Below, piece by piece: positions 1-64,000 of a DNA stretch of 64,000 bases. This DNA comes from Isoetes taiwanensis. Taxonomy: Eukaryota > Streptophyta > Lycopodiopsida > Isoetales > Isoetaceae. Made by a program: the position numbers and the translations under genes. The stretch covers positions 8,603,132 to 8,667,131 of the forward strand of contig JAJEKV010000011.1 in the NCBI GenBank assembly GCA_021234155.1. Reading direction: 5' to 3'. Below the pieces are notes generated by a model. That model searched no databases. It had not been told where the DNA came from and saw only the letters and a list, made by a program, of their open reading frames with translations. Every line of letters begins with the position of its first letter. The first letter of the stretch is position 1.

Positions 1-350
1 TTCTCGCTGGCGTGTATTCGTCATGAATTGTCGCGATGAATACATGCCATATGCGAATTGCCAATGTACATTTTGATCGTGGGCCGAATACACGCCAGCG
101 CGAATGTAAGACGTTTGCCAATTAAGGCCGGTGTATTCATCTTTGCCAAGCGCCTATGCGGTATTCGTCGCGAATTGTCGACGATGAGTACACGCAGCGA
201 ATTGCCAACGTACCGCCTGATCAAAATGCAGTACATTGGCAATTCGCGCGTGGCGTGTATTCATGCTGACAATTCGCGGACGAATACACGCCAGGCGCGA
301 ATTGGCAGCATGAATTCACGCCAGGCGCGAATTGGCACGGCTGCCTTTGA
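1..350. repeat. Degenerate palindromic repeat array (left block)
   Basis: The block is built from two motifs used in both orientations: GCGTGTATTCG with its complement CGAATACACGC, and GCGAATTGGCA with its complement. They alternate roughly every 40-50 bp, so the whole block can fold on itself. The same motifs return at 2426-2482. ORFs across this block are by-products of the repeats. The style is that of subterminal repeats of a DNA transposon, which is an inference because the outer end lies beyond the window. Confidence 0.7.
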
Positions 351-400
351 CATTTCCTGATTATCCTGTTTGCTTGATCTAAAAAGCGGTTAATTTTTGT

Positions 401-2380
401 ATGCCCTGGTCATATTGGCTGACATGCTTTCCTTACACGTGCAGCCCTTACGTGGAGCAACTCCGTCATGCCCGCCAGCAATGGATAGAATATGGAAGAC
501 CCCTGCAAACAAAACAGGGAGGAACGAAGTCTGAGGAGTTTAAGGCATTGGAAAAGACCTTGGCTCAGACTATCATCCAAGATAGGAAACCAAGGGAAAA
601 AAAAACAGGAAAAAATCGGGGGGGAGGAAGCGCAGACGCCCGGGGCAGCTTCCAGAGGTCCCACAGATGCCTATTAAGATCGCGTCTTCGCCAAGGACGA
701 AGTCCGGGCTAAGTGGAACGAAGTTCAGGATGCTTATGTTCGTAAACGGCCTATCGGACCCAATGGGAAGAGTGCCTCCTCAAGATACTTCAATATTTGA
801 TCTCAAGACTACCGAGATGAGGAAAGTACAGGGCCTTCAAGATGATGAAATCATTTGATTGTTAAATCAATGCATAAACAAAGAAGTTCTGTACAAGAAG
901 GCTTCTTCAGTTAAGGGCAAAATGTCCTTCATTGATTGTTGCACTCATATAAAGAACATGCGAGTTATAAAGGTAGCAGTTGGTGAAGAACTTCGGCTAT
1001 CCGGTGATGTAACATTAATCAAGTCGGCCCGCTAGACAAGTATGACGGTTCTGCCGATGACATCAAGAAATACGCCTTTTGGTCGAAGGAATTTCTGCAA
1101 AAACAGAAATCAAAGAACCAACAAAGACACCATATAAAAGCTATCAGATAAGGTGATGGCTGAGCTAAGAAGAAAGATTGCCGTCCTGAAAGATGTTGGT
1201 GGTGACTTACCTGCACTCCAATACCTGGTCTCTACTGACTATAAAGGTCTCCTACCCGATACAACAATAGGCCCTCGTAATATTTCTCTGTTTGTATTGG
1301 ATAGCAGGACTGCAAAAGGAGGGAAGGGGATGACTCAACAGGAGTAAAGCAGTTTTTTTAGTAGCTGCATAGGCTTAACAACTCAGAAGCTCTTTACTAT
1401 TGTCATCATATGCCCCCCAGGAGAGCCTCATATGCATGCTTTGGTGGCTTCATACGACTTGGAATGCCTAAAGGTCGTTAGGGAAGGCTCTCTTCTCTTT
1501 GAGACAAAGGATACTGATTTGAGGATGCAAAGATAAAAGCGCTTTGTATAATCTTCATAATGATATCCCTTGTGCCAGATGACGACTATGAGGTAGCTAA
1601 GAGCAAAGGGGCATCGGATAAAGGTGCATGGCAGTGTTTTCTTTTGGATGAACCCAACTTGAAAAATGTCTTCTACAAAGCAGATGATGAGGATGAAGCA
1701 AATGAAAGCGAGGAATTTGATGTTCCTAACCTCTACCGGAAAGACATCACTCTGGAATTGCTGACAAAAGAAAAGGGACTCTTGAATAAACATGGGTTTG
1801 CAATCAATCTGGCAAGCTATCTTGTTGAGGCATTTGCACCACTTGATACCACTTGCTGTGAATTGCATGTTGGAGGGTATATTGGTAGAGAGGCCCTGAA
1901 GACATCAAGAAGATGTTTAAGTTTCGTCAACGATGACCAGTCCAGGGATTTCCTTGAAGTGTTTTTCGAAAAGGTACTAGCCACGGCTGATTGGGGTCCC
2001 ATCAAAGATAAAACCCCGCTGGTTTTGGTACCTTACAAAGGGCGTAAGGTAATACTAGTTCACAAAAGCCTCCGAAAGTGCAACTCGAGAATGTTCAAAA
2101 GCAATGCAACCCCCGAGGAGAAGGCCAAATGCTAGAGCGGAACGTGAGACCATGGAGAAAAAATTTGGAGTCCATGCTTCATAACATTCCAACCGTAATG
2201 TCCAAATTTTGGGGTACGATCATGGGGCGATTCGATACCAGCCGTGATGATCATGCAAGCTCGGATGCAACCACCGAGGTTAGGAATCAAAACCCCGTGG
2301 TAGCTTTCATAGAAGAGAAACGGTCCCAACTTAACGGTGGCGTTTATGCTTCCGACAAGAAGCATCCGGGAGTGAAGTAG
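401..2380 (+). pseudogene. Broken gene with amino-methyltransferase-like segments
   Basis: Several plus-strand open segments read as one decayed gene: 401-712, about 690-798 (a segment containing VRAKWNEVQDAYVRKRP, ending in a stop), about 1050-1140, 1153-1347, about 1375-1520, 1560-2135 (191 codons) and, after a frameshift, 2078-2380. In the 191-codon part, the stretch around residues 80-115 (INLASYLVEAF, then GREALKTSRRCLSFVND) resembles the motif X / motif I half of N4/N6 amino-methyltransferases (LIE-F, then a G-rich loop, then A-L-GRRC-G-E-D). Upstream, IVIICPPGEP at about 1405 sits where such enzymes carry D/N-PP-Y, so the catalytic motif would be altered. Stops and frameshifts separate all parts. 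The family assignment is inferred from motif spacing; a transposon-encoded protein of unknown function is the alternative. Confidence 0.4.
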
Positions 2381-2425
2381 ACGCCACGCGGCCGCGGGAT
2401 GACGCGGCGACGATGAAAGGTAATT

Positions 2426-2482
2426 CATGCCAGGCGCGATGTAGCTTATTTATGAAGGATAAAACGCACTTGGCGTGTATTG
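2426..2482. repeat. Palindromic repeat (right block)
   Basis: It contains CATGCCAGGCGCGAT and TTGGCGTGTATTGCA, degenerate copies of the motifs that fill 1-350. It closes the methyltransferase-like pseudogene on its right side, as if both blocks were ends of one element. Confidence 0.5.
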
Positions 2483-2524
2483 CAGACCACTTTTGCATGG
2501 CTAACTTTGTTTTCCATGGTTCAG

Positions 2525-2899
2525 GGCTCCACCTGCTTGTGACAAAATCATTGTCTTCGATCTGAATGGTGTCCTGTGTAAAACGTTTCCTAAGAAGCTT
2601 ATTAACAGGGATGACTTCGAGCAAGTCCCTCTAGAATCGAATATTAAGTGGATCTATCCTCGTCCACACTTAGAAGATATGATGAATGAGGCGTTCAGAT
2701 TGTTTCAAGTTGCCATCTGATCCTCAATGGAACGCAGAAATGTTGATGAAGTACTTAGGGTGTTACCAGGCATGAATCGAGACTTTGTGACGATTTGGGA
2801 CCAAAGTAAGTGTATAAAGTTTCCACATCCAAGAGATCCGGATGGCAAACCGGTCTTCGTGAAACATCTTGGTACTATGATGGATCAGCTTGGCATACA
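2525..2899 (+). pseudogene. FCP1/NLI-type (HAD) phosphatase exon, disrupted
   Basis: The exon begins after a splice-acceptor-like CCATGGTTCAG and reads KIIVFDLNGVLC, the N-terminal catalytic strand of the FCP1 homology domain. RPHLEDMMNEAF, FVTIWDQSKC and PVFVKHLGTM follow in family order. FCP1/SCP enzymes dephosphorylate serine in the RNA polymerase II C-terminal domain using a DxDGT motif; here the second aspartate is asparagine (DLNG), so classical activity is doubtful. A TGA at about 2718-2720 stands where the family has tryptophan (VAI-W-SSMERR). The coding run stops at a GGAAG microsatellite that belongs to an antisense LINE 3' end inserted at about 2900. The motif order makes the family call firm; the copy is not functional as it stands. 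Confidence 0.75.
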
Positions 2900-3075
2900 A
2901 AAGGAAGGAAGGAAGGAAGGAAGGAAGTATATTTTTACGTCGCACCACAAAGGCAGCGTCACGAAGGACATGCGACCACAAGTACAAAGAAAACAAAAAA
3001 TACATTGCATGGGCCGAAGCCCGTGAGCACCATGGCCCGGATTAAAAAACCCCACTGGGGAAAAACCGTTGCCAT
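2900..3075 (-). mobile_element. LINE/SINE 3' end with GGAAG-repeat tail
   Basis: Read on the minus strand, this piece has GGGGTTTTTTAATCCGGG (3041-3058), then a short stem, then a GACGTAAAAA box and a (TTCC)n tail (2900-2928). The LINE A copies at 11.2 kb and 59.1 kb end in the same order, and so does the SINE-like unit at 40.4 kb. The insertion truncates the phosphatase exon to its left. The 5' extent is uncertain, perhaps to 3250 or beyond. Confidence 0.6.
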
Positions 3076-3377
3076 GATGACCACAGATCCAAAAAGCTAT
3101 GCTGCTGCAAAAAGCAACAAGCATACCTCCAACAAACAGAACTTCAACAAACGCCCCCGAACCGTAACCTCTTCACAGCTAGGTGCCGAGTACTGGTGCG
3201 GACTCATGCACGCGCTAAACCTCCATCCTCTCACTGAAACCAGGGCAAATAGATGCTGATGCAGAGATCCTGGTGCCGACCCCCTGGAGTAACTCGATCA
3301 AACCACTAGACCATAAGAGCTGCCCCAGAAACAGGTAGAATCCCAAAACCCCCATAGCAACGATCTGCAGAAAGGCG

Positions 3378-3917
3378 GTGACCGTGAGGGCACCGCTGAA
3401 GCTGAAAACCAACGCATCCAATAAGCCCAAGCGCCAGAAGCCCAGGCGCTCAGGGAAGGCGGCGCTCAGGGAAAACGCTCAGAGAAGTCGCTTGGAGGAG
3501 GTGCATCCTCCAGCCCTGCGCCAAGGCGCCAGCACCCCCAGGCATGCTCGCAGGCGGACATCCACTCAGGCACACACAGGGGCGCCATCCTTCACTGCCG
3601 CTGCCCCAACGCCATCCATCACTGCATCTGCTCGGGCAGGCGCTAGGCAGCGCCTCAGGCAGGCGCTAGGCAACGCCTCAGAAGAGGACATCATAATAGT
3701 AGATGATGATGCTCTTAAGTGCTTTTATAATCAAGGTCAGGCTCTAAATCCACCAACTTATACTCCACAAGATTACTTTACAGATGAGTTTCTAGTAATA
3801 TTCATGTCCATCATGAGTGGCTTGGCTTCTGGTAAAACAGTATCAGATGTTGTCAAAACGCATCCAGAACTAGATCGGACTAAGGAGATGGATCCCTATC
3901 TTGAGAGAAAGGACTAG
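3378..3917 (+). CDS. Hypothetical protein ORF, 179 codons
   Basis: This is an uninterrupted ATG-to-stop frame. Residues 1-105 are rich in Arg, Ala, Pro and Lys and probably disordered, encoded partly by short direct repeats (GGCGCTCAGGGAA and CAGGCGCTAGGCA units). Residues 106-179 are acidic then mixed (EDIIIVDDD, then a FLVIFMSIMSGLASGKTV segment). I recognise no family. It lies downstream on the same strand as the phosphatase exon and could be a C-terminal remnant of that transcript. Composition alone could keep such a frame open by chance. Confidence 0.3.
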   Translation: MTVRAPLKLKTNASNKPKRQKPRRSGKAALRENAQRSRLEEVHPPALRQGASTPRHARRRTSTQAHTGAPSFTAAAPTPSITASARAGARQRLRQALGNASEEDIIIVDDDALKCFYNQGQALNPPTYTPQDYFTDEFLVIFMSIMSGLASGKTVSDVVKTHPELDRTKEMDPYLERKD

Positions 3918-4189
3918 TCCCTCCATGATGTAATCTTCATATCAAGTGAATACAATGTAAAAAGTGTTCTCTGTATATTGATGTGTTGTTATCTACAAAT
4001 GCTAATCAAACACCACATTCTTCTCACTAAAACAAGAAAATGTTAAACCACCCACTACTACAATGCAAAAATTTGCAACAATGCAAAACAGCATGTCACA
4101 CAACAAAACACTATATTGAGAAAAGGGTATGCAAAAGTGGCGTGCTTTTGGAACAGACATAAATCCAATTTAAATGAATGATGGTTATA
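3918..4189. other. AT-rich stretch without gene
   Basis: I see no coding frame, repeat or RNA gene here; the sequence is A/T-rich with dispersed CACA motifs. Confidence 0.6.
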
Positions 4190-4541
4190 GCCACAATCTA
4201 TGAAAAGCTCCAACCACTGACACTCTTTGTTCTTTGAACAACTATATTAACATCACCATGCTTAACATTGGCATCAATAATAGCATTCCAAGTATAAAGA
4301 TCAGGTATAGACACATTATCTAAAGCTTGGTTTGCCTCGATCAAACTTTTACATGAAGCAAAATTCGAATGAGATGATTAGCCAGGACAGAAATCGTACC
4401 TACACCTTGGTTTGCAATGAGAAATTGGAGTTTTCGTCCAAGCTCATGGTCTCCAATTTTCAAGCACTCCCGCACCATGTCATAGGCAAGGTCTCTTGAT
4501 ATAAACTGCTGCTCCTTGCAAGATGTGTTCTTATTCTTCAT
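4190..4541 (-). pseudogene. PPR-repeat protein fragment
   Basis: The minus frame opens with ATG at 4539-4541 and reads DLAYDMVRECLKIGDHELGR, then GTISVLANHLIRI. After a frame break it continues LIEANQALDNV and SIPDLYTWNAIIDANVKHGD. The D-L-Y-T-W-N-A-I-I motif followed by H-G-D is the helix signature of plant pentatricopeptide repeats (PLS type), which bind organellar RNA in mitochondria or plastids. Only about three repeats remain, far below the usual ten or more, and the frame is broken near 4345. Its start codon lies inside the leader repeat shared with 38.0 kb, which suggests the fragment was captured or duplicated together with that leader. Confidence 0.65.
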
Positions 4542-4750
4542 CAGATTGAAGCGCCGATCCCTGCCTTGCCAGTTACCCTGTTGGCTTCAAGAAATGAAAC
4601 GTGGAGTTCTTTACCAGCTGACCGAGAGTTTACAGGAAATAGGAGGTTTGGAGCAGTCACCAGCATATCCTAGGGATATTCTAGCATATACCTAGGATAT
4701 GCCAAAAACCCACATAAACAAGGGTTTGCCCCCCTAGGGGCAACCCAAAA
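4521..4750 (-). repeat. Shared leader repeat, copy 1
   Basis: This sequence recurs at 37982-38182 in the same orientation. Shared landmarks are AGATGTGTTCTTATTC, CTGACCGAGAGTTTACAGG, GAGCAGTCACCA, an imperfect palindrome around CATATCCTAGG, and a strong hairpin GGGTTTGCCCC/GGGGCAACCC near 4724-4746. On the minus strand both copies end in an ATG followed by AATAAGAACACATCT. It therefore behaves like a 5' leader with a common start codon in front of different downstream sequence (a PPR fragment here). Confidence 0.7.
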
Positions 4751-6530
4751 CGCAAGAAACATTGGTGCAACTTCTTTCAAAATTCATACCATGTTTTTCT
4801 TCATCCCTATACTAAGTAGCTTGCTTTGACCCCAGTTGTCATGCGTAAACTAAAGGAGAAGGCATTTTCAAAACCTTATGCAAGTATGTTCTGCAATACT
4901 TACCACTCCTTTGAGGTCTAAAATGCAATGGGTTGAAGAATAGACCTTCCAGCTTTCTTAGGAACAAGCAAAAAATTTCCATTCGATCAGTGCTCCCATT
5001 CTTTGATATGAACATAAGCATCCAATCCATAATTGTGATGAAAATGGGGTATATTTCCTGCATTAGCTGCCGCTACAGAAACTTTAAGGTCTATATTTGC
5101 AAAACAGACTTACACTATTACATCCAATTACCTGTTTCATTCGCAACAGCTGTAGCCATAACCACTGAACCAGGTCTCATCACAATATATCTTCATGACC
5201 TGTAACGATCCATTTTGAACTTTGTTTCTATTTTCGAGCTAGAAGCAACTCTACTAGTCAAGAATTTAAAGTGCCTAATAGTCTGCATCATTTCTGCGTT
5301 TCCAAGTCCCTAAAACCTGTGCCCATCAAAATTTCCAGATCCGATTGAAATAAAGTATCATACAACCTCATTCGTCGTGAATCATCGCTATACTGAGCGG
5401 CTTTGTCCCAGTATTGAGCCGCTCCGCATCTTTGCTTCTAGGATTGAGCTGCTCCACAGCTTTGCCTCTAGGTACGATTAAAAATGCCATGCCCTAATAG
5501 TATGCTTTTGCCTCATTCAAAAATTCGATATTACATTTTATTAGCTTATTTGTTAAAAATGTTACCTTGCTCAAAAATTCGATATTACATTAGCTTGTTT
5601 ATTAAAAATGTTACCTTGTAAGGGATCCTACAACCACTAGAATGACTTATTTTTCACTTTTTTCCCTTGCACCCCTACGTGTCACTCTTAGGCAAAGTAT
5701 ATCTCTAAAATAATTATACATGTCTAGATATAATTAACAAAATAACACCATAGGCAGGAGGGCCGAATCTTGATTTTGGCATTTGGGCTTCTTATAGAAG
5801 CCATCAGCTCATGGATTAGAGCAGTATTTAAGGATGGGAGATTTCCAAGCACAGACACTCGATCTTCCTAGAAGCATTCTTAACTTGATCAAAGGCATCA
5901 ATCTTGAGTCAGGGACTCTGTAACACCGTGGGAAAATTAGGGATTCCGAGGGTATTGGCAATAGGTGTGACTTAATGTGGCTTATTGCTCTGGTACAGAG
6001 AAGATCTATTTCAAATGCCTTTTGATAACCTCCATGACTCTGTTATTATTAATAACCTAAAAGGATTCCTAAAGGTCCTACATATTCAAGGATCTCAAAA
6101 AGAAAAAAAAGTCCACACTTCAGATGTCTTTCGCACTAGGTATTTTTCACTTTGAGAGTCTCTAGCATTGTTCCAAATGCACAATTTGAGTTGACAACAA
6201 TGGGTCCATCCCACAACTAGCATTATGCACAATTTGAGTTGATAACAATGGGTTAGCTGGAACTTAGAAAGTATAACAACATGAATTTAGATTGTATAAT
6301 GTTGCGCTTAATTTCCTAGCCTATGAGATGATTGCTAAGCAAACATTGAATTATCAAATGTTAAACATTAATAGTAGGTTCAACCCTACAAGTTTCATTG
6401 GTAAGGGAAATGTTGGCGGCGACCATATGAGATGATTGCTAAGCAAACAATGAATTATCAAATGTTAGATGCTACTATAGTAGGTTCAACCCCACAAGTT
6501 TTATTGGTAAGAGAAATGTTCAATGGTGGC
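4751..6530. other. AT-rich intergenic DNA with small tandem duplications
   Basis: I support no gene. Two local duplications are visible: 5512-5569 repeated at 5570-5618 (around AAAATTCGATATTACATT), and a 104-bp unit at 6322-6425 repeated at 6426-6530 (around TGAGATGATTGCTAAGCAAA). The two units differ by substitutions, so neither duplication is recent. The antisense of 5140-5205 has an exon-like look (ATAVANETG followed by a GT donor) but is too short to call. Confidence 0.6.
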
Positions 6531-6599
6531 CTTGGTCGCCGCGATAAATTTTTTGTATTATTAAAATAAGTAAAGAATAGCAACAACTACAATAGATAT

Positions 6600-6790
6600 G
6601 ATGCATGACGATTGTTCTGATGAATATAGGAAGACTTAATCGTCAACTTATAAATCAACTTTTAGCCAGATATTTAGTCAAACATTTGGTCAGATAAGAA
6701 GTCAGGTTATTAGACAGAATTTTAGTCAACAAAATCGTCAGAATTGATTCGTCCGACTACTCGTCACCTTATTAGTTAGACTAGTAATAG
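6600..6790. repeat. TTAGTCA/CGTCAGA subterminal-type repeats
   Basis: There are many degenerate copies of TTAGTCAGA, TCGTCA and related words on the plus strand. The same vocabulary fills 9680-9895, which ends in a CACTA-type terminus, so this may be the opposite subterminal zone of the same old element. I cannot find the left CACTA end itself. Confidence 0.35.
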
Positions 6791-6799
6791 TGCCCAGCG

Positions 6800-8880
6800 T
6801 TGCTGGGCATAAGGTTGGCCTGTAAATGTTTTGGCCGCAATTAGAAAACGCTTGCAGCAATAATCCAACTTTTGTTACTTTTTTCTATAATAAAAACTTT
6901 CGAAATCTTGAACAAATGTTTTATAAGAAATGTAGCTCTATGCTAGATAGTGTTGGATCCGTATATTTTTTAGCTTTAAGTGGTGCTTGTTCATAGCAAG
7001 TCTAAGTGAGGAAAGTGTTAACCTGAGTTTGTTTTGAGGTAAGACTATAGTCAAAGTCTATAACTGTTTGCGAGGCTGGACATAAGATGGCACATTGTAA
7101 ATGACGGAAATTGGCAAAATTCTCAAAAACAACTGAAACAAACATGCATACTTTGCTTGAGTCTCTCTCTTTCTCTCTTGTTGTGACTTAGTATCCTCCC
7201 TCCCTCCCTCCCTCCCTCCTCCCCTCCCTAATACTACCTATTGAGTACCAAGCCCAACATTTTTTGTGTTTATAGGGATGGGCTATATGATTTTTTGTGT
7301 TTATAGGGTTTGTGCACAATTAGAACCTATAAGTTTGAGTTGCTTGCATGCAAGCTAGTTTCTCCCCAGCATTTTAGGGTTTCATTCATCATGACAAACA
7401 CATTACTTTCATTTATCAAGTACATTTATGTTTATTAAACTTGGAGGAGCTTAAATATATGCATTGAATAATGCCTACATATGACATATTCATGAAGCTG
7501 GCATATTCATAAAGCTTATTGTACATTGGATTGGCATGCTTTTGTTTTAAATGCATCTTGTGTCTATCCATGCAACATATGTAGAACAATATATGCAACA
7601 TATGTTTTAGGCACATGTTTGTGGTCTTTTGTTGATGCATTTTTTTGTAAAAAATGTTCTCTAGGTTTTTAGAATAATGAAACAGATAACATTTGATCTT
7701 GCCCCTTAAAATTGCATTGCGGTATTGAATAATTCTTAGCCAATGGCAATATTTCTATGCTCCACCCCAACTGCAATAGCAAATGCTTCAATCTACCAGG
7801 AATGAACAAATGCATGTGAGGATTCCATTTATTCGGGACAAAGAACTAAAGAAAGAAATATGCATGGCCACAAACAATTAAGAAGGATGAGAGTCATTGT
7901 AGCACAAATGCCCAATATGAATCATGTGCTTAACTTATGATAGAAGAAGGAACTTGGCTGAAATCATGGGCTTAACTTATAATAGAAGAAGAAACTTGGC
8001 TGAAATCAGTTCGGCATGCTATCTTAACAATAAAAAATGCATGCACAGTAGCCTTGGCAGCAAATATGTCAAAATAGCATAGCCGAAAAAGCTGGATTGG
8101 ATGTGAATGCCAATGATCTTGTTGTGTCCTTGTTGTGTCATGTATGCTCTATATGATTATCTGGGAGCTTGCACCTTGTTGTGTCCTGTATGCTATATAT
8201 GATTCTCTGGAAGCTGGTAGAGGCACTATGAAGGTACAAAAGGAATACCAACAGTCATATTTTCACAAAGTTAACATGCAATTAAGCAATCACCAATGTC
8301 GAGGAGTAATAGAAAATACATCATGTTTCTTGATACTGGTATAATAAGCAAGAAGTACAACATTAGTTTAGAGCAGAGCAGACCCACGAATTGCTTCAAT
8401 AAAAGATTAAAGCTGTCTGGTCACATATCAAATCTCATAGCTAAAAAATGTTAGCAAACATATTACTTAAAGAACAATCGTGTCTGCAAGTTAAATTCCA
8501 AGCTTGTCTGAAGGGAGACGTTCTAAAATTGTCCAAATTGATAAAGCAACATTGCATATAAAACACAGAATGAGTGGCCCTAAGATCACTTTTGCAACCA
8601 GGAGTATTAATTAAAACTTGCCAAAGGCAGCTTGAGAAATTTTCAGCTTGCTGATTGGTAAGAATTAAAGCTTGGGTCAAACTAAATATCAAGGAGGATA
8701 GTTTTTATAGTATACGCACAAATTGCTATCACATGCATGCGTTTTAGCAAAAAAGATCAATTTTCCGTTGATGGGATCATCCATGCCACATCAGGCTGAT
8801 TTCTTTGTAACCTGTGCAAGAATATATTATATCAAGACTACAAATACAAAGACCTCATGCTTGCGCCATCTTAATTTCTA
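6800..8880. other. AT-rich intergenic DNA
   Basis: I see no gene. Landmarks are a CCTC/CTCC microsatellite at about 7192-7225, a two-copy repeat of about 45 bp at 7926-8008 (around CTTAACTTAT-ATAGAAGAAG), and a two-copy repeat at about 8118-8215 (around TTGTTGTGTC-TGTATGCT-TATATGATT). Short ORFs here have no recognisable content. Confidence 0.6.
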
Positions 8881-8885
8881 AAACC

Positions 8886-9687
8886 TCAATAGAATCTAGA
8901 AATAATAACAATAACAGCGGAATGTAATGCAAAAGGATGCAGGAGCGCCATACTGACCTCTTCTTGCCTTGGAACCATAGCTGTCAAGTCTAGAGAAGCT
9001 ATTGAAGCTTCGCATTCCGATGTGCAGATCCACTTTCCAGCTCCTTCCGCTACTTCTAATCGAAGCCCAAATCTAGTTATTAGCAGGTCGATCAGCTTTG
9101 CGAATAGATCATCTTCATCGATCTTCATCAATCTGGAAAATGCAATTGAAACCAGATGGAATGAAAATATATTGTTTGAGCCTGTGCACGCCCACGCTAT
9201 TGCCCTATTCAACTATTCTTTAGCAAGCATTTTGGTAACATCAAATCCTTGTAGGCCTTCTGCTGCCCCAAATACCCTGTAACGGTCATGGCTGCCTTAA
9301 AGAACGTTTATGCAATTGAACAAAGAAGAAAAACCTGCAAAACAGAAGTTAAACTCATGCTTAATGAACATTAAACCCTAGGGCTAACTCTCATCTTACA
9401 GTTGCGAGAATCATCCGCTAGAAAGCCATTCAGGCATTCAGATATGAAACATCAAGAGTGTGCCATCCCAAGCTCCATTCGAACCCTGTGGAGTCGAACT
9501 TGATGAAGCGGATAATATTTAAAAGCATATCGTGATACCGAGCTTTGGCATGCTCCACCATAGCTGAAGAATCCCTGAATCGTGTTACAGCAAGAAGAAA
9601 AGGGCTATCTTGACCGTCCAAATTTTCAATCGAATCTTGGCCATCGGATCTAGGGCGTGGTCCATTACTTGCAAGATTATTGGACAA
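8886..9687 (-). pseudogene. Unidentified exon-like segments
   Basis: Two minus-strand open segments (8886-9212 and 9430-9687) have coding-like composition. Between them, after an acceptor-like TTACAG at about 9285, the frame VFGAAEGLQGFDVTKMLAKE reads to a stop and then joins the first segment. I do not recognise the protein. The segment with HAKARYHDML is faintly reminiscent of a GTPase elongation-factor linker, too weak to name. Old gene fragments caught in a transposon are plausible because 9680-9895 is a CACTA-type end. Confidence 0.25.
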
Positions 9688-9895
9688 CTAGTTAGTCAAG
9701 CTAAGCATTAGTCTAAACGTCGAGTAATTCGTCAAATGCATATTCATCATTTTATTAGTCAGATTCTTCGTCAGATTTAAACATCAATTCATTAATCAGA
9801 TCAAGCATCATGTTAATAGTCAAATATGCATTTGACAAACTGTTTTGGACCCGTTGACGATTTTTTTGACGTTTAGTAGTCATTCTCTTGTAGTG
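9680..9895 (+). mobile_element. CACTA-type transposon right terminus
   Basis: The segment ends in CATTCTCTTGTAGTG; its complement CACTACAAGAGAATG is the classic CACTA/En-Spm terminal form. Subterminal words (TTAGTCAGA, TTCGTCA, TTTGACG) are dense upstream, as in this superfamily. The same terminus recurs at 42117-42131. No transposase is recognisable here. Confidence 0.6.
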
Positions 9896-10189
9896 ACGGA
9901 GGATCACTGCCCGATGCCTCGCTAAAGTGGAGGAGGAGCACATGGTTAACTCATGCAAATAAGCGAACAAGAGGTCGACAGGGCGGCGAAAAAGAACGCA
10001 GCGAGGAGCTTACCCAGCGTAATCGGAGGACCAATAGCGGCAAACCCAAAGAAAATCCGGGCGGGATACCCAAAGCGTGCGCATGCAGGCAGACCCCTAC
10101 AGCTAAGTGACTAAGGAAGTCCACGCCCATAAGCTGGGGAAGTGCATACAAGGAGAAGCTCAAAATTGTTGGGAGTATTGGGAAGGCAA

Positions 10190-10580
10190 CAAGCTCGCAC
10201 GGCGAAGACCGAAGTAGATGCCGCCTGCCTCGCCGGAACGAGGGGGCAAGACCTTGCCCAAGAAGCCGAGACTCCGTGAGACCGCCAAAGAAGTTGAGAT
10301 CGGTATAGGCGCGACTGCGGGCCTTAAAGGAAATTCTGGGAGAAGACCACAGAGCTGCGCGACGGAAGCTTTCTCAAAGATCCGATCCGAAATAGCCCAA
10401 CAATTCAAAACTGACTTGCAGTTCTAGACTTTTGCCATACTCGCATTGCGAGAGGCTGCCGAAGCTTACTTGATAGCCCTTTTTGGGGGTGCCAATCTTT
10501 GTGCCCTCCATGCCAAAAGGGTCACTATCATGACGAGGGATTTGGCTCTTGCTCGAAGGATTCGAGGACACAATAACTAA
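10190..10580 (+). pseudogene. Histone H3-like pseudogene
   Basis: Reading from ATG 10218, the frame is open to 10427 (TAG) and then to TAA at 10578-10580. It shows IRSEIAQQFKTDLQF, then after the stop [34 protein letters not shown] and ALARRIRG. These match H3 helix 1, loop 1, helix 2, loop 2 and helix 3 in order. The TAG replaces the conserved glutamine of DLRFQSS, a single CAG-to-TAG change. The N-terminal tail is divergent: GGKTLPKKP and IGATAGLKG recall GGKAPRK and PATGGVKK, and the canonical ALREIRKYQKSTELL segment is mostly missing. In another frame just upstream (10193-10216) ARTAKTEV recalls the ARTKQTAR start, implying a frameshift. No intron is visible, so a retroposed copy is likely. 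It could not make a full histone. Confidence 0.85.
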
Positions 10581-11195
10581 CTTGCTCATCAAGCATCCTT
10601 TTTTGTACCAATTTTGTATATAAATATAAGGAAAATTTTTTACTATACAAACTCTTTTTGAAACAAAAAAAAGGGGGAAATTTAAAATCAGTTATTTAAT
10701 TATTGTTATTACTGACGCTGATGCCAGCATAAAAAGTTAAAGTTGGGTTTCATTCCCTCTCTTGCTTCCCTTGTTTCTCCCTCCTCCTCCACGACTTGCA
10801 GTTGCAATTTTTTGGGGGATCGAATTTAAAAATAACCTTCCTTGCCATTTTAAGATGGTCGGCATTGTAACTTGGATATGTTCTTGATTTTAATATGCAT
10901 ATTTAGGGTGTAAAAACTTAAGAATGTGATTACCGTTTTTCTTTGTTTTGCAAACTTATATAACATGTCAAAACTAAGAGACTATAAGAATCGTATTGAA
11001 CACCACATTGCAAAAGTGAAAATGAAGCTTCTAAGCATTTCATGAATGTATATATTTGATATGTTAAAGTAGCAACAAGACTTCTATCAAACCATATATA
11101 ATGCATACACTTTGATTCCATTCTTCGAGATTCTTTGATGCTCCAGTGCATGCACGCCAAGTGTCGAAAAATATTATTGAGAATGAGAATGAGAA

Positions 11196-12130
11196 TGATT
11201 TTTTATCGTCCACTGAGGCCAATCGGCCTATGGGACCCACAAGGAGCGCAGCAAACTTATTACTGTCCGGGTTAAAAACCCCCTCGAAGGGTTTTGAGGG
11301 AAAAAGTAACAAAACTGTCAATAAGTATACATCAATGCATATATACATGTGTGTGCCCGAGGACATAGCTGATCTCGCATGTCCATAACCTCCTGAAGGT
11401 ATGATCCCAGCACCCGCGACGGATGTCGCGGCTCAATGTCACATGTAACGGTGGCGAGGCGACCAACTCAAAGATAGCGCCGTCCGGAATTTGATCATAT
11501 CTTTGGGCAACTTTGAAGGGTATGAGATTCATCCTCAATGACTCCCATTTGGCAAAGATTGACAGAGCGCCCCTGGCGTGGCTCACCAATCCATCGCCGC
11601 CTCAATTCAAAGATGATGTGCCCTCATGCGAATGGAGGCAATGAGTCTGGCGCCTTTTTCATGGGCAAGTGGGCACTTGGTAGCATTGCGGGCCTCGTTC
11701 CAATGTGGGATTTATGTGTATACCGATGAGTGTGTTGTCTTGACATGTTCAAGGGCATTGGCATCCCAAAGCTTGCTGAGGAAGCAAGCGTCAAGATATT
11801 GCCTCAAGCTATGGCGATCTGCCTCTGTTTGCACATGTATGCACCTGTGCTCCTGCACATTCCATCTAGCCAACCATTGAGCTCTCTTTTCCCTCCAGCA
11901 GGCCTTGAGGCGCTGCGACCCCATTGCCATGATATAAGCTAGTTTAGGAAGACGAGCATCGTCCATATTGACCACCTTCTGAAAATAGACAATGTGGCGA
12001 TCAAGGGCCGCCCTCTGAAGAGGCAAGAATCCTGTCTCCTGCGTAGAATTTGATATGGGACTGTGAACTTCACCCCTAGTGCTCGTACTAAGAAGGCTTT
12101 GAGGAACACTTTTTGTATTTTCCTAGTTAA
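11196..12130 (-). mobile_element. LINE family A, 5'-truncated 3' fragment
   Basis: The minus frames read RAALDRHIVYFQKV and RWNVQEHRCIHVQ (ORF 11712-12026), then a distal part (11332-11589). They align frame by frame with the LINE A copy at 58.3-59.0 kb (KAALDRHIVYF, WNVEAHRCAQVQ). The 3' UTR includes the complement of GTTAAAAACCCCC (11272-11284), the stem GGCC-GATT-GGCC and GACGATAAAAA. The tail is (CATTCT)n at 11175-11197 on the minus strand. Frames are broken, so this copy is dead. Confidence 0.75.
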
Positions 12131-13640
12131 TATTTATTGAGGAGGAGCCACAACCACATGACTCCCCTTGCTCAATCAATCCATCTAAACTTTCTTGAGC
12201 AAAGAATGAGCAAGTTTGCACCCACATTCCTTCTTGGCGAATTTGTGGCCTCTTGAATAATAACTATATGACCTTTCTTGATTGCAAGTTTGATGTTCTT
12301 GGGAGGCCATATCTACCTGTTCGGGGAAGAGAAATGTTCGGGGACCGGATATCCTTTTTTAGCTTCAACGAAAAGCTTCAAAGAATCGCTTTTATCGCAA
12401 CAAAAATCATTGGAGATGGATTCAATCCATTAGAAATGCCGGGAATCATACCGATTTGGTTCGAAAGGTAGATATGGTCTTTAAGCCGCCGATTTGGCAT
12501 TGGATAGTCCTTGGATGTGCCTAAACAGGCTGAATCCCCTGCAACAGCAACACCGGATGGTGACCCAATTGCCCCAATCAGACTTGAATTCATCAGGAAA
12601 CATGCCGAAATTGCTTGGAGGGCATCGATTTAGGTCTAGCAAGGGCCGAATTTGGTTCTAACATCTAGAATTGAGTGAATAAGGGCTTAAAAGTATGCAG
12701 ATTTGGGCGTTCAAGAAGCTGGCTGGAAGGGATTAATCCATGTGGAATCTGTTGGGTCATCCCGAAACTGTCTGGGAAGGGCCGATTTGGGCTTAGAAAG
12801 GCCGATTTGTCTTGTGGGGTCTTCAATCAGAAGAATCGATTAGAAGAATCGATGCATTTTGAGAACCGCCACAATGCCAGATGTGGAACGTTGCTTGCTT
12901 TTTTTGTTGTTACAGTTTTGTCCTGATTGTTACTTTTGTCCATTGCATTGCTTGTTAATTAACTCATATTTAATTGCAAACAAGTACATTAGTAGTTCAA
13001 AGGAAAATAATAGGAAGTTTAAGGGCTTGGATTGAGGCCCGACTATCCGCAGAGTACGCCAGGTCCTGCTGCAAGAGATTTGGAAAATACAGGGGGCTAG
13101 AAGTACGTAAGAACCTGGCTTCCTACATTGAAGTCCTCAACCTTCCCACACAAATTCTTCACCATTAAGTCCGAGAACATCTTTTGCACCATTCCAAATA
13201 TATACAAATCCGTCTTCACAGAGTAAGTCGGGGCCGCCGCGATAAATTTCTTGTACATGTTATTTTGATGTAAAAATGCATAGTATTGTGAAAAATACTA
13301 CGATGCAATGTATATATAGCACCAAGACATAATGCATGTATATCGGGGCTGAAGAAGAATACTAAACATGCAAGTAGAGCCAACAAAAGAGAAACCAGTC
13401 GCCAGGCTATGAGCACATAGCCACATAAAAGAAAAACAATTTGTCAATCTGTTGCATATAACATGGGTAAAAAATGTTGTCGGACTGAGAATTCTATTAG
13501 GTTTAATTGAACTTTATTGTCCATAACATAATACAGAGCAAGGGGCTATTGGACCAAACAAAAAAAAAAAGTAAGAACACAACAGCCTATTGTTGTATAA
13601 CGGATAAGTGCAAATGCCGCATAGCAATCAAGGGTGTGAC
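12131..13640. other. Intergenic DNA without recognised gene
   Basis: Short ORFs at 12253-12471 and 12675-12926 have no recognisable domain. GATTTGGGC/CCGATTTGG words repeat between 12,600 and 12,810. At 13,230-13,256 the sequence GCCGCCGCGATAAATTTCTTG repeats, with changes, a word at 6,531-6,557. An A-run lies at 13,560-13,570. Confidence 0.55.
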
Positions 13641-13648
13641 ATCCATCT

Positions 13649-13800
13649 TCAATTACTCCCATTTAACAGCATTGGCAGATCATGTTTTCTAGCTCTTCCT
13701 GGACCCATCTGACGGGGTGTGCACCAGTTCGAACGGACACAATCATCATGTGCTTCTTCATGGGTAAACGTGTAAACAAGTACCGCTATGTGGATCTCTT
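13649..13800 (-). mobile_element. LINE family A short fragment
   Basis: On the minus strand the sequence starting CATGAAGAAGCACATGATGA matches the LINE A region at 58,739-58,800 (CATGAAGAAGCGCAGGATCA). It corresponds to the conserved HHLRLETGRW area near the C-terminus. Only about 100-150 bp remain. Confidence 0.6.
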
Positions 13801-13859
13801 GGCAAGCATGGATTGATCTGGATTCGATTCTCCTTCCAGCAAGCTTCAAGGAGGAAGAT

Positions 13860-15920
13860 CCATACTAGGTTGTGTCAAAGCTTATGTCGATGTCATTTTT
13901 TTTTTTTGTCCATTTAGACATTGTAGGCAGATCAACAGGTGCCCCGAAGTAGAGCATGGACATGGACAACAAAGGCTTCACGAATCTGCAATAGAGATGA
14001 ATCAAAGGCGACGAGTCTAGTTTCTGAATTGGGGTGCAATTCCCATAACTCATGGGAATAAGAGAGTTATGGTTGGAAGTTTGATAGGGGGTCAAGAAAG
14101 ACTGCTCTACTCATTCCCTCTTGAATCTGATTTCTAGAAAGCCATTACCTTTTTCCAAGAGCTTTGCTGTTCTTGTTTAATATCCTGTTGTTATCCTAGA
14201 ACCTTACTCTTGGTGTATCATATTGAGGACTCCTAGCTCGAGAAAAAATCTACAAAAGGAAACTGATTGTCAGATATGCCTTACTGTCTTTATATTCCCG
14301 CCTGATATTGCTAACTGAGTGGTCCGGTTGGGTGGAGAGCTTTGGGCTAAAGGCCTGGTTTTGAGAATCTTTAATGTTTTAGTGTTGGTTTACTAGATGT
14401 TTGATCTTTTGATTACTGGCTAACCTTTGGTTCGTAACAGCTTCACGATTTTACTGGTCACTATGCATAGCACAGTAGAAGAAAAGCGTATATGCTTTTC
14501 ATTTGATGGTTATGCACGATCATGTCCAACAAATTAAGAAGAAGGTCATTTTTTTAACACTGTTGGAAAAGATTAGAGGCAAGAAACCATATGGGGCACA
14601 TAATACCGTGTAGAAAAATAACATAAGTAAGGACAAAACTACATTGAATGAAGAATGGGAATGAAGGCAGAACATGTATTACTTAGGATCTCTCGCTTAA
14701 TTTGCAAATAGATATATCAAACGATACAGCAAAAATAAGATATGTCTGATATAATAATTACCTCTGTTATTAAGAAATTGCAGTATTTTTCACCCTCCAA
14801 ATGCATAGAACAAATGAATGTCTACCCAACCAACAAACAGCCCATCCAAAGATGCCATAAACATGAAGAATAACATATGTAATACCTCCTTGCTAGACCG
14901 GCTTTAAGATGAAGGCTTCATATTAAGTGAAGTGCATCAGACATAATCGAAGATGATGCCGAACTTAACAAAAGTAGTATGTCTAAGGTGGATGCACTGC
15001 ATTTGATAGCTATTGTGCAGATTTAAAGGAATATTATAGAGAGTCACCTCAATTTTTTCTCAACTTGATTACTTTTATTTTAAAACTCTAAAATTAGAAT
15101 TGACATCTACATTTTACAATATGTAGCAATGATATAGCTAATAAATGGTCTACCTTAGATAACCCCAATTCATGAAGTCGAAATGTTAATGTGCACGACT
15201 TTTTCCGTATGGACTTGACCCCCTTCCATCTTATGTGCTCCTTGCAATTACAGTTCAAGCTGTGTTGTTGATCAATCTCGGCCTATACCAAGTATCAAAG
15301 CACTACCAAGACAGGAGCATTTATACAAATTTAAACTTCATTGTCCTAGCTCACTCAAGGACTTTTTGTGATAATGAGCCACTGCAAAATAATCTGCGGT
15401 TTTGATGGACCAATACTTCAACTCCTAAGCCTTCTTCTGCGCCTTCTAAATTTATGAAGTAGGGGCAAGATTTTTTGCAATAAATCCAATATACCTATTT
15501 GTTTTAGTGAACTAAACAAAGAAACCTACAACAAAATCTAGATTATAGGAAGATTTAGTCATATATCTGGTTTGCTTTGCCTCTTGAGCCGCATCTATAA
15601 ATAACAAATACATCATGGATGCCAATGCTGATCACAAACCCAATATATGACAATGAAGGAAACACAAAAATGGAAAAATTATATCCGCTTATCCAATTTG
15701 CCTACCAGTAGAAAAACGTTGATGCAGCAAAGCGTGGTCAAATTTGAGCATACAAGTGGAGAAACAAGGAGATGAGCTGATGAAGATGAAAAGGAAGAAA
15801 TGGAGTATATATGCGAGAAAACCTAACTACCAAGAGAGTCTAACTAACTAAAGGTAGCAATGGTTTCGAGAATTACATTTATCTTCTTATCGTGATACGA
15901 AAATAAATTCAATTCTATGT
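13860..15920. other. AT-rich intergenic DNA
   Basis: I see no gene, RNA gene or larger repeat in this stretch; ORFs are short and without features. Confidence 0.6.
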
Positions 15921-15924
15921 GTCT

Positions 15925-18250
15925 ATCAAGGGCCGCTCGCTGAAGTGGCAGGAAACATGTCTCCTGCAACAAAATTTGTTATGGGACCGTGGATTTCACC
16001 GAAAGTGCCCCAGTGCTAAGAAGGCCTTCGCAGACTGTTCTAAGTCGCCCAAGTAGCAAGGGACACCACCGGGCCCCGTGATTTCAACTCGCATAAAAGA
16101 GAGCGGGCTCTACCAATACCCCGAACGGATGTGTCCGATGCCCCCAATCATATAGTTCTCGCCTCGTGGTTATTGTTCGCATTGCATAGAGTGCTTTCCA
16201 CCGCCGCTACACGCAATCTTATGGAAGCGCCCCAAAGATAGTGTAGAAGGAAACTCCACTCCCGTGATACTTGTAGGTGGGTGTCACCTCCACTTGTTGC
16301 CCCTCGAGCAAGTGAATGAAGGGGGCCTTGGATGGTGCGAGGATGAGATTAGGACCACCTTGGTCTTGGCCGGATTGACGCTCATGTTCGTGGGCTCGGC
16401 GTAATGTATCCGTAGTATCTAAGTGAGATCGCGATATCCTCCGGAGTGTGAGCTAAGAGGTCAACATCGCCCCGCATAGATGAGTTGTCCGATGACCTCG
16501 ATGCAAAAGTTGGGTCCCGCCACCCCCATTGTCCATGAGCCGGTGTTCCAACCGGTCAATGTACGCACTTCAAACAATGTTGGGGAAAGAGGACATCTCC
16601 GGGCGGACCCCAACACGCTAGTGAATGGTTGTCCCGCCATCCCGATTCGCCTGCATAACTCGCATAACCTCCAGATACTCGCATTTTGCATATCCACAGA
16701 ACCTCTAGTTGCCGCAATCTTTCCCATAACTTTTCCCGAGGCACGGTGTCAAAAGCCTTCGCGAAAGTCAACAAAGCAACAATACAGTCCCGCCGACGGT
16801 TGGCCGCTATCCTCAACAAAAGTCCTCAATGTGAAGATATGATCAATGGTTGAATGCCGGGGTCTGAACCCTCGCTTGTGTGAGAGCTCGCGACACTGTT
16901 GCTTCCGCCCACCCGTCAATCGTTGCTCAATAATGCCGCCTAGCAGTTTGGCAAACAACCGAATCAAATTTCATGATTGTTCGGTGAATTGGTTGGACTG
17001 GTGGATCTCCCCGCCTTTGTAAATGGGGACAACTCGCTTGTGGTCCACGGGGGAATCCTTCCCCAGAAGCCCGCTGAACATAGTGGTTAGGACCGGTACC
17101 ATAGGCTCCCCCGCCCACTTGAGCAACTCCTCGCCTCGATACCATCCAGTCCGTTGCTTTCCCATTGGCCAAACGCCGCAGACTTCGGGTAACATCATCC
17201 TCTATGATTTCTAATGTCGGACCATTCTGTGGAGGTATGAGTGCTCGTGTCCCTTGAGGATCATAGAGTTGCTGCGTGTATTGTTCCCCACGCTTCATTA
17301 GTGATGTTCCCCTCAGATGTCGGGTTCGGCTTTCAAGAACCTTGCCAAAAGATTCTAGGATGGCTTTTCAACATGGAAAACATTTCCTTTGATGACGGGT
17401 AATGTAATCGGGAGATTTCTTTTGCCTTCAAGAAAGCACGATACCGTGGTGGTGGCATGTGGGCGCATTGCGTGATCGCGGATTCGGGCGCGCCGGCATT
17501 TGTATTCCTTACACTCAAGATCAAACCACCGACACGGGGAATGTTGCGTACCGCGGATACCTCGGGCATGCTATCCCAAAACATCTTTTCTCGCAACAGT
17601 ACCAAGGAGCTCAATCACCTGACCCGCTTTGTCGCTTCTAGCGTGGGGGCCCGCAAAATTCTCGAAAAGGTCATCTATGAGCATATCAAGATAATCCTTT
17701 GCTCGCCATAATCCAATCGCAAGCGAGGTATACAAGGAGCTACCATAGATGGGGTTCTAGCAGCCTGCCAAGCCAACTGCAGGTAGAGTGGAAGGTGATC
17801 TGAGTCTGTCTCCTCATCCCTACTGTCTGTGCCTACCCGAAAGTGAACAAGTGTACATCCTGCTCAGCGACTAATAGATAGTCCACCACACTAGATCCTC
17901 CACCCTGATTCTCTTGTCTGCAGGTGCACTTACAGGAGGAAGGCCACTGTGCCAGGCCATTACAAATTACCAACTCAAAGACACCACATAGTAGAAGCAA
18001 CTGCCTGCCAAAGCGCGTGACCTGACTATCATCTGATGTTCGTGGCCAAGCCGCCTCCGCGGGGCGCAGCTGTAACACATCTTGAGCCAAAGGATAAGTG
18101 GAAGCGCCGATGAGACGTTGATGCAGAATCGTGCCTAAAATAGCGAACTCCCAACCAGAAAGGGCATGTGCCGCATGCATGCATGCAAGACATGCATGCT
18201 CACCCCATTCTAGAATGGCGATCCGATGTCTCGGATCGATGGGATTCTAG
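15925..18250 (-). mobile_element. LINE family A copy with endonuclease and reverse transcriptase
   Basis: On the minus strand the order is: 5' head (18,100-18,250), apurinic-type endonuclease part (VTRFGRQLL, SSVVDYLL, then TDSDHLPL near 17,800 with the catalytic SDH), a linker (17,333-17,614), and RT blocks. RT shows GFRPRHSTIDHIFTLRTF, CCFVDFREGFDTVPREKLW and CPLSPTLF. The catalytic box, YADD in the 57.8-kb copy, is broken by an indel at about 16,478 (LIYAG-R-C then DVDLLAHTPE). The copy stops at 15,925 in the middle of the conserved RAALDRHIV region, so its 3' end is missing. That is unusual for LINEs, which truncate at the 5' end, and implies a later deletion. Frameshifts throughout. Confidence 0.85.
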
Positions 18251-18290
18251 AATGGGGCTCGCATGAAACCAACAAACCGCCCGAATACCA
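18100..18290 (-). repeat. Palindromic LINE/SINE head, head-to-tail junction
   Basis: On the minus strand the tail GTTTGTTGGTTTCATGCGAG, a CCATTCTAGAAT box, then the hairpin CGATCCGA/TCGGATCG, a second CCATTCTAGAATGG palindrome and a GCATGCATG palindrome follow one another. This equals the junction between the two units of the dimer at 39.6-40.6 kb. The LINE A copy here is thus preceded by the end of another unit. Confidence 0.65.
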
Positions 18291-18350
18291 AAGGACTTTC
18301 TTAACAGAACTGGGATCGAGGACGAAGGTCACTGGATGAAGGCTAAAGCA

Positions 18351-18690
18351 CCACTACAAATGTAAAACCCGCTTTAAGGCCAAAAAATCGCCGTAAACCC
18401 TTTACGTAATAGGCAATTGCCTGTGACTCATATGGTCGACGATATTCTCGACGATATTCTCGGCTAAAAATCGCCGATTTTGCGCCGTAATTTTTCGTCA
18501 TTTTTTCGGACGCGAAAATCGCCGATTTTTCGTCGTAATTTCCGTCGTAATATTCGCCGATGAAGGCCGAATTTTTCGCCGTGTTTTTCATCGTAAATAT
18601 TCGCCATAGCATGCGCCGTAATTACGCCGTTTTTCGTCGAATTTACGTCCACGCTTTTTTGTCGTTTGTCACAATATTCGCCGATGCTTC
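18351..18690 (+). mobile_element. CACTA-type left terminus with subterminal repeats
   Basis: CACTACAAATGTAAAACCCG at about 18,350 is a CACTA-form terminus. It is followed by some 300 bp of AATATTCGCCGAT, TTTTCGTCG and GCCGTAA words in direct and inverted orientation. The same words fill 41,641-42,131, the opposite type of end. No matching right end or transposase is visible nearby. Confidence 0.5.
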
Positions 18691-18699
18691 ATAAGTGCT

Positions 18700-19977
18700 T
18701 TTAGCCATTTTCATCAAGATTCTCATTTTTTCATAATTTTGGCATATTTGCATTTTATCCGATGATTTCTTTATAATGATATTTAGCTTTAATGTGGTAT
18801 TCATTCATAAAGAGATAAAGAGTGTATATCAAACAAAAATTTCAGATTCAAATAGAATCATAGTTACATGTCAAGAATTGACAACTGCACAATGCCAACA
18901 AAGATCATGGGCAATGGACTCCAAAGAAACTCAATACAAGATGAAAGAAAAGGAAATCCAAAGTCTTCAAAAAGAACGCTTCAACTACGGTCTTCAAGTA
19001 ACAGCTTTTTCAGAGAGCAAATGCGTCAAATAGAACATGAACAAAGCAAAGAGCAGAAGATTTGCCTTTATCCCTAGATAATCACCATCTCCAAATGTGA
19101 ATAGATCACTTAATCTTGCCATCGCCATGACGGCCGCATCACGCCATAAGAAATGAACTAATGAGAGGGAGAAGAAGATTAAGGCAAGACCTTATCTTCG
19201 TGTTGAATTTCTTTGACCTATTAGCACTTCCACTTCATATTCTTTCAGAAAGCATAGTAAGCGGAAAGCATCACCTTGTGTGCTTCTGCAATACAATAAG
19301 CTGTGAAGACGGCCTTGGTAGCAATGCATATCCTGCACCAACAAGGAGAGCTTTTCAGCAGAATTTGCCACTTTCAAAGTACAGAGATGGAGCCATCCAT
19401 AGCTGCCCCTATTTCATAGACAGTTTGAGCAACATAGACAGTCCATGTAACTCATTTTTGCATTCGACAGTCTAAATCAATGGATAGAGCATACGCCTTA
19501 GATTGCAAAACTAAATCTGGCCCTTCAAAAGAAGCTTGACCACCTGCAACCAGTTAAGCTTAAAAGTCATCTGGGGGGTTTGCCTTTTGTAAAAATGGCC
19601 ACAAACAGAATGATATTAAACAGAAACTAGAGTAACAAAACAACACATATAAAGAGAATAAATACCAATTCTAGAAGTTTTCAGAGATTGCAAAGAAATG
19701 AGCATCTGGATTTGCTTGTATTCCTGCAAAAACTAAACCAAAGGCATCAACATCGAGCTTTGTCTTACAAAATGCACTTCACCAGACATGCCATGGCCAA
19801 GAAGCTTACTTAGCTAATGCAAAAATCGAATCAAAATTTGCTCCTCACTATTGCATGTTACACTTCAATACAGTGCAGGATGAAGAAGCCAGATATCTAC
19901 AACTCTTAAAAGACATTATAAAAATAAATAGGGTTTTTCTACATCATTAATTTCCTTCAAAACCTGTCAATTTCCAC
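18700..19977. other. Intergenic DNA, no recognised gene
   Basis: Several short frames exist (18776-19033, 19161-19475 on plus; 19192-19377 on minus) but none shows a domain I know. The sequence is A/T-rich and ends at the target site of the gypsy element. Confidence 0.5.
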
Positions 19978-19982
19978 CGTAA

Positions 19983-20566
19983 TGTTTGGGGTCTGGGTTC
20001 GGGAACTCCTGGAAGACAGCCCTCTGTGAGGACCCGTGGATCTAACAGGAGAGTCCGGGGGACTATGTCACGCGGGATTTGCAAGAAGAGAAGAAGAAGA
20101 AGAAAACAGAACAAATGAGAGGAAAATGATAAGCTTCTTTGATATCAATGATGAACATACATGAGCTCTCGCAATAGAGAGAAAAACTGAAAGGAGACAA
20201 GACTCAAAACTCATCTAAAAACTCATGTGCTAGCTCTACTCATATATATAGTACAATGGCCTTGGGCCCAATATAGACACTCCGACCGATCTCGTGCCGA
20301 CTCCTCGAAGGAGGCCCGATTTGGGAATGTTGGCGGTGCCTCTTGAAGTGCCTAGAATCACTTGACGCCGCTGGGCGGTGACGGGTCAATACTTGTCCGA
20401 GCGGGCGCCTCTTGTTGACGCCACACGCTTTGACTGCGCGTGGTCTCGCTGCTTTGGTCTTTTCATGGAGCCTTTGATGGCTGACCCGGTACGACCGAGG
20501 ATCCTTGAGCTTGACCTGGTCTGTCAGATGCATGAATAGTCCGCACTGTGAGGCACAGGACTAACA
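19983..20566 (-). repeat. 3' LTR of the gypsy element
   Basis: 584 bp with TG...CA termini. It shares nearly its whole length with 30469-31045, including a GAAGAAGAAGAAGAAAA run, a TATATATA segment at about 20,243, and the GCATGAATAGTCC and GGACTAACA words near its end. It has small indels relative to the other LTR. Confidence 0.95.
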
Positions 20567-20578
20567 CTCCCCCCACCA
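20567..20578 (-). other. Polypurine tract
   Basis: Directly inside the 3' LTR, the minus strand reads GGTGGGGGGAG then TGTTAG of the LTR. It abuts the LTR as a second-strand primer should. Confidence 0.85.
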
Positions 20579-20579
20579 A

Positions 20580-23500
20580 ACGACTTTACACTCGAGTGAA
20601 GAAAAAGGAGGAAGTGTTTCGAGGGCGGGAAGCCATCCGGTTCGAAAGTGATCCTCACGGAGTGAGGACGGGCACCATTATGGTAATCGGGCTAATGAGA
20701 TCCCGGGCGCGGTTTGAAGAGCGTGAGGAGTGTTTTGGCCAAGGGCGGATCTCGTGATCAATAAGAAAGCGAGAGCGCACCATGTCTTCAAGGGCAGCAT
20801 GGGCGCCTCAAGAAATGTAACCGACATTCCATGAGGAGACAGTCCGGAGGCCAAAGGCAATCGACATTAACCGCATTCGGATTGCAGTGAAAAATGGGAC
20901 GCTGCCGATTTAAGGAGCTTAGCAAAATGCATTTGAGGGCAGCACAAAACCCGCTTTGAAGATGGATCAAGGATCGTGAGGTGGTGGCATTTCGCAAGAA
21001 GGTGTCAAGACCATGAAGCGCATCCGCCGGCCGTTTGCCAACCACGCTCATTAGCAATGTAGATCCAATTCGTGGTGGTATCCAGAGTGGCACCTTCTTC
21101 CCAATGTGAGCGGCGAACAAAACGTGGATCCCACCGGAGATCCGTCGAGATCTGAGGTGGAGTCCATCCGCATGACCATCCATGACTTTGGTCCAAAAAG
21201 GAAGGCCAATCGAAGTCGTAAAACCTTGGGTGGAGGTATGCCTGTGGAAGCATAGGGAGAAGGAACCATGCCCGCGGGCGTGGGTTCCGAAAGCCGTCTC
21301 CCCCGAATTGACCGACAAGATCCGGATCAAGAGAGCTTGACACCAACGATCCCAAAGAGAAGCAGAGAGTTGAGAGTTGACAGAGGGCTATCCCATCCCG
21401 TGGGGACCGCCTTGCTATCCAACAGAGCTTGTAATTGATTGTATCCCCGCGAGGTGTGCGATATAAATTTGTGCATAGGGAAGATCCCGGGATGTCCTAG
21501 ATACTTCCTTATTGTTGGTAAAGCTTCCGCTTGCCGAGAGATAAATGATTGGCAAGCTCGTGCATGTACTCCTCGATGAAGAGTTTGGGTCCGAAGCGGG
21601 ATCCACAAGATATGGATTGTTATCCCAAGCACCCATTGCACATGGGGTCACCCCGAAAGAGCCGGGCGTGGGCCCATTTCGCAAGTGTTCCCGTGATATC
21701 ACCCGTGATAGAAATCATGAAATATGTAAGCCATGGGCTGAACAACTCAAGGTGAGAAAGTCCGGATCGGCACGTTGTATGAGATCAAAGACCACAAGGG
21801 CACAAAGACAACCCTTTGTCTTCAATGGAGAGTTTCGCCAACCAAGAAAATCGGCACCGCCGTGGGAATATCCATTGTGTCCATCCGCCGCATGCCACTT
21901 CGAAAAAGGAAGAGGTGGCGGCGCAGCAACCACATAATCATGGCGATGTGAAGGAACCGGAAGTCCAAAGGCATTCGCTAAGAATGGCGGTATGGCCGCC
22001 AAGTTTTGCTTGAGCCTCATCGCCAGATCGAATAGCTTGTCAGAAGCTGTTGTTCAAGATCACGATCCGTTGTCCCGTTCTAGCAAAGAAAGGCGGACCG
22101 GGTCACTTTAATTTTCGAGAAGTGTTGACCCGGGAGGAGGATTTCCTGAGTATTGAGACGAAGCACGCAATTTCCGCCATCATCCAAGATCTTCTCTTTC
22201 GCACCTCCGTAAGCCGATCTTGAAGAGAGGTGAGCCGAGAGGTTCGTAGAAAGCCGAGCCGCCAAGGAGGCAACTTGAGCGCCCCGTACGAAAGGTTTTG
22301 AACTTGAGTGCTGAAATTTTCACAAAGTTCTGGAGTACAAGGCGCTGAGCTTAGCAATATCAAGGCCCTTGGTACTCGTGAGAGCGGCTTTGGACTTGTT
22401 GTGCTCCAATAAATTCTGAATTTCGATTGAGCTGAGCCCGTTGATCCGCAAGTTGGCTGACTTGATCTTGTGCACTTTTGAGATCCGCATGAGCCCCGTA
22501 AGAGAGCTTCATGCTTGTCTTGAAGTTTGGCCTCCAAAGTTGCAACTTGGGCAAAGGGCGTTTTGAAGGTCCGGTGTACGGCATCGCAGAGGCCTCTAGT
22601 GCCCGTTGAACCCCGCTCATAAGAGCCGCCTTGGGATTCCTCAGAACTTGAGAAGCGGCAGCTTGAGCATCCTCGGCCGATAATCGATACAACAACCGAC
22701 GAGGGTGTTGTGGTGGTGGAGCCTACCGTTGCCCGGGTTTGTGATGTTTGGGGAAAATGGTGTGAACTGGATGGTGTAGCGAGGAGGAGACAAAGGACAT
22801 GGGTGTGTGCGGACTTTGGACATGACCAGGGGAAGAAGGGCGCGGAAGTGCCATTTCGGTTAGTCATTGGAAGGAGAGCCGAGTGGAATTATGAGAATTT
22901 TGAGGTGTGGGAGGGAAGTAATGACGGATGAGGGCTTGAAAGTGGCCTCCCACGTAAACTTGAAATGGAAGTGGTACCCCTAAGGCGTCCATTTCTTGGA
23001 GAAGACGATAGAACATCATTTGGGGCCAATCTATGTGGTGGTTGGAGTGTGTAGCGTTGATGACCGTGTTATAGAAAGGCTTATTGATATGGGTGTTCTT
23101 GATAGAATACCCAGGAACTTGGCGCCACGTAAATTTAACAAAGGTTTCGTGGAGGCTTGTCGATATTGGTCGACGATGGACATTGGCATGATAAGCGGTG
23201 TGCACCAAACTCGCGGACATCGGTGATCCCGATGGCGCACCATGATACACAAGGGGTGTGCAAGGGAATATGAAATACCTCGTAAATCAAATGTTGAGTC
23301 AAATTTAAATGGTGGTGCCATCGACCACAAGTGGTGTAGCCTTATGGGTCGTTAACGATATTGGCTTATGAACCGCGCTAACCGGTCGATTTGGAGCCGA
23401 AGTTCCATTTGAGAGAATTCGTAAAGCTTGTGACGCTCAGCCGATTTCTTTTATTTGGGCCAACAAGGGCTTCACTAAAGTGGGCGCCAAGAAGGATACG

Positions 23501-24480
23501 ATGCAAAAAGGGCCGGATCCTTGGGAGCAAAGAGCTTGAAGTGTAGAAAATCTTGGGGCAGCCATGGTAACGATTTGCGTAAACGAAGAGTGATTCCAAA
23601 GGCGGAGGACTAAAAGCGAAAGCACGGAGGACAAAGGCGCAGAAGAACTTAAAAGGTTTGATTTAGGGCTAATAACCGGAGGCTTAAGAGGTATGAAGAG
23701 GGCTTAAACCGGAACCGCTGATGGTGCCAGTGTCTAAAGATGCCAAGAAGTGTATTGAGAAGTCCCCAAAAACGCTAAAGGGAGAAGCAATGAACGGTGA
23801 GGATGAGACGGAAAGAAGGATCGGAGGTGATGTGGGCAAAGGACACACATTAATGTTCGACGGGCGTGAAAAGAAGAAATGGCATTCAAGGCGGGCAACT
23901 CGGTGGGATATCATTAAAAGGAATGTGTCAAGGTACCATGGCTAGATATGCGGCGGAGAAAAGATTCTCATTTTAGAAACAAATTTTGCATTGCAAACAC
24001 GTTGGCGATTTGTGTGATTGGTCCACGCCGACAAGGAGTTCCTCGATTGGCTATATAAGACTAACCGGAGTAACGAAGGCATCCGATGGCGCCAAGATGG
24101 CCGCCGCCTGGTTTGAACGAGGATCGCACTATGCCCACTAACCGCCGGGAGTGGATTACCCGCAAGATGAATTGTTCCGATCTTCGGGCGCCGCCACAAC
24201 CGTGGCATTCGAATGGATTCGGCCGGTGTGCCGGGATGGATGGCTGAACATCCCGACCAAGACCAACGGGATGGAGGTGGTTCTCGCACCTTCGCTGGGA
24301 TCCCGAAAGCGTACCTCTACCATCTCCTCCTCAAGATCACCTCGCCCGAACCCGAGTAGAGGGTTTTTCCTCTTAGGACTTAGTAGATAGGGCTCGAGCC
24401 CGCTTTTGTATATAGGGCGCGCCCATATGAAATAGCCGGGTCGCGCCACATTTTGTAAAAAATCTCCACTATAATAGAAT
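20580..24480 (-). other. Extra region between integrase and 3' LTR of the gypsy element
   Basis: About 3.9 kb contain overlapping decayed frames on the minus strand. Examples are 22864-23250 (WPQMMFYRLLQEMDALGVPL), 22360-22695 and 22103-22867 (coiled-coil-like VATLEAKLQDKHEALL and LKSAQDQVSQLADQRAQL), 21415-21702 (GAWDNNPYLVDPASDP), and 21005-21355. Tat/Athila elements often carry an additional ORF at this place. I cannot name the domain, and plus-strand frames such as 21545-21937 look like shadows. Confidence 0.5.
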
Positions 24481-24539
24481 ATGCCGTTCTAGTCACTTTT
24501 CGTGGTGTTTAAGCGCCTTGAACTCAGACATTTTGTTGA

Positions 24540-25530
24540 TTTTCGCCGTCTGCGGTGATAAAATGTTTTGAGACGAAAACCATTAACCAATGTAGGTAAT
24601 GGAGTGCCATCTAACTCGCCAGGTTGGAAAACGCTTGGTCTAACCACTTGAACAATTTGATAAGGGCCAAGCCAACTAAACTTGAGTTTACCCGAAAAAT
24701 TTTTGTACCGGAATCATAAAGAAGAACCAAATCGCCTTCTTTGAATGTTTTTGTGTCTTCGACGCTTGTCATGTAAAGATTTTTGCAATCGTTGTCCATG
24801 GAGAACACGTAATATAAGCATCTCTTCAAGTTCATCCAACTGCTCTAATTGATAGACCCTTTCTTTGAGTCGCGGCAGTGGATTATGAGCAGAGAGCTTG
24901 AAAACGGAGTGTTGGAAGGATGTATTCAAACGGCATGAGAGCTTCCCCGACCATAAACCAATTTAAAAGGAGTGTGACCGTAGCAATCTTTGAAACAAGT
25001 ATTGTAGGCCCAAAGAACAAGAGGGAAGTTTTTGTCCGCCAACTGTATGGGAAGCGCCACAAATTTTCTTGAGAATGGTGACGAGTTTTGTTGGTGCTTT
25101 CGCCAAACCATTACCTTGAGGATAGTAAGGTGTGCTCTTGTGATGATGTATCGGGAGATAACCACGCCTCCTTGATAGTATGATTGATGAAATGAACACC
25201 ACTGGCCACCGACCCAGCCCGCGGGGCAGCCGAATCGCGGATAATTTGTTGATAGAGGACCCTAGGCGCGGCTTTGCCGCAGTTGTTGTCCGGAAGTGCA
25301 CAAGCTTCCGCCCATTTGGTGGCGTGAAGTCGGTGAGAACCGTGAATGTATCGGGCACGGGTGTGCCACGCAGAGGATCTATAGGTCCCACAAAGTCCAT
25401 TCCCCATTTGCTGAAGGGAAGGCGCATGGCGACGGCGCCAAGGGAAGAGCCACGGGCCGTGGGGCGCCCCACTCACCGGCAAGCCACACGCGGCGGGCGT
25501 GGGCGTGAGCATCTTTGAAGAGTGGGCCAA
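24540..25530 (-). pseudogene. Gypsy integrase
   Basis: Catalytic core pieces are visible in two frames. FSKWGMDFVGPIDPLRGTP holds the first Asp. GVHFINHTIKEA follows the region of the second Asp, which has been lost or frameshifted. YYPQGNGLAKAPTK lies where the family has YHPQ-NG-xE, so the catalytic Glu is replaced. The C-terminal tail ELDGTPLPTLVNGFRLK is near 24,570. The protein would insert the cDNA into the chromosome; this copy is inactive. Confidence 0.85.
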
Positions 25531-25884
25531 TAATACCCGCCTAGAAGGATTTTTGCGGCCGTGGTGTCACCATGAAAATGACCACCACCTAGCCCTTGAT
25601 GAGCTTCTCGAACAATATCCGAACTTCATGAGGTAGAACACAGCCAAGGAAGGATGGTGTCCTTACCTTTTTTGTAGAGATGTCCCGCAACCATGGTGTA
25701 GTCACGGACCTCTGGAGAAATTGATGGCGACGGATTGCCGCCAAGGTGAGAGAGCCGCCTCGCCTTTCCGTGGACGGGCACCCGTGGAGGAGGTACCGCT
25801 AAAAATCATGGAACCAATGTGGTGTTGCCGTGGACTAAAAAGAGCCGAGCATCGTGAAAGGCGCCCGAGACTCGGGTTGAGGGA

Positions 25885-26240
25885 TCATCCGCGGTGGATG
25901 CGTGAAAGATAATCCGTGAACGACATGAGATTTGCCGCCTTTATGAACGATTTCAAAAGGAGCAAATTCTTGGAGAAAAGGACCCAACGAGCAATGCGCC
26001 CGTGGACTTGTTGATCAAATAGAGGAGTGCTTGGTGGTCCACAAAGAACTTGATTTGATCGCCTAAAAAGGTAATGACGGAAGCGTTGGACACGTAAAAT
26101 GAGACCCAAAGCTTCACGCCCGGTGGCGTAATAGTTGGCGCTTCGCCAGAATTAGCGCTGGCCGGGGCGAAGCGATTTGGTTTGTCGGTCGCGATCATAT
26201 TCTTGAGAAAGAACAGCCCAATAGCAAACGCCGGTGACAT
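25885..26240 (-). pseudogene. Gypsy RNase H domain
   Basis: QIKFFVDHQALLYLINK matches the VDH-L-YL core of Ty3/gypsy RNase H, which degrades the RNA of the RNA/DNA hybrid. RIARWVLF follows in the overlapping frame. It lies between RT and integrase as expected, and frames are broken. Confidence 0.8.
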
Positions 26241-27300
26241 CTACATGAACGTGAAAGGGCTTGTCCCATTGAGGAGGAACAAGAACCGGGTGCTCGAGTA
26301 AGCAAAAGCTTCACCGTTGGAAAGCAAAGATCCGGCCTGGGAATTCCAAGCCCGTGTAGATTCGCCACCCGCGGAGTTTATGAATGGGATCTCGCAATGG
26401 TCGCTAGTCCGTATGAAGGTGGAGTAATAATTGACCTTACCCGTGAAAGAGCGTGTCTCCTTGATATTAACCGGTGCTTGAGCCTTGAGCACAATAATCG
26501 ATTTTGGCGGGATCCGTGGTGATACCCGCCGGTCGACAACATGGCCTAACGTAACACCGGAGGTGACGAAAAAGGTGCATTTGTCGGGATTGAGACTAAT
26601 ACGGACTCATCACATTTCTCGAAGACGAAGTTCCAATTTATCCAAATGGTCACCCATGGAATCAGAGGGCGAGAAGTCATCTTGAAAAAATTGCAAGAAG
26701 GGATTTTCCTTCATGAAATCATGAAAAACCGAGAGCATGATGCGTTGAAACGTTGATGGAGAGTTTGATAATCCAAAAGGAACCACCTTGTAGGCAAAAA
26801 GTGACCCACGGGTGGTGAAAGTAGTCTTGAGTTGATCGATTCTTTGATTGAGATCCGATTGTAGCCAGAAAAACCATCCATGAAAGAGTACATCTCATGT
26901 CCACCCCTCTTCCAGAACCTCGGTCCGTGAAGGGAAGTGGAAAATGATCACGCCCGCGGGCCGGGATTGAGTTTCCGATAGTCCCACTGAGACGCGGATC
27001 TTACCATTGTGTTTAAGGGCAATGACGATGGGGCTCACCCATTCGTAATGTTTGACCTCATAGATCAAACCCGCAGAAGAAGTTTGTCAATTTCCGCCTT
27101 GACGCGATCACGGTAATTAGGGTTGAGCCGGTATCGTCGTTGCTGCTAATCGGGTCGCATCGATTTGGTAGGGAATGGTGAGTTCCCCCAAGCTTTTGTT
27201 GATTCCCAAGATCTTTGTAACTCCAGCGAAAAAATGTGTTTGAATTTTTGAGCGACTTGACGGCCCTGATTACGATAAGGAGCCTAAGATTTGCAACAAT
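26241..27300 (-). pseudogene. Gypsy reverse transcriptase
   Basis: MYSFMDGFSGYN (about 26,893) is the RT box with the first catalytic Asp. The active-site box reads FQDDFSPSDSMGDHL near 26,680 (Y/F-x-D-D), then KCTFFVTSGVTLGHVV, then SFTGKVNYYSTFIRT. Frameshifts between boxes inactivate it. Confidence 0.85.
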
Positions 27301-27447
27301 GCGGACAGTTGATTGTTGCCGGCGCCCACAATCTCGACCGGAGTGCGAATATGGGGTATTACCGATTATCCCGGACAATGTGCGGGAGGTTGGAGCATAA
27401 CCCGGATGCGTGGCACTTTGCGTGGTGAAAAGAGGGGTTGCTCGGTT

Positions 27448-28662
27448 TCATCCAGCCAGAGGTTGCTTCATGGCGTGTACATCAACGGGGAGTTGCGGGA
27501 GATTCAAAGATTGAAAAGTGATCAACACGTTGGATTCGATTGCAAGGAGCCGTGTAAGGGTCAAGCAAAGCGACCACCGGTCCCGGTCAAGAGTCATTTC
27601 TCCCCAAGGATCAAAGATATTCGGGGGTAGGATGACGGAGAGGCGCACTTCGCAGTGGAGCCTGAACTTGATAAATATTCCGAGCTTCTTCAGAATGCGG
27701 TTGAGAGAGAGGGTTCGCATTGTCAACGTAAAATGATCCCCGCCGCTTGCAAGTCCATGGTGGCATTGAGATGACCATCGGTGATGACTAATCGGTCCGT
27801 GGCCCAAGAATGGATACTCTTTGCTTGGCGGAGAAAAGGTCCGCCGACCAAAGATTTCATAGTCACCGGGATCTTCGCCTTTCCAAACTCCAAATTCCAT
27901 GGGGAAGCGGAGATCACCAATGTTGATGTGAAGAATAGGTGTGACGCCTTGAGGTCGCGTGATATGGCCATTAGCCAATTTGATGTCATATGGGGCACGA
28001 AAGAGTTGTGTGATGCCCATTTGTTTGCGGAGTTTATCCGTGATGAGATTGATCGCGCTACCTCCATCTATTTGAACATGGTTGACTTGTCGATTACCCA
28101 CCGTGGCATGGACCGTGGGTGTAGAGGTAGCCACGTGACCCAACCAAAACAGCTTGGGAGTGGTAAACCGGTCCTTGAGAGCGTGACGAAGTTTCAAAAT
28201 GGTTGCCAAGCTTAAAGGAATTTTGATCTTGGCGAAGCCCTCTTGGAGTTCTAGAGGCACATGAGAAAAAGGATCCGCCGGTTCCACCTGGTGTGCGTGA
28301 GGCGTGGGCGTGGGAAGCAAGAACTTCTTTGAGTAAGTCAACCCGGCAAGCAATATTGGGATACGCCCGAGAGCGTGGAGGTTGAGATGTGGAAGGGTAT
28401 CTTGTCTTTGTTGAGCTCTAGTGGTGGCATGAACATTTGCCAATGCGGCCTTCCGCAGCCTTGCATGAGGTTCAAAAATGCTTTGGCGAACTTTTGGCAT
28501 GACATGTGGCATGAGCTTCTCCAAGTCGTGCAAAGTGAACCTTTTTTTTTTTTCGCCCTCATGAGGAATGGTGTCAACCGCAAAGGCGTGTTGCGTGCCA
28601 TTCGGAATAATGGTCAAAGGGCGTGATGCCTTGGTCCGGGGCGTGAAACTAAACCAACCCAA
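27448..28662 (-). CDS. Gypsy protease region, 404-codon open frame
   Basis: This is the longest open frame in the window. Residues 195-250 read VQIDGGSAINLITDKLRKQM, then IKLANG and ILHINIGDLRFPMEF. This is the retropepsin fold with catalytic DGGS at residue 199 (about 28,068; family form D-S/T/G-G). Residues 1-190 link gag to protease; the C-terminal part runs toward RT but ends at a stop. The protease would process the gag-pol polyprotein. It is fused to, but out of frame with, gag upstream. Confidence 0.8.
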   Translation of the reverse strand: MGWFSFTPRTKASRPLTIIPNGTQHAFAVDTIPHEGEKKKRFTLHDLEKLMPHVMPKVRQSIFEPHARLRKAALANVHATTRAQQRQDTLPHLNLHALGRIPILLAGLTYSKKFLLPTPTPHAHQVEPADPFSHVPLELQEGFAKIKIPLSLATILKLRHALKDRFTTPKLFWLGHVATSTPTVHATVGNRQVNHVQIDGGSAINLITDKLRKQMGITQLFRAPYDIKLANGHITRPQGVTPILHINIGDLRFPMEFGVWKGEDPGDYEIFGRRTFSPPSKEYPFLGHGPISHHRWSSQCHHGLASGGDHFTLTMRTLSLNRILKKLGIFIKFRLHCEVRLSVILPPNIFDPWGEMTLDRDRWSLCLTLTRLLAIESNVLITFQSLNLPQLPVDVHAMKQPLAG

Positions 28663-30100
28663 TTTGACGACCGGACTGGAGGATTAAGTGCCCTAAAAAA
28701 TTTCCTCTTGTGCTTGTTGATCCAAATGGAGGTTGATTTGTCGGAGCTGGTTGATAGCGTGATTGCCGAGGGGCTCTTGGTGGCTTCTTGAGAACCGGTC
28801 TCGGGCCTTGTTTGCCATTAGCAATCCAGAGTTGGTAAGCCGTGAGGCGGACCGATGTGGTCTGATTTGTGCCAGGAAGCTGTACTTGAACTTGTGGAAG
28901 TTGAGGACACGCCGTGGTGGTATGACCCCATTCTTGACAGTGATAACACCGAAGCTTTAGAAGGATCAAAAGGAGGACGTGGGTTTGATCCCCGTGGTTG
29001 CTCCTAATTCGATAGAGTTGCGTGGGTTGCACCCGGCGGTGGTGGCCGATAGTGCGATTGTTGCCGAGGTGTGGTTTGCACTTGATAAACCATTTTGTTG
29101 CGGAATGGTGTGGGATGAGCGCGAGTGCACTCTTCCGTGGCATGATTGCACATGTTGCATCGCTTGCAATGAGGCGGGCCATTGGTGGAGTTGCACTCAT
29201 TTGCCAAATGGCCTTGGTATTTGCAAATATGGCACCAGATTTGACCGCTACTGTGGAGTAGCGTGTTGAGGCTGAGCATTTGTTTGTGGAACCATGACAG
29301 TGGAATGAGCGGAGCTCTTGAAGAGCCACGGGAGGAAACATTGACCGAAAGTGATTGACAAGGTCGATAGCCTTGCTCCAAAGTCTTGGGACGGTGTATT
29401 CAATCATGAGTCGAATAACCGGAGGAAGTCCTTGGAGAAACCGCACAAAATCGGGCTCATGTGGGGTACTCCTTGAGCTTACTTAGCGTAATGTGAAGTC
29501 GATCCGCAAAATCCCCCGTGCACTGTGGGCTCTTGTTGAAGTTCATTGAGTTGCTTGAGATGAAGTTGATCATCATCCGTGGTTCCATAATGAGACGTAA
29601 AAGCGGTTCTCATTTCGGACCAGTCTTGTTTCCAATGGCTTTTGTTGGACATGAGCCATTGATGAGGAGAGCCACGCAGGTGGTGGAAAAGATGTGAAAT
29701 TTCAGTTGAGGTTGCGCATGACCATTTAGGGGACGCCTAGAGCCTCAAATTCTTCCATGTGGGCTTGAGCACTTTGGTCTAACGGTTTGCCTTCGTGTTG
29801 CCAAAGGTGGGATAAGTCGTTTTAGAGTCCGAAGGTAGATGTGAAAGTGTCAATGGACAGAACAAGATAGTGAGGATATTGAGGTTGAGTTGATGTGGCA
29901 TGGTGCCCCAAGGACCCCGATGAAGGGGTGATCGCGGGTTGAGAAACCGGGCAGTCGGAGCATTGGTTTCGGAGATCCGTAAGGTTGTAAAACGTGAAGA
30001 GCAAAGGGGAAACGAGGAAAAGGATATTCCCGGTAGGCGCAAAGGAGACGGTGGGATATCCGCAGGTTCACCCGGGGAGATGATGGTTGTGAAGGAAGAG
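28649..30100 (-). pseudogene. Gypsy gag with three CCHC zinc knuckles
   Basis: From upstream, GKPLDQSAQAHMEEFEALGV (about 29,770) and FLQGLPPVIRLMIEYTVPR (29,446) are typical retrotransposon gag words. Then come the zinc knuckles CHICKYQGHLANEC (29193-29234), CKRCNMCNHATEEC (29127-29168) and CYHCQEWGHTTTAC (28907-28948), all C-X2-C-X4-H-X4-C. Knuckles 1-2 and knuckle 3 lie in different frames, so at least one frameshift separates them. Gag packages the element RNA into particles. Confidence 0.9.
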
Positions 30101-30468
30101 GCGATGGCCCCAAGAATGATGGATGTAGGCATGTTCGTGGGGTATGAAAGTACGGTTGAGAAGGTTGAGCCCGATAAGGCTCCCCGATAGTGATGAGGGG
30201 ACCGAGGTTGTGAGCAATGTTTGCACGCTTTGGGGCGGGAACTGGACGAGACAGACACGAGGGGTGGGTGGCGCTCGACCGAGCCCTAGACCAAGATGGC
30301 CTCTATGTCATAAGCGCATCCATACATGTCACCTAACAGCTTTCTACGCCGATGGCGCCCCAAGCGGGAGGCCGTTCGAGAAAGGAGTTCTTCCGGGCGT
30401 GAAATTACGGGATGCATATGGCGCATGTAAGAAAGTAGGATGGAATCGCACGGCGGGCAAATGGGCGA

Positions 30469-31045
30469 TGTTTGGGGTCTGGGTTCGAACTCTGGAAGAT
30501 GCCCCGTGGAGGACCCGTGGATCTAACAGAGAGTCCGGGGACTATGTCACGCCGGATTTGCAAGAAGAGAAGAAGAAGAAGAAAACGTAACAAAATGAGA
30601 GGAAATGATAAGCTTCCTTTGATATCAATGATGAACATACATGAGCTCTCACAATAGAGAGAAAACCGAAAGGAGACAAGACTCAAAACTCATCTAAAAA
30701 CTCATGTGCTAGCTCTACTCATATATATAGTACAATGGCCTTGGGCCCAATATAGACACTGACCGATCTCGGTGCCGACTCTCGAAGGAGGCCCGATTAG
30801 GTGAATGTTGGCGGTGCCTCTTGAAGTGCCTAGAATCACGCCGACGCCGACGACGGTGGCGGTGACGGGTCGCCACTTGTCCGAAGCGGGCGCCTCTTGT
30901 TGACGGCCACGTGCTTTGACCGCGTGGTTCCGCCGCTTGGTCTTTCATGAGCCTTTGATGGCTGACCCGGTCGACCGAGGATCCTTGAGCTTGACGGGTG
31001 CGTCAGATGCATGAATAGTCCTATACCAGAGGCACGGGACTAACA
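30469..31045 (-). repeat. 5' LTR of the gypsy element
   Basis: 577 bp with TG...CA ends, near-identical in layout to 19983-20566. It is the promoter copy for the minus-strand element. A TATATATA box at 30,720-30,729 is a plausible TATA element. The sequence just inside (minus strand TCGCCCATTTGCC) resembles a tRNA-Asp primer site only weakly. Confidence 0.95.
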
Positions 31046-31050
31046 CGTAA

Positions 31051-32080
31051 AAACATACATACGCTCATAAGCATATCATTAAACCTGGTTATAGAATAAA
31101 TAGTCTATTTTGTGTCCTTACAGAAGTAGCGAGTTCTGGCACGGATTCACAACCATAGTAATCGCCATAATAGCCTACAATTTTAAACAAACCATAGTTA
31201 ATTAAGCAGAAACCGAATCACAAGCAATGAGGCAATCTTTAGCTCAATGGCCTCGCCTCATCACGAAAAAAAACCCCTTGGACCAAGAATCATCTTTTCA
31301 TTGACGATATAAAAAAGACATTGAAGTTTGTCTTTTAACATATCAAGCATATTAAGAAGGACAAAGAAGGAAATTACTGGGCAGAGCCCTGTTCGCGGCA
31401 AAACTAACATTTTAAAGTCGATTGGGCTCCAAGATTGTTGCTCCTATACACCGAATGAGATCTAATAACCATTTGCAGATGGATTTCCAAGCAAGATTTA
31501 GACTATCAAGAACAAAACCTGAAGTCGGGCTTTTACCTTAAATAAGTTGGCTATGTCTATCAGGCTTGTTACATGTGTTTCCAATCACCCATTTCCTTGG
31601 CATCCGCAATGCACATAAAACACAAATTAGGCAACGAAAAGAAAGCAAGTTTGCTAACAAAAAAATATATCAACACAGACTGAATGGAGTTCTATATCAA
31701 GAATAGCTAGATAAGAGTTCACGCCAGATTTGGCTTCACAAAAATCCGCCATTGAGAGGCTTTTTAGGCATTCACTAAGTATGTGGCAAAGCAAAAATAG
31801 AGGGTCTAAACTTAGACTTACATGCTATTAGTGCCCACGTTGGGGAGTCCTTAATCCAGCACAGCCTGCAACTCGTATCCCTATGGTACTATAGATCCGA
31901 CCAAGCAATCATCAAATGAAATGCTATGGAATCCCTTCTCATTGCAATGCACGGTTATATTTACATACCGGCAAAGATTGTCTCTTTTTGTGGAGCCCTA
32001 AGGGTGATTCTTCAAGAAACACAAACGACTCCATTTCTGCTGATTCGGCCATCCCTAAATCCGGAGTAGGACATTCAGAT
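31051..32080. other. AT-rich intergenic DNA
   Basis: I see no gene; the ORF at 31916-32197 has no recognisable domain. Confidence 0.55.
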
Positions 32081-32089
32081 CAAACAAGG

Positions 32090-32520
32090 TGCTGCGCACG
32101 GAGGGTTGCCCTCCATGGCCGGAGGGTGAAATGGCTTAAATCGTACTTGAAAGTCATGTTTTTTCAATCAATCAAAGTTGCTATTTTAAGACATTGACAT
32201 TTTGAGAAGGTGATGGTAGCCATTTGCATTAATAACTCCTCCTTAGATGTTGAGCTCCCCTTGGACTATGATCCAGCTGGACACATGGACTCTGAGGTTT
32301 CAGTGTAAAAACATATTGTTGCTAGGTTACAGCAATGTTGTCAGGGTTGGTTATTGTGTGGAGGAAGTATTTACAAATTTTTCTTGAAAGAAAACTGTAG
32401 GTGTTGCAAGTCTTAGTTTCCAAGCTTGCCCTGTAGTTGCTGAAGGGTTTTCCTATAACAGTGCTTCAAACTGCAATACAAAGCATTCGTGCACGGAGGG
32501 TTGCCCTCCGGGGGCACGAG
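32090..32520. repeat. Pair of GC hairpins GGAGGGTTGCCCTCC
   Basis: GCACGGAGGGTTGCCCTCC occurs at about 32,094-32,112 and again at about 32,489-32,507, each a 6-bp stem with a short loop, in otherwise AT-rich DNA. Identical flanks (GCACGGAGGG) suggest two ends of the same kind of small element rather than chance. Confidence 0.45.
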
Positions 32521-32779
32521 AGTGTGTTTTCATGTTTTTTTATTGTTTGTTTTATGTTGCGGCTTATTAATGATTTAAAAGCATCTCGTCTATGCAATAT
32601 CTTGTACATTAATTAAACTCCACGTGATAATGCACATGGCCATATCATCCTCCTTATTAAAAACAAATGGACCATGTTTTATTATTTAAATATTGGGAAA
32701 TTATAATAATCTTAACGTAAGTGAATTGTCATGGATTAGAGACTCCCATTTTTTTTCCCATGAAAATAAGGCATAGATA

Positions 32780-32860
32780 CCATAACCCGTTGGGTTCCCG
32801 TGGACGTAAAAAATTATCTTATCTTATCTTATCTAAGGATAAGAAATGATCTATATGTGA
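32780..32860 (+). mobile_element. LINE/SINE 3' end with TTATC-repeat tail
   Basis: The stem AACCC-GTT-GGGTT, then CCCGTGGACGTAAAAAA and a (TTATC)n tail, repeat the layout of the LINE A 3' end at 59.2 kb (AGGCC-GATT-GGCCT, GCGGACGATAAAA, then (CTTC)n). The upstream body is not recognisable. Confidence 0.5.
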
Positions 32861-33049
32861 AACATGTTACAATGATTTGATTATACTTAACCCCATTTTT
32901 ATAGTTGTTAGGCTTGTCCTTGGCGTTTTCAAACAAATATGAGGGAGATGCTACTTTTAAGGGAATGCTAATGATCATTTCAAAAGCATTTGAGGACCAC
33001 TATGTCTTTTAAATAAGCACATGCTTTCATAAATTGCTAATTTAATTTC

Positions 33050-33745
33050 ATTTTCATTTTCATTTCTTTGTCTGCATCAGTGATGATTTTAGTGGTACTA
33101 AAGCATAATATATGTATCACTATTTTGGCGATAATCTTATATTCGAAACTTTTCTGGAAGGCGATAAATTTTGTCCCTTCAAAAATTTTTGTAGTGCATG
33201 TGGCGATAAATATTAATCACTTAAGCATTTATTTAGTACTTGTGACAATGTCTAAAATCTTACCATAGTATTTTTGTCATGAATGCAACATAATGACACA
33301 CATAAGAGCCACTAACTAATGTCGTAAGCCCTGATTTTATTTTGCTTTTGTATATGAGAGTACTATTTTCTCAAAATGTGATTGTATTCCATGGTAAAGA
33401 CATCAAATGGTTTGGCTTTGTCATTTAAGGCGTAGGTAAAGAAAAACTCAAAACCTTCACCTCTATACTCCCTGGCTATATGGAATTGGTAACTCTATGT
33501 TTTTTAAGTAGGCGATCTATTTGAGATTTAAGATATGAGATTATTGATAGAACGGCGAAAAAGCTCCTTCACTAAGTCCATATAGTTGGCGAATGTGGTA
33601 GAAGAGGAAAAGCCTCTCCAAAAAAAATTGGCGAATTAATCTCAATATTTTACTAAAGGAAAGCTACTAAGCATAGTGGCAAATTTTTTAAAAATCCAAA
33701 AATATAGCAATTTTGCGATAAATAGCCACTAAAATCAACACTGGT
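33050..33745. mobile_element. Non-autonomous DNA-transposon remnant (GCGATAAAT words)
   Basis: CTTCAAAAATTTTTGTAGTG at 33,180-33,199 has a CACTA-form end on its complement. GGCGATAAAT and GCGATAAATAGCCACTA words occur at 33,158, 33,205 and 33,715. The boundaries are uncertain and no protein is encoded. Confidence 0.3.
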
Positions 33746-33749
33746 CTGC

Positions 33750-36290
33750 ATTCTTTCAAAGCCCTTCAAGAAAGGCCCACAACAATGTCAAATTGAAGCC
33801 CAACCTCATTAATTTGTTGATGGACACGTCTATCTTGATGTATGGCACCTAGATTTGTACATTTTTCAAGATGCAGAAGAAAGTAAAATTTTTAGGATGC
33901 TGTTGGTGTTCATGTAAGATCAATACCTTATTTGACCATTCCAACGACCTGTTACATTTCATTTCTTAAGGTGATAGCATGGCAATTTGCTTAAAACTTA
34001 CATGCATTATTCGTACAATTCATGTCCCTCTCATATCTCTCTATGCAACATTACATATATGCATACATCCTTGTAAGAGACACCAAAATTGCTAAGAGTT
34101 GCAATAGGAATCAGGTCTTCGCCCTGGAGGATGTAGCTAATGTATAGTCTATAGGGCATGTGCATGCACAGGGTTAACGAAAAAGGTCCTTATATGGTTA
34201 AAATACTAAAAAATATCCCCTTAATAGGAAAATTTTAGAAACTCTAGGTACACTCCCTACCATATATGTACACTGAGTTCTATAAATTCCTCCAAATCCC
34301 CTACTATATTTGTACAATAAATTATCTAAATTCAGCCATACCCCTACCATATTTCTATAATCAGTTTCATAAATTTAGACAGTCCTTATTCTACACACCT
34401 TTAAGGTGCTGCTACAAGCCTATCCACAAATGCTCTTGATCAATTGTATAGGGGTTTTGTATATAGTTGACTATTTGATTGACCAGGTTGAGTTTAGGAT
34501 TTAATCCGCATTTAACTTGGGGAGAAGGGACAATCGTAACTATTAGCTTATCAAGTGAACCATTAGCTTATTTATTGCCATGTAAATTGGTCGGTTCTTG
34601 AACCTAAAAGGAAAGTTAATACATGGTCCTACACATGTTGGAACAACCTATAGACATTTCAAGAGCTGCATTACAGTTATGTTAAAAAGACACACATAAT
34701 GGCCCTTTTCTGCAGGGTAGTTCTGGTGACGCTTGACACTAAGGTTTGTAATGCATTTTATTCCTATAGGAATTTTTTAAGTCCTTATATAGAGGTGCAT
34801 GGAGCTACAAATCTTGGATCTAAAGTACCCAAGATGGTCTTTAAAATAATACAAAGGATTGGAATTTTAAAACCATATAATGGGATGAACGTGAGCCAAG
34901 TTTGCCACATTGATCCTTTGCAGTTTCTTCTAAGTCATAAGGGCTAGACGAATTGTTTAAGCTATTTTGTATGAGCAACAATGGCTAAAAATATCACCAA
35001 TATGAGGTTTTATTCCAGCAAAGCCTGCTATATTTTGTTCCATCGTTGTTCCGATGGCAGAACCTTGATAACATTTATTAAGAGTACCATGCTTCAGGGA
35101 CCATTCTATTTAAACTGTGGTAACGGAAAATTTCTCTGCGTATCTATGTTGCACTCGATCTTTTCGTTTCAGAGTCTGAAATGTTGATTTTGTTGCAGTG
35201 AATAAAAAGCGTGGTTGCAACTATGCTAAGGCTTCCTATTCTGCTGCTGCTGGGTGTTCTCAAATACAAATGATTGCGTAAATGTCTGCATGGGATACTC
35301 TTGCATGTCCTTGTGGGTATGGCTACTCTTGAAATCATCCACGTCACCATATGATTGTGCAACCATTGTGTCTAGTCAACATTGAAGTCAATATGCAAGT
35401 CAATGTCATGTGGCACTTTAGATTGAAATGACCACCCATCACTACTGCTACATTCAAACCAACACATGTATGTTACCATGATGCCATATTACCACGAACT
35501 GCTACCCTCAGATAAGAAGAAGAACTAGAGGGAATTGAACCCTCCTGTACAAGGCGTTCCCACAATACTTTGTGCAGCATAATGTAGGGCACAACTAGGA
35601 CAAGTCGGGACAAGCAATATGCCCAAGGCAACAATAGCAGTTTAACAACCAATAAAACCACCCCTGCTAATCTAATCTATCCATACTCAGACATAACAGT
35701 GGCAGAAAGAATGAAAATCTTAAGAACCAAACCAGAAACCCAAAGATAAAAGAGAAGTTGTCGCCAAGCCAGCTGCAAATATATTTGGGGTGAAGCTTTA
35801 CCTGGTTCTTTGTCGAATGAACCTCTACCTGCTTCTTTGCCATACCTGCCAGATCCTGAAGCAATTTAAATAGAATTTCTTTAGATTTCAATCACATTCC
35901 ATGACATTACTCTCATACAATTCAGATGAGGCAAACCCTAGCAAGCCCAGGCATAAGATGCAAGCCCAGGCACATTACCATCCCACTTTGAAAACCCTGC
36001 TGCCTGACCTGAAAAGAAGATTGGGATATTACCGAGGTGTGTTTTGAGGTTAACAAAAGAGTGCATTAAAACATGCAGAAAACGTGGCAGTAGATTCCCT
36101 GATGCCATCTTCAGTGCCAGCAACCAATGCTGAAACAAAAAGAGAAAAATGTGTAACCTCACAAGGCAGCATATGCAACTTACGAGGCAAAGTGTAACCA
36201 CCGATGAAATGAAACATGATCCGTGGTAATCGTCAACTTGTTCATTAAAGTTAAAAATAAGCACCAAAGGCATCACAAACAAACGAAAAG
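33750..36290. other. AT-rich intergenic DNA
   Basis: No recognisable gene. Short frames at 34699-34947, 34981-35187 and several on the minus strand from 35,144 to 36,282 lack known motifs. The minus strand at 35,500-35,560 has a tRNA T-arm-like GAGGGTTCAATTCCCTC but no matching A box or acceptor stem. Confidence 0.5.
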
Positions 36291-36295
36291 TACAT

Positions 36296-36436
36296 TTACC
36301 TCCAAAGCTTCTTCAAGGACATATTTTTCTCTGTTTCTTTCTCGATAACCTTTGCTACTGTCGTTTCAAAATCTTCTTGCATAACATGAACACATCGTTC
36401 CCGCAATGCAAACATTCCTGCCTCTCTGCATACAGC
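36296..36436 (-). pseudogene. RPT6: 26S proteasome ATPase RPT6, C-terminal exon
   Basis: After an acceptor-like TTGATCAG, the minus frame reads [20 protein letters not shown], then [18 protein letters not shown] and MSLKKLWR with a stop. This is the C-terminal end of regulatory subunit 8 (RPT6/PSMC5) almost residue for residue, including the closing LKKLW. RPT6 is one of six AAA ATPases that unfold substrates at the base of the 19S particle. The final residue is Arg where Lys is usual, and Cys and Met replace family residues in ERRVHVTQ. I find no Walker motifs upstream, so this is probably an isolated exon, although a very long intron cannot be excluded. Confidence 0.8.
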
Positions 36437-37127
36437 CTGATCAATATAGAAATGGGATGCGTAGGTCATAGCAATCATTTCCAGAACATTGCAGGATGTA
36501 AATATTACCTTCACTCGAAACCTGGTGCTCCATTCATCTTTTCAACTATCTTCTTTAGATAAATGCCCACGCATGAGATTCATCTTTCTTGAATGCATTT
36601 TTAGAATATCAAACTGAGACTGTCATTCAAGCCACCATGCCATTAGTACATCTTTAAATGGACTTCTGCACAAATGTAATAAATACCTCTGGATTTGAAA
36701 ACTCTATTTTATAGTCTATTCTCTGTAGCTGCAATAACACTTGATCTAGAATATCATATCCTATTTGTAGCCATCAAAACCTGCAAATGCCACATGATTT
36801 ATCAAAAGCTCCAAAAGGTACCAAGTATCTCTAAGAAAATTTCACTTAAATGCCCAAAGGATAACCATACTATAACCAGTCATTTGACATTAAACTGTAG
36901 ATAGAAGGTACAGCCATCAGCAACTAAATCAATTCTACAAACTTGGTGGCCACATATAATATAGTCAGCACCATGCTGTAATGTTCGAGACTTGCTCGCA
37001 TCACAAGCTTGGAGACGAGTAATAAGGTCTACACACCTTAATTCTTGCTTCCTTTTATATCACAAGAATAATAATTATATATGAAATAAACAAAACAAAT
37101 TATGTCACCTTGATTTTATTTGATGCC

Positions 37128-37424
37128 TCAAAACCATCTACTTGACTCAACAGCCCCAGCAGGTACGTTGAACTCTAGAATATTAAATGCCGGAAGGGCC
37201 AAACCATGTGTGATTGCACCAATGCTTCCAATGGCCATAAGAAGAGAATCAAAATTATCTGCATATGGTTCCCAATCGTTTGTGGCAGGGTTGCACTTAT
37301 TGTGCACTGCACTAAAACAGCTGTTCAAATCATCTTCCTTTAGATGAAAAGCAGAATTACCAAGACTCTTCCACCTTGATGAAGCCGGTTCTAGTCTGCC
37401 ATAAAACAACAAAAAAGAAAGCAT
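37128..37424 (-). pseudogene. ABCB-like transporter N-terminal exon
   Basis: Residues 53-86 of a 98-codon minus frame read PYADNFDSLLMAIGSIGAIT, then HGLALPAFNILEFNV. This resembles the start of the first transmembrane domain of ABCB/MDR transporters (F-AD-D-LM-GSIGA-HG--LP-F). Such proteins pump hydrophobic compounds or auxin across the plasma membrane. Nothing else of the roughly 1,200-residue protein is seen. Residues 1-50 may be untranslated or unrelated. It lies on the same strand as the RPT6 exon, less than 1 kb upstream of it. Confidence 0.5.
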
Positions 37425-37429
37425 GAATC

Positions 37430-37980
37430 AAGAACTGATCTCTTACATCTGGGGAAACAGAGGTTTTAGGATTTGCCCTGTCTATACATTTGTACATTTA
37501 TTCTAAATAAAAACACTAGGATTCGTAATCCCTCATAGTGTGATGTTGCCCTAATTCCACCATAGCCAAATCTTATAATAATCGGTCTCCACAGAGTCAT
37601 CTCCGTTAACAATCCCTTCGTCGGTGTGTAAAATCTGCAGAAAGGTTGAGAGATTAAGGGAAGAAAGAAAAGATACAAAGGGGATAAGAAAATACCAGAG
37701 GGGAGGCCTCAAGTTCGCGCAGTTTAGCATGTTCGGGGATGTCGGATTGAGATGGCCACTCCAAATTTTGAGAAGAAGGTTCACTGCGGGAAGGCTTTGG
37801 GGGCCAGGGCAAGAATGAGGAAAATGCCCACCAGTCGTGGGTTGGCCTCCAGTGCAAAATTTCCTAAAACAGACTCTTGCTTCTCACACGCCGCAGAAAA
37901 ACGCAATAGAAAGCCTGCTACATCAGTTCAGACCAGTCCGGTGCCATCGCCAGTTCTGGCAGCTGCTCAGGGGTCGAAGC
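37430..37980. other. Unassigned DNA between ABCB-like exon and leader repeat
   Basis: Minus-strand frames (37551-37784, 37654-37857) are short and have no recognised domain. The segment could be the 5' part of the transcript that begins in the leader repeat. Confidence 0.4.
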
Positions 37981-37981
37981 G

Positions 37982-38182
37982 AGATGTGTTCTTATTCATC
38001 AGATGGAGCTGCCAGTTACCCGGTTAGAACATGCGCCATCCAAAGTGAACCTGACCGAGAGTTTACAGGGCACAATAGGTTTAGAGCAGTCACCAACATA
38101 TCTTGGGTATATTCCAGCATATACTCAGGATATGCCATAAACCCACATAAACAAGGGTTTGCCCCCTAGGGGCAACCCAAAA
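37982..38182 (-). repeat. Shared leader repeat, copy 2
   Basis: This matches 4521-4750 with indels, including the CTGACCGAGAGTTTACAGG word, the CATATCTTGGG palindrome area and the GGGTTTGCCCC/GGGGCAACCC hairpin at about 38,156-38,176. The minus-strand ATG at 37997-37999 is at the same place as in copy 1 but is followed by a different sequence with an early stop. Confidence 0.7.
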
Positions 38183-38589
38183 AAATATACCTGTGTTTTA
38201 ACTTCGGCCATATTGGTTGCCGTTGCCTCCATTTTTAGCTGAAAATCCTCTGTACCAGTCTTGTTTGATCTCTGCAATCATTCATCGAGCTCCTCGATCG
38301 GCTTTGCTTTAGTCCAGAGACAAAAATGACCTAAAACTTTGTGTGTTCATGCGGTCGTCGTTTACTCTAGAAACCCTAGGGTAAAGACCTTTGCAAATAT
38401 TTTTTAACAATGTTGCTAGAAAAATAACCATCACAAAACCTTAACAAAACATTGCAGGCCATTACACCCTTATTGTAATCTTTGATGTCTATAAGACACG
38501 TCCCCCTTTGCCAAGTTAAAAATCCTCAAATTTTCTCAAAAGAATACGACAAGCTAGTTCTATTCCCCGTAAACCAAATCGATGGGTAG

Positions 38590-39480
38590 ATCTCTTTGGT
38601 CCCCACCATTGTAATGGCCACAGATCAGTTGTCATTTTAACTCCATTCACTACCTAAGGGTCCACCATACTAGACCATACATGCAACCATGGGCAACTTT
38701 CATGCCATTGTTGCAAGTCATTAACAAAATATTATTCTAACCTTTTATGCCTATAGAATAAATTATCCAGAAGTATTCTCAAAGGAATACCACGAGCCAT
38801 TTCTCTGCCCAGTAAATTAACACCATTCAATGGGCCAAGGGGGGTTCACTCAATGGTCACGTACGTACCAACTGAGTGAACTTTTAGGGGTTTTTTATTG
38901 CCTTGGTCGTAGGTATACGGTCGGGAGCTCATACGGGCGGGAAGGAGAGATTCCGTAGATGATCGATTTGGGGAGCTGATCCATTTGACGGAAAAAGGTA
39001 CAAAGTCGGAAAGGGATTATATAAATTTGGCACAAAAGGTACACAAAAGGTACAAAAGTCGGAAAGGGATTATATAATTTGGCACAAAGGGTCTTCACAA
39101 AAGGTACAAAGTCGGAAAGGGATTATATAATTTGGCACAATCAATCGTAAATCTACGGATAGGGTCTATATTGTATGTTAGTTCGAAAAACCGTATGGTA
39201 TGGGTTTTTCTACTCCAAAAAGCCGTATACAGGGGTTTTTCTATGACCCCTCGAACGCAGATGCCATCTGTCCATATATAGAGGTGCACCCCCCGGGCAA
39301 TGGGCTAGACGCCTTGGTCACCAGTAAATTAACACCATTCAATGGGCTAGACGCCTTGGTCACCACCATTGTACTGGCTACAAATCAGTAGATGTGTTGA
39401 CGCAATTCAATACCATGGGTCCACCACTTGGCAATAATCCACCTTTTTTCTATTACAAGAGTAAAAATTAGAACTAGCCC
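38590..39480. repeat. Duplicated segment with internal 50-bp tandem repeats
   Basis: A unit containing CCACCATTGTA-TGGC and GCAACCATGGGCAAC occurs at about 38,600-38,720 and again at 39,360-39,510. Between them, three copies of a unit with GTCGGAAAGGGATTATATAA and TTTGGCACAA lie at about 38,996-39,033, 39,048-39,090 and 39,103-39,140. CAGTAAATTAACACCATTCA occurs at 38,811 and 39,324. No gene is present. Confidence 0.6.
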
Positions 39481-39592
39481 CTACTTGCAACCATGGGCAA
39501 CCTACATGCCATGCCTCTTTTGTCCAAGAACAATGGACTATATAAAGGGGTGAAAGCCTATCAAGCTTTAGTAAAATGCAGCAAACTGCACT

Positions 39593-40664
39593 CTAGGGCA
39601 TATTGCCTATAATCGCATCGATCCGAGACATCGGATCGCCATTCTAGAATGGGACGAGCATGCATGTCATGCATGCATGCGGGCGGCGCATGCCCGTTTT
39701 GGGTTGGGAGTTCGCTATTTCGGTAGCGTTTACGCATCCACGTCTCATCGCTTCTTCCTCTTCTCTCAGTACTTTATTCTCTTTGAATTGTTTCCGAGGC
39801 GGGGAGGGGCTTCTTCCCGCCCTGGTTTAATAATTTGGCATATCTTTCTTGCTATCCTTTATGGCCTTTGGCCTCGCCCCTGTGACCTCGCCCTTGATCC
39901 TAGTTTGTAAGGAAGTTCTACGGTAGTGGCGCTTTGTTGGTTTCTTGCGAGTCCCATTCTAGAATCGCATCGATCGAGACATCGGATCGCCATTCTAGAA
40001 TGGGACGAGCATGCATGTCATGCATGCATGCGGGGCGATGCCCCGTTTTGGGTTGGGAGTTCGCTATTTCAGCGTTTCGCATCCACGTCTCATCGGTAGC
40101 TTCCTCTTCTCTCGCCAGCACCTTATTCTCTTTGAACCCACCCTCCCCCCTTCTTTGTTTATTGTACAAGTTCTTTTATCATGTTTTTCACCCACCCGGG
40201 TGATGCTTTTTCCACCCGCGGGTGATGCTATTCTCCGGTATGTTTTCGTTTGTTGTGTTGGTGATGTGCGTGCGGGGTTGGCGGCGGCATCCGTTTCGAC
40301 TTCTCCATGCGGGGGGTTTTGGGAGCGATTCTATGCCTTACGCTTGTCTAAGCCCCTTGTCGAAGGCTTATCACTAGGGTTTTTCCTCGAAAACCCGAAG
40401 GGGGTTTTTTTAATCCCGGTGATAAGCTTTTTCGGCAGTACATCAGCCACTCATCTATTAGCATTGTATTTGTTTTGGGGTCCAAATGATATAATTGGAT
40501 TTTCCCTTTATTTTTCGTGGGTAGTTCGCATGTGTGCGGCTACCCACTGTCCACCATTGTAGAAAATCTGCTGAGATGAATGAGAAGCCTATCTATCGGG
40601 CGCTTTGTTGGTTTCTTGCGAGTCCCATTCTAGAATACTAAATCTAGGGCATATTGCCTATAAT
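39593..40664 (+). mobile_element. Dimeric SINE-like element with 21-bp target duplication
   Basis: A perfect 21-bp direct repeat (39593-39613 and 40644-40664, around GGGCATATTGCC) flanks an insert 39614-40643. The insert is a head-to-tail dimer: unit 1 39614-39965 and unit 2 39966-40643. Both start with the hairpin CGATCCGA/TCGGATCG, palindrome CCATTCTAGAATGG and a GCATGCATG palindrome, and both end in GCTTTGTTGGTTTCTTGCGA then CCCATTCTAGAAT. Unit 2 contains GGGGGTTTTTTTAATCCCGG (about 40,400), the LINE A 3'-UTR box, while the head equals the LINE A 5' head at 18.2 kb. It therefore looks like an internally deleted LINE mobilised in trans. It encodes no protein I recognise. Confidence 0.85.
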
Positions 40665-41100
40665 ACTAAATCACTGTAGCAGCGAGCCACTGCTTAATGC
40701 GGGGGATGCCCTTGCATTTAATTAATTATTTATCCAATCAGCTGGCTAATTTCCTACCAAAGGTGTGCCAATTACTATAGAGCCAACTTATTAGTTCACC
40801 AGAGTGGTGTCTGAGGCAATTGCTATTGGGCATAAAGCACAGGCAACATATGCTATATTCAGAAGAGTCTAGGAATGTTTAGACTAGACCAAGCAACTTA
40901 AGTAGAATAGATCCAGTGTTAAATTTGATATATATATATATAAATATATATATGCAAAAATCCCTACCTCCAACCGGAAGGCAAGGAAGAACCCTAGGAC
41001 ATGCAGGGACAGGAGGACCCCTATATTCTAGGGGGACCCTATATTCTAGGGATCCCCCTGCCAACTATGCTAGTTCAACAAAGATCCTGTAAATTAGACT
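40665..41100. other. Intergenic DNA with AT microsatellite
   Basis: A TATATATA run lies at 40,929-40,952, and a duplicated CCTATATTCTAGGG at about 41,020-41,050. No gene. Confidence 0.55.
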
Positions 41101-41108
41101 GCAGCAAA

Positions 41109-41315
41109 TTACCTGAGAGCATTGAGCTCGTTGAACAGGATTGAGAGGTCAAACTTAATTCCTGGAAAGGTCCCATGTTTCAATGCTTTGTAAACAGTAT
41201 ACCAGATATCATTGGGTTTGAAACCCTTGTCGATGAAAGTCTGTATCAGCTGCTGCAGGTCCAAAGCCGCCTTGCCCGGGTCATTATGAACATATAAATA
41301 TTGACTCAAAGGCAC
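41109..41315 (-). pseudogene. Unidentified exon-like segment
   Basis: The minus frame reads LDLQQLIQTFIDKGFKPND, then IKFDLSILFNELNALR, and ends at CTCAG followed by GTAATT, a good splice donor. Amino-acid composition is gene-like. I do not recognise the family. Confidence 0.3.
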
Positions 41316-41640
41316 TGGTCAGCCATCTATATGTTCCCTTATGAGCTTTGTAAATAGCAAATAGATATGGTAATGCAAGCCCTTGATTGCCATTATGGTC
41401 CTACGGCATGACTTATGCTTGATTAATTCTCCTTTCCGAAGACAAGACGATTAATTATCCTTTCCAAAGACAAGACGACATTGTACGATTTACCTCGTCT
41501 AACTATTCGACATGTTTGAAATAGATTGTAAAACGTTTCATATCTACATGCATATGAGCATTCCTTGTTCCTTTGGTATGTATGAAGTCATGCAACTTCT
41601 AAAAATAAGTCTGGAAACCGGTAATGTTAACCTAAAGCTA

Positions 41641-42131
41641 ACAAATCCATGTCAGACATTCTGACGAATATTTTGATGAATATACTGACGAAAAGAATCG
41701 TCAGAACATTCGTCAGAAGTTTCGTCAGATTAATCGTCAGAAATATTCGTCACATTATTCGCCGATTTTTGCGCCGATTAATCGCCAAAAATATTCGCCG
41801 ATTTTTTCGTCAAATTTTAAGGCAAAAAATTTCGTCCGTTTTTCACAAATTTTGCATCATTTTATTCGCCGACTTTTGCGTCGATTAATCGCAAAAAATA
41901 TTCACGATTTTTTCGTCAAATTTTGGCGCCACAAATTTCACAGTTTTTCACGATTTTAAGGCCATTTTATTCGTCAAACTTTTCGTCAGAAAATCAGAAT
42001 TTTCGTCAGAACTTTTCGTTAGTTTTTGCGTCAAGATTTTGGCCATAAAATTGGCCGATTCTCACCGAAAACACATAAGATTATTCTCGGACGTATTTTC
42101 CGACGTATGAGTAATGCATTCTCTTGTAGTG
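41641..42131 (+). mobile_element. CACTA-type right terminus with subterminal repeats
   Basis: About 470 bp of TTCGTCAGAA, ATTCGCCGATTTT and TTTTCGTCA words end in GCATTCTCTTGTAGTG. The last 15 bases equal the terminus at 9881-9895, and the inner words equal those at 18,351-18,690. The left end is not identified. The terminus abuts the LINE/SINE head piece at 42,131, so this transposon inserted into that piece. Confidence 0.6.
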
Positions 42132-42410
42132 AGAAGAGCCAAGGCCGAGAAAGGATATGCCACAGCATGAAAGAAACGCCAATTATTAAACCAAGGTGGA
42201 GAAGCCCTCCCCCGCACGGAATCAAAGAAAATAGAATAAGGTAATGCCGAGAGAGAAGAGGAAGCGCCGATGAGACGCTGATGCGTAACCACGCCCCTAA
42301 AATAGCTAACTCCCCAACCAGAAAGGGCATGCGCCGCATGCATGCATGCAAGACATGCATGCTCACCCCATTCTAGAATGGCGATCCGATGTCTCGGATC
42401 GATGGGATTA
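42132..42410 (-). mobile_element. SINE-like / LINE head fragment
   Basis: On the minus strand this matches unit 1 of the dimer at 39.6 kb: the CGATCCGA hairpin, CCATTCTAGAATGG, the GCATGCATG palindrome, GTTGGGGAGTTAGCTATTTT, GCGTCTCATCGG, then TGGTTTAATAATTGG. It is cut at 42,131 by the CACTA terminus. Confidence 0.75.
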
Positions 42411-43980
42411 TCAGTTAGGCTTTTATGCGGCAAAGACCAAACAAGCAATAACACCTCAACATCTCATCAAGCCCGATGGTAACATAGGTACAAAATCTCT
42501 TCCAACTCAAATAACTCATCGTCACCATCCGCAACATTCCAAAAGCATCCCAAAATATCTGAACAGAAAATGCCTACAAATAGCAAGAGAAGTTCATCCA
42601 TTCAACATCGCAAATTCCAAGGCAAATGCGAGGAAAGGGTAATGTGGATCTTATTTAGTAAATACTGAGAAGGAAAACTTGGGGACATAAATATTTCGAA
42701 GAATGCTTATTACATCCACAAAATGCCCAAGTCCTATACATACAGCAAGATAGTTAATGTATGGGTATATAGATCACGGCAAGAGTAATCTCGTCGAAAC
42801 AAAGCAAGGGTATCCAAAAAGGGTATCAATATAGAACTACAGTTGTGAAAAACATTTGTAAACAATACTGAAATGACCAAAGGATGCAAGAGACTCAAAC
42901 TGGCAGAAGCAAACTCTGCTCAAATATGGTAATTTATCCGACTCCAAGATTTTGTAGAGTTGTGAAAGGAATCAAGCAAGGGAAACAAAAGATAAACTCA
43001 CCTAAGGTTGTAATTCCTATGACCATCTTGCACCAACAAATATAGGGCTCTACTGTCTGACAAAATCTTGCACGTTATCCAACTAAAATACTTAAAATAG
43101 GTAGATACAAATGAAAATCTTTGGAAGCTACGCATAGGGTCAAGAATGAAATTATTGGCACATATGGCAGAATCTCTTGCTATCTATCCTCTAAATACCA
43201 AAGGTTCCATCAACGGTTCCATCTCCTGCTCAAAGAGAAGTCCATAGCCACGTCATCATAAAAGGAATTATCAATATTAGGAGGCCTTCAAAACTTACAG
43301 ATTATTTTATAGGCCTTCCAAAATACATAATGTACAGAAAACATTACCAACTTGACAAGTGTAATCCCCACCTTCACCTCCACCATGTGGCAAAAATAAT
43401 TTGTCAAAACACATAAAGTAGAGAAAATTGGAAAATAACTCATAGCAAGATATGCTAGCAAATAAGAGATATGTCTTAAGAAGCTATGGCCGAGGCAAAT
43501 TTATGTTAAGAAAATGCAAGTATCAAAGTAATCACAACACTTATTACGCTGGAAAGAAAAGGGGGCAAGTAAGAATGCTTATTAGGAATGGTCATCAATC
43601 TCTGTACCAGTACTTCAGATAAAAAGGTTATGCTTGACAGACCACAGATTTGATTCACCATCATTCTTGAAACAACTCAGCCAATTCAGCCAATGATCGG
43701 TTCTTAACTTGATGATGCACCACAAACTCCAAGCATGTCCATACCAATGACTAATGACTGCCTCCCAACTCGAGAATCAAAACTTGGACAAGGTATGAAC
43801 ACAAATAACGCACCGAGCTTGCTCCAATGGTACTAAGATGGAGAACAATGGAATCCTCAAGTCCCATTTGACCTCCTACAATGCTTTCTGCTCTAGAAGG
43901 TGGATCTTATTACCAACATGCATGCCCACCCTGATTATGCAGCCTTCCTTGAGTTTTATACTCAAGAGATGCTCCATATT
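42411..43980. other. AT-rich intergenic DNA
   Basis: No gene, RNA or repeat supported; ORFs are short and featureless. Confidence 0.55.
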
Positions 43981-43991
43981 CCTCTAGTAGA

Positions 43992-44225
43992 GTGGCCAAC
44001 ACAGTGACATTGACACAAACTGCAAATATCCAGGGGATACTTAAAAGGTTTCCAATGTTAAACTGTAAGATTGTTGAAACTCCATTTGTTCCAGACCATA
44101 GGATCTCAGCAAGTATGTCACCATGTTCAGAAAAAGATGAGGCAGAAATGGTAAATATTCCTTATAGAAAACTCTTAGGTTATTTGCTGCAAATTGTAAT
44201 CGACCAGACATTGCTTTCTCTGTAA
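43992..44225 (+). pseudogene. Ty1/copia reverse transcriptase C-terminal fragment
   Basis: The frame reads TLTQTANIQGILKRFPMLNC, then VETPFVPDHRISASMSP, then VNIPYRKLLGYLLQIVIDQT. This follows the copia order LSQ-Y---L-RF-M---K-V-TP-----L then VPY---VGSL-Y----RPD. Only about 78 residues remain, and the surroundings show no LTR pair. Confidence 0.75.
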
Positions 44226-44227
44226 AT

Positions 44228-44860
44228 TTACATAGCAGATATGCAAATAACCCAGGGATAGTGGTAAATAAGGGGGTTTTCGCCTATATATAAGTGAATC
44301 CCCTGAGCTTCGTATAACCACGGAATGATGGCTACTTGGACATATTCTAAACGAGGTGCACCCTGGACTACCACAATCGTCGGATTCGTCGATCCTAGGA
44401 CCCAGATTGTATGTTGGGGCCTGTGGGCACCTCTCGTCTCACTTATAGTCATTTATGATTGGAGGTGCCTAAGATTTTGAAATATGAAATACGATTTCGC
44501 CTAAGGTTTTGAGGGAATATCAAACATACGGCTTTGCCTAAGATTTTAGAATATAAAATACGGGGGCTCGAACCTCTATCAAAATAACTCAATGTCCTAA
44601 TAAGACTACTTTAACCATTATACATGGTCTATGGTTTCAGGAATTGTTATTTTTACATCAATATCAAATCCCCTTGGAACCCCCTGTTATTTTACTACAT
44701 ATTATATTGCAATAGCAACAATGTCCATTTTACGACAACATATCGTGTATGTTTGTCATTAATTGTTAAATTCGAATATTTTTGGGGGATCATGCTCTTA
44801 TGTGCATTAACTTAGATGTATTTGATTGCCTTTTGCATATATGTCTGTCATTGCCTTCCC
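44228..44860. other. Intergenic DNA with a 70-bp spaced repeat
   Basis: CCTAAGATTTTGAAATATGA at about 44,468 is repeated with changes at about 44,538 (CCTAAGATTTTAGAATATAA), each followed by AAATACG. No gene. Confidence 0.5.
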
Positions 44861-45981
44861 GACAGTTCTGCGGGCCCACACGCTGGAGCAGCAAACCGAG
44901 CAACTGGTTGAGCTCCTCAGAATCGGGCGCACATCCGCTTTGGGGAGACCTCCCCATGCCGTAGATCGAGGCCGCGAACCTTTCCGCTGAATGTATGGTT
45001 TGATGTCGAAAGTGTAAGGAACGCAAAAACGCACTCCGCCTCATCGAGATCGTGACATGCGAAGCCTCAGCCACCAGCCATTACCGCGCCTTCCTCAAGG
45101 AAACAAAGGCAAGGTACCTGGCAAGGCACCAAGGAGAAATGTTCGGTCTACTAGACACCCACCCGAGAACTTTCCGGGCGCAGTGGTACTCCAAAGGCCA
45201 GACACAGCCTACGGGCACATCACGGCGGAGCAATGGGAGCGTATTCGCAACAGCCTTCATGATCCCCCCGAACACGGGACGATGTGCCCCCGCGAACATG
45301 GCCCAATCACGGGTGATCACGTAAGAAGATGTCGAAGAGGGTCTGCAAATACCGCTAATGGGAAGGCATCGGGACTTAGACGGCCGGCTTGCAAGCGGAG
45401 TTGCTCAAGTGGGCGTGATGCCCATGGTGCCCGGCCCTGTCGCGACCGTATAACGTATACCGCGAAGAGGGTTTTTCCGGTCATGGACCACGCGGGGTTG
45501 TTTCGCGATCTACAAGGCGGGGGATCCATTAATCGGCCCGGTACCCACCCGAACCATCATGGTCATTTCGTTTGCCAAGCCGCTGGCGGGCATTCTCGAA
45601 CGCCAGGTAACCGGTGAAGTAGGCAGCGGAAATCGGGGGCACTTACCCGTGCAAAGCTTCGACGACTCGACATTCGACCATTAATCACATCTTCACACCT
45701 CGTGGCCACGGGTCGAGGACAGCCAGAACCGTCGGGAGGACCTCGCATCGCTGTTTTGTGGACTTTGCAAAAGCTTTTACGACCACGGCACCGGGGAAAA
45801 GTTGTGGGCTTGAGATTGCACCACCGGGCTCCCCTCGTGGATCCGCAGAACGCAGCGGTACGACCGCACGAGAGCCGCACATGCCGCATGCAACCGAAGG
45901 ACGGCCATTTGCCGCCAAAGATTGGAGTTAGGCAAGGTTGTCCTCTCACCCACACTCTTTGGACTTTACATTGACCGCTTG
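44861..45981 (+). mobile_element. LINE family A, 5' half of the split copy
   Basis: The frames read EQQTEQLVELLRIGR, KARYLARHQGEMFGLLDTHP, ITAEQWERIRNSLHDPPEHG and, near 45,930, GCPLTHTLF/LSPTLFGLYID in overlapping frames. The linker between endonuclease and RT and the first RT blocks are thus present but frameshifted. The sequence stops in the middle of RT at 45,981 and resumes at 57,786 (KLEAWLAANGGDGIQL). The endonuclease domain is missing, so this copy was 5' truncated. Confidence 0.8.
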
Positions 45982-48406
45982 TGTGACGACGCCCTCACTG
46001 TGATAACGATGCCCGCACTGCAGACCGTATACAAACAGGAGTTCATCCCCCGCACCAGCTCCACGCTGATACAGGGCCCTCCACATATCAATGTGACCGT
46101 CTAGAGTCCACAGTGGGAAGAGTGAAGGGGTCATTTTACCCCGTCTCCCCTCAGGGCCTACCTAGCTGCGGAAGCGTAAACATACACGTCAGTAACATAA
46201 CATCATATATCCACCTCGAAGGGTGGCACATCAACATCTGCATAGACAAAGATCAGCACAATACAAGGAAGTTCCTACCCAAGGCTCAGACTCCAGGGGG
46301 ATGACTGACAAGCTTGGGTCTCCAGAGTTCAGTGCAGACAAAATCATGACAATGGATTGGGCTGGCATAAGAACATGGCTTAGGGTTGTCCACTCCATCC
46401 GCCCCTCCTGTGCACATGATATGGTTTAAGGGTTCTTAGTGATTTTGTCCACTTAGTTCAACAATTGAATAGACAGAAACAGAAGAGATAATACTTTGAG
46501 TCTTATAAGATCTTTGATCAATAACAAAGGTTCTTGGTTTCCACAACCAAGCTACGGAGCATCCAGTTTCCACCCAACCGGATCCAGGGATTAAGGCAAA
46601 TTCCAGGGGAGCAACAAACGGATTAACCACGGTTTCTCTCTTTGGACTGAAATCTTTAGAAACACAACATTCACAACTCTAATAAGCTTCAAGGAGTAAC
46701 CACAACTTATGAATCCGGGTTGAATCCCACATTCAAGCAATTAATGGCGACCCACAGTCGGATTAGAAGTCGGATTGCAAACTAGGAGGGCCGGATGGCA
46801 ACTAAGAGGACCGGATTGCAGCAGCAGTATTCTCTCGAACTTCCCTGCAGGTCGAATTTAAGAAGTCACAGGCAGAATCTGGGTTACTGGTGCCGAATCC
46901 AGGAGCAGGGACGATTACTGGTGCCGGATTCCTTAGCGGAAGTCTGTTCACTTCCGAAATTGAGGTCCTGAATCTGGCTCCTATCTGTAAGCTGACCGAT
47001 AGACGTCTGGAGTTCTGCTTTCAACCTGTAACTGGCCGTAATCTTCTTCACTACCCCAAATCGGCCCCTTTTTGCCCACTTGAAGATTGTTGCATGCACT
47101 ATTTTGAGTCTCTCCCCGATCCACCCTTTTTTCCTTAGAGTTAGCTGCACGCCCAAATATCTCGATGCATTCCCTTTCTTTTAACTCAAAATATCTTTCA
47201 TTCTTTAAAGGTGGTTTGAAGTAACGCACCCTTGCCTAGTCTTTTAGACCATTGGAAATCTTATGCCCCATTGCCTTAATTCCCTGGACCACTCCCCCTA
47301 GCATGCTCCGTATCAGCACACTTTGCAGAGTAGGTTGACAAGTGTTGGGACCTGGCTGTAGCCCGCCGGGTGCATAGCCAAAGGGGCTATTCCTGGGTTA
47401 CATCTCCCCAGTCCCGATGTGGCAGGTAGGGATCGCTCCCTCCAGAGATCTACATGCTGACCCAAGGTGACTAGAGGGCCACTGCCCTTATTCGTTTTAA
47501 CCCACTGGAAGGTGAACACCACCCCACGGGTGTCGAGCCCATGCCTTACCCACACTCAGTGGCAAGCCATTAGACCTAGTCACTCTGATCCCCGGTAGGC
47601 CTTACACACCCGAGGGATGGGTCAAGGGTCGAACACCTAACCTCATTCTAAGCCAGGCTGCCCCTTCACCCACAACCGTGGGCTCCTCGTGCACAAAGGT
47701 AAATCTAGTAATGCACTAAGAGGGACTAGCTAGGAGCATCATCTACTAAGCTTTAAGTCTCTACCCCTTCCCAATACAATGAGTCCACGTAATACATCCG
47801 GCCCATCATATCAACATAAGTAATAAGAACTAATCTAATTCATAGAGTTAGGTTCTTTAGTTAGAGTCAATCTCGAGGATGCGCTTGGCTACTAAGGGTG
47901 ATTTAATAGGCTAAAACCTACTTTGGTTCAAGGCTGGAATAAGGTTTAGGCTATTCAATCAACCAAATACCTGGTCCTGGTTCACTCCTCTCGATCCGAA
48001 GGTGTCCATGTCCCCGCTCGCCGGGGATGCGGTCGGAAGGATGATCCGGACAAGCTGGGCGACTGGCAGATCGTGGGAGTTGGAATTGACTCCTCAGGCG
48101 CGTGAATCGGAGCTCGGAAGGTCTGTGGGCAAAAAAGGGAAAGTTAGAGTTTGGTGCCTTATGTAGGCTATCAGTTAGGTTTAGGGTTTCCATGACCCTT
48201 GGTCTACCTTTAATGGGTTAAAGGTCTAAAAGTGCGCACATTGCTAAGTGTGCGCACCATTGCAAGTTGCCCCCTAGGGCGCCCTTGCTTGGGTACACGC
48301 CGGCGCATTATCGCCGATTGGGGACGGCGTGGAATGCTGCGTGGCGGTGCGCAGTAATGACAAGATACGCCCCGGGACCGTGATATCTTGTCTTTGGAAC
48401 GCCACA
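45982..48406 (-). repeat. 3' LTR of the H3-carrying element (contains a solo LTR)
   Basis: It matches the other LTR over its length except for an 898-bp insertion at 46417-47314. Without that insertion and one target copy it would be about 1.52 kb, comparable to 1494 bp for the partner. The first about 50 bases diverge from the right LTR. Confidence 0.85.
46417..47314. mobile_element. Solo LTR of a second retrotransposon family
   Basis: The 898-bp insert starts TGATATGG and ends CCGTATCA (TG...CA with short inverted ends). It is flanked by GCACA at 46412-46416 and 47315-47319. The partner LTR at 56,712 has the uninterrupted site. A single LTR with target duplication is the product of recombination between two LTRs. 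The family is not otherwise present in the window. Confidence 0.9.
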
Positions 48407-48417
48407 TTCTCCCCACC
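48407..48417 (-). other. Polypurine tract
   Basis: The minus strand reads GGTGGGGAGAA directly before TGTGGCG of the 3' LTR. A similar GGTGGGGAGAA word lies again near 48,453. Confidence 0.8.
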
Positions 48418-48529
48418 TTGAAATGATCTTTCCGCCCGCAAAGCATCGTGGTTCTCCCCACCTTGGAATCTTCCTAACCTGCAATCAACTTGATGCATAC
48501 AATATTTTACTGTTATACTTACACAATTA

Positions 48530-51120
48530 TTAGGATTACCGTAAAGTAATATTAAAACATTATTACGTCATTACATTATCAAGTAACTTATCAATTCGTA
48601 ACTTCTATTAAAACAAGGTACTTCTTAGTTTCCGTTATCACAACATTTAGTTTATCACAATTTAACACTTTCATATACAATTATTATTTAAGGTACTCTT
48701 CATTCCTTGCAACACATTCCAACAAAATTGCGGTTGCAAGTCTTCGCGACCTTTAAAATCCCGCATTAATTTTACAATATCTATAATTACATACTTACTA
48801 TTTTAATTACTAGAATTACTCTAAGGTAATGTTTAAGACATTACTGTACTATTTCATTATCCAATTAACTTATCACTTCATAACTTAATCCACGCAAGAA
48901 GGTAATTATTAACCTTACTTAATACAACATTTAAGTTTATCAATTTCATACAAAATTTACACTTGTAAGGTACTCTTCATCCCTTGCAACACATTATAAC
49001 AAAATTTGTGTTGCAAGTCTTCGTAGCTCGACCTCCTTGCCCTCCGGAGCGCTCTATTGGCCCGCAGGTCGACACTACATTAGTACCATTTTAATTATTA
49101 ATAAAATTTTGGTTATATGGTGAGCACCCCACCTATCTACATGAATGCATGGCTAATCTCCCGGCGTAGGAAGAGGATGATTCTTCCATCGCGGGCCGAG
49201 GAGAGGCGGCGCTATCATGCCTATATCGCTCATGCCTACACCCTTAGTTGCCCCAAGTGGAGGATAGGTCCTTCCCGTATATGGGGCGTGAAGGCCAGAT
49301 TCCTCCTATCAAAGCATATATGGGGCTAAAGGTGCCTTTCCTATCAATGCATTCCTCAATGACCTCATTTCTCTCGAGGTCGTCTACTTCCGTGGGACAG
49401 AAGTAGACTTTGCAAGCGGCACCGCGGTCATGCCTACATTGACATTACACCACGTCCAAGAGATCACCACAATGGTTTCATCATCAGTAACAACGCATGC
49501 AACCCATACCTGGCATAGGTTGCATGCGTAGATTAATCTTAACTACACCTGAAACTAATCTAAACACAAATCGACATGCCTGAGCCAATTTTTGCTGGCT
49601 CCTTTAATGCATGTGATTAACATAATTACCCTAAGGTAATATTTATGAATTAACATTATCATAGTATCGGTTACATTACTTTCGATAGTACAATTATATT
49701 TACTCTAAGCTTTGCAATATTTAACGACTTTTAGATCGCGATTATTTAAACAATAACCCTGATTTTAGACCTATTGTTACATAGACAAGGTTTTAATTAA
49801 CATACACAAGAATTAGGTGTGCTTCTTATTCTCTTCCTTGGGTCCTGCATTACCCTTGGAAGTATATCCCTAAGATACACTTAAGTATATCTGAATTCTA
49901 TTTTCTATTTATATTTCTAAGGACCCGAGGTCATATAGCTATCCTTGGAAGGAATTGCATCCTTGCGAAGGATTAATTAACATGCTACCTCACATTACCA
50001 TTGTTATTTAACTTATTTCCCTATGATACATATACGTACAACAATTTCTATCCAGTTATTAAGATCTATATTTAACTTATCTATAAGATACATTAAAGCT
50101 TATAATACATGCGCACACCTTACCTAAGGCTAGCGCATCCACCCATTGAGCCGGCGTCGAGTAATTTGGAGATGACTTGGTCGTTGCATTGCTCCCATAG
50201 TTTTGCTCCACTTCATTGGTGTAGTTAGCTACTACGGCCGTCTCGCACGTTGAAGGCCTCCTGAGCACTAAGGTATCTATCTATTTTACGCTCTATTCGC
50301 TTCGGCCATTGCCGGAGTGAACTCTATTCGGTCAATTCGATGGCCCTTCAATCCCTAAGATGCAAGTACGTTCAATCATAAGATTGAGCCCGCCCACTTT
50401 CTTCGCAAAGAAAATGGTCTTGCACCCCTTCAATGACGTTGTACACAACGTCATATCTATTCTCTCCCCTTAAGAGGTTATATGCTTCTTACTTAGCACA
50501 TTAATTTACTAGCCTTAGCTAACATATATAATCGTTTAAGATGGATGCACATATTATGTTATCATTTATTTTAATATAGTTATGGGTTACCTACTTAGAT
50601 AGAACGATTCCAAACCACAAGGTTTTGTCATCATGACAATTCCTTTTGACTCAAAAGACTATTTGATTACTATAATTCTTATTTTAGATGTACCTTACAT
50701 GTATTATTCTTTTATATTCTAGAGATTCCCCCTTTCTTAGTTATTTAAATTCTTGGAATATTCCTACCAATCGAATTGATGTCATCGTAACAAGTTGGCC
50801 GGACTTGTTAGATTACTTCTTTTCTTTTGGTTGGATTATTCTTTTGGAGGTACTAGATTTATACATGGTCAACAATTATCCTAGTAATGATTCCTTCTTA
50901 GCGAGGTGATCAATCTCACCAAGTGGTTTCAATATGTTGGATGTCTGTTAACAATCGTGTATAATTTTAGTTACTCCTATGCGTTTCCTTCCCAATACTT
51001 GACGCTTAGCTCAATATTGGGGCAATCCTTTCGGCGAGAATATCTGGAAATGCCTTCTAATCCCAATATGGATATTACCGTCCATACATTTAACCTACTA
51101 GGCCGCATGGCCTTAGATCC
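48530..51120. repeat. AT-rich interior with ~290-bp degenerate tandem repeats
   Basis: Two units, about 48,530-48,760 and 48,820-49,030, share the order TTACTATTTCATTATC, ACTTATCA, AAGGTACTCTTCAT-CCTTGC, AACACATT and GTTGCAAGTCTTCG. A third, more diverged unit lies at about 49,615-49,880. TACCCTAAGGTAAT-type palindromes recur. No coding frame is supported; the plus-strand ORFs at 50,688-51,124 have no known motif. Confidence 0.6.
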
Positions 51121-51129
51121 TTGAGCTTG

Positions 51130-53960
51130 CTAGAAGCTCATCCACTCGTTGCCTGCTTGAAGTAGCAAGGTAACGTTCTTCCGAGTCGCTCGATGCTTCA
51201 GTCTCCTTGACGGTGGCTCCTCTTTGATGTAGAGGTTGACTTTGTTCGTTAGAAGCCTCTCATTGCTGGTGGCTTTGATGAGTAGCTGATCACTTGAAAT
51301 CTTCCATGCCGCTTTTCAAAAGCCTGAAGGTGACGCCGTTGAAAAAGATCTTTCATCTTGAACTCTTTGTCTTGGCAGCTAAAGGACGACTCTGTATCCG
51401 ATATTGTTTCTTCGACTCCATCGACGTCTCATACGTCGAGTCCTCTTGTCGTTATCGTGTTGCCCGAAGAGTGTTGAGGATGTGGATTGCTTCACCCCTG
51501 CAAATTGCCTGGCATCTCTTCTTTTGATCCGTTATGCTATGGGAGGGAAGGAATAACAGGGGAACTATTCATGCAAAACATATAGCTTACATAATTACAA
51601 TTACTACTAGCGCTATTAGGTCCCCCTTGTGCCTCCCTTCGAGTTACACGCCTACTCCTTGGCAATGTCATCGGTGTTCCTCCCGGTGCGATCTATATCC
51701 TCCTATTTGTACGTTGGCTCGTACTCCGGGGTAGTTTGTTGATATACCTGGGCCCTCCGATGTTTGTCGACTATGGCACAACACGCTTTGCATCACATTC
51801 TAACTAAAGGTGTGCTGGTCGTTGATGATTTTGACATTTTGGTCTGCTTCCTGATCCTGTTTTTGGGCGGTACTGTTCCCCCCTTCATGATACTTGAAGC
51901 TATTTGAAGGCATCTCTTGAGGCGGTGCGTGATTCCTTTGGCTATACTCCTCTGGAGTTGTTCTCTTCTGCAGTTGTTCTATGAATCGTCCATCCTTGGG
52001 TTCACCAAGTTGCGTGCAAGTCCGCGTGCAAGTCGTCGGCTCGCCTCGCCTCAACTTCCTTATTTGATCCCCTCGATCACATGGCTTGGACGTTGTCACG
52101 TTCCACAGTGCTATGCCGTCTTCTTGTCTTGAGGTACCTTCCGTGGCTTTGATTGTGCTCGTCAAGTTTTGATCCTCCTGTTGCCTCTAGGGAGCTCGTG
52201 GAAGAAGTCGGTTGCTAGCACTTCTCCAGCTTTCAGTTCCTGACCTTTGTCCCTCTATGCATGTTGGTCTCTCTGGCAAGTAAAGCATCATGGCTCTCCT
52301 CCCTGCTGGCTATGTTGTCGGGGTGATGGATCCCTATATCTGCGCAGCTTGACCCTTGAGTTGAAGAAGTACTTGCCTTAGATATACTATTGTCGTTGAA
52401 TAGCCTGGCTATTATCTTGAACTCTCTTTTGCCGAAGGTGCTTCAGTTGCTATGCTTGTCGTTAAGGTGTCGAATGCTTCTACCTTGGGCGTTTGACTTG
52501 CCACCTGTCGGAGATATGATCGGCTTCTTCTCTTCTAATTACTGGTAGGAGTACCTGACGAAGTCATCACCTAGTTGTTGAAGGCATATCTCCTCGTCGC
52601 GGTGCCTTTCGTAAGTGCATCTCCATCTAATCCACGTGTCATAGCGCATCCCCCTATATTACCACAAGGTGGAATTATTGTCGTCGAGATGTTGCCTTCT
52701 TAGTTGGTTCGTTGATGTTGGGTCGTTCCTCCTTCTATTGTTGAGGCCGCTCGTATAGTTCGTCAAGTGTTGCCGCTGCCACAAGAGGTAGTGTTGCGCC
52801 CTGACGATGTCCTGGTGCAGCGCTGATGATCTTGACATGACCGGTGTTATCTCTTGTTCTGACATTGGGTGGACGAGCGGTCTTCTACTTGAGGGCACTC
52901 CTTGAAGTGTTTGGAGTCGAAGATTTGCTTGGGCTCCGGTCATTTCTCTCTCGTACTTGCTCTTCCATTTTGATCTTGGGCTATAGTTGTGCTTCCTTGC
53001 TTCTTGGTAGTCGAAGTGAAGGAGCTTCCTGATCTAAGTGCTAAATCCGTAAAACCTGACTGTAAACATGTTTCTCCACTATATCTGTGAACGCCCGAGA
53101 TATACAATAGACATATACGCATTTACATTGGAATTTTAATTCATCCACTTTTCCAAAACAACAAGATCTACCTAAACGTTTATACTCCTTTTGGGTTTCC
53201 CCTCCTCCTATCGCGTTTGATTCTTCAGTTTTGCTGCATCTTCTTCGTTCTGGTTGACTCCGGGATTCCTTGAGATGCTGCTACTATTGTTGAGCTTCAT
53301 GTCTGATTCGAGCTCGTCACGCCAGTTACGAAGAGTGTTCGTCGATGTGATCCCTTGAGAAAGATGCTCCTCCTTAATGTGTATATTCGTCATGAGGAAT
53401 GCGGTGACCGCTCAACGTCCCTACATGCGGTGTGTCGTTGCAAAGTTGCCGTTGTGCGGTGCCGTTGATCGCTTGAGTAGGATCACCTGGCTGTTGCAGT
53501 CGGGCATTCTTGAATATCTTCGAAGCTCTGAGATCGTGGTCGGTAGGCAGGCATTGTCATTCCTCCGCAGGTTGAATTTTTGAGTGCGACTCCTGTTGCT
53601 TGGGCTTTGCTTCATTCTGAGGTGGCTCTCCTGTGCCTGGAAGTGTGGTCATCTCCATTGCCCCTACCATGGCTCCTTCTAGTCACCTTTGTGTGATTTG
53701 TACCTGCTGGCTAGGTCGTCTCCCCCGTCCCTTGGGTCCTATCCATTCGAGTCTCTCACTCCTTGGCTGACGTTTCATGACATTCGCTTGAGCTGCTGGG
53801 CTGCAAGGTCGTGGTGATCTTCCCTCTCTTGGGTCTACCTTTTCGGTCTCCTCTCCTTATCTGCCTATACATCGGCTGGGACCTTGATATCTTCAAGGAG
53901 TTGCGCCTCTAGCTCTTCTGTGGCTCTGGCCCCGTCCTTCGAAAGTAACGCTCGTATATT
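51130..53960 (-). pseudogene. Decayed Glu/Arg/Gln-rich frame of the H3-carrying element
   Basis: Several minus-strand open segments (51800-52165, 52659-52943, 52940-53122, 53208-53393, 53421-53615) have a hydrophilic, polar composition. Two of them (53208-53393 and 53421-53615) are in one frame, and the reading continues upstream to about 53,950 (ARATEELEAQLLEDIKVP) with many TGA and TAG stops. It could be the remains of a gag-like protein, but no zinc knuckle or gag box is visible. Confidence 0.35.
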
Positions 53961-54659
53961 CTAGAGTCTAAGGGTCTACTTGAAGGGCTCTCCTACAACA
54001 TTTTGGGCTCTATAAGCAAGCAAGATGGCTCGAGCAGCATTACTGGAGACATATCTATAATCTCCAAGTCTATGGACATTAGGACTTGTGGTATGGCATG
54101 ACATGAGGGTTGTTTTGCAAGACCTCCATGATGTTTGAGGCATACTCTAAGGTCCTAGCAAAGTTGGTTTGGGGGAGTCCAATCTCTACACATGGAGTGA
54201 CTTGGGCAGGTCTAGACTCTAGCTCCTTTCTAGGTACCCTGGCAATAGGGAGTGTCAATGTGGCAGCTATATAAGTCAAACTCTATTAGAAGGACACAGA
54301 ATTAGGTCAAGGTTTATGCCTTTGGCATGAGCAGAGGTGATGTACCAACAGTTGGACTTGGGTTGCTATGCTGAGGTCTAGATGACTATAACAAAGGGGT
54401 GTTCTTGGGCACTTCTATCTAGGAGTAAAGCATCAGCTTCGAGCCGAGAGCAATACCTGCAAGGTACTAATGGGATATGCTTCTATTTACAAACAAACCA
54501 CAGTTTGGAAAAACAAATCAAGGGTTTGAGCAATTTTGGTCATTTTGAACTGGGGGTTGACATTTTTAGCCTGTCTAGGCTGTCTAACGGTCCTATTGCA
54601 ACAAATTTCAGGTGATTTGGAGCTCTGTAGCTCAAGTTATGGAGGCTCAAAGTTTGGAG

Positions 54660-54941
54660 GTCTCACAGGTAGCGCCGCCTCGTTCAAAAGCTGGACTTTA
54701 GTTTCTTGACCAGGCGCGACGTGTGAGACATTGGCTCTAATTGGGTCAAACTTGTCCAATTTGGGTGATCTAAGGGTCAAATCATGCTAGTCTCATCGAT
54801 TAGGCAGAATGGACCCCTTACTTGGTCAATTTGGAGGTGTTTTGGTCTAGTTTGGACATGGTCTAGGTATGCAGGTCTCACAGGTAGCGCCTCGTCCAAA
54901 AACTAAACTTTAGTTTCTTTACCAGGCGCGACGTGTGAGAC
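54660..54941. repeat. Two hairpins downstream of the H3-like sequence
   Basis: Two inverted repeats with arms GTCTCACAGGTAGCGCC and GGCGCGACGTGTGAGAC lie at 54660-54729 and 54875-54941. The loops are near-identical (around AACTTTAGTTTCTT). The same arms, in variant form, recur on the other side of the H3-like sequence. Confidence 0.75.
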
Positions 54942-55082
54942 ATCACACTTTTTGGTCTGAAAATGTGCCATTTTACTAACGAAAGCTACTACTTGCTAAC
55001 TTGCCCTAATTAAATAAGTTTAGACACATAAAGTATTCAAAATTGATTTATATTACAAAATTTTTGATTATTTACAAAATGT

Positions 55083-55333
55083 TTATTTGGGATCTCCCTT
55101 AATTAAACTAGCTAATTGCATGTCCTTCCTCATGAGGGTTACTCGCTTCGCATGAACAGTGCAGGCTGTTGAGTCTTCAAAATGTTGGACCAGCTTCTGC
55201 TCTGCTGCTTCTTGAGCCTTGGCCTCCCGCTCTCGTTCTGCCCTCTCCTCTTCTTGTATCTCCTTCGGCCTCCTTGGCCTTTGGCTGTTTCGCCTTGTCG
55301 AGGAAGTCGAGTGGTCTGTTTGGTGCGCGCCAT
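55083..55333 (-). pseudogene. Histone H3-like sequence inside an LTR retrotransposon
   Basis: The minus-strand ATG (55331-55333; G at -3 and +4) begins [20 protein letters not shown]; the first eight residues after Met differ from the H3 tail ARTKQTAR at one position. K4 is retained and K9 is replaced. In another frame the sequence continues [19 protein letters not shown], then [15 protein letters not shown], then [18 protein letters not shown] and a stop at 55083-55085. EAAE--LV--FED----VHAKRVT-M-KD-QLA matches H3 helix 2 to helix 3. The VTLMRKD form recalls centromeric H3 variants. Helix 1 is replaced by a charged, coiled-coil-like stretch. The two parts are out of frame in this copy. It lies in sense orientation about 1 kb inside the 5' LTR. 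Chance is unlikely because both ends of H3 are present in order. Confidence 0.75.
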
Positions 55334-55833
55334 GTCGATCGGAGGTCGGGCGCCCTAAAATCGCTTCGAAATGCGGAGCAAATTTCTAAACAGGGAATCT
55401 ACAAATGAGGGGGGGGGGTCCTAGGTCTATTTATAGAATGGCCAATTCTGGTCAAATTACAAGCTGCCCTTTTGGATGGGCTAAAACACTTATTATCCTT
55501 TTACATGGCTTAATTTGGACCTTTCTAACCTCATGGTTCTAAGTCTAAGGCTTGGCCATTAATATTATCTAACATTATTAAAGCTTAAATCTAATTAAGA
55601 ATCATGTTTTAAACATAAACGATGCCCGCCCTCAGTGGTTGGCACGGGGGGGTTTTGAGGGGTAACCCTGTGGGTGGGAGGTTTAATTCCTGCTACTGTG
55701 GGAATCCTTTTAAGATGAGGTTCAAATAGATTCGAAAGCTAGACTAATCTAGCTAATTCCTAGCTTAAAATTCGAGTTACCATGTTATTTTTTTTTTGAA
55801 ATTTATGACTTTTAAAGATGTTTTAGGATCAAT

Positions 55834-56095
55834 GTCTCACAGCTAGCGCCCTGCTCAAAAATTAAAGTGCAGTTCTTTGACCAGGCGCGAGCTGGACTTT
55901 TAAAGATGTTTTAGGATCAATGTCTCACAGCTAGTGCCCTGCTCAAAAACTAAAGTGCAGTTCTTTGACCAGGCGCGAGCTGTGAGACCATCTTGGTTCT
56001 TTGACCAGGCGCGAGCTGTGAGACCACCTTGCCTGAGGACAAAGAGGTTACTAAAGTTTTGACCAGGCGCGAGCTGTGAGACCACCTTGCCTGAG
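55834..56095. repeat. Tandem hairpin array upstream of the H3-like sequence
   Basis: An 88-bp unit (55,808-55,895 and 55,896-55,983) carries arms GTCTCACAGCTAGCGCC and GGCGCGAGCTGTGAGAC. Two further right arms with GACCAGGCGCGAGCTGTGAG follow at about 56,000 and 56,062. The arms are variants of those at 54,660-54,941. Confidence 0.75.
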
Positions 56096-56278
56096 GAGGT
56101 TTTGGCTCATTCTTTTTAATCATATTAAGTTCCAATTCACTTATTAAGTTCCAATTCACTTAACTGTTACTAGCTTAGCACAAACTACAAAAATGAGAAA
56201 AAAATTTCCCACTTTTCGAGGTTTGAGGATCCTATCAAGTTAGTACTACTGGGAGCATGGTTAGTGCGCAAGAACATT

Positions 56279-56290
56279 GCTCTGATACCA
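56279..56290 (-). other. Primer binding site (initiator Met tRNA)
   Basis: The minus strand reads TGGTATCAGAGC one base inside the 5' LTR, the standard plant primer site complementary to the 3' end of initiator methionine tRNA. It fixes the orientation of the element. Confidence 0.9.
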
Positions 56291-56291
56291 C

Positions 56292-57785
56292 TGTGACGTC
56301 CCCTAGTCGTATACGATGCCCGCACCGTATACAAACAGGAGTTCATCCCCCGCACCAGCTCCACGCTGATACAGGGCCCTCCACATATCACTGTGACCGT
56401 CTAGAGTCCACAGTGGGAAGAGTGAAGGGGTCATTTTACCCCGTCTCCCTCAGGGCCTACCTAGTTGCGGAAGCGTAAACATACACGTCAGTAACATAAC
56501 ATCATATATCCACCTCGAAGGGTGGCACATCAACATCTGCATAGACAAAGATCAGCACAATACAAGGAAGTTCCTACCCAAGGCTCGGGACTCGGGGATG
56601 ACCCGACAAGCTTGGGTCTCGAGTTCAGTCGCGCATTTAATCATGACAATGGATTGGGCTGGCATAAGAACATGGCTTAGGGTTGTCCACTCCATCCGCC
56701 CCTCCTGTGCACACTTTGCAGAGTAGGTTGACAAGTGTTGGGACCTGGCTGTAGCCCGCCGGGTGCATAGCCAAAGGGGCTATTCCTGGGTTACATCTCC
56801 CCAGTCCCGATGGGGCAGGTAGGAATCGCTCCCTCCAGAGATCTACATGTTGACCCAAGGTGACTAGAGGGCCACTGCCCTTATTCGACTTAACCCACTG
56901 GAAGGTGAACACCACCCCACGGGTGTCGAGCCCATGCCTTACCCACACTCAGTGGCAAGCCATTAGACCTAGTCACTCTGGATCCCGGTAGGCCCCTTAC
57001 ACACCGGAGGGATCCGGTCAAGGGTCGAACACTAACCTCATTCTAAGCCGACTGCCCCTTCACCCACAACCAGGTGGGCTCTCGCGGCTGAGCCGAAATC
57101 TAGTAATGCACTAAGAGGGACTAGCTAGGAGCATCATCTACTAAGCTTTAAGTCTCTACCCCCCTTCCCAATACAATGAGTCCACAGAATACATCCGTCC
57201 ATCATATCAACATAAGTACTAAGAACTAATCTAATTCATAGAGTTAGGTTCTTTAGTTAGAGTCAATCTCAGGATCTGATTGGCCACTAAGGGTGATTTA
57301 ATAGGCTAAACCTACTGGTTCGAAGGCTGGAATAAGGTTTAGGCTATTCAATCGACCAAATACACAGTCCTCGTTCACTCCTCTCGATCCCGGCGTCCAT
57401 GTCTCGTTTCCGGCCGGGATGCGGTCGGAAGGATGATCCGACAAGCCGGGCGACCGGCATCGTGGGAGTTGGAATTGACTCCTCAGGCGCGCGAATCGGA
57501 GCTCGGAAGGTCTGTTGGCGAAAAAGGGAAAGTTAGGGTTTGGTGCCTTATGTAGGCTATCAGTTAGGTTTAGGGTTTCCATGACCCTTGGTCTACCTTT
57601 AATGGGTTAAAGGTCTAAAAGTGCGCACATTGCTAAATGTGCGCACCATTGCAAGTTGCCCCCTAGGGCCCTTTGCTTGGTACGCGTCGGCATTACCGCG
57701 TCGATTGGGGACGGCAGGTAACGCGTGCGTGGTCGGCAGATGCGATATCGCCCCGGGACCGTGATAATCGCGGCCGAACGTCACA
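56292..57785 (-). repeat. 5' LTR of the H3-carrying element
   Basis: 1494 bp starting TGTGACGTCCCC and ending AACGTCACA. It carries the uninterrupted version of the site occupied by the solo LTR in its partner. It contains the shared words CATTTTACCCCGTCTCCC and CACCACCCCACGGGTGTCGA. Confidence 0.9.
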
Positions 57786-59250
57786 AGTTGGAAGCCTGGC
57801 TTGCTGCCAATGGGGGGGACGGTATACAGCTCTTGCACCAGGTCATCCGGCAGCTTATCTATGCGGATGATGTGGACCTCTTGGCCCATACACCAGAGGG
57901 CATGCAGGCACACCTAGATGCCCTGGACACATTCTGCCAGGCGATGGACATGCATGTCAACCTGGCCAAGACTAAGGTGGTCCTCATATCCTCCTCACGT
58001 CATCCAGCACCTCCGGCGCTCACTTATCAGGGGCAGATGGTAGAGGTTACACCCAGCTACAAGTACCTCGGGGTGGAATTTCCGTCCTCAATGTATTGGG
58101 ATGCATCCATTCGCCTTCGGGTGACCGCAGGTTGGAAGGCGATGTACGCAATGCAAAACAATAGTCACAGGGCAGAGCTATATGACTGGGGCCACGATTA
58201 CATTTGTTCAGGGACCGGTGGAGCCGGTTCTTACAGATGGGGTCGAGGGTGGGGCCCAGTGGTGTCTTTGGCGACTTGGAACGACTTGGAGCAGGTCCAG
58301 AAGGCATTTTGACGCAGGCACTTGGGGTCAAGCCCTCAGTTCCATATCAGATCTTGTTGCGGGGAGAGCGTGATTCATGCCCCCGCAAAGCGGCCCTCGA
58401 TAGACATATTGTTTATTTCCCGGAAGGTGCGCCAAGATGGGTTTACACTCGGCTCCCGCGACTTGGCTTACGTTGGGCGATGAGCCCCGAATCCACTCGG
58501 GGCTTGTTGGAAGGACAAGAGAGCCCGCTATGGGGCGCTATTTGGAACGTAGAGGCACATAGGTGCGCCCAAGTGCAATACGGATGCCGGCTAGGGATAG
58601 GCCGAGGGATACTTGGACTCTTGTTTCCTGGGGAAGCTCTGGGAGCACAATGCTCTGGAACAGGTAAAGACACTACAAACAACACATAAACCCCACCCTG
58701 GTTCGAGGCCCACAGCTCTACATGCGTTCTCAGTTGCCCATGAAGAAGCGCAGGATCATCGCGTCCATTCGAACAGGGGCCCACCATCTTCGGCTTGAGA
58801 CGGGTCGGTGGATTGGAGAGCCGCACCAGGACATGCTTTATCAGTGTTGCCCGCTGGGAGTTGTTGAGGATGAAAGCCATGCCTTCCAGAGCTGTCCAGC
58901 CTATAGTCAGATTCGGGCTCGCTACGCCCCCTTGGTGCGACCTGGTCTGCCACTGCACGAGCTACTCAGTACGCCGTCAGTTCGATCCCTTGGCTCCTAC
59001 CTCCAGGAGGTTTTGTATCTGCGGACTCACCTCTGTCCCTGCGCGCCTACCTGAGGTGCCGGGAATTCATGTGTATATGTATATTTGTACAGCTGCCAGC
59101 AGGCTTGTTCCTGCGACGGTGTTTCCCTCGTAAGGGGGGTTTTTTAATCCGGGTAACAACGGGCTTGCTGCACCCATGTAATTTGGGTCCCATAGGCCGA
59201 TTGGCCTCCGCGGACGATAAAAGAACCTTCCTTCCTTCCTTATGTTTTTT
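57786..59250 (+). mobile_element. LINE family A, 3' half of the split copy
   Basis: RT resumes with KLEAWLAANGGDGIQLLHQV, then LIYADDVDLLAHTPEGMQAH with the intact YADD catalytic box, then VNLAKTKVVLI and YKYLGVEF (ORF 57725-58312). Then, in shifted frames, KAALDRHIVYFPEG and WNVEAHRCAQVQ, then RTGAHHLRLETGRW and the C-terminal cysteine/histidine motif GVVEDESHAFQSC. The 3' UTR has GGGGGGTTTTTTAATCCGGG (about 59,136), the stem GGCC-GATT-GGCC, GGACGATAAAA and a (CTTC)n tail at 59,226-59,241. This is the best preserved LINE A 3' end. Confidence 0.85.
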
Positions 59251-61134
59251 CTTTGATGAAAATGTCGTCAATAATGCGTATTACCCGCCAAACAGTGACA
59301 AACTAGAATTGCTAGACTTGGGGGAGAGTATGATGAAATGGGGGAAAGACCAGGGACCAATGATTCTAATAGGGGATCTAAATGCCAGAACAGGTTAGGA
59401 ACAAGCACAAATCACGAGCATAGACGAAGTGAATGGGCAATGGACACATACTGCAAGATCACGGGATTGGAGAAGAAACACAGAAGACAAGACAGAGATC
59501 AGTGCCAAAGGTGAATTACTGCTTGAAGTATACGCGGCGACAGGGGTCATTATAGCTAATGGAATACAAAAAGGGAAAGATCCGGGAGTTTCACGAGTCA
59601 GAATGTATATGGGAGAAGCATAGTAGATTATGTGATAATGAATGATCAAGCGATGGAAAACATCTCAAGCTTCGTGCTACTAGAATGGCTAACTGGGAAG
59701 ACGGAGAGTCACAGACCCATTCAGTTAACATACAAAAGGGGTGAGCAGACACATGTTGATAACACACAGAAAGAATATAACGCGAAATTGAAAATACAAT
59801 TTCAGGATAAGTATACAGATACATTCACACGAACTATCAAAGCAGAAATGGGAAACTGGGAATGGGGAGAGCATAGGGCAGACGAGAATGGAAACTGCTT
59901 AATGACATAATGGTGAAGGTGGCAAAAGAGGTCTTCGAAAAACGAAAGAGGCCCAGGAGGAGCAATGCTTTCAAGGCCTCTGTATGGTATGACGAGTAAT
60001 CCAGGGAACAAAAAAGAAGAGTCAGAGCGCATATAGGCAGAGAGACATATCAAACAGAAAGGGCGGCATACCTAAGAATGCTGAAGTCAAAGCGCAACAA
60101 AAGTTTGGTACAACACCAATGGGGTTTGGCTAAAATGCTGAAAAAGCAACCCCGGAATTTCTGGAAGGGATTTAAAGGAAAGGGAGAGGGGAAAAAGATA
60201 TTTATATAAATATATCATATCATATATTTTCAGGTCCGAAAGTAGTGATTAACTCAAGAATTCCCGGGTTCTTGGAAATCACGACCTTCGTGAATCGCTG
60301 ACGTAAATTTATTTGAGATCCATCCAATTGAAGATCTAGAATTATTATTGGCTGGAATTGGGATATCCGTAATAAGATCCGGATCGCAATCCGTAGTATA
60401 TCTACTAAGCAAATGGTTGGAATCAGAACAATATCGGAGCAACCGGATGGGAGAAGTACCTTGAAAAACTCTATAAGACGGGGGCATCTCCAATACCAAT
60501 ACCCCCACTGCAGGAGATGGATAAACCGTGCTTTCAGCATGCAGGAAGTAATGATAGCACTGAATAGGATGGCAAATAACAAAGCCCCAGATCTCTACGG
60601 ACTAACTGTGGAGTTACTAAAATATGCGAATACAGTAATTGGGAGATAGATTACCGACATTTTCAATGGCATAATCCACACATGGCTCCCAGATAGATGG
60701 GAATACAACAGGGTAATACCTCTACACAAAGGGGGGAGCAGGGAAGAATCGGGGAACTATAGAACGATAATGGTAAGCTCTATCTTTGCAAAGTGATTCG
60801 GAAAAGTACTAGACAGCAAATTAAAACAGTGGGCAGAAAAAGGAAAGCTGAGGGCACAAGGACAGGCAGGCTTCAGGCCGGAACACTCAACTACAGATCA
60901 CCTAGTAACCCTCAGAATACTAATAGAACATAACAGATCACATGGAAAGAAGATAATATGCTGTTTTGTGGACTTCAGAAAAGCTTTTGACACCGTACCA
61001 AGGGAAAAGCTCATACAGTGACTAATAGACATGTAAGCACCAGAAGACATGGTAGGAGCAATTGCAAGACTATATCACAGAGTCTATGCAAAAATGGAAC
61101 AGGAAGGACAGGCGATAAATTGCGATGCAGGAGT

Positions 61135-61702
61135 CACTAGATTTAAGGCTATTATATAATGAGATATTAATCAATAACTAACTTGAAATGCTTTGAACAA
61201 CAAAAACACTAGTGATTTACACCTTTAACTATGTTAAAACGATGTTAAGAAACCATTGCATCCTACTATTTAACCATTTATTTTTCACTGAACTAAACAT
61301 GAAAGGTTGTGGACTGCAAACCAATGGTGACTTATGCATTGAAAACATTCAAACTTACCACAATATTTACCCATGCTAGGTTAACACTCTAAGAACCACA
61401 TTTACAAATCACAAACATGAAGTGCTATATTAAACTTGACATATTAAACATGTTGGAGAACCGCTATATTGAACACCATTATAAACCACCTATATTTAAA
61501 ATGTCAAAATACCACATTCATAAACCATGAAGTGCTACATAAAACTCTACCTATTAAACATGTTAAAAAACCACCTTAGTGAACACTATATGGAAACCAC
61601 GTACTTTAGCCATACATGGTTTTTAATGATATCAACCCACTTACATGTATCAGTTTTGTAAAATGGTTTTATGGTCATAACCATGGGAAAAACCGTGTAG
61701 TG
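61135..61702 (+). mobile_element. 568-bp CACTA-ended insert in LINE B RT
   Basis: It interrupts RT between NCDAGV and GCPLCATFGIYIDAL. The left end is CACTAGATTT and the right end CCGTGTAGTG, both of CACTA form. The interior is AT-rich with two or more degenerate copies of a roughly 110-bp unit (ATGAAGTGCTA-AT-AAACT at 61,415 and 61,525). No protein is encoded. A 3-bp target duplication is not evident. Confidence 0.5.
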
Positions 61703-62398
61703 TTTTTATTTTGGGTGCCTTGTGCGACATTCGGCATATACATAGATGCATTATAAGGTTCCATAGCAGAGCAACAAGGAGATACAGACGCCCCCACACT
61801 AGGAGACACCAAAGTACCCATTATGCAATATGCTGATGACTTAAGCATGATGGCCACAAAAAATAAGGGGATGCACAGGTTACTAAAGATACTAGAGATC
61901 TTCTGCGAAAGAACAGGGTTAACGGTGAACCTCGCAAAAACCAAAATAGTCATCTTCAGTAACAGGAACAGACACAGACCTTTCAGGTATATGGGGACAG
62001 AATTAGAGGAATCAATAGAATATAGGTATCTGGGATATGACGCACACAGCACGGGGAAATGGGCTAAAGGTGCGGATGCCAGTTTCAATCAGCCATTGGA
62101 AGCTACTTTAGTATGAAAAATTTCTGTAATAAAAGTAGAATAATCGACTGGGAGATCAAGTGCTACTTGTTCAGTGCAGTGGTCGACTCAACTATATGGG
62201 GCCGAGGCATGGGGACCGGGCCTAACAGATAAGAAATGGGATAAACAAGAAGGGATCCTTAGACAATGGCATAAACAGGAATTTAGGGTGCGAGCAAACA
62301 CACCCTTGACAGTCATGATATATGAGACAGGCCAGAAACCAATGGAAGTGAGAGCATGGGAAAGGACTATCAGGTACCTAATAAAAGACAATGCAGGG

Positions 62399-62670
62399 GG
62401 GTCTAAGTTAGATATTGGGGTACAAAAAAGCGCGACAAGCAGAAGCGGATAAAGCAGGTAAAGCTCGAGCAAAACGTACCTTTTCGCCGACCTCAAATCC
62501 AGCTCCGAAGCAGAAGAACTAAGCATTCCATGTCATCGATCCGGAAGCAATTTGCTAAAAACAGATCATCGTGTTCCCGCTCTCCAAGCACCTCCAAGCA
62601 CAGCGGACCAAGCACGAAAAGCAGCGCGTCTGGACGGGTGCTTTTGTACCCCAATATCTAACTTAGACCC
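62399..62670. repeat. Perfect inverted repeat inside LINE B
   Basis: About 29 bp at 62399-62427 (around TAAGTTAGATATTGGGGTAC) recur exactly inverted at 62642-62670, enclosing some 215 bp. One arm encodes SKLDIGVQK of the LINE ORF; the other encodes the reverse complement, so the coding frame is lost between 62,430 and 62,670. Confidence 0.85.
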
Positions 62671-63539
62671 AGGGGGTCACCCAGGGAAGCTATCAAGCAT
62701 TGCAATCAACGAGTCAGCAAAATCACACATCATCATAACCAGTGGATAGTTCAAGGATGTAGCGATATGGACCAGAGAAATAGGGATGAACCTGAGTGAT
62801 CTAGTAAATGAAGGGAAATGGAATGAAGACTGGGCCGACAAGGCTACACGAGCATGGCCGCAAAAAACATACCGGACCCAAGACACTTTGGCTCACGACA
62901 GTTTTCAATCCAGAACAGCAGATAGGGCAACAGATGTACCGAGACAAGCTGCTAGGGAAGGCCATTAGAGACGTCCTAGCGAGATTTAGGATGTGGAGCC
63001 ACGATCTAAGAATTGAAAAAGACAGATGGAGGAAAATAGAAAGGGAGAACTGGATATGCAGAATCTGTGACACAGGAAGAGTAGAGGATGAGAACCACCT
63101 GCTCAACGAGTGCCCAGTGTACGGAGACGTCAGGAACAAGTATAGAGGCATAAGGTGGGGACAGCCAGTACACACCCTGATGATAAGGGCAGACACAATG
63201 AAAGATCTGGCAGATGCAATCCAGGAGATGATGACCAAACATCGAGAAGCACATAAAGAAAGAGGGCTTATAATATGAATTGCCCAAGAGGTGAGACATG
63301 GAAGCCCACAAAACGCTCGGCTAAAAGCTGATTGATAACGACGCACTACCGCACGGCCATGACGCCGATTAAAAGCGGGGTGCCGGTACCAATAGAAACT
63401 AAGTAAAGCCTTTAGAAAAGGCTACAATATACTAGCGTGATGTGCTAGTAGCGCCCTTTAGGGAGCTCGCCCACGCTACATCAGTCCAGGGGCCTTAGGG
63501 CACAAGGGACAATAATTCTATTCTATTCTAATGCTATGT

Positions 63540-63933
63540 CCATGCTATAATAAAGCTTTAATTTTTGCTATTGTTTCCCTCTTAACAACCTGGCCCTCAA
63601 GTTTTTAAGTTGAGATCAGATCTGAGCCGTTGGTTGCAGTAGTATTACCCACCAGCAACACTTAAAATAGGGTATAAACACCTAGTTTGTTATGCGAAAT
63701 GGCCATAAACACCTAGCTTGTTATTAAAACCACTATAAAACCACCATAAAACTCTCGGGCCCAGGTTGTTAAGGCGGATAACACCCTAGACTCGGGTGTT
63801 ATGCCCTACTATAACAAACCCGGGCCTCATATAACAACCTCGTTCCAGGGTGTTATCCCTCTCGTGTTAACATTTTCCGAGAAAGCAAAATACGAAACAT
63901 ATGCAAGTAGGTTTCCCAATGACTATTTCTGGG
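63540..63933. other. Intergenic DNA
   Basis: No gene. GGTGTTAT and CCATAAACACCTAG-type words repeat at 63,660-63,860, similar in style to the insert at 61.1-61.7 kb. Confidence 0.5.
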
Positions 63934-63969
63934 GTTTTTTTTTTTTTTTTTTTTTTTTTTGCTTTTTTT
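63934..63969. repeat. Poly-T tract
   Basis: About 27 consecutive T from 63,934, then GC and another T run. It could be the antisense poly(A) tail of a retroposed element that continues beyond the window. Confidence 0.7.
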
Positions 63970-64000
63970 GTCAAAATGTTCGTGGCCGTTCAACAGGACA

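Follow-up and report, generated by a model that had tools for sequence, protein, structure and literature searches.

A decayed LTR retrotransposon with a broken histone H3-like cassette in Isoetes taiwanensis and a likely related chromovirus lineage carrying an H3-fold frame

The window analysed here, a stretch of 64,000 nucleotides of Isoetes taiwanensis DNA, contains on its minus strand a non-autonomous LTR retrotransposon (45982–57785) inserted within a LINE. The 5′ LTR (56292–57785, minus strand) is 1494 nt long and has the ends TGTGACG and CGTCACA, while the 3′ LTR (45982–48406, minus strand) differs by one mismatch at its inner end, which reads CGCCACA. The latter span includes an 899-nt nested insertion (46417–47315, no strand assigned), probably a solo LTR, which is bounded by TGATA and TATCA and flanked on both sides by GCACA, a 5-bp duplication. 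Within the LTR pair, 1356 of 1485 aligned sites are identical (K2P 0.093), and the alignment has 24 gap openings, the nested duplication being one of them. The primer binding site TGGTATCAGAGC (56279–56290, minus strand) lies 1 nt off the LTR and is found once only in the window, where 0.01 occurrences are expected; the polypurine tract GGTGGGGAGAA (48407–48417, minus strand), recognized by direct reading, adjoins the 3′ LTR. An earlier annotation made by a model from the letters of this DNA (the sequence-only reading) had described the LTR pair with these ends, the primer site and the polypurine tract, all of which proved to be present, the inner-end mismatch aside.

With respect to the insertion site, the LINE reading frame is restored when the two flanks are joined minus 5 bp, a LINE paralogue at 16563–16498 runs across the insertion joint, and the right flank scores as a reverse transcriptase (RT). 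The candidate target-site sequences, GCTTG and AGTTG, match at three of five bases. In the interior, a six-frame Pfam search at E values up to 1 detected no gag, pol or chromodomain; its sole match was to the Histone family, at 22.3 bits against a cut-off of 26.4. When eight open runs of the interior were scanned singly (E up to 10), matches other than Histone all stayed below cut-off, and the open runs are of chance length, the longest (128 aa) being equalled or exceeded in 18 of 200 simulations. The possibility of a hidden gag or pol was rejected on the six-frame result. The same method detected gag, protease, RT, RNase H and integrase in a better-preserved element, and in a decayed neighbouring element it placed RT and RNase H above cut-off and gag below it and found no integrase, which makes the control weak for integrase; with this reservation, the earlier statement that the interior lacks RT and integrase holds. 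Possessing LTRs, a primer site, a polypurine tract and a long interior devoid of gag-pol, the element has the make-up of a LARD or other non-autonomous element. The gag, pol and chromodomain of a chromovirus are absent from it, and it is classed below as a non-autonomous relative via an LTR segment only.

Elsewhere in the window, an LTR element at 19982–31046 has LTRs that are 89.8% identical over 600 nt, a decayed RT and RNase H, and a gag below cut-off. A dispersed repeat is also present in four copies, 82–92% alike and in both orientations (18093–18335, 39607–39853, 39879–40136 and 42164–42411). Comparison with viral contigs found no match, and scanning the window for tRNAs and Rfam families gave no hit.

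The H3-like sequence of the retrotransposon extends from an ATG at 55333 to a stop at 55083 (55083–55333, minus strand) and occupies more than one frame. Its ATG is located 959 nt inward of the LTR edge in sense orientation, which bears out the earlier placement about 1 kb inside the 5′ LTR on the same strand, and a weak TATA-like TATAAATAG (55427–55435, minus strand) is found ~100 nt upstream of it, this 9-mer occurring twice on the same strand and not at all on the other. The cassette begins with MARTKQTTR (55307–55333, minus strand), an 8/9 match to the start of the H3 tail; matches of at least 8/9 to MARTKQTAR number one in the window and zero in 60 simulated windows. A linker of 95 nt (55212–55306, minus strand) separates this start from an H3 C-terminal piece (55092–55211, minus strand) that corresponds to residues 94–133, counting Met as 0, and agrees with host H3 at 24 of 40 residues and with element-borne H3 at 20–23 of 40. 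This 40-codon match sits just before a final PK, and the 18 residues that precede it match H3 at 3 positions. The 94 nt of linker that were tested displayed no similarity to H3, with 194 of 200 mononucleotide shuffles scoring equal or higher, and an H3 origin for this middle section was not seen against such shuffles.

The C-terminal piece matches Pfam Histone at 5.2e-08 and H3.1 in the PDB at 3.9e-10, and the frameshift-aware H3 score of the cassette is 129, as compared with 23–40 in 12 mononucleotide shuffles. A chance resemblance, in favour of which stands solely the absence of one open frame, is refuted by these E values, by the shuffles and by the simulated windows described above, and we consider its probability negligible. 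Among the 60 PDB matches listed for the cassette, all are H3 types except one centromeric and one unspecified chain, and no plant CENH3 chain was found that could serve as a reference. A protein-database search with the window frame gave three candidates, none of them significant, and single-sequence structure models of 55086–55274 and of a control taken from a second H3 relic near 10 kb (see below) each yielded one helix and are hence uninformative.

Alignment of the cassette indicates that the loop-2/helix-3 residues C110, H113, K115, R116, T118, K122 and D123 are kept, that R128 and R129 are lost, and that ~85 H3 codons are absent. The sequence-only reading had presented the MARTKQTTR start as joined to an H3 C-terminal end. 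Both parts are indeed present, but they lie in different frames rather than in one open frame, and the cassette contains no complete single-frame fold. With the two parts in different frames and the greater part of the fold absent, the window copy cannot make an H3. Palindromic units of ~67 nt are situated on both sides of the cassette (54660–54941 and 55834–56082), with nine arm matches where 0.02 are expected; four of six such stretches fold better than shuffles and two do not.

A Histone-family profile search of the same genome (1.66 Gb, 1110 contigs) returned 8704 first-look candidates, a number that is not a copy number because the candidates are loose. All of the 150 candidates that were scored lay above cut-off. 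Fifteen of these rows look like host H3 and span profile positions 2–122, and the eight of them for which loci are listed correspond to ordinary host H3 genes of 136 residues. The other 135 rows start further inside the profile, and an open frame of at least 400 aa is present in 36. We fetched 20 of the 135, choosing them among the top histone scores and in most cases for a long open frame, and because of this selection the intactness and conservation of these loci are overstated if taken as a family average. In 17 of the 20, a single open frame of 450–494 aa encodes an N-terminal domain connected through a charged linker to a complete H3 fold; the exceptions are L010, which lacks a start, and L027 and L028, which are shorter. 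We refer to this extra first frame, which is separate from gag and located between the primer site and gag, as ORF0.

The H3 fold of ORF0 is complete, comprising three helices, and agrees with host H3 at 77–82 of 92 residues (19 frames). Pfam analysis of six ORF0 frames gave Histone scores of 131–148 bits, with no other family over cut-off. The N-terminal domains constitute one family, in which nine aligned sequences share 31 invariant columns, and fall into subfamilies A (starting MPRFKLTVDL), B (starting MEEVKQVYKRKP) and C (starting MANTKSAPDP), which differ pairwise at 65–69% of N-domain sites. Searches with this domain produced a best E of 1.6 against the PDB, nothing over cut-off against Pfam (nine members) and 0 of 1329 candidates at E 1e-3 against the protein database. 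When whole ORF0 was used, 3719 of 7931 scored protein-database candidates matched, those listed (120) doing so via the H3 part; the six of these 120 that were examined contain at least two H3 copies each and no ORF0-type N-terminal domain.

In terms of the elements that carry ORF0, an exact copy of the primer site TGGTATCAGAGC is found upstream of the frame in 13 of the 20 loci, in 11 of those directly after the LTR end GGAGCGTCACAG, and the distance from primer site to first Met is ~600–760 nt (1036 nt in L010, which has lost its start). The fetched stretches yielded one complete element: L009 and L029 together make up a whole Ty3/gypsy chromovirus of 11.2 kb (C1019:5367715–5378883), in which the order is 5′ LTR, primer site, ORF0, capsid, zinc knuckle, protease, RT, RNase H, integrase, SH3-like domain, chromodomain and 3′ LTR. 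ORF0 is open, and gag-pol occupies another frame with one internal stop. Pfam scores are 132.6 bits for RVT_1, 74.0 for Integrase_H2C2 and 30.9 for Chromo (cut-off 25.1), with rve (28.4, cut-off 32.6) and the zinc knuckle falling below their cut-offs. Identity between the LTRs is 93.7% across 1403 aligned positions and 96.9% across 359, and a 5-bp duplication, CAATC, borders the element on both sides. The element thus combines gag, pol, a chromodomain behind the integrase, an LTR pair, a primer site and a target-site duplication, as is characteristic of chromoviruses. The gag/pol scan downstream of ORF0, which covered this element together with L018, L023 and L016, also revealed gag and protease in L018 and L023, and in L016 a gag below cut-off only.

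The sequence-only reading had proposed a dN/dS comparison across copies, and we performed it on 19 related ORF0 frames (171 pairs, L027 omitted), dropping pairs with fewer than 30 codons, with dS of 0.02 or less, or with saturated dS. For the H3 fold, median dN/dS is 0.036 (quartiles 0.023–0.053, largest 0.12) at a median dS of 0.74 (83 of 171 pairs); the corresponding medians are 0.15 (65 of 171 pairs) in the N-terminal domain and 0.19 (80 of 171 pairs) in the region between that domain and the fold. The ORF0 H3 fold is under strong purifying selection. A dN of 0.03 at this dS excludes neutral copies, though picking the best histone scores biases dN low. Captured host genes of plant LTR elements are often passengers according to the literature, and the open ORF0 frames could in principle be such passengers, amplified by chance in recent bursts. 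We judge this highly improbable in view of the fold ratio at so large a dS, and of frames that are open in three subfamilies whose N-terminal domains have diverged at about two-thirds of sites.

The tails of ORF0 are altered: ARTKQT is found in 0 of 19 frames and ARKS in one (L023), which departs from an H3 tail with its ARTKQT start and ARKS at both K9 and K27. As regards the earlier suggestion that the family may spread an H3 variant or a tail mimic, related elements do carry an open, selected H3-variant frame, but a mimic is unsupported at the level of the family because ARTKQT is missing from all 19 element-borne frames, and the window copy itself cannot make such a protein. In a tree of the fold, each of host H3, subfamily A and subfamily B is split from all remaining sequences by a supported branch. 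L023, a member of subfamily C, stands apart from A and B in this tree; its tail retains ARKSG, and this frame may be the closest to the host H3 from which ORF0 would derive.

The window LTR connects the broken cassette to these elements. At E values up to 1e-3 it matches 17 of the 20 ORF0 loci through a common segment (56639–56722, minus strand), represented in the 3′ LTR at 46271–46416 (minus strand). The matches consist mainly of this one segment, 45–154 nt long at 79–94% identity, and are correctly placed upstream of ORF0, while the neighbouring element's LTR, used as a control, matches 0 of 20 loci. In a separate comparison the LTR stretches in common measured 62–154 nt, and the interior DNA of the window element has no match to the ORF0 loci. 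Since the LTR segment, LTR end, primer site and position of the H3-like sequence are all held in common, the comparison identifies the window element as a decayed, non-autonomous relative of the ORF0 lineage, which would have been mobilized in trans.

With respect to the cassette itself, the comparison with genomic H3 genes that the sequence-only reading had also proposed gave a divided answer: the C-terminal piece matches host H3 at 24 of 40 residues, yet the cassette as a whole scores 56.2 bits to host H3 and 56.2 bits to ORF0. We considered a plain deletion of ORF0 as its source, and this tie decides neither way. The chance is close to even that the cassette instead arose separately from ORF0, through capture of part of a host H3 or CENH3 gene, or is the cargo of a smaller unit nested in this copy. 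Such an event would account for the host tail MARTKQT at the start where ORF0 has its N-terminal domain, for the somewhat better agreement of the C-terminal piece with host H3 than with ORF0, and for the palindromic units on either side; the motif VTLMRKD is reminiscent of CENH3. Nonetheless, the LTR segment gives the same lineage, the sense orientation and place are those of ORF0, the overall scores are equal, and no insertion marks were found on reading the surroundings of the cassette.

A second H3-like sequence in the window, a decayed fold at 10222–10568 (plus strand), is closest to the ORF0 of L023 (77.6% of 67 residues; 110 bits, versus 95–96 for host H3). This similarity makes it a probable relic of the ORF0 lineage, and its interpretation as a host H3 pseudogene was dropped on the same scores. 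No LTR pair was seen around it, its flanks presenting only a 24-nt direct repeat.

Taken together, these observations make it likely, in our view, that a Ty3/gypsy chromovirus lineage carries ORF0, that the product has a role in chromatin and that the window element is a relative. According to this model, a host H3 gene would have been captured and ORF0 built from it, yielding a putative H3 variant whose conserved fold may pair with H4. The product would enter or bind chromatin and bring its N-terminal domain there. Given the absence of the K4 motif and, in nearly every frame, of ARKS, its tail would be expected to escape marking at K4, K9 and K27, and chromatin containing the product would be unable to receive the customary H3K9 or H3K27 marks. 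A different function for a real and selected ORF0 is that the H3 fold serves the particle, binding element nucleic acid or gaining nuclear import via histone carriers, which would suit both the position of the frame beside gag and the preservation of a DNA-binding fold. We regard this as unlikely, as agreement with host H3 at 77–82 of 92 positions suggests that the contacts with H4 and with DNA were retained together and the chromodomain of the same element points to chromatin, although neither consideration is decisive.

A more specific version of the favoured chromatin role is that the ORF0 variant, being without the silencing lysines, sits in nucleosomes on or near the element, where it either blocks silencing marks or flags chromatin for the chromodomain of the integrase, so that the element would itself set part of its epigenetic state. 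We offer this proposal tentatively and hold it to be rather doubtful. Retrotransposon silencing works through marks on histone H3, and the ORF0 lineage would, if the proposal is true, represent a direct counter-move to it. ORF0 would also constitute a new kind of H3 variant with many copies in the genome, and an element-encoded H3 fold would make chromatin manipulation by the elements' own histone testable.

As described in the available portions of the respective papers, H3L genes occur in hAT transposons of Pyrenophora tritici-repentis (PMC3538342) and of Mycosphaerellaceae, where captured copies are inactivated (PMC6710886). These fungal systems resemble ORF0 in that a transposable element bears an H3-like gene with an altered tail, and the P. 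tritici-repentis H3L fully matches neither H3 nor CenH3 and has many open copies (PMC3538342). They differ from it in being DNA transposons whose H3 is carried as independent cargo rather than as a fusion with an element-specific domain (PMC3538342, PMC6710886). Among plants, the accessible parts of three reports describe LTR elements with extra frames or transduced genes, some of them host-derived (PMC7264820, PMC13317346, PMC3726574); those frames lie mostly between pol and the 3′ LTR, whereas ORF0 precedes gag, and the word "histone" has no occurrence in the main text of PMC13317346 or PMC3726574. A further parallel comes from Gypsy elements of Phalaenopsis, in which an AlkB domain, thought to counter host control, has become fixed (PMC9289625, in the sections available); this is likewise a host-derived domain retained by a Gypsy lineage, although the domain is a different one; no histone appears among the nine of 15 extra domains named in section 12 of its Results. 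PMC6554479, in the part available, deals with poplar CENH3.

In the open-access literature, to which our search was confined (leaving subscription papers and preprints outside it), the results listed included no H3-carrying plant LTR element, and we provisionally regard the lineage as new. The survey of plant LTR elements in PMC6317226 mentions histone once, in connection with chromodomains, and its main text has no occurrence of "additional ORF", "extra ORF" or "upstream of gag". The chromoviruses treated in the accessible part of that survey share with the L009+L029 element gag, protease, RT, RNase H, an integrase with chromodomain and a primer site of the tRNA-Met type, and it is the extra ORF0 with its H3 fold that sets the Isoetes element apart from them (PMC6317226).
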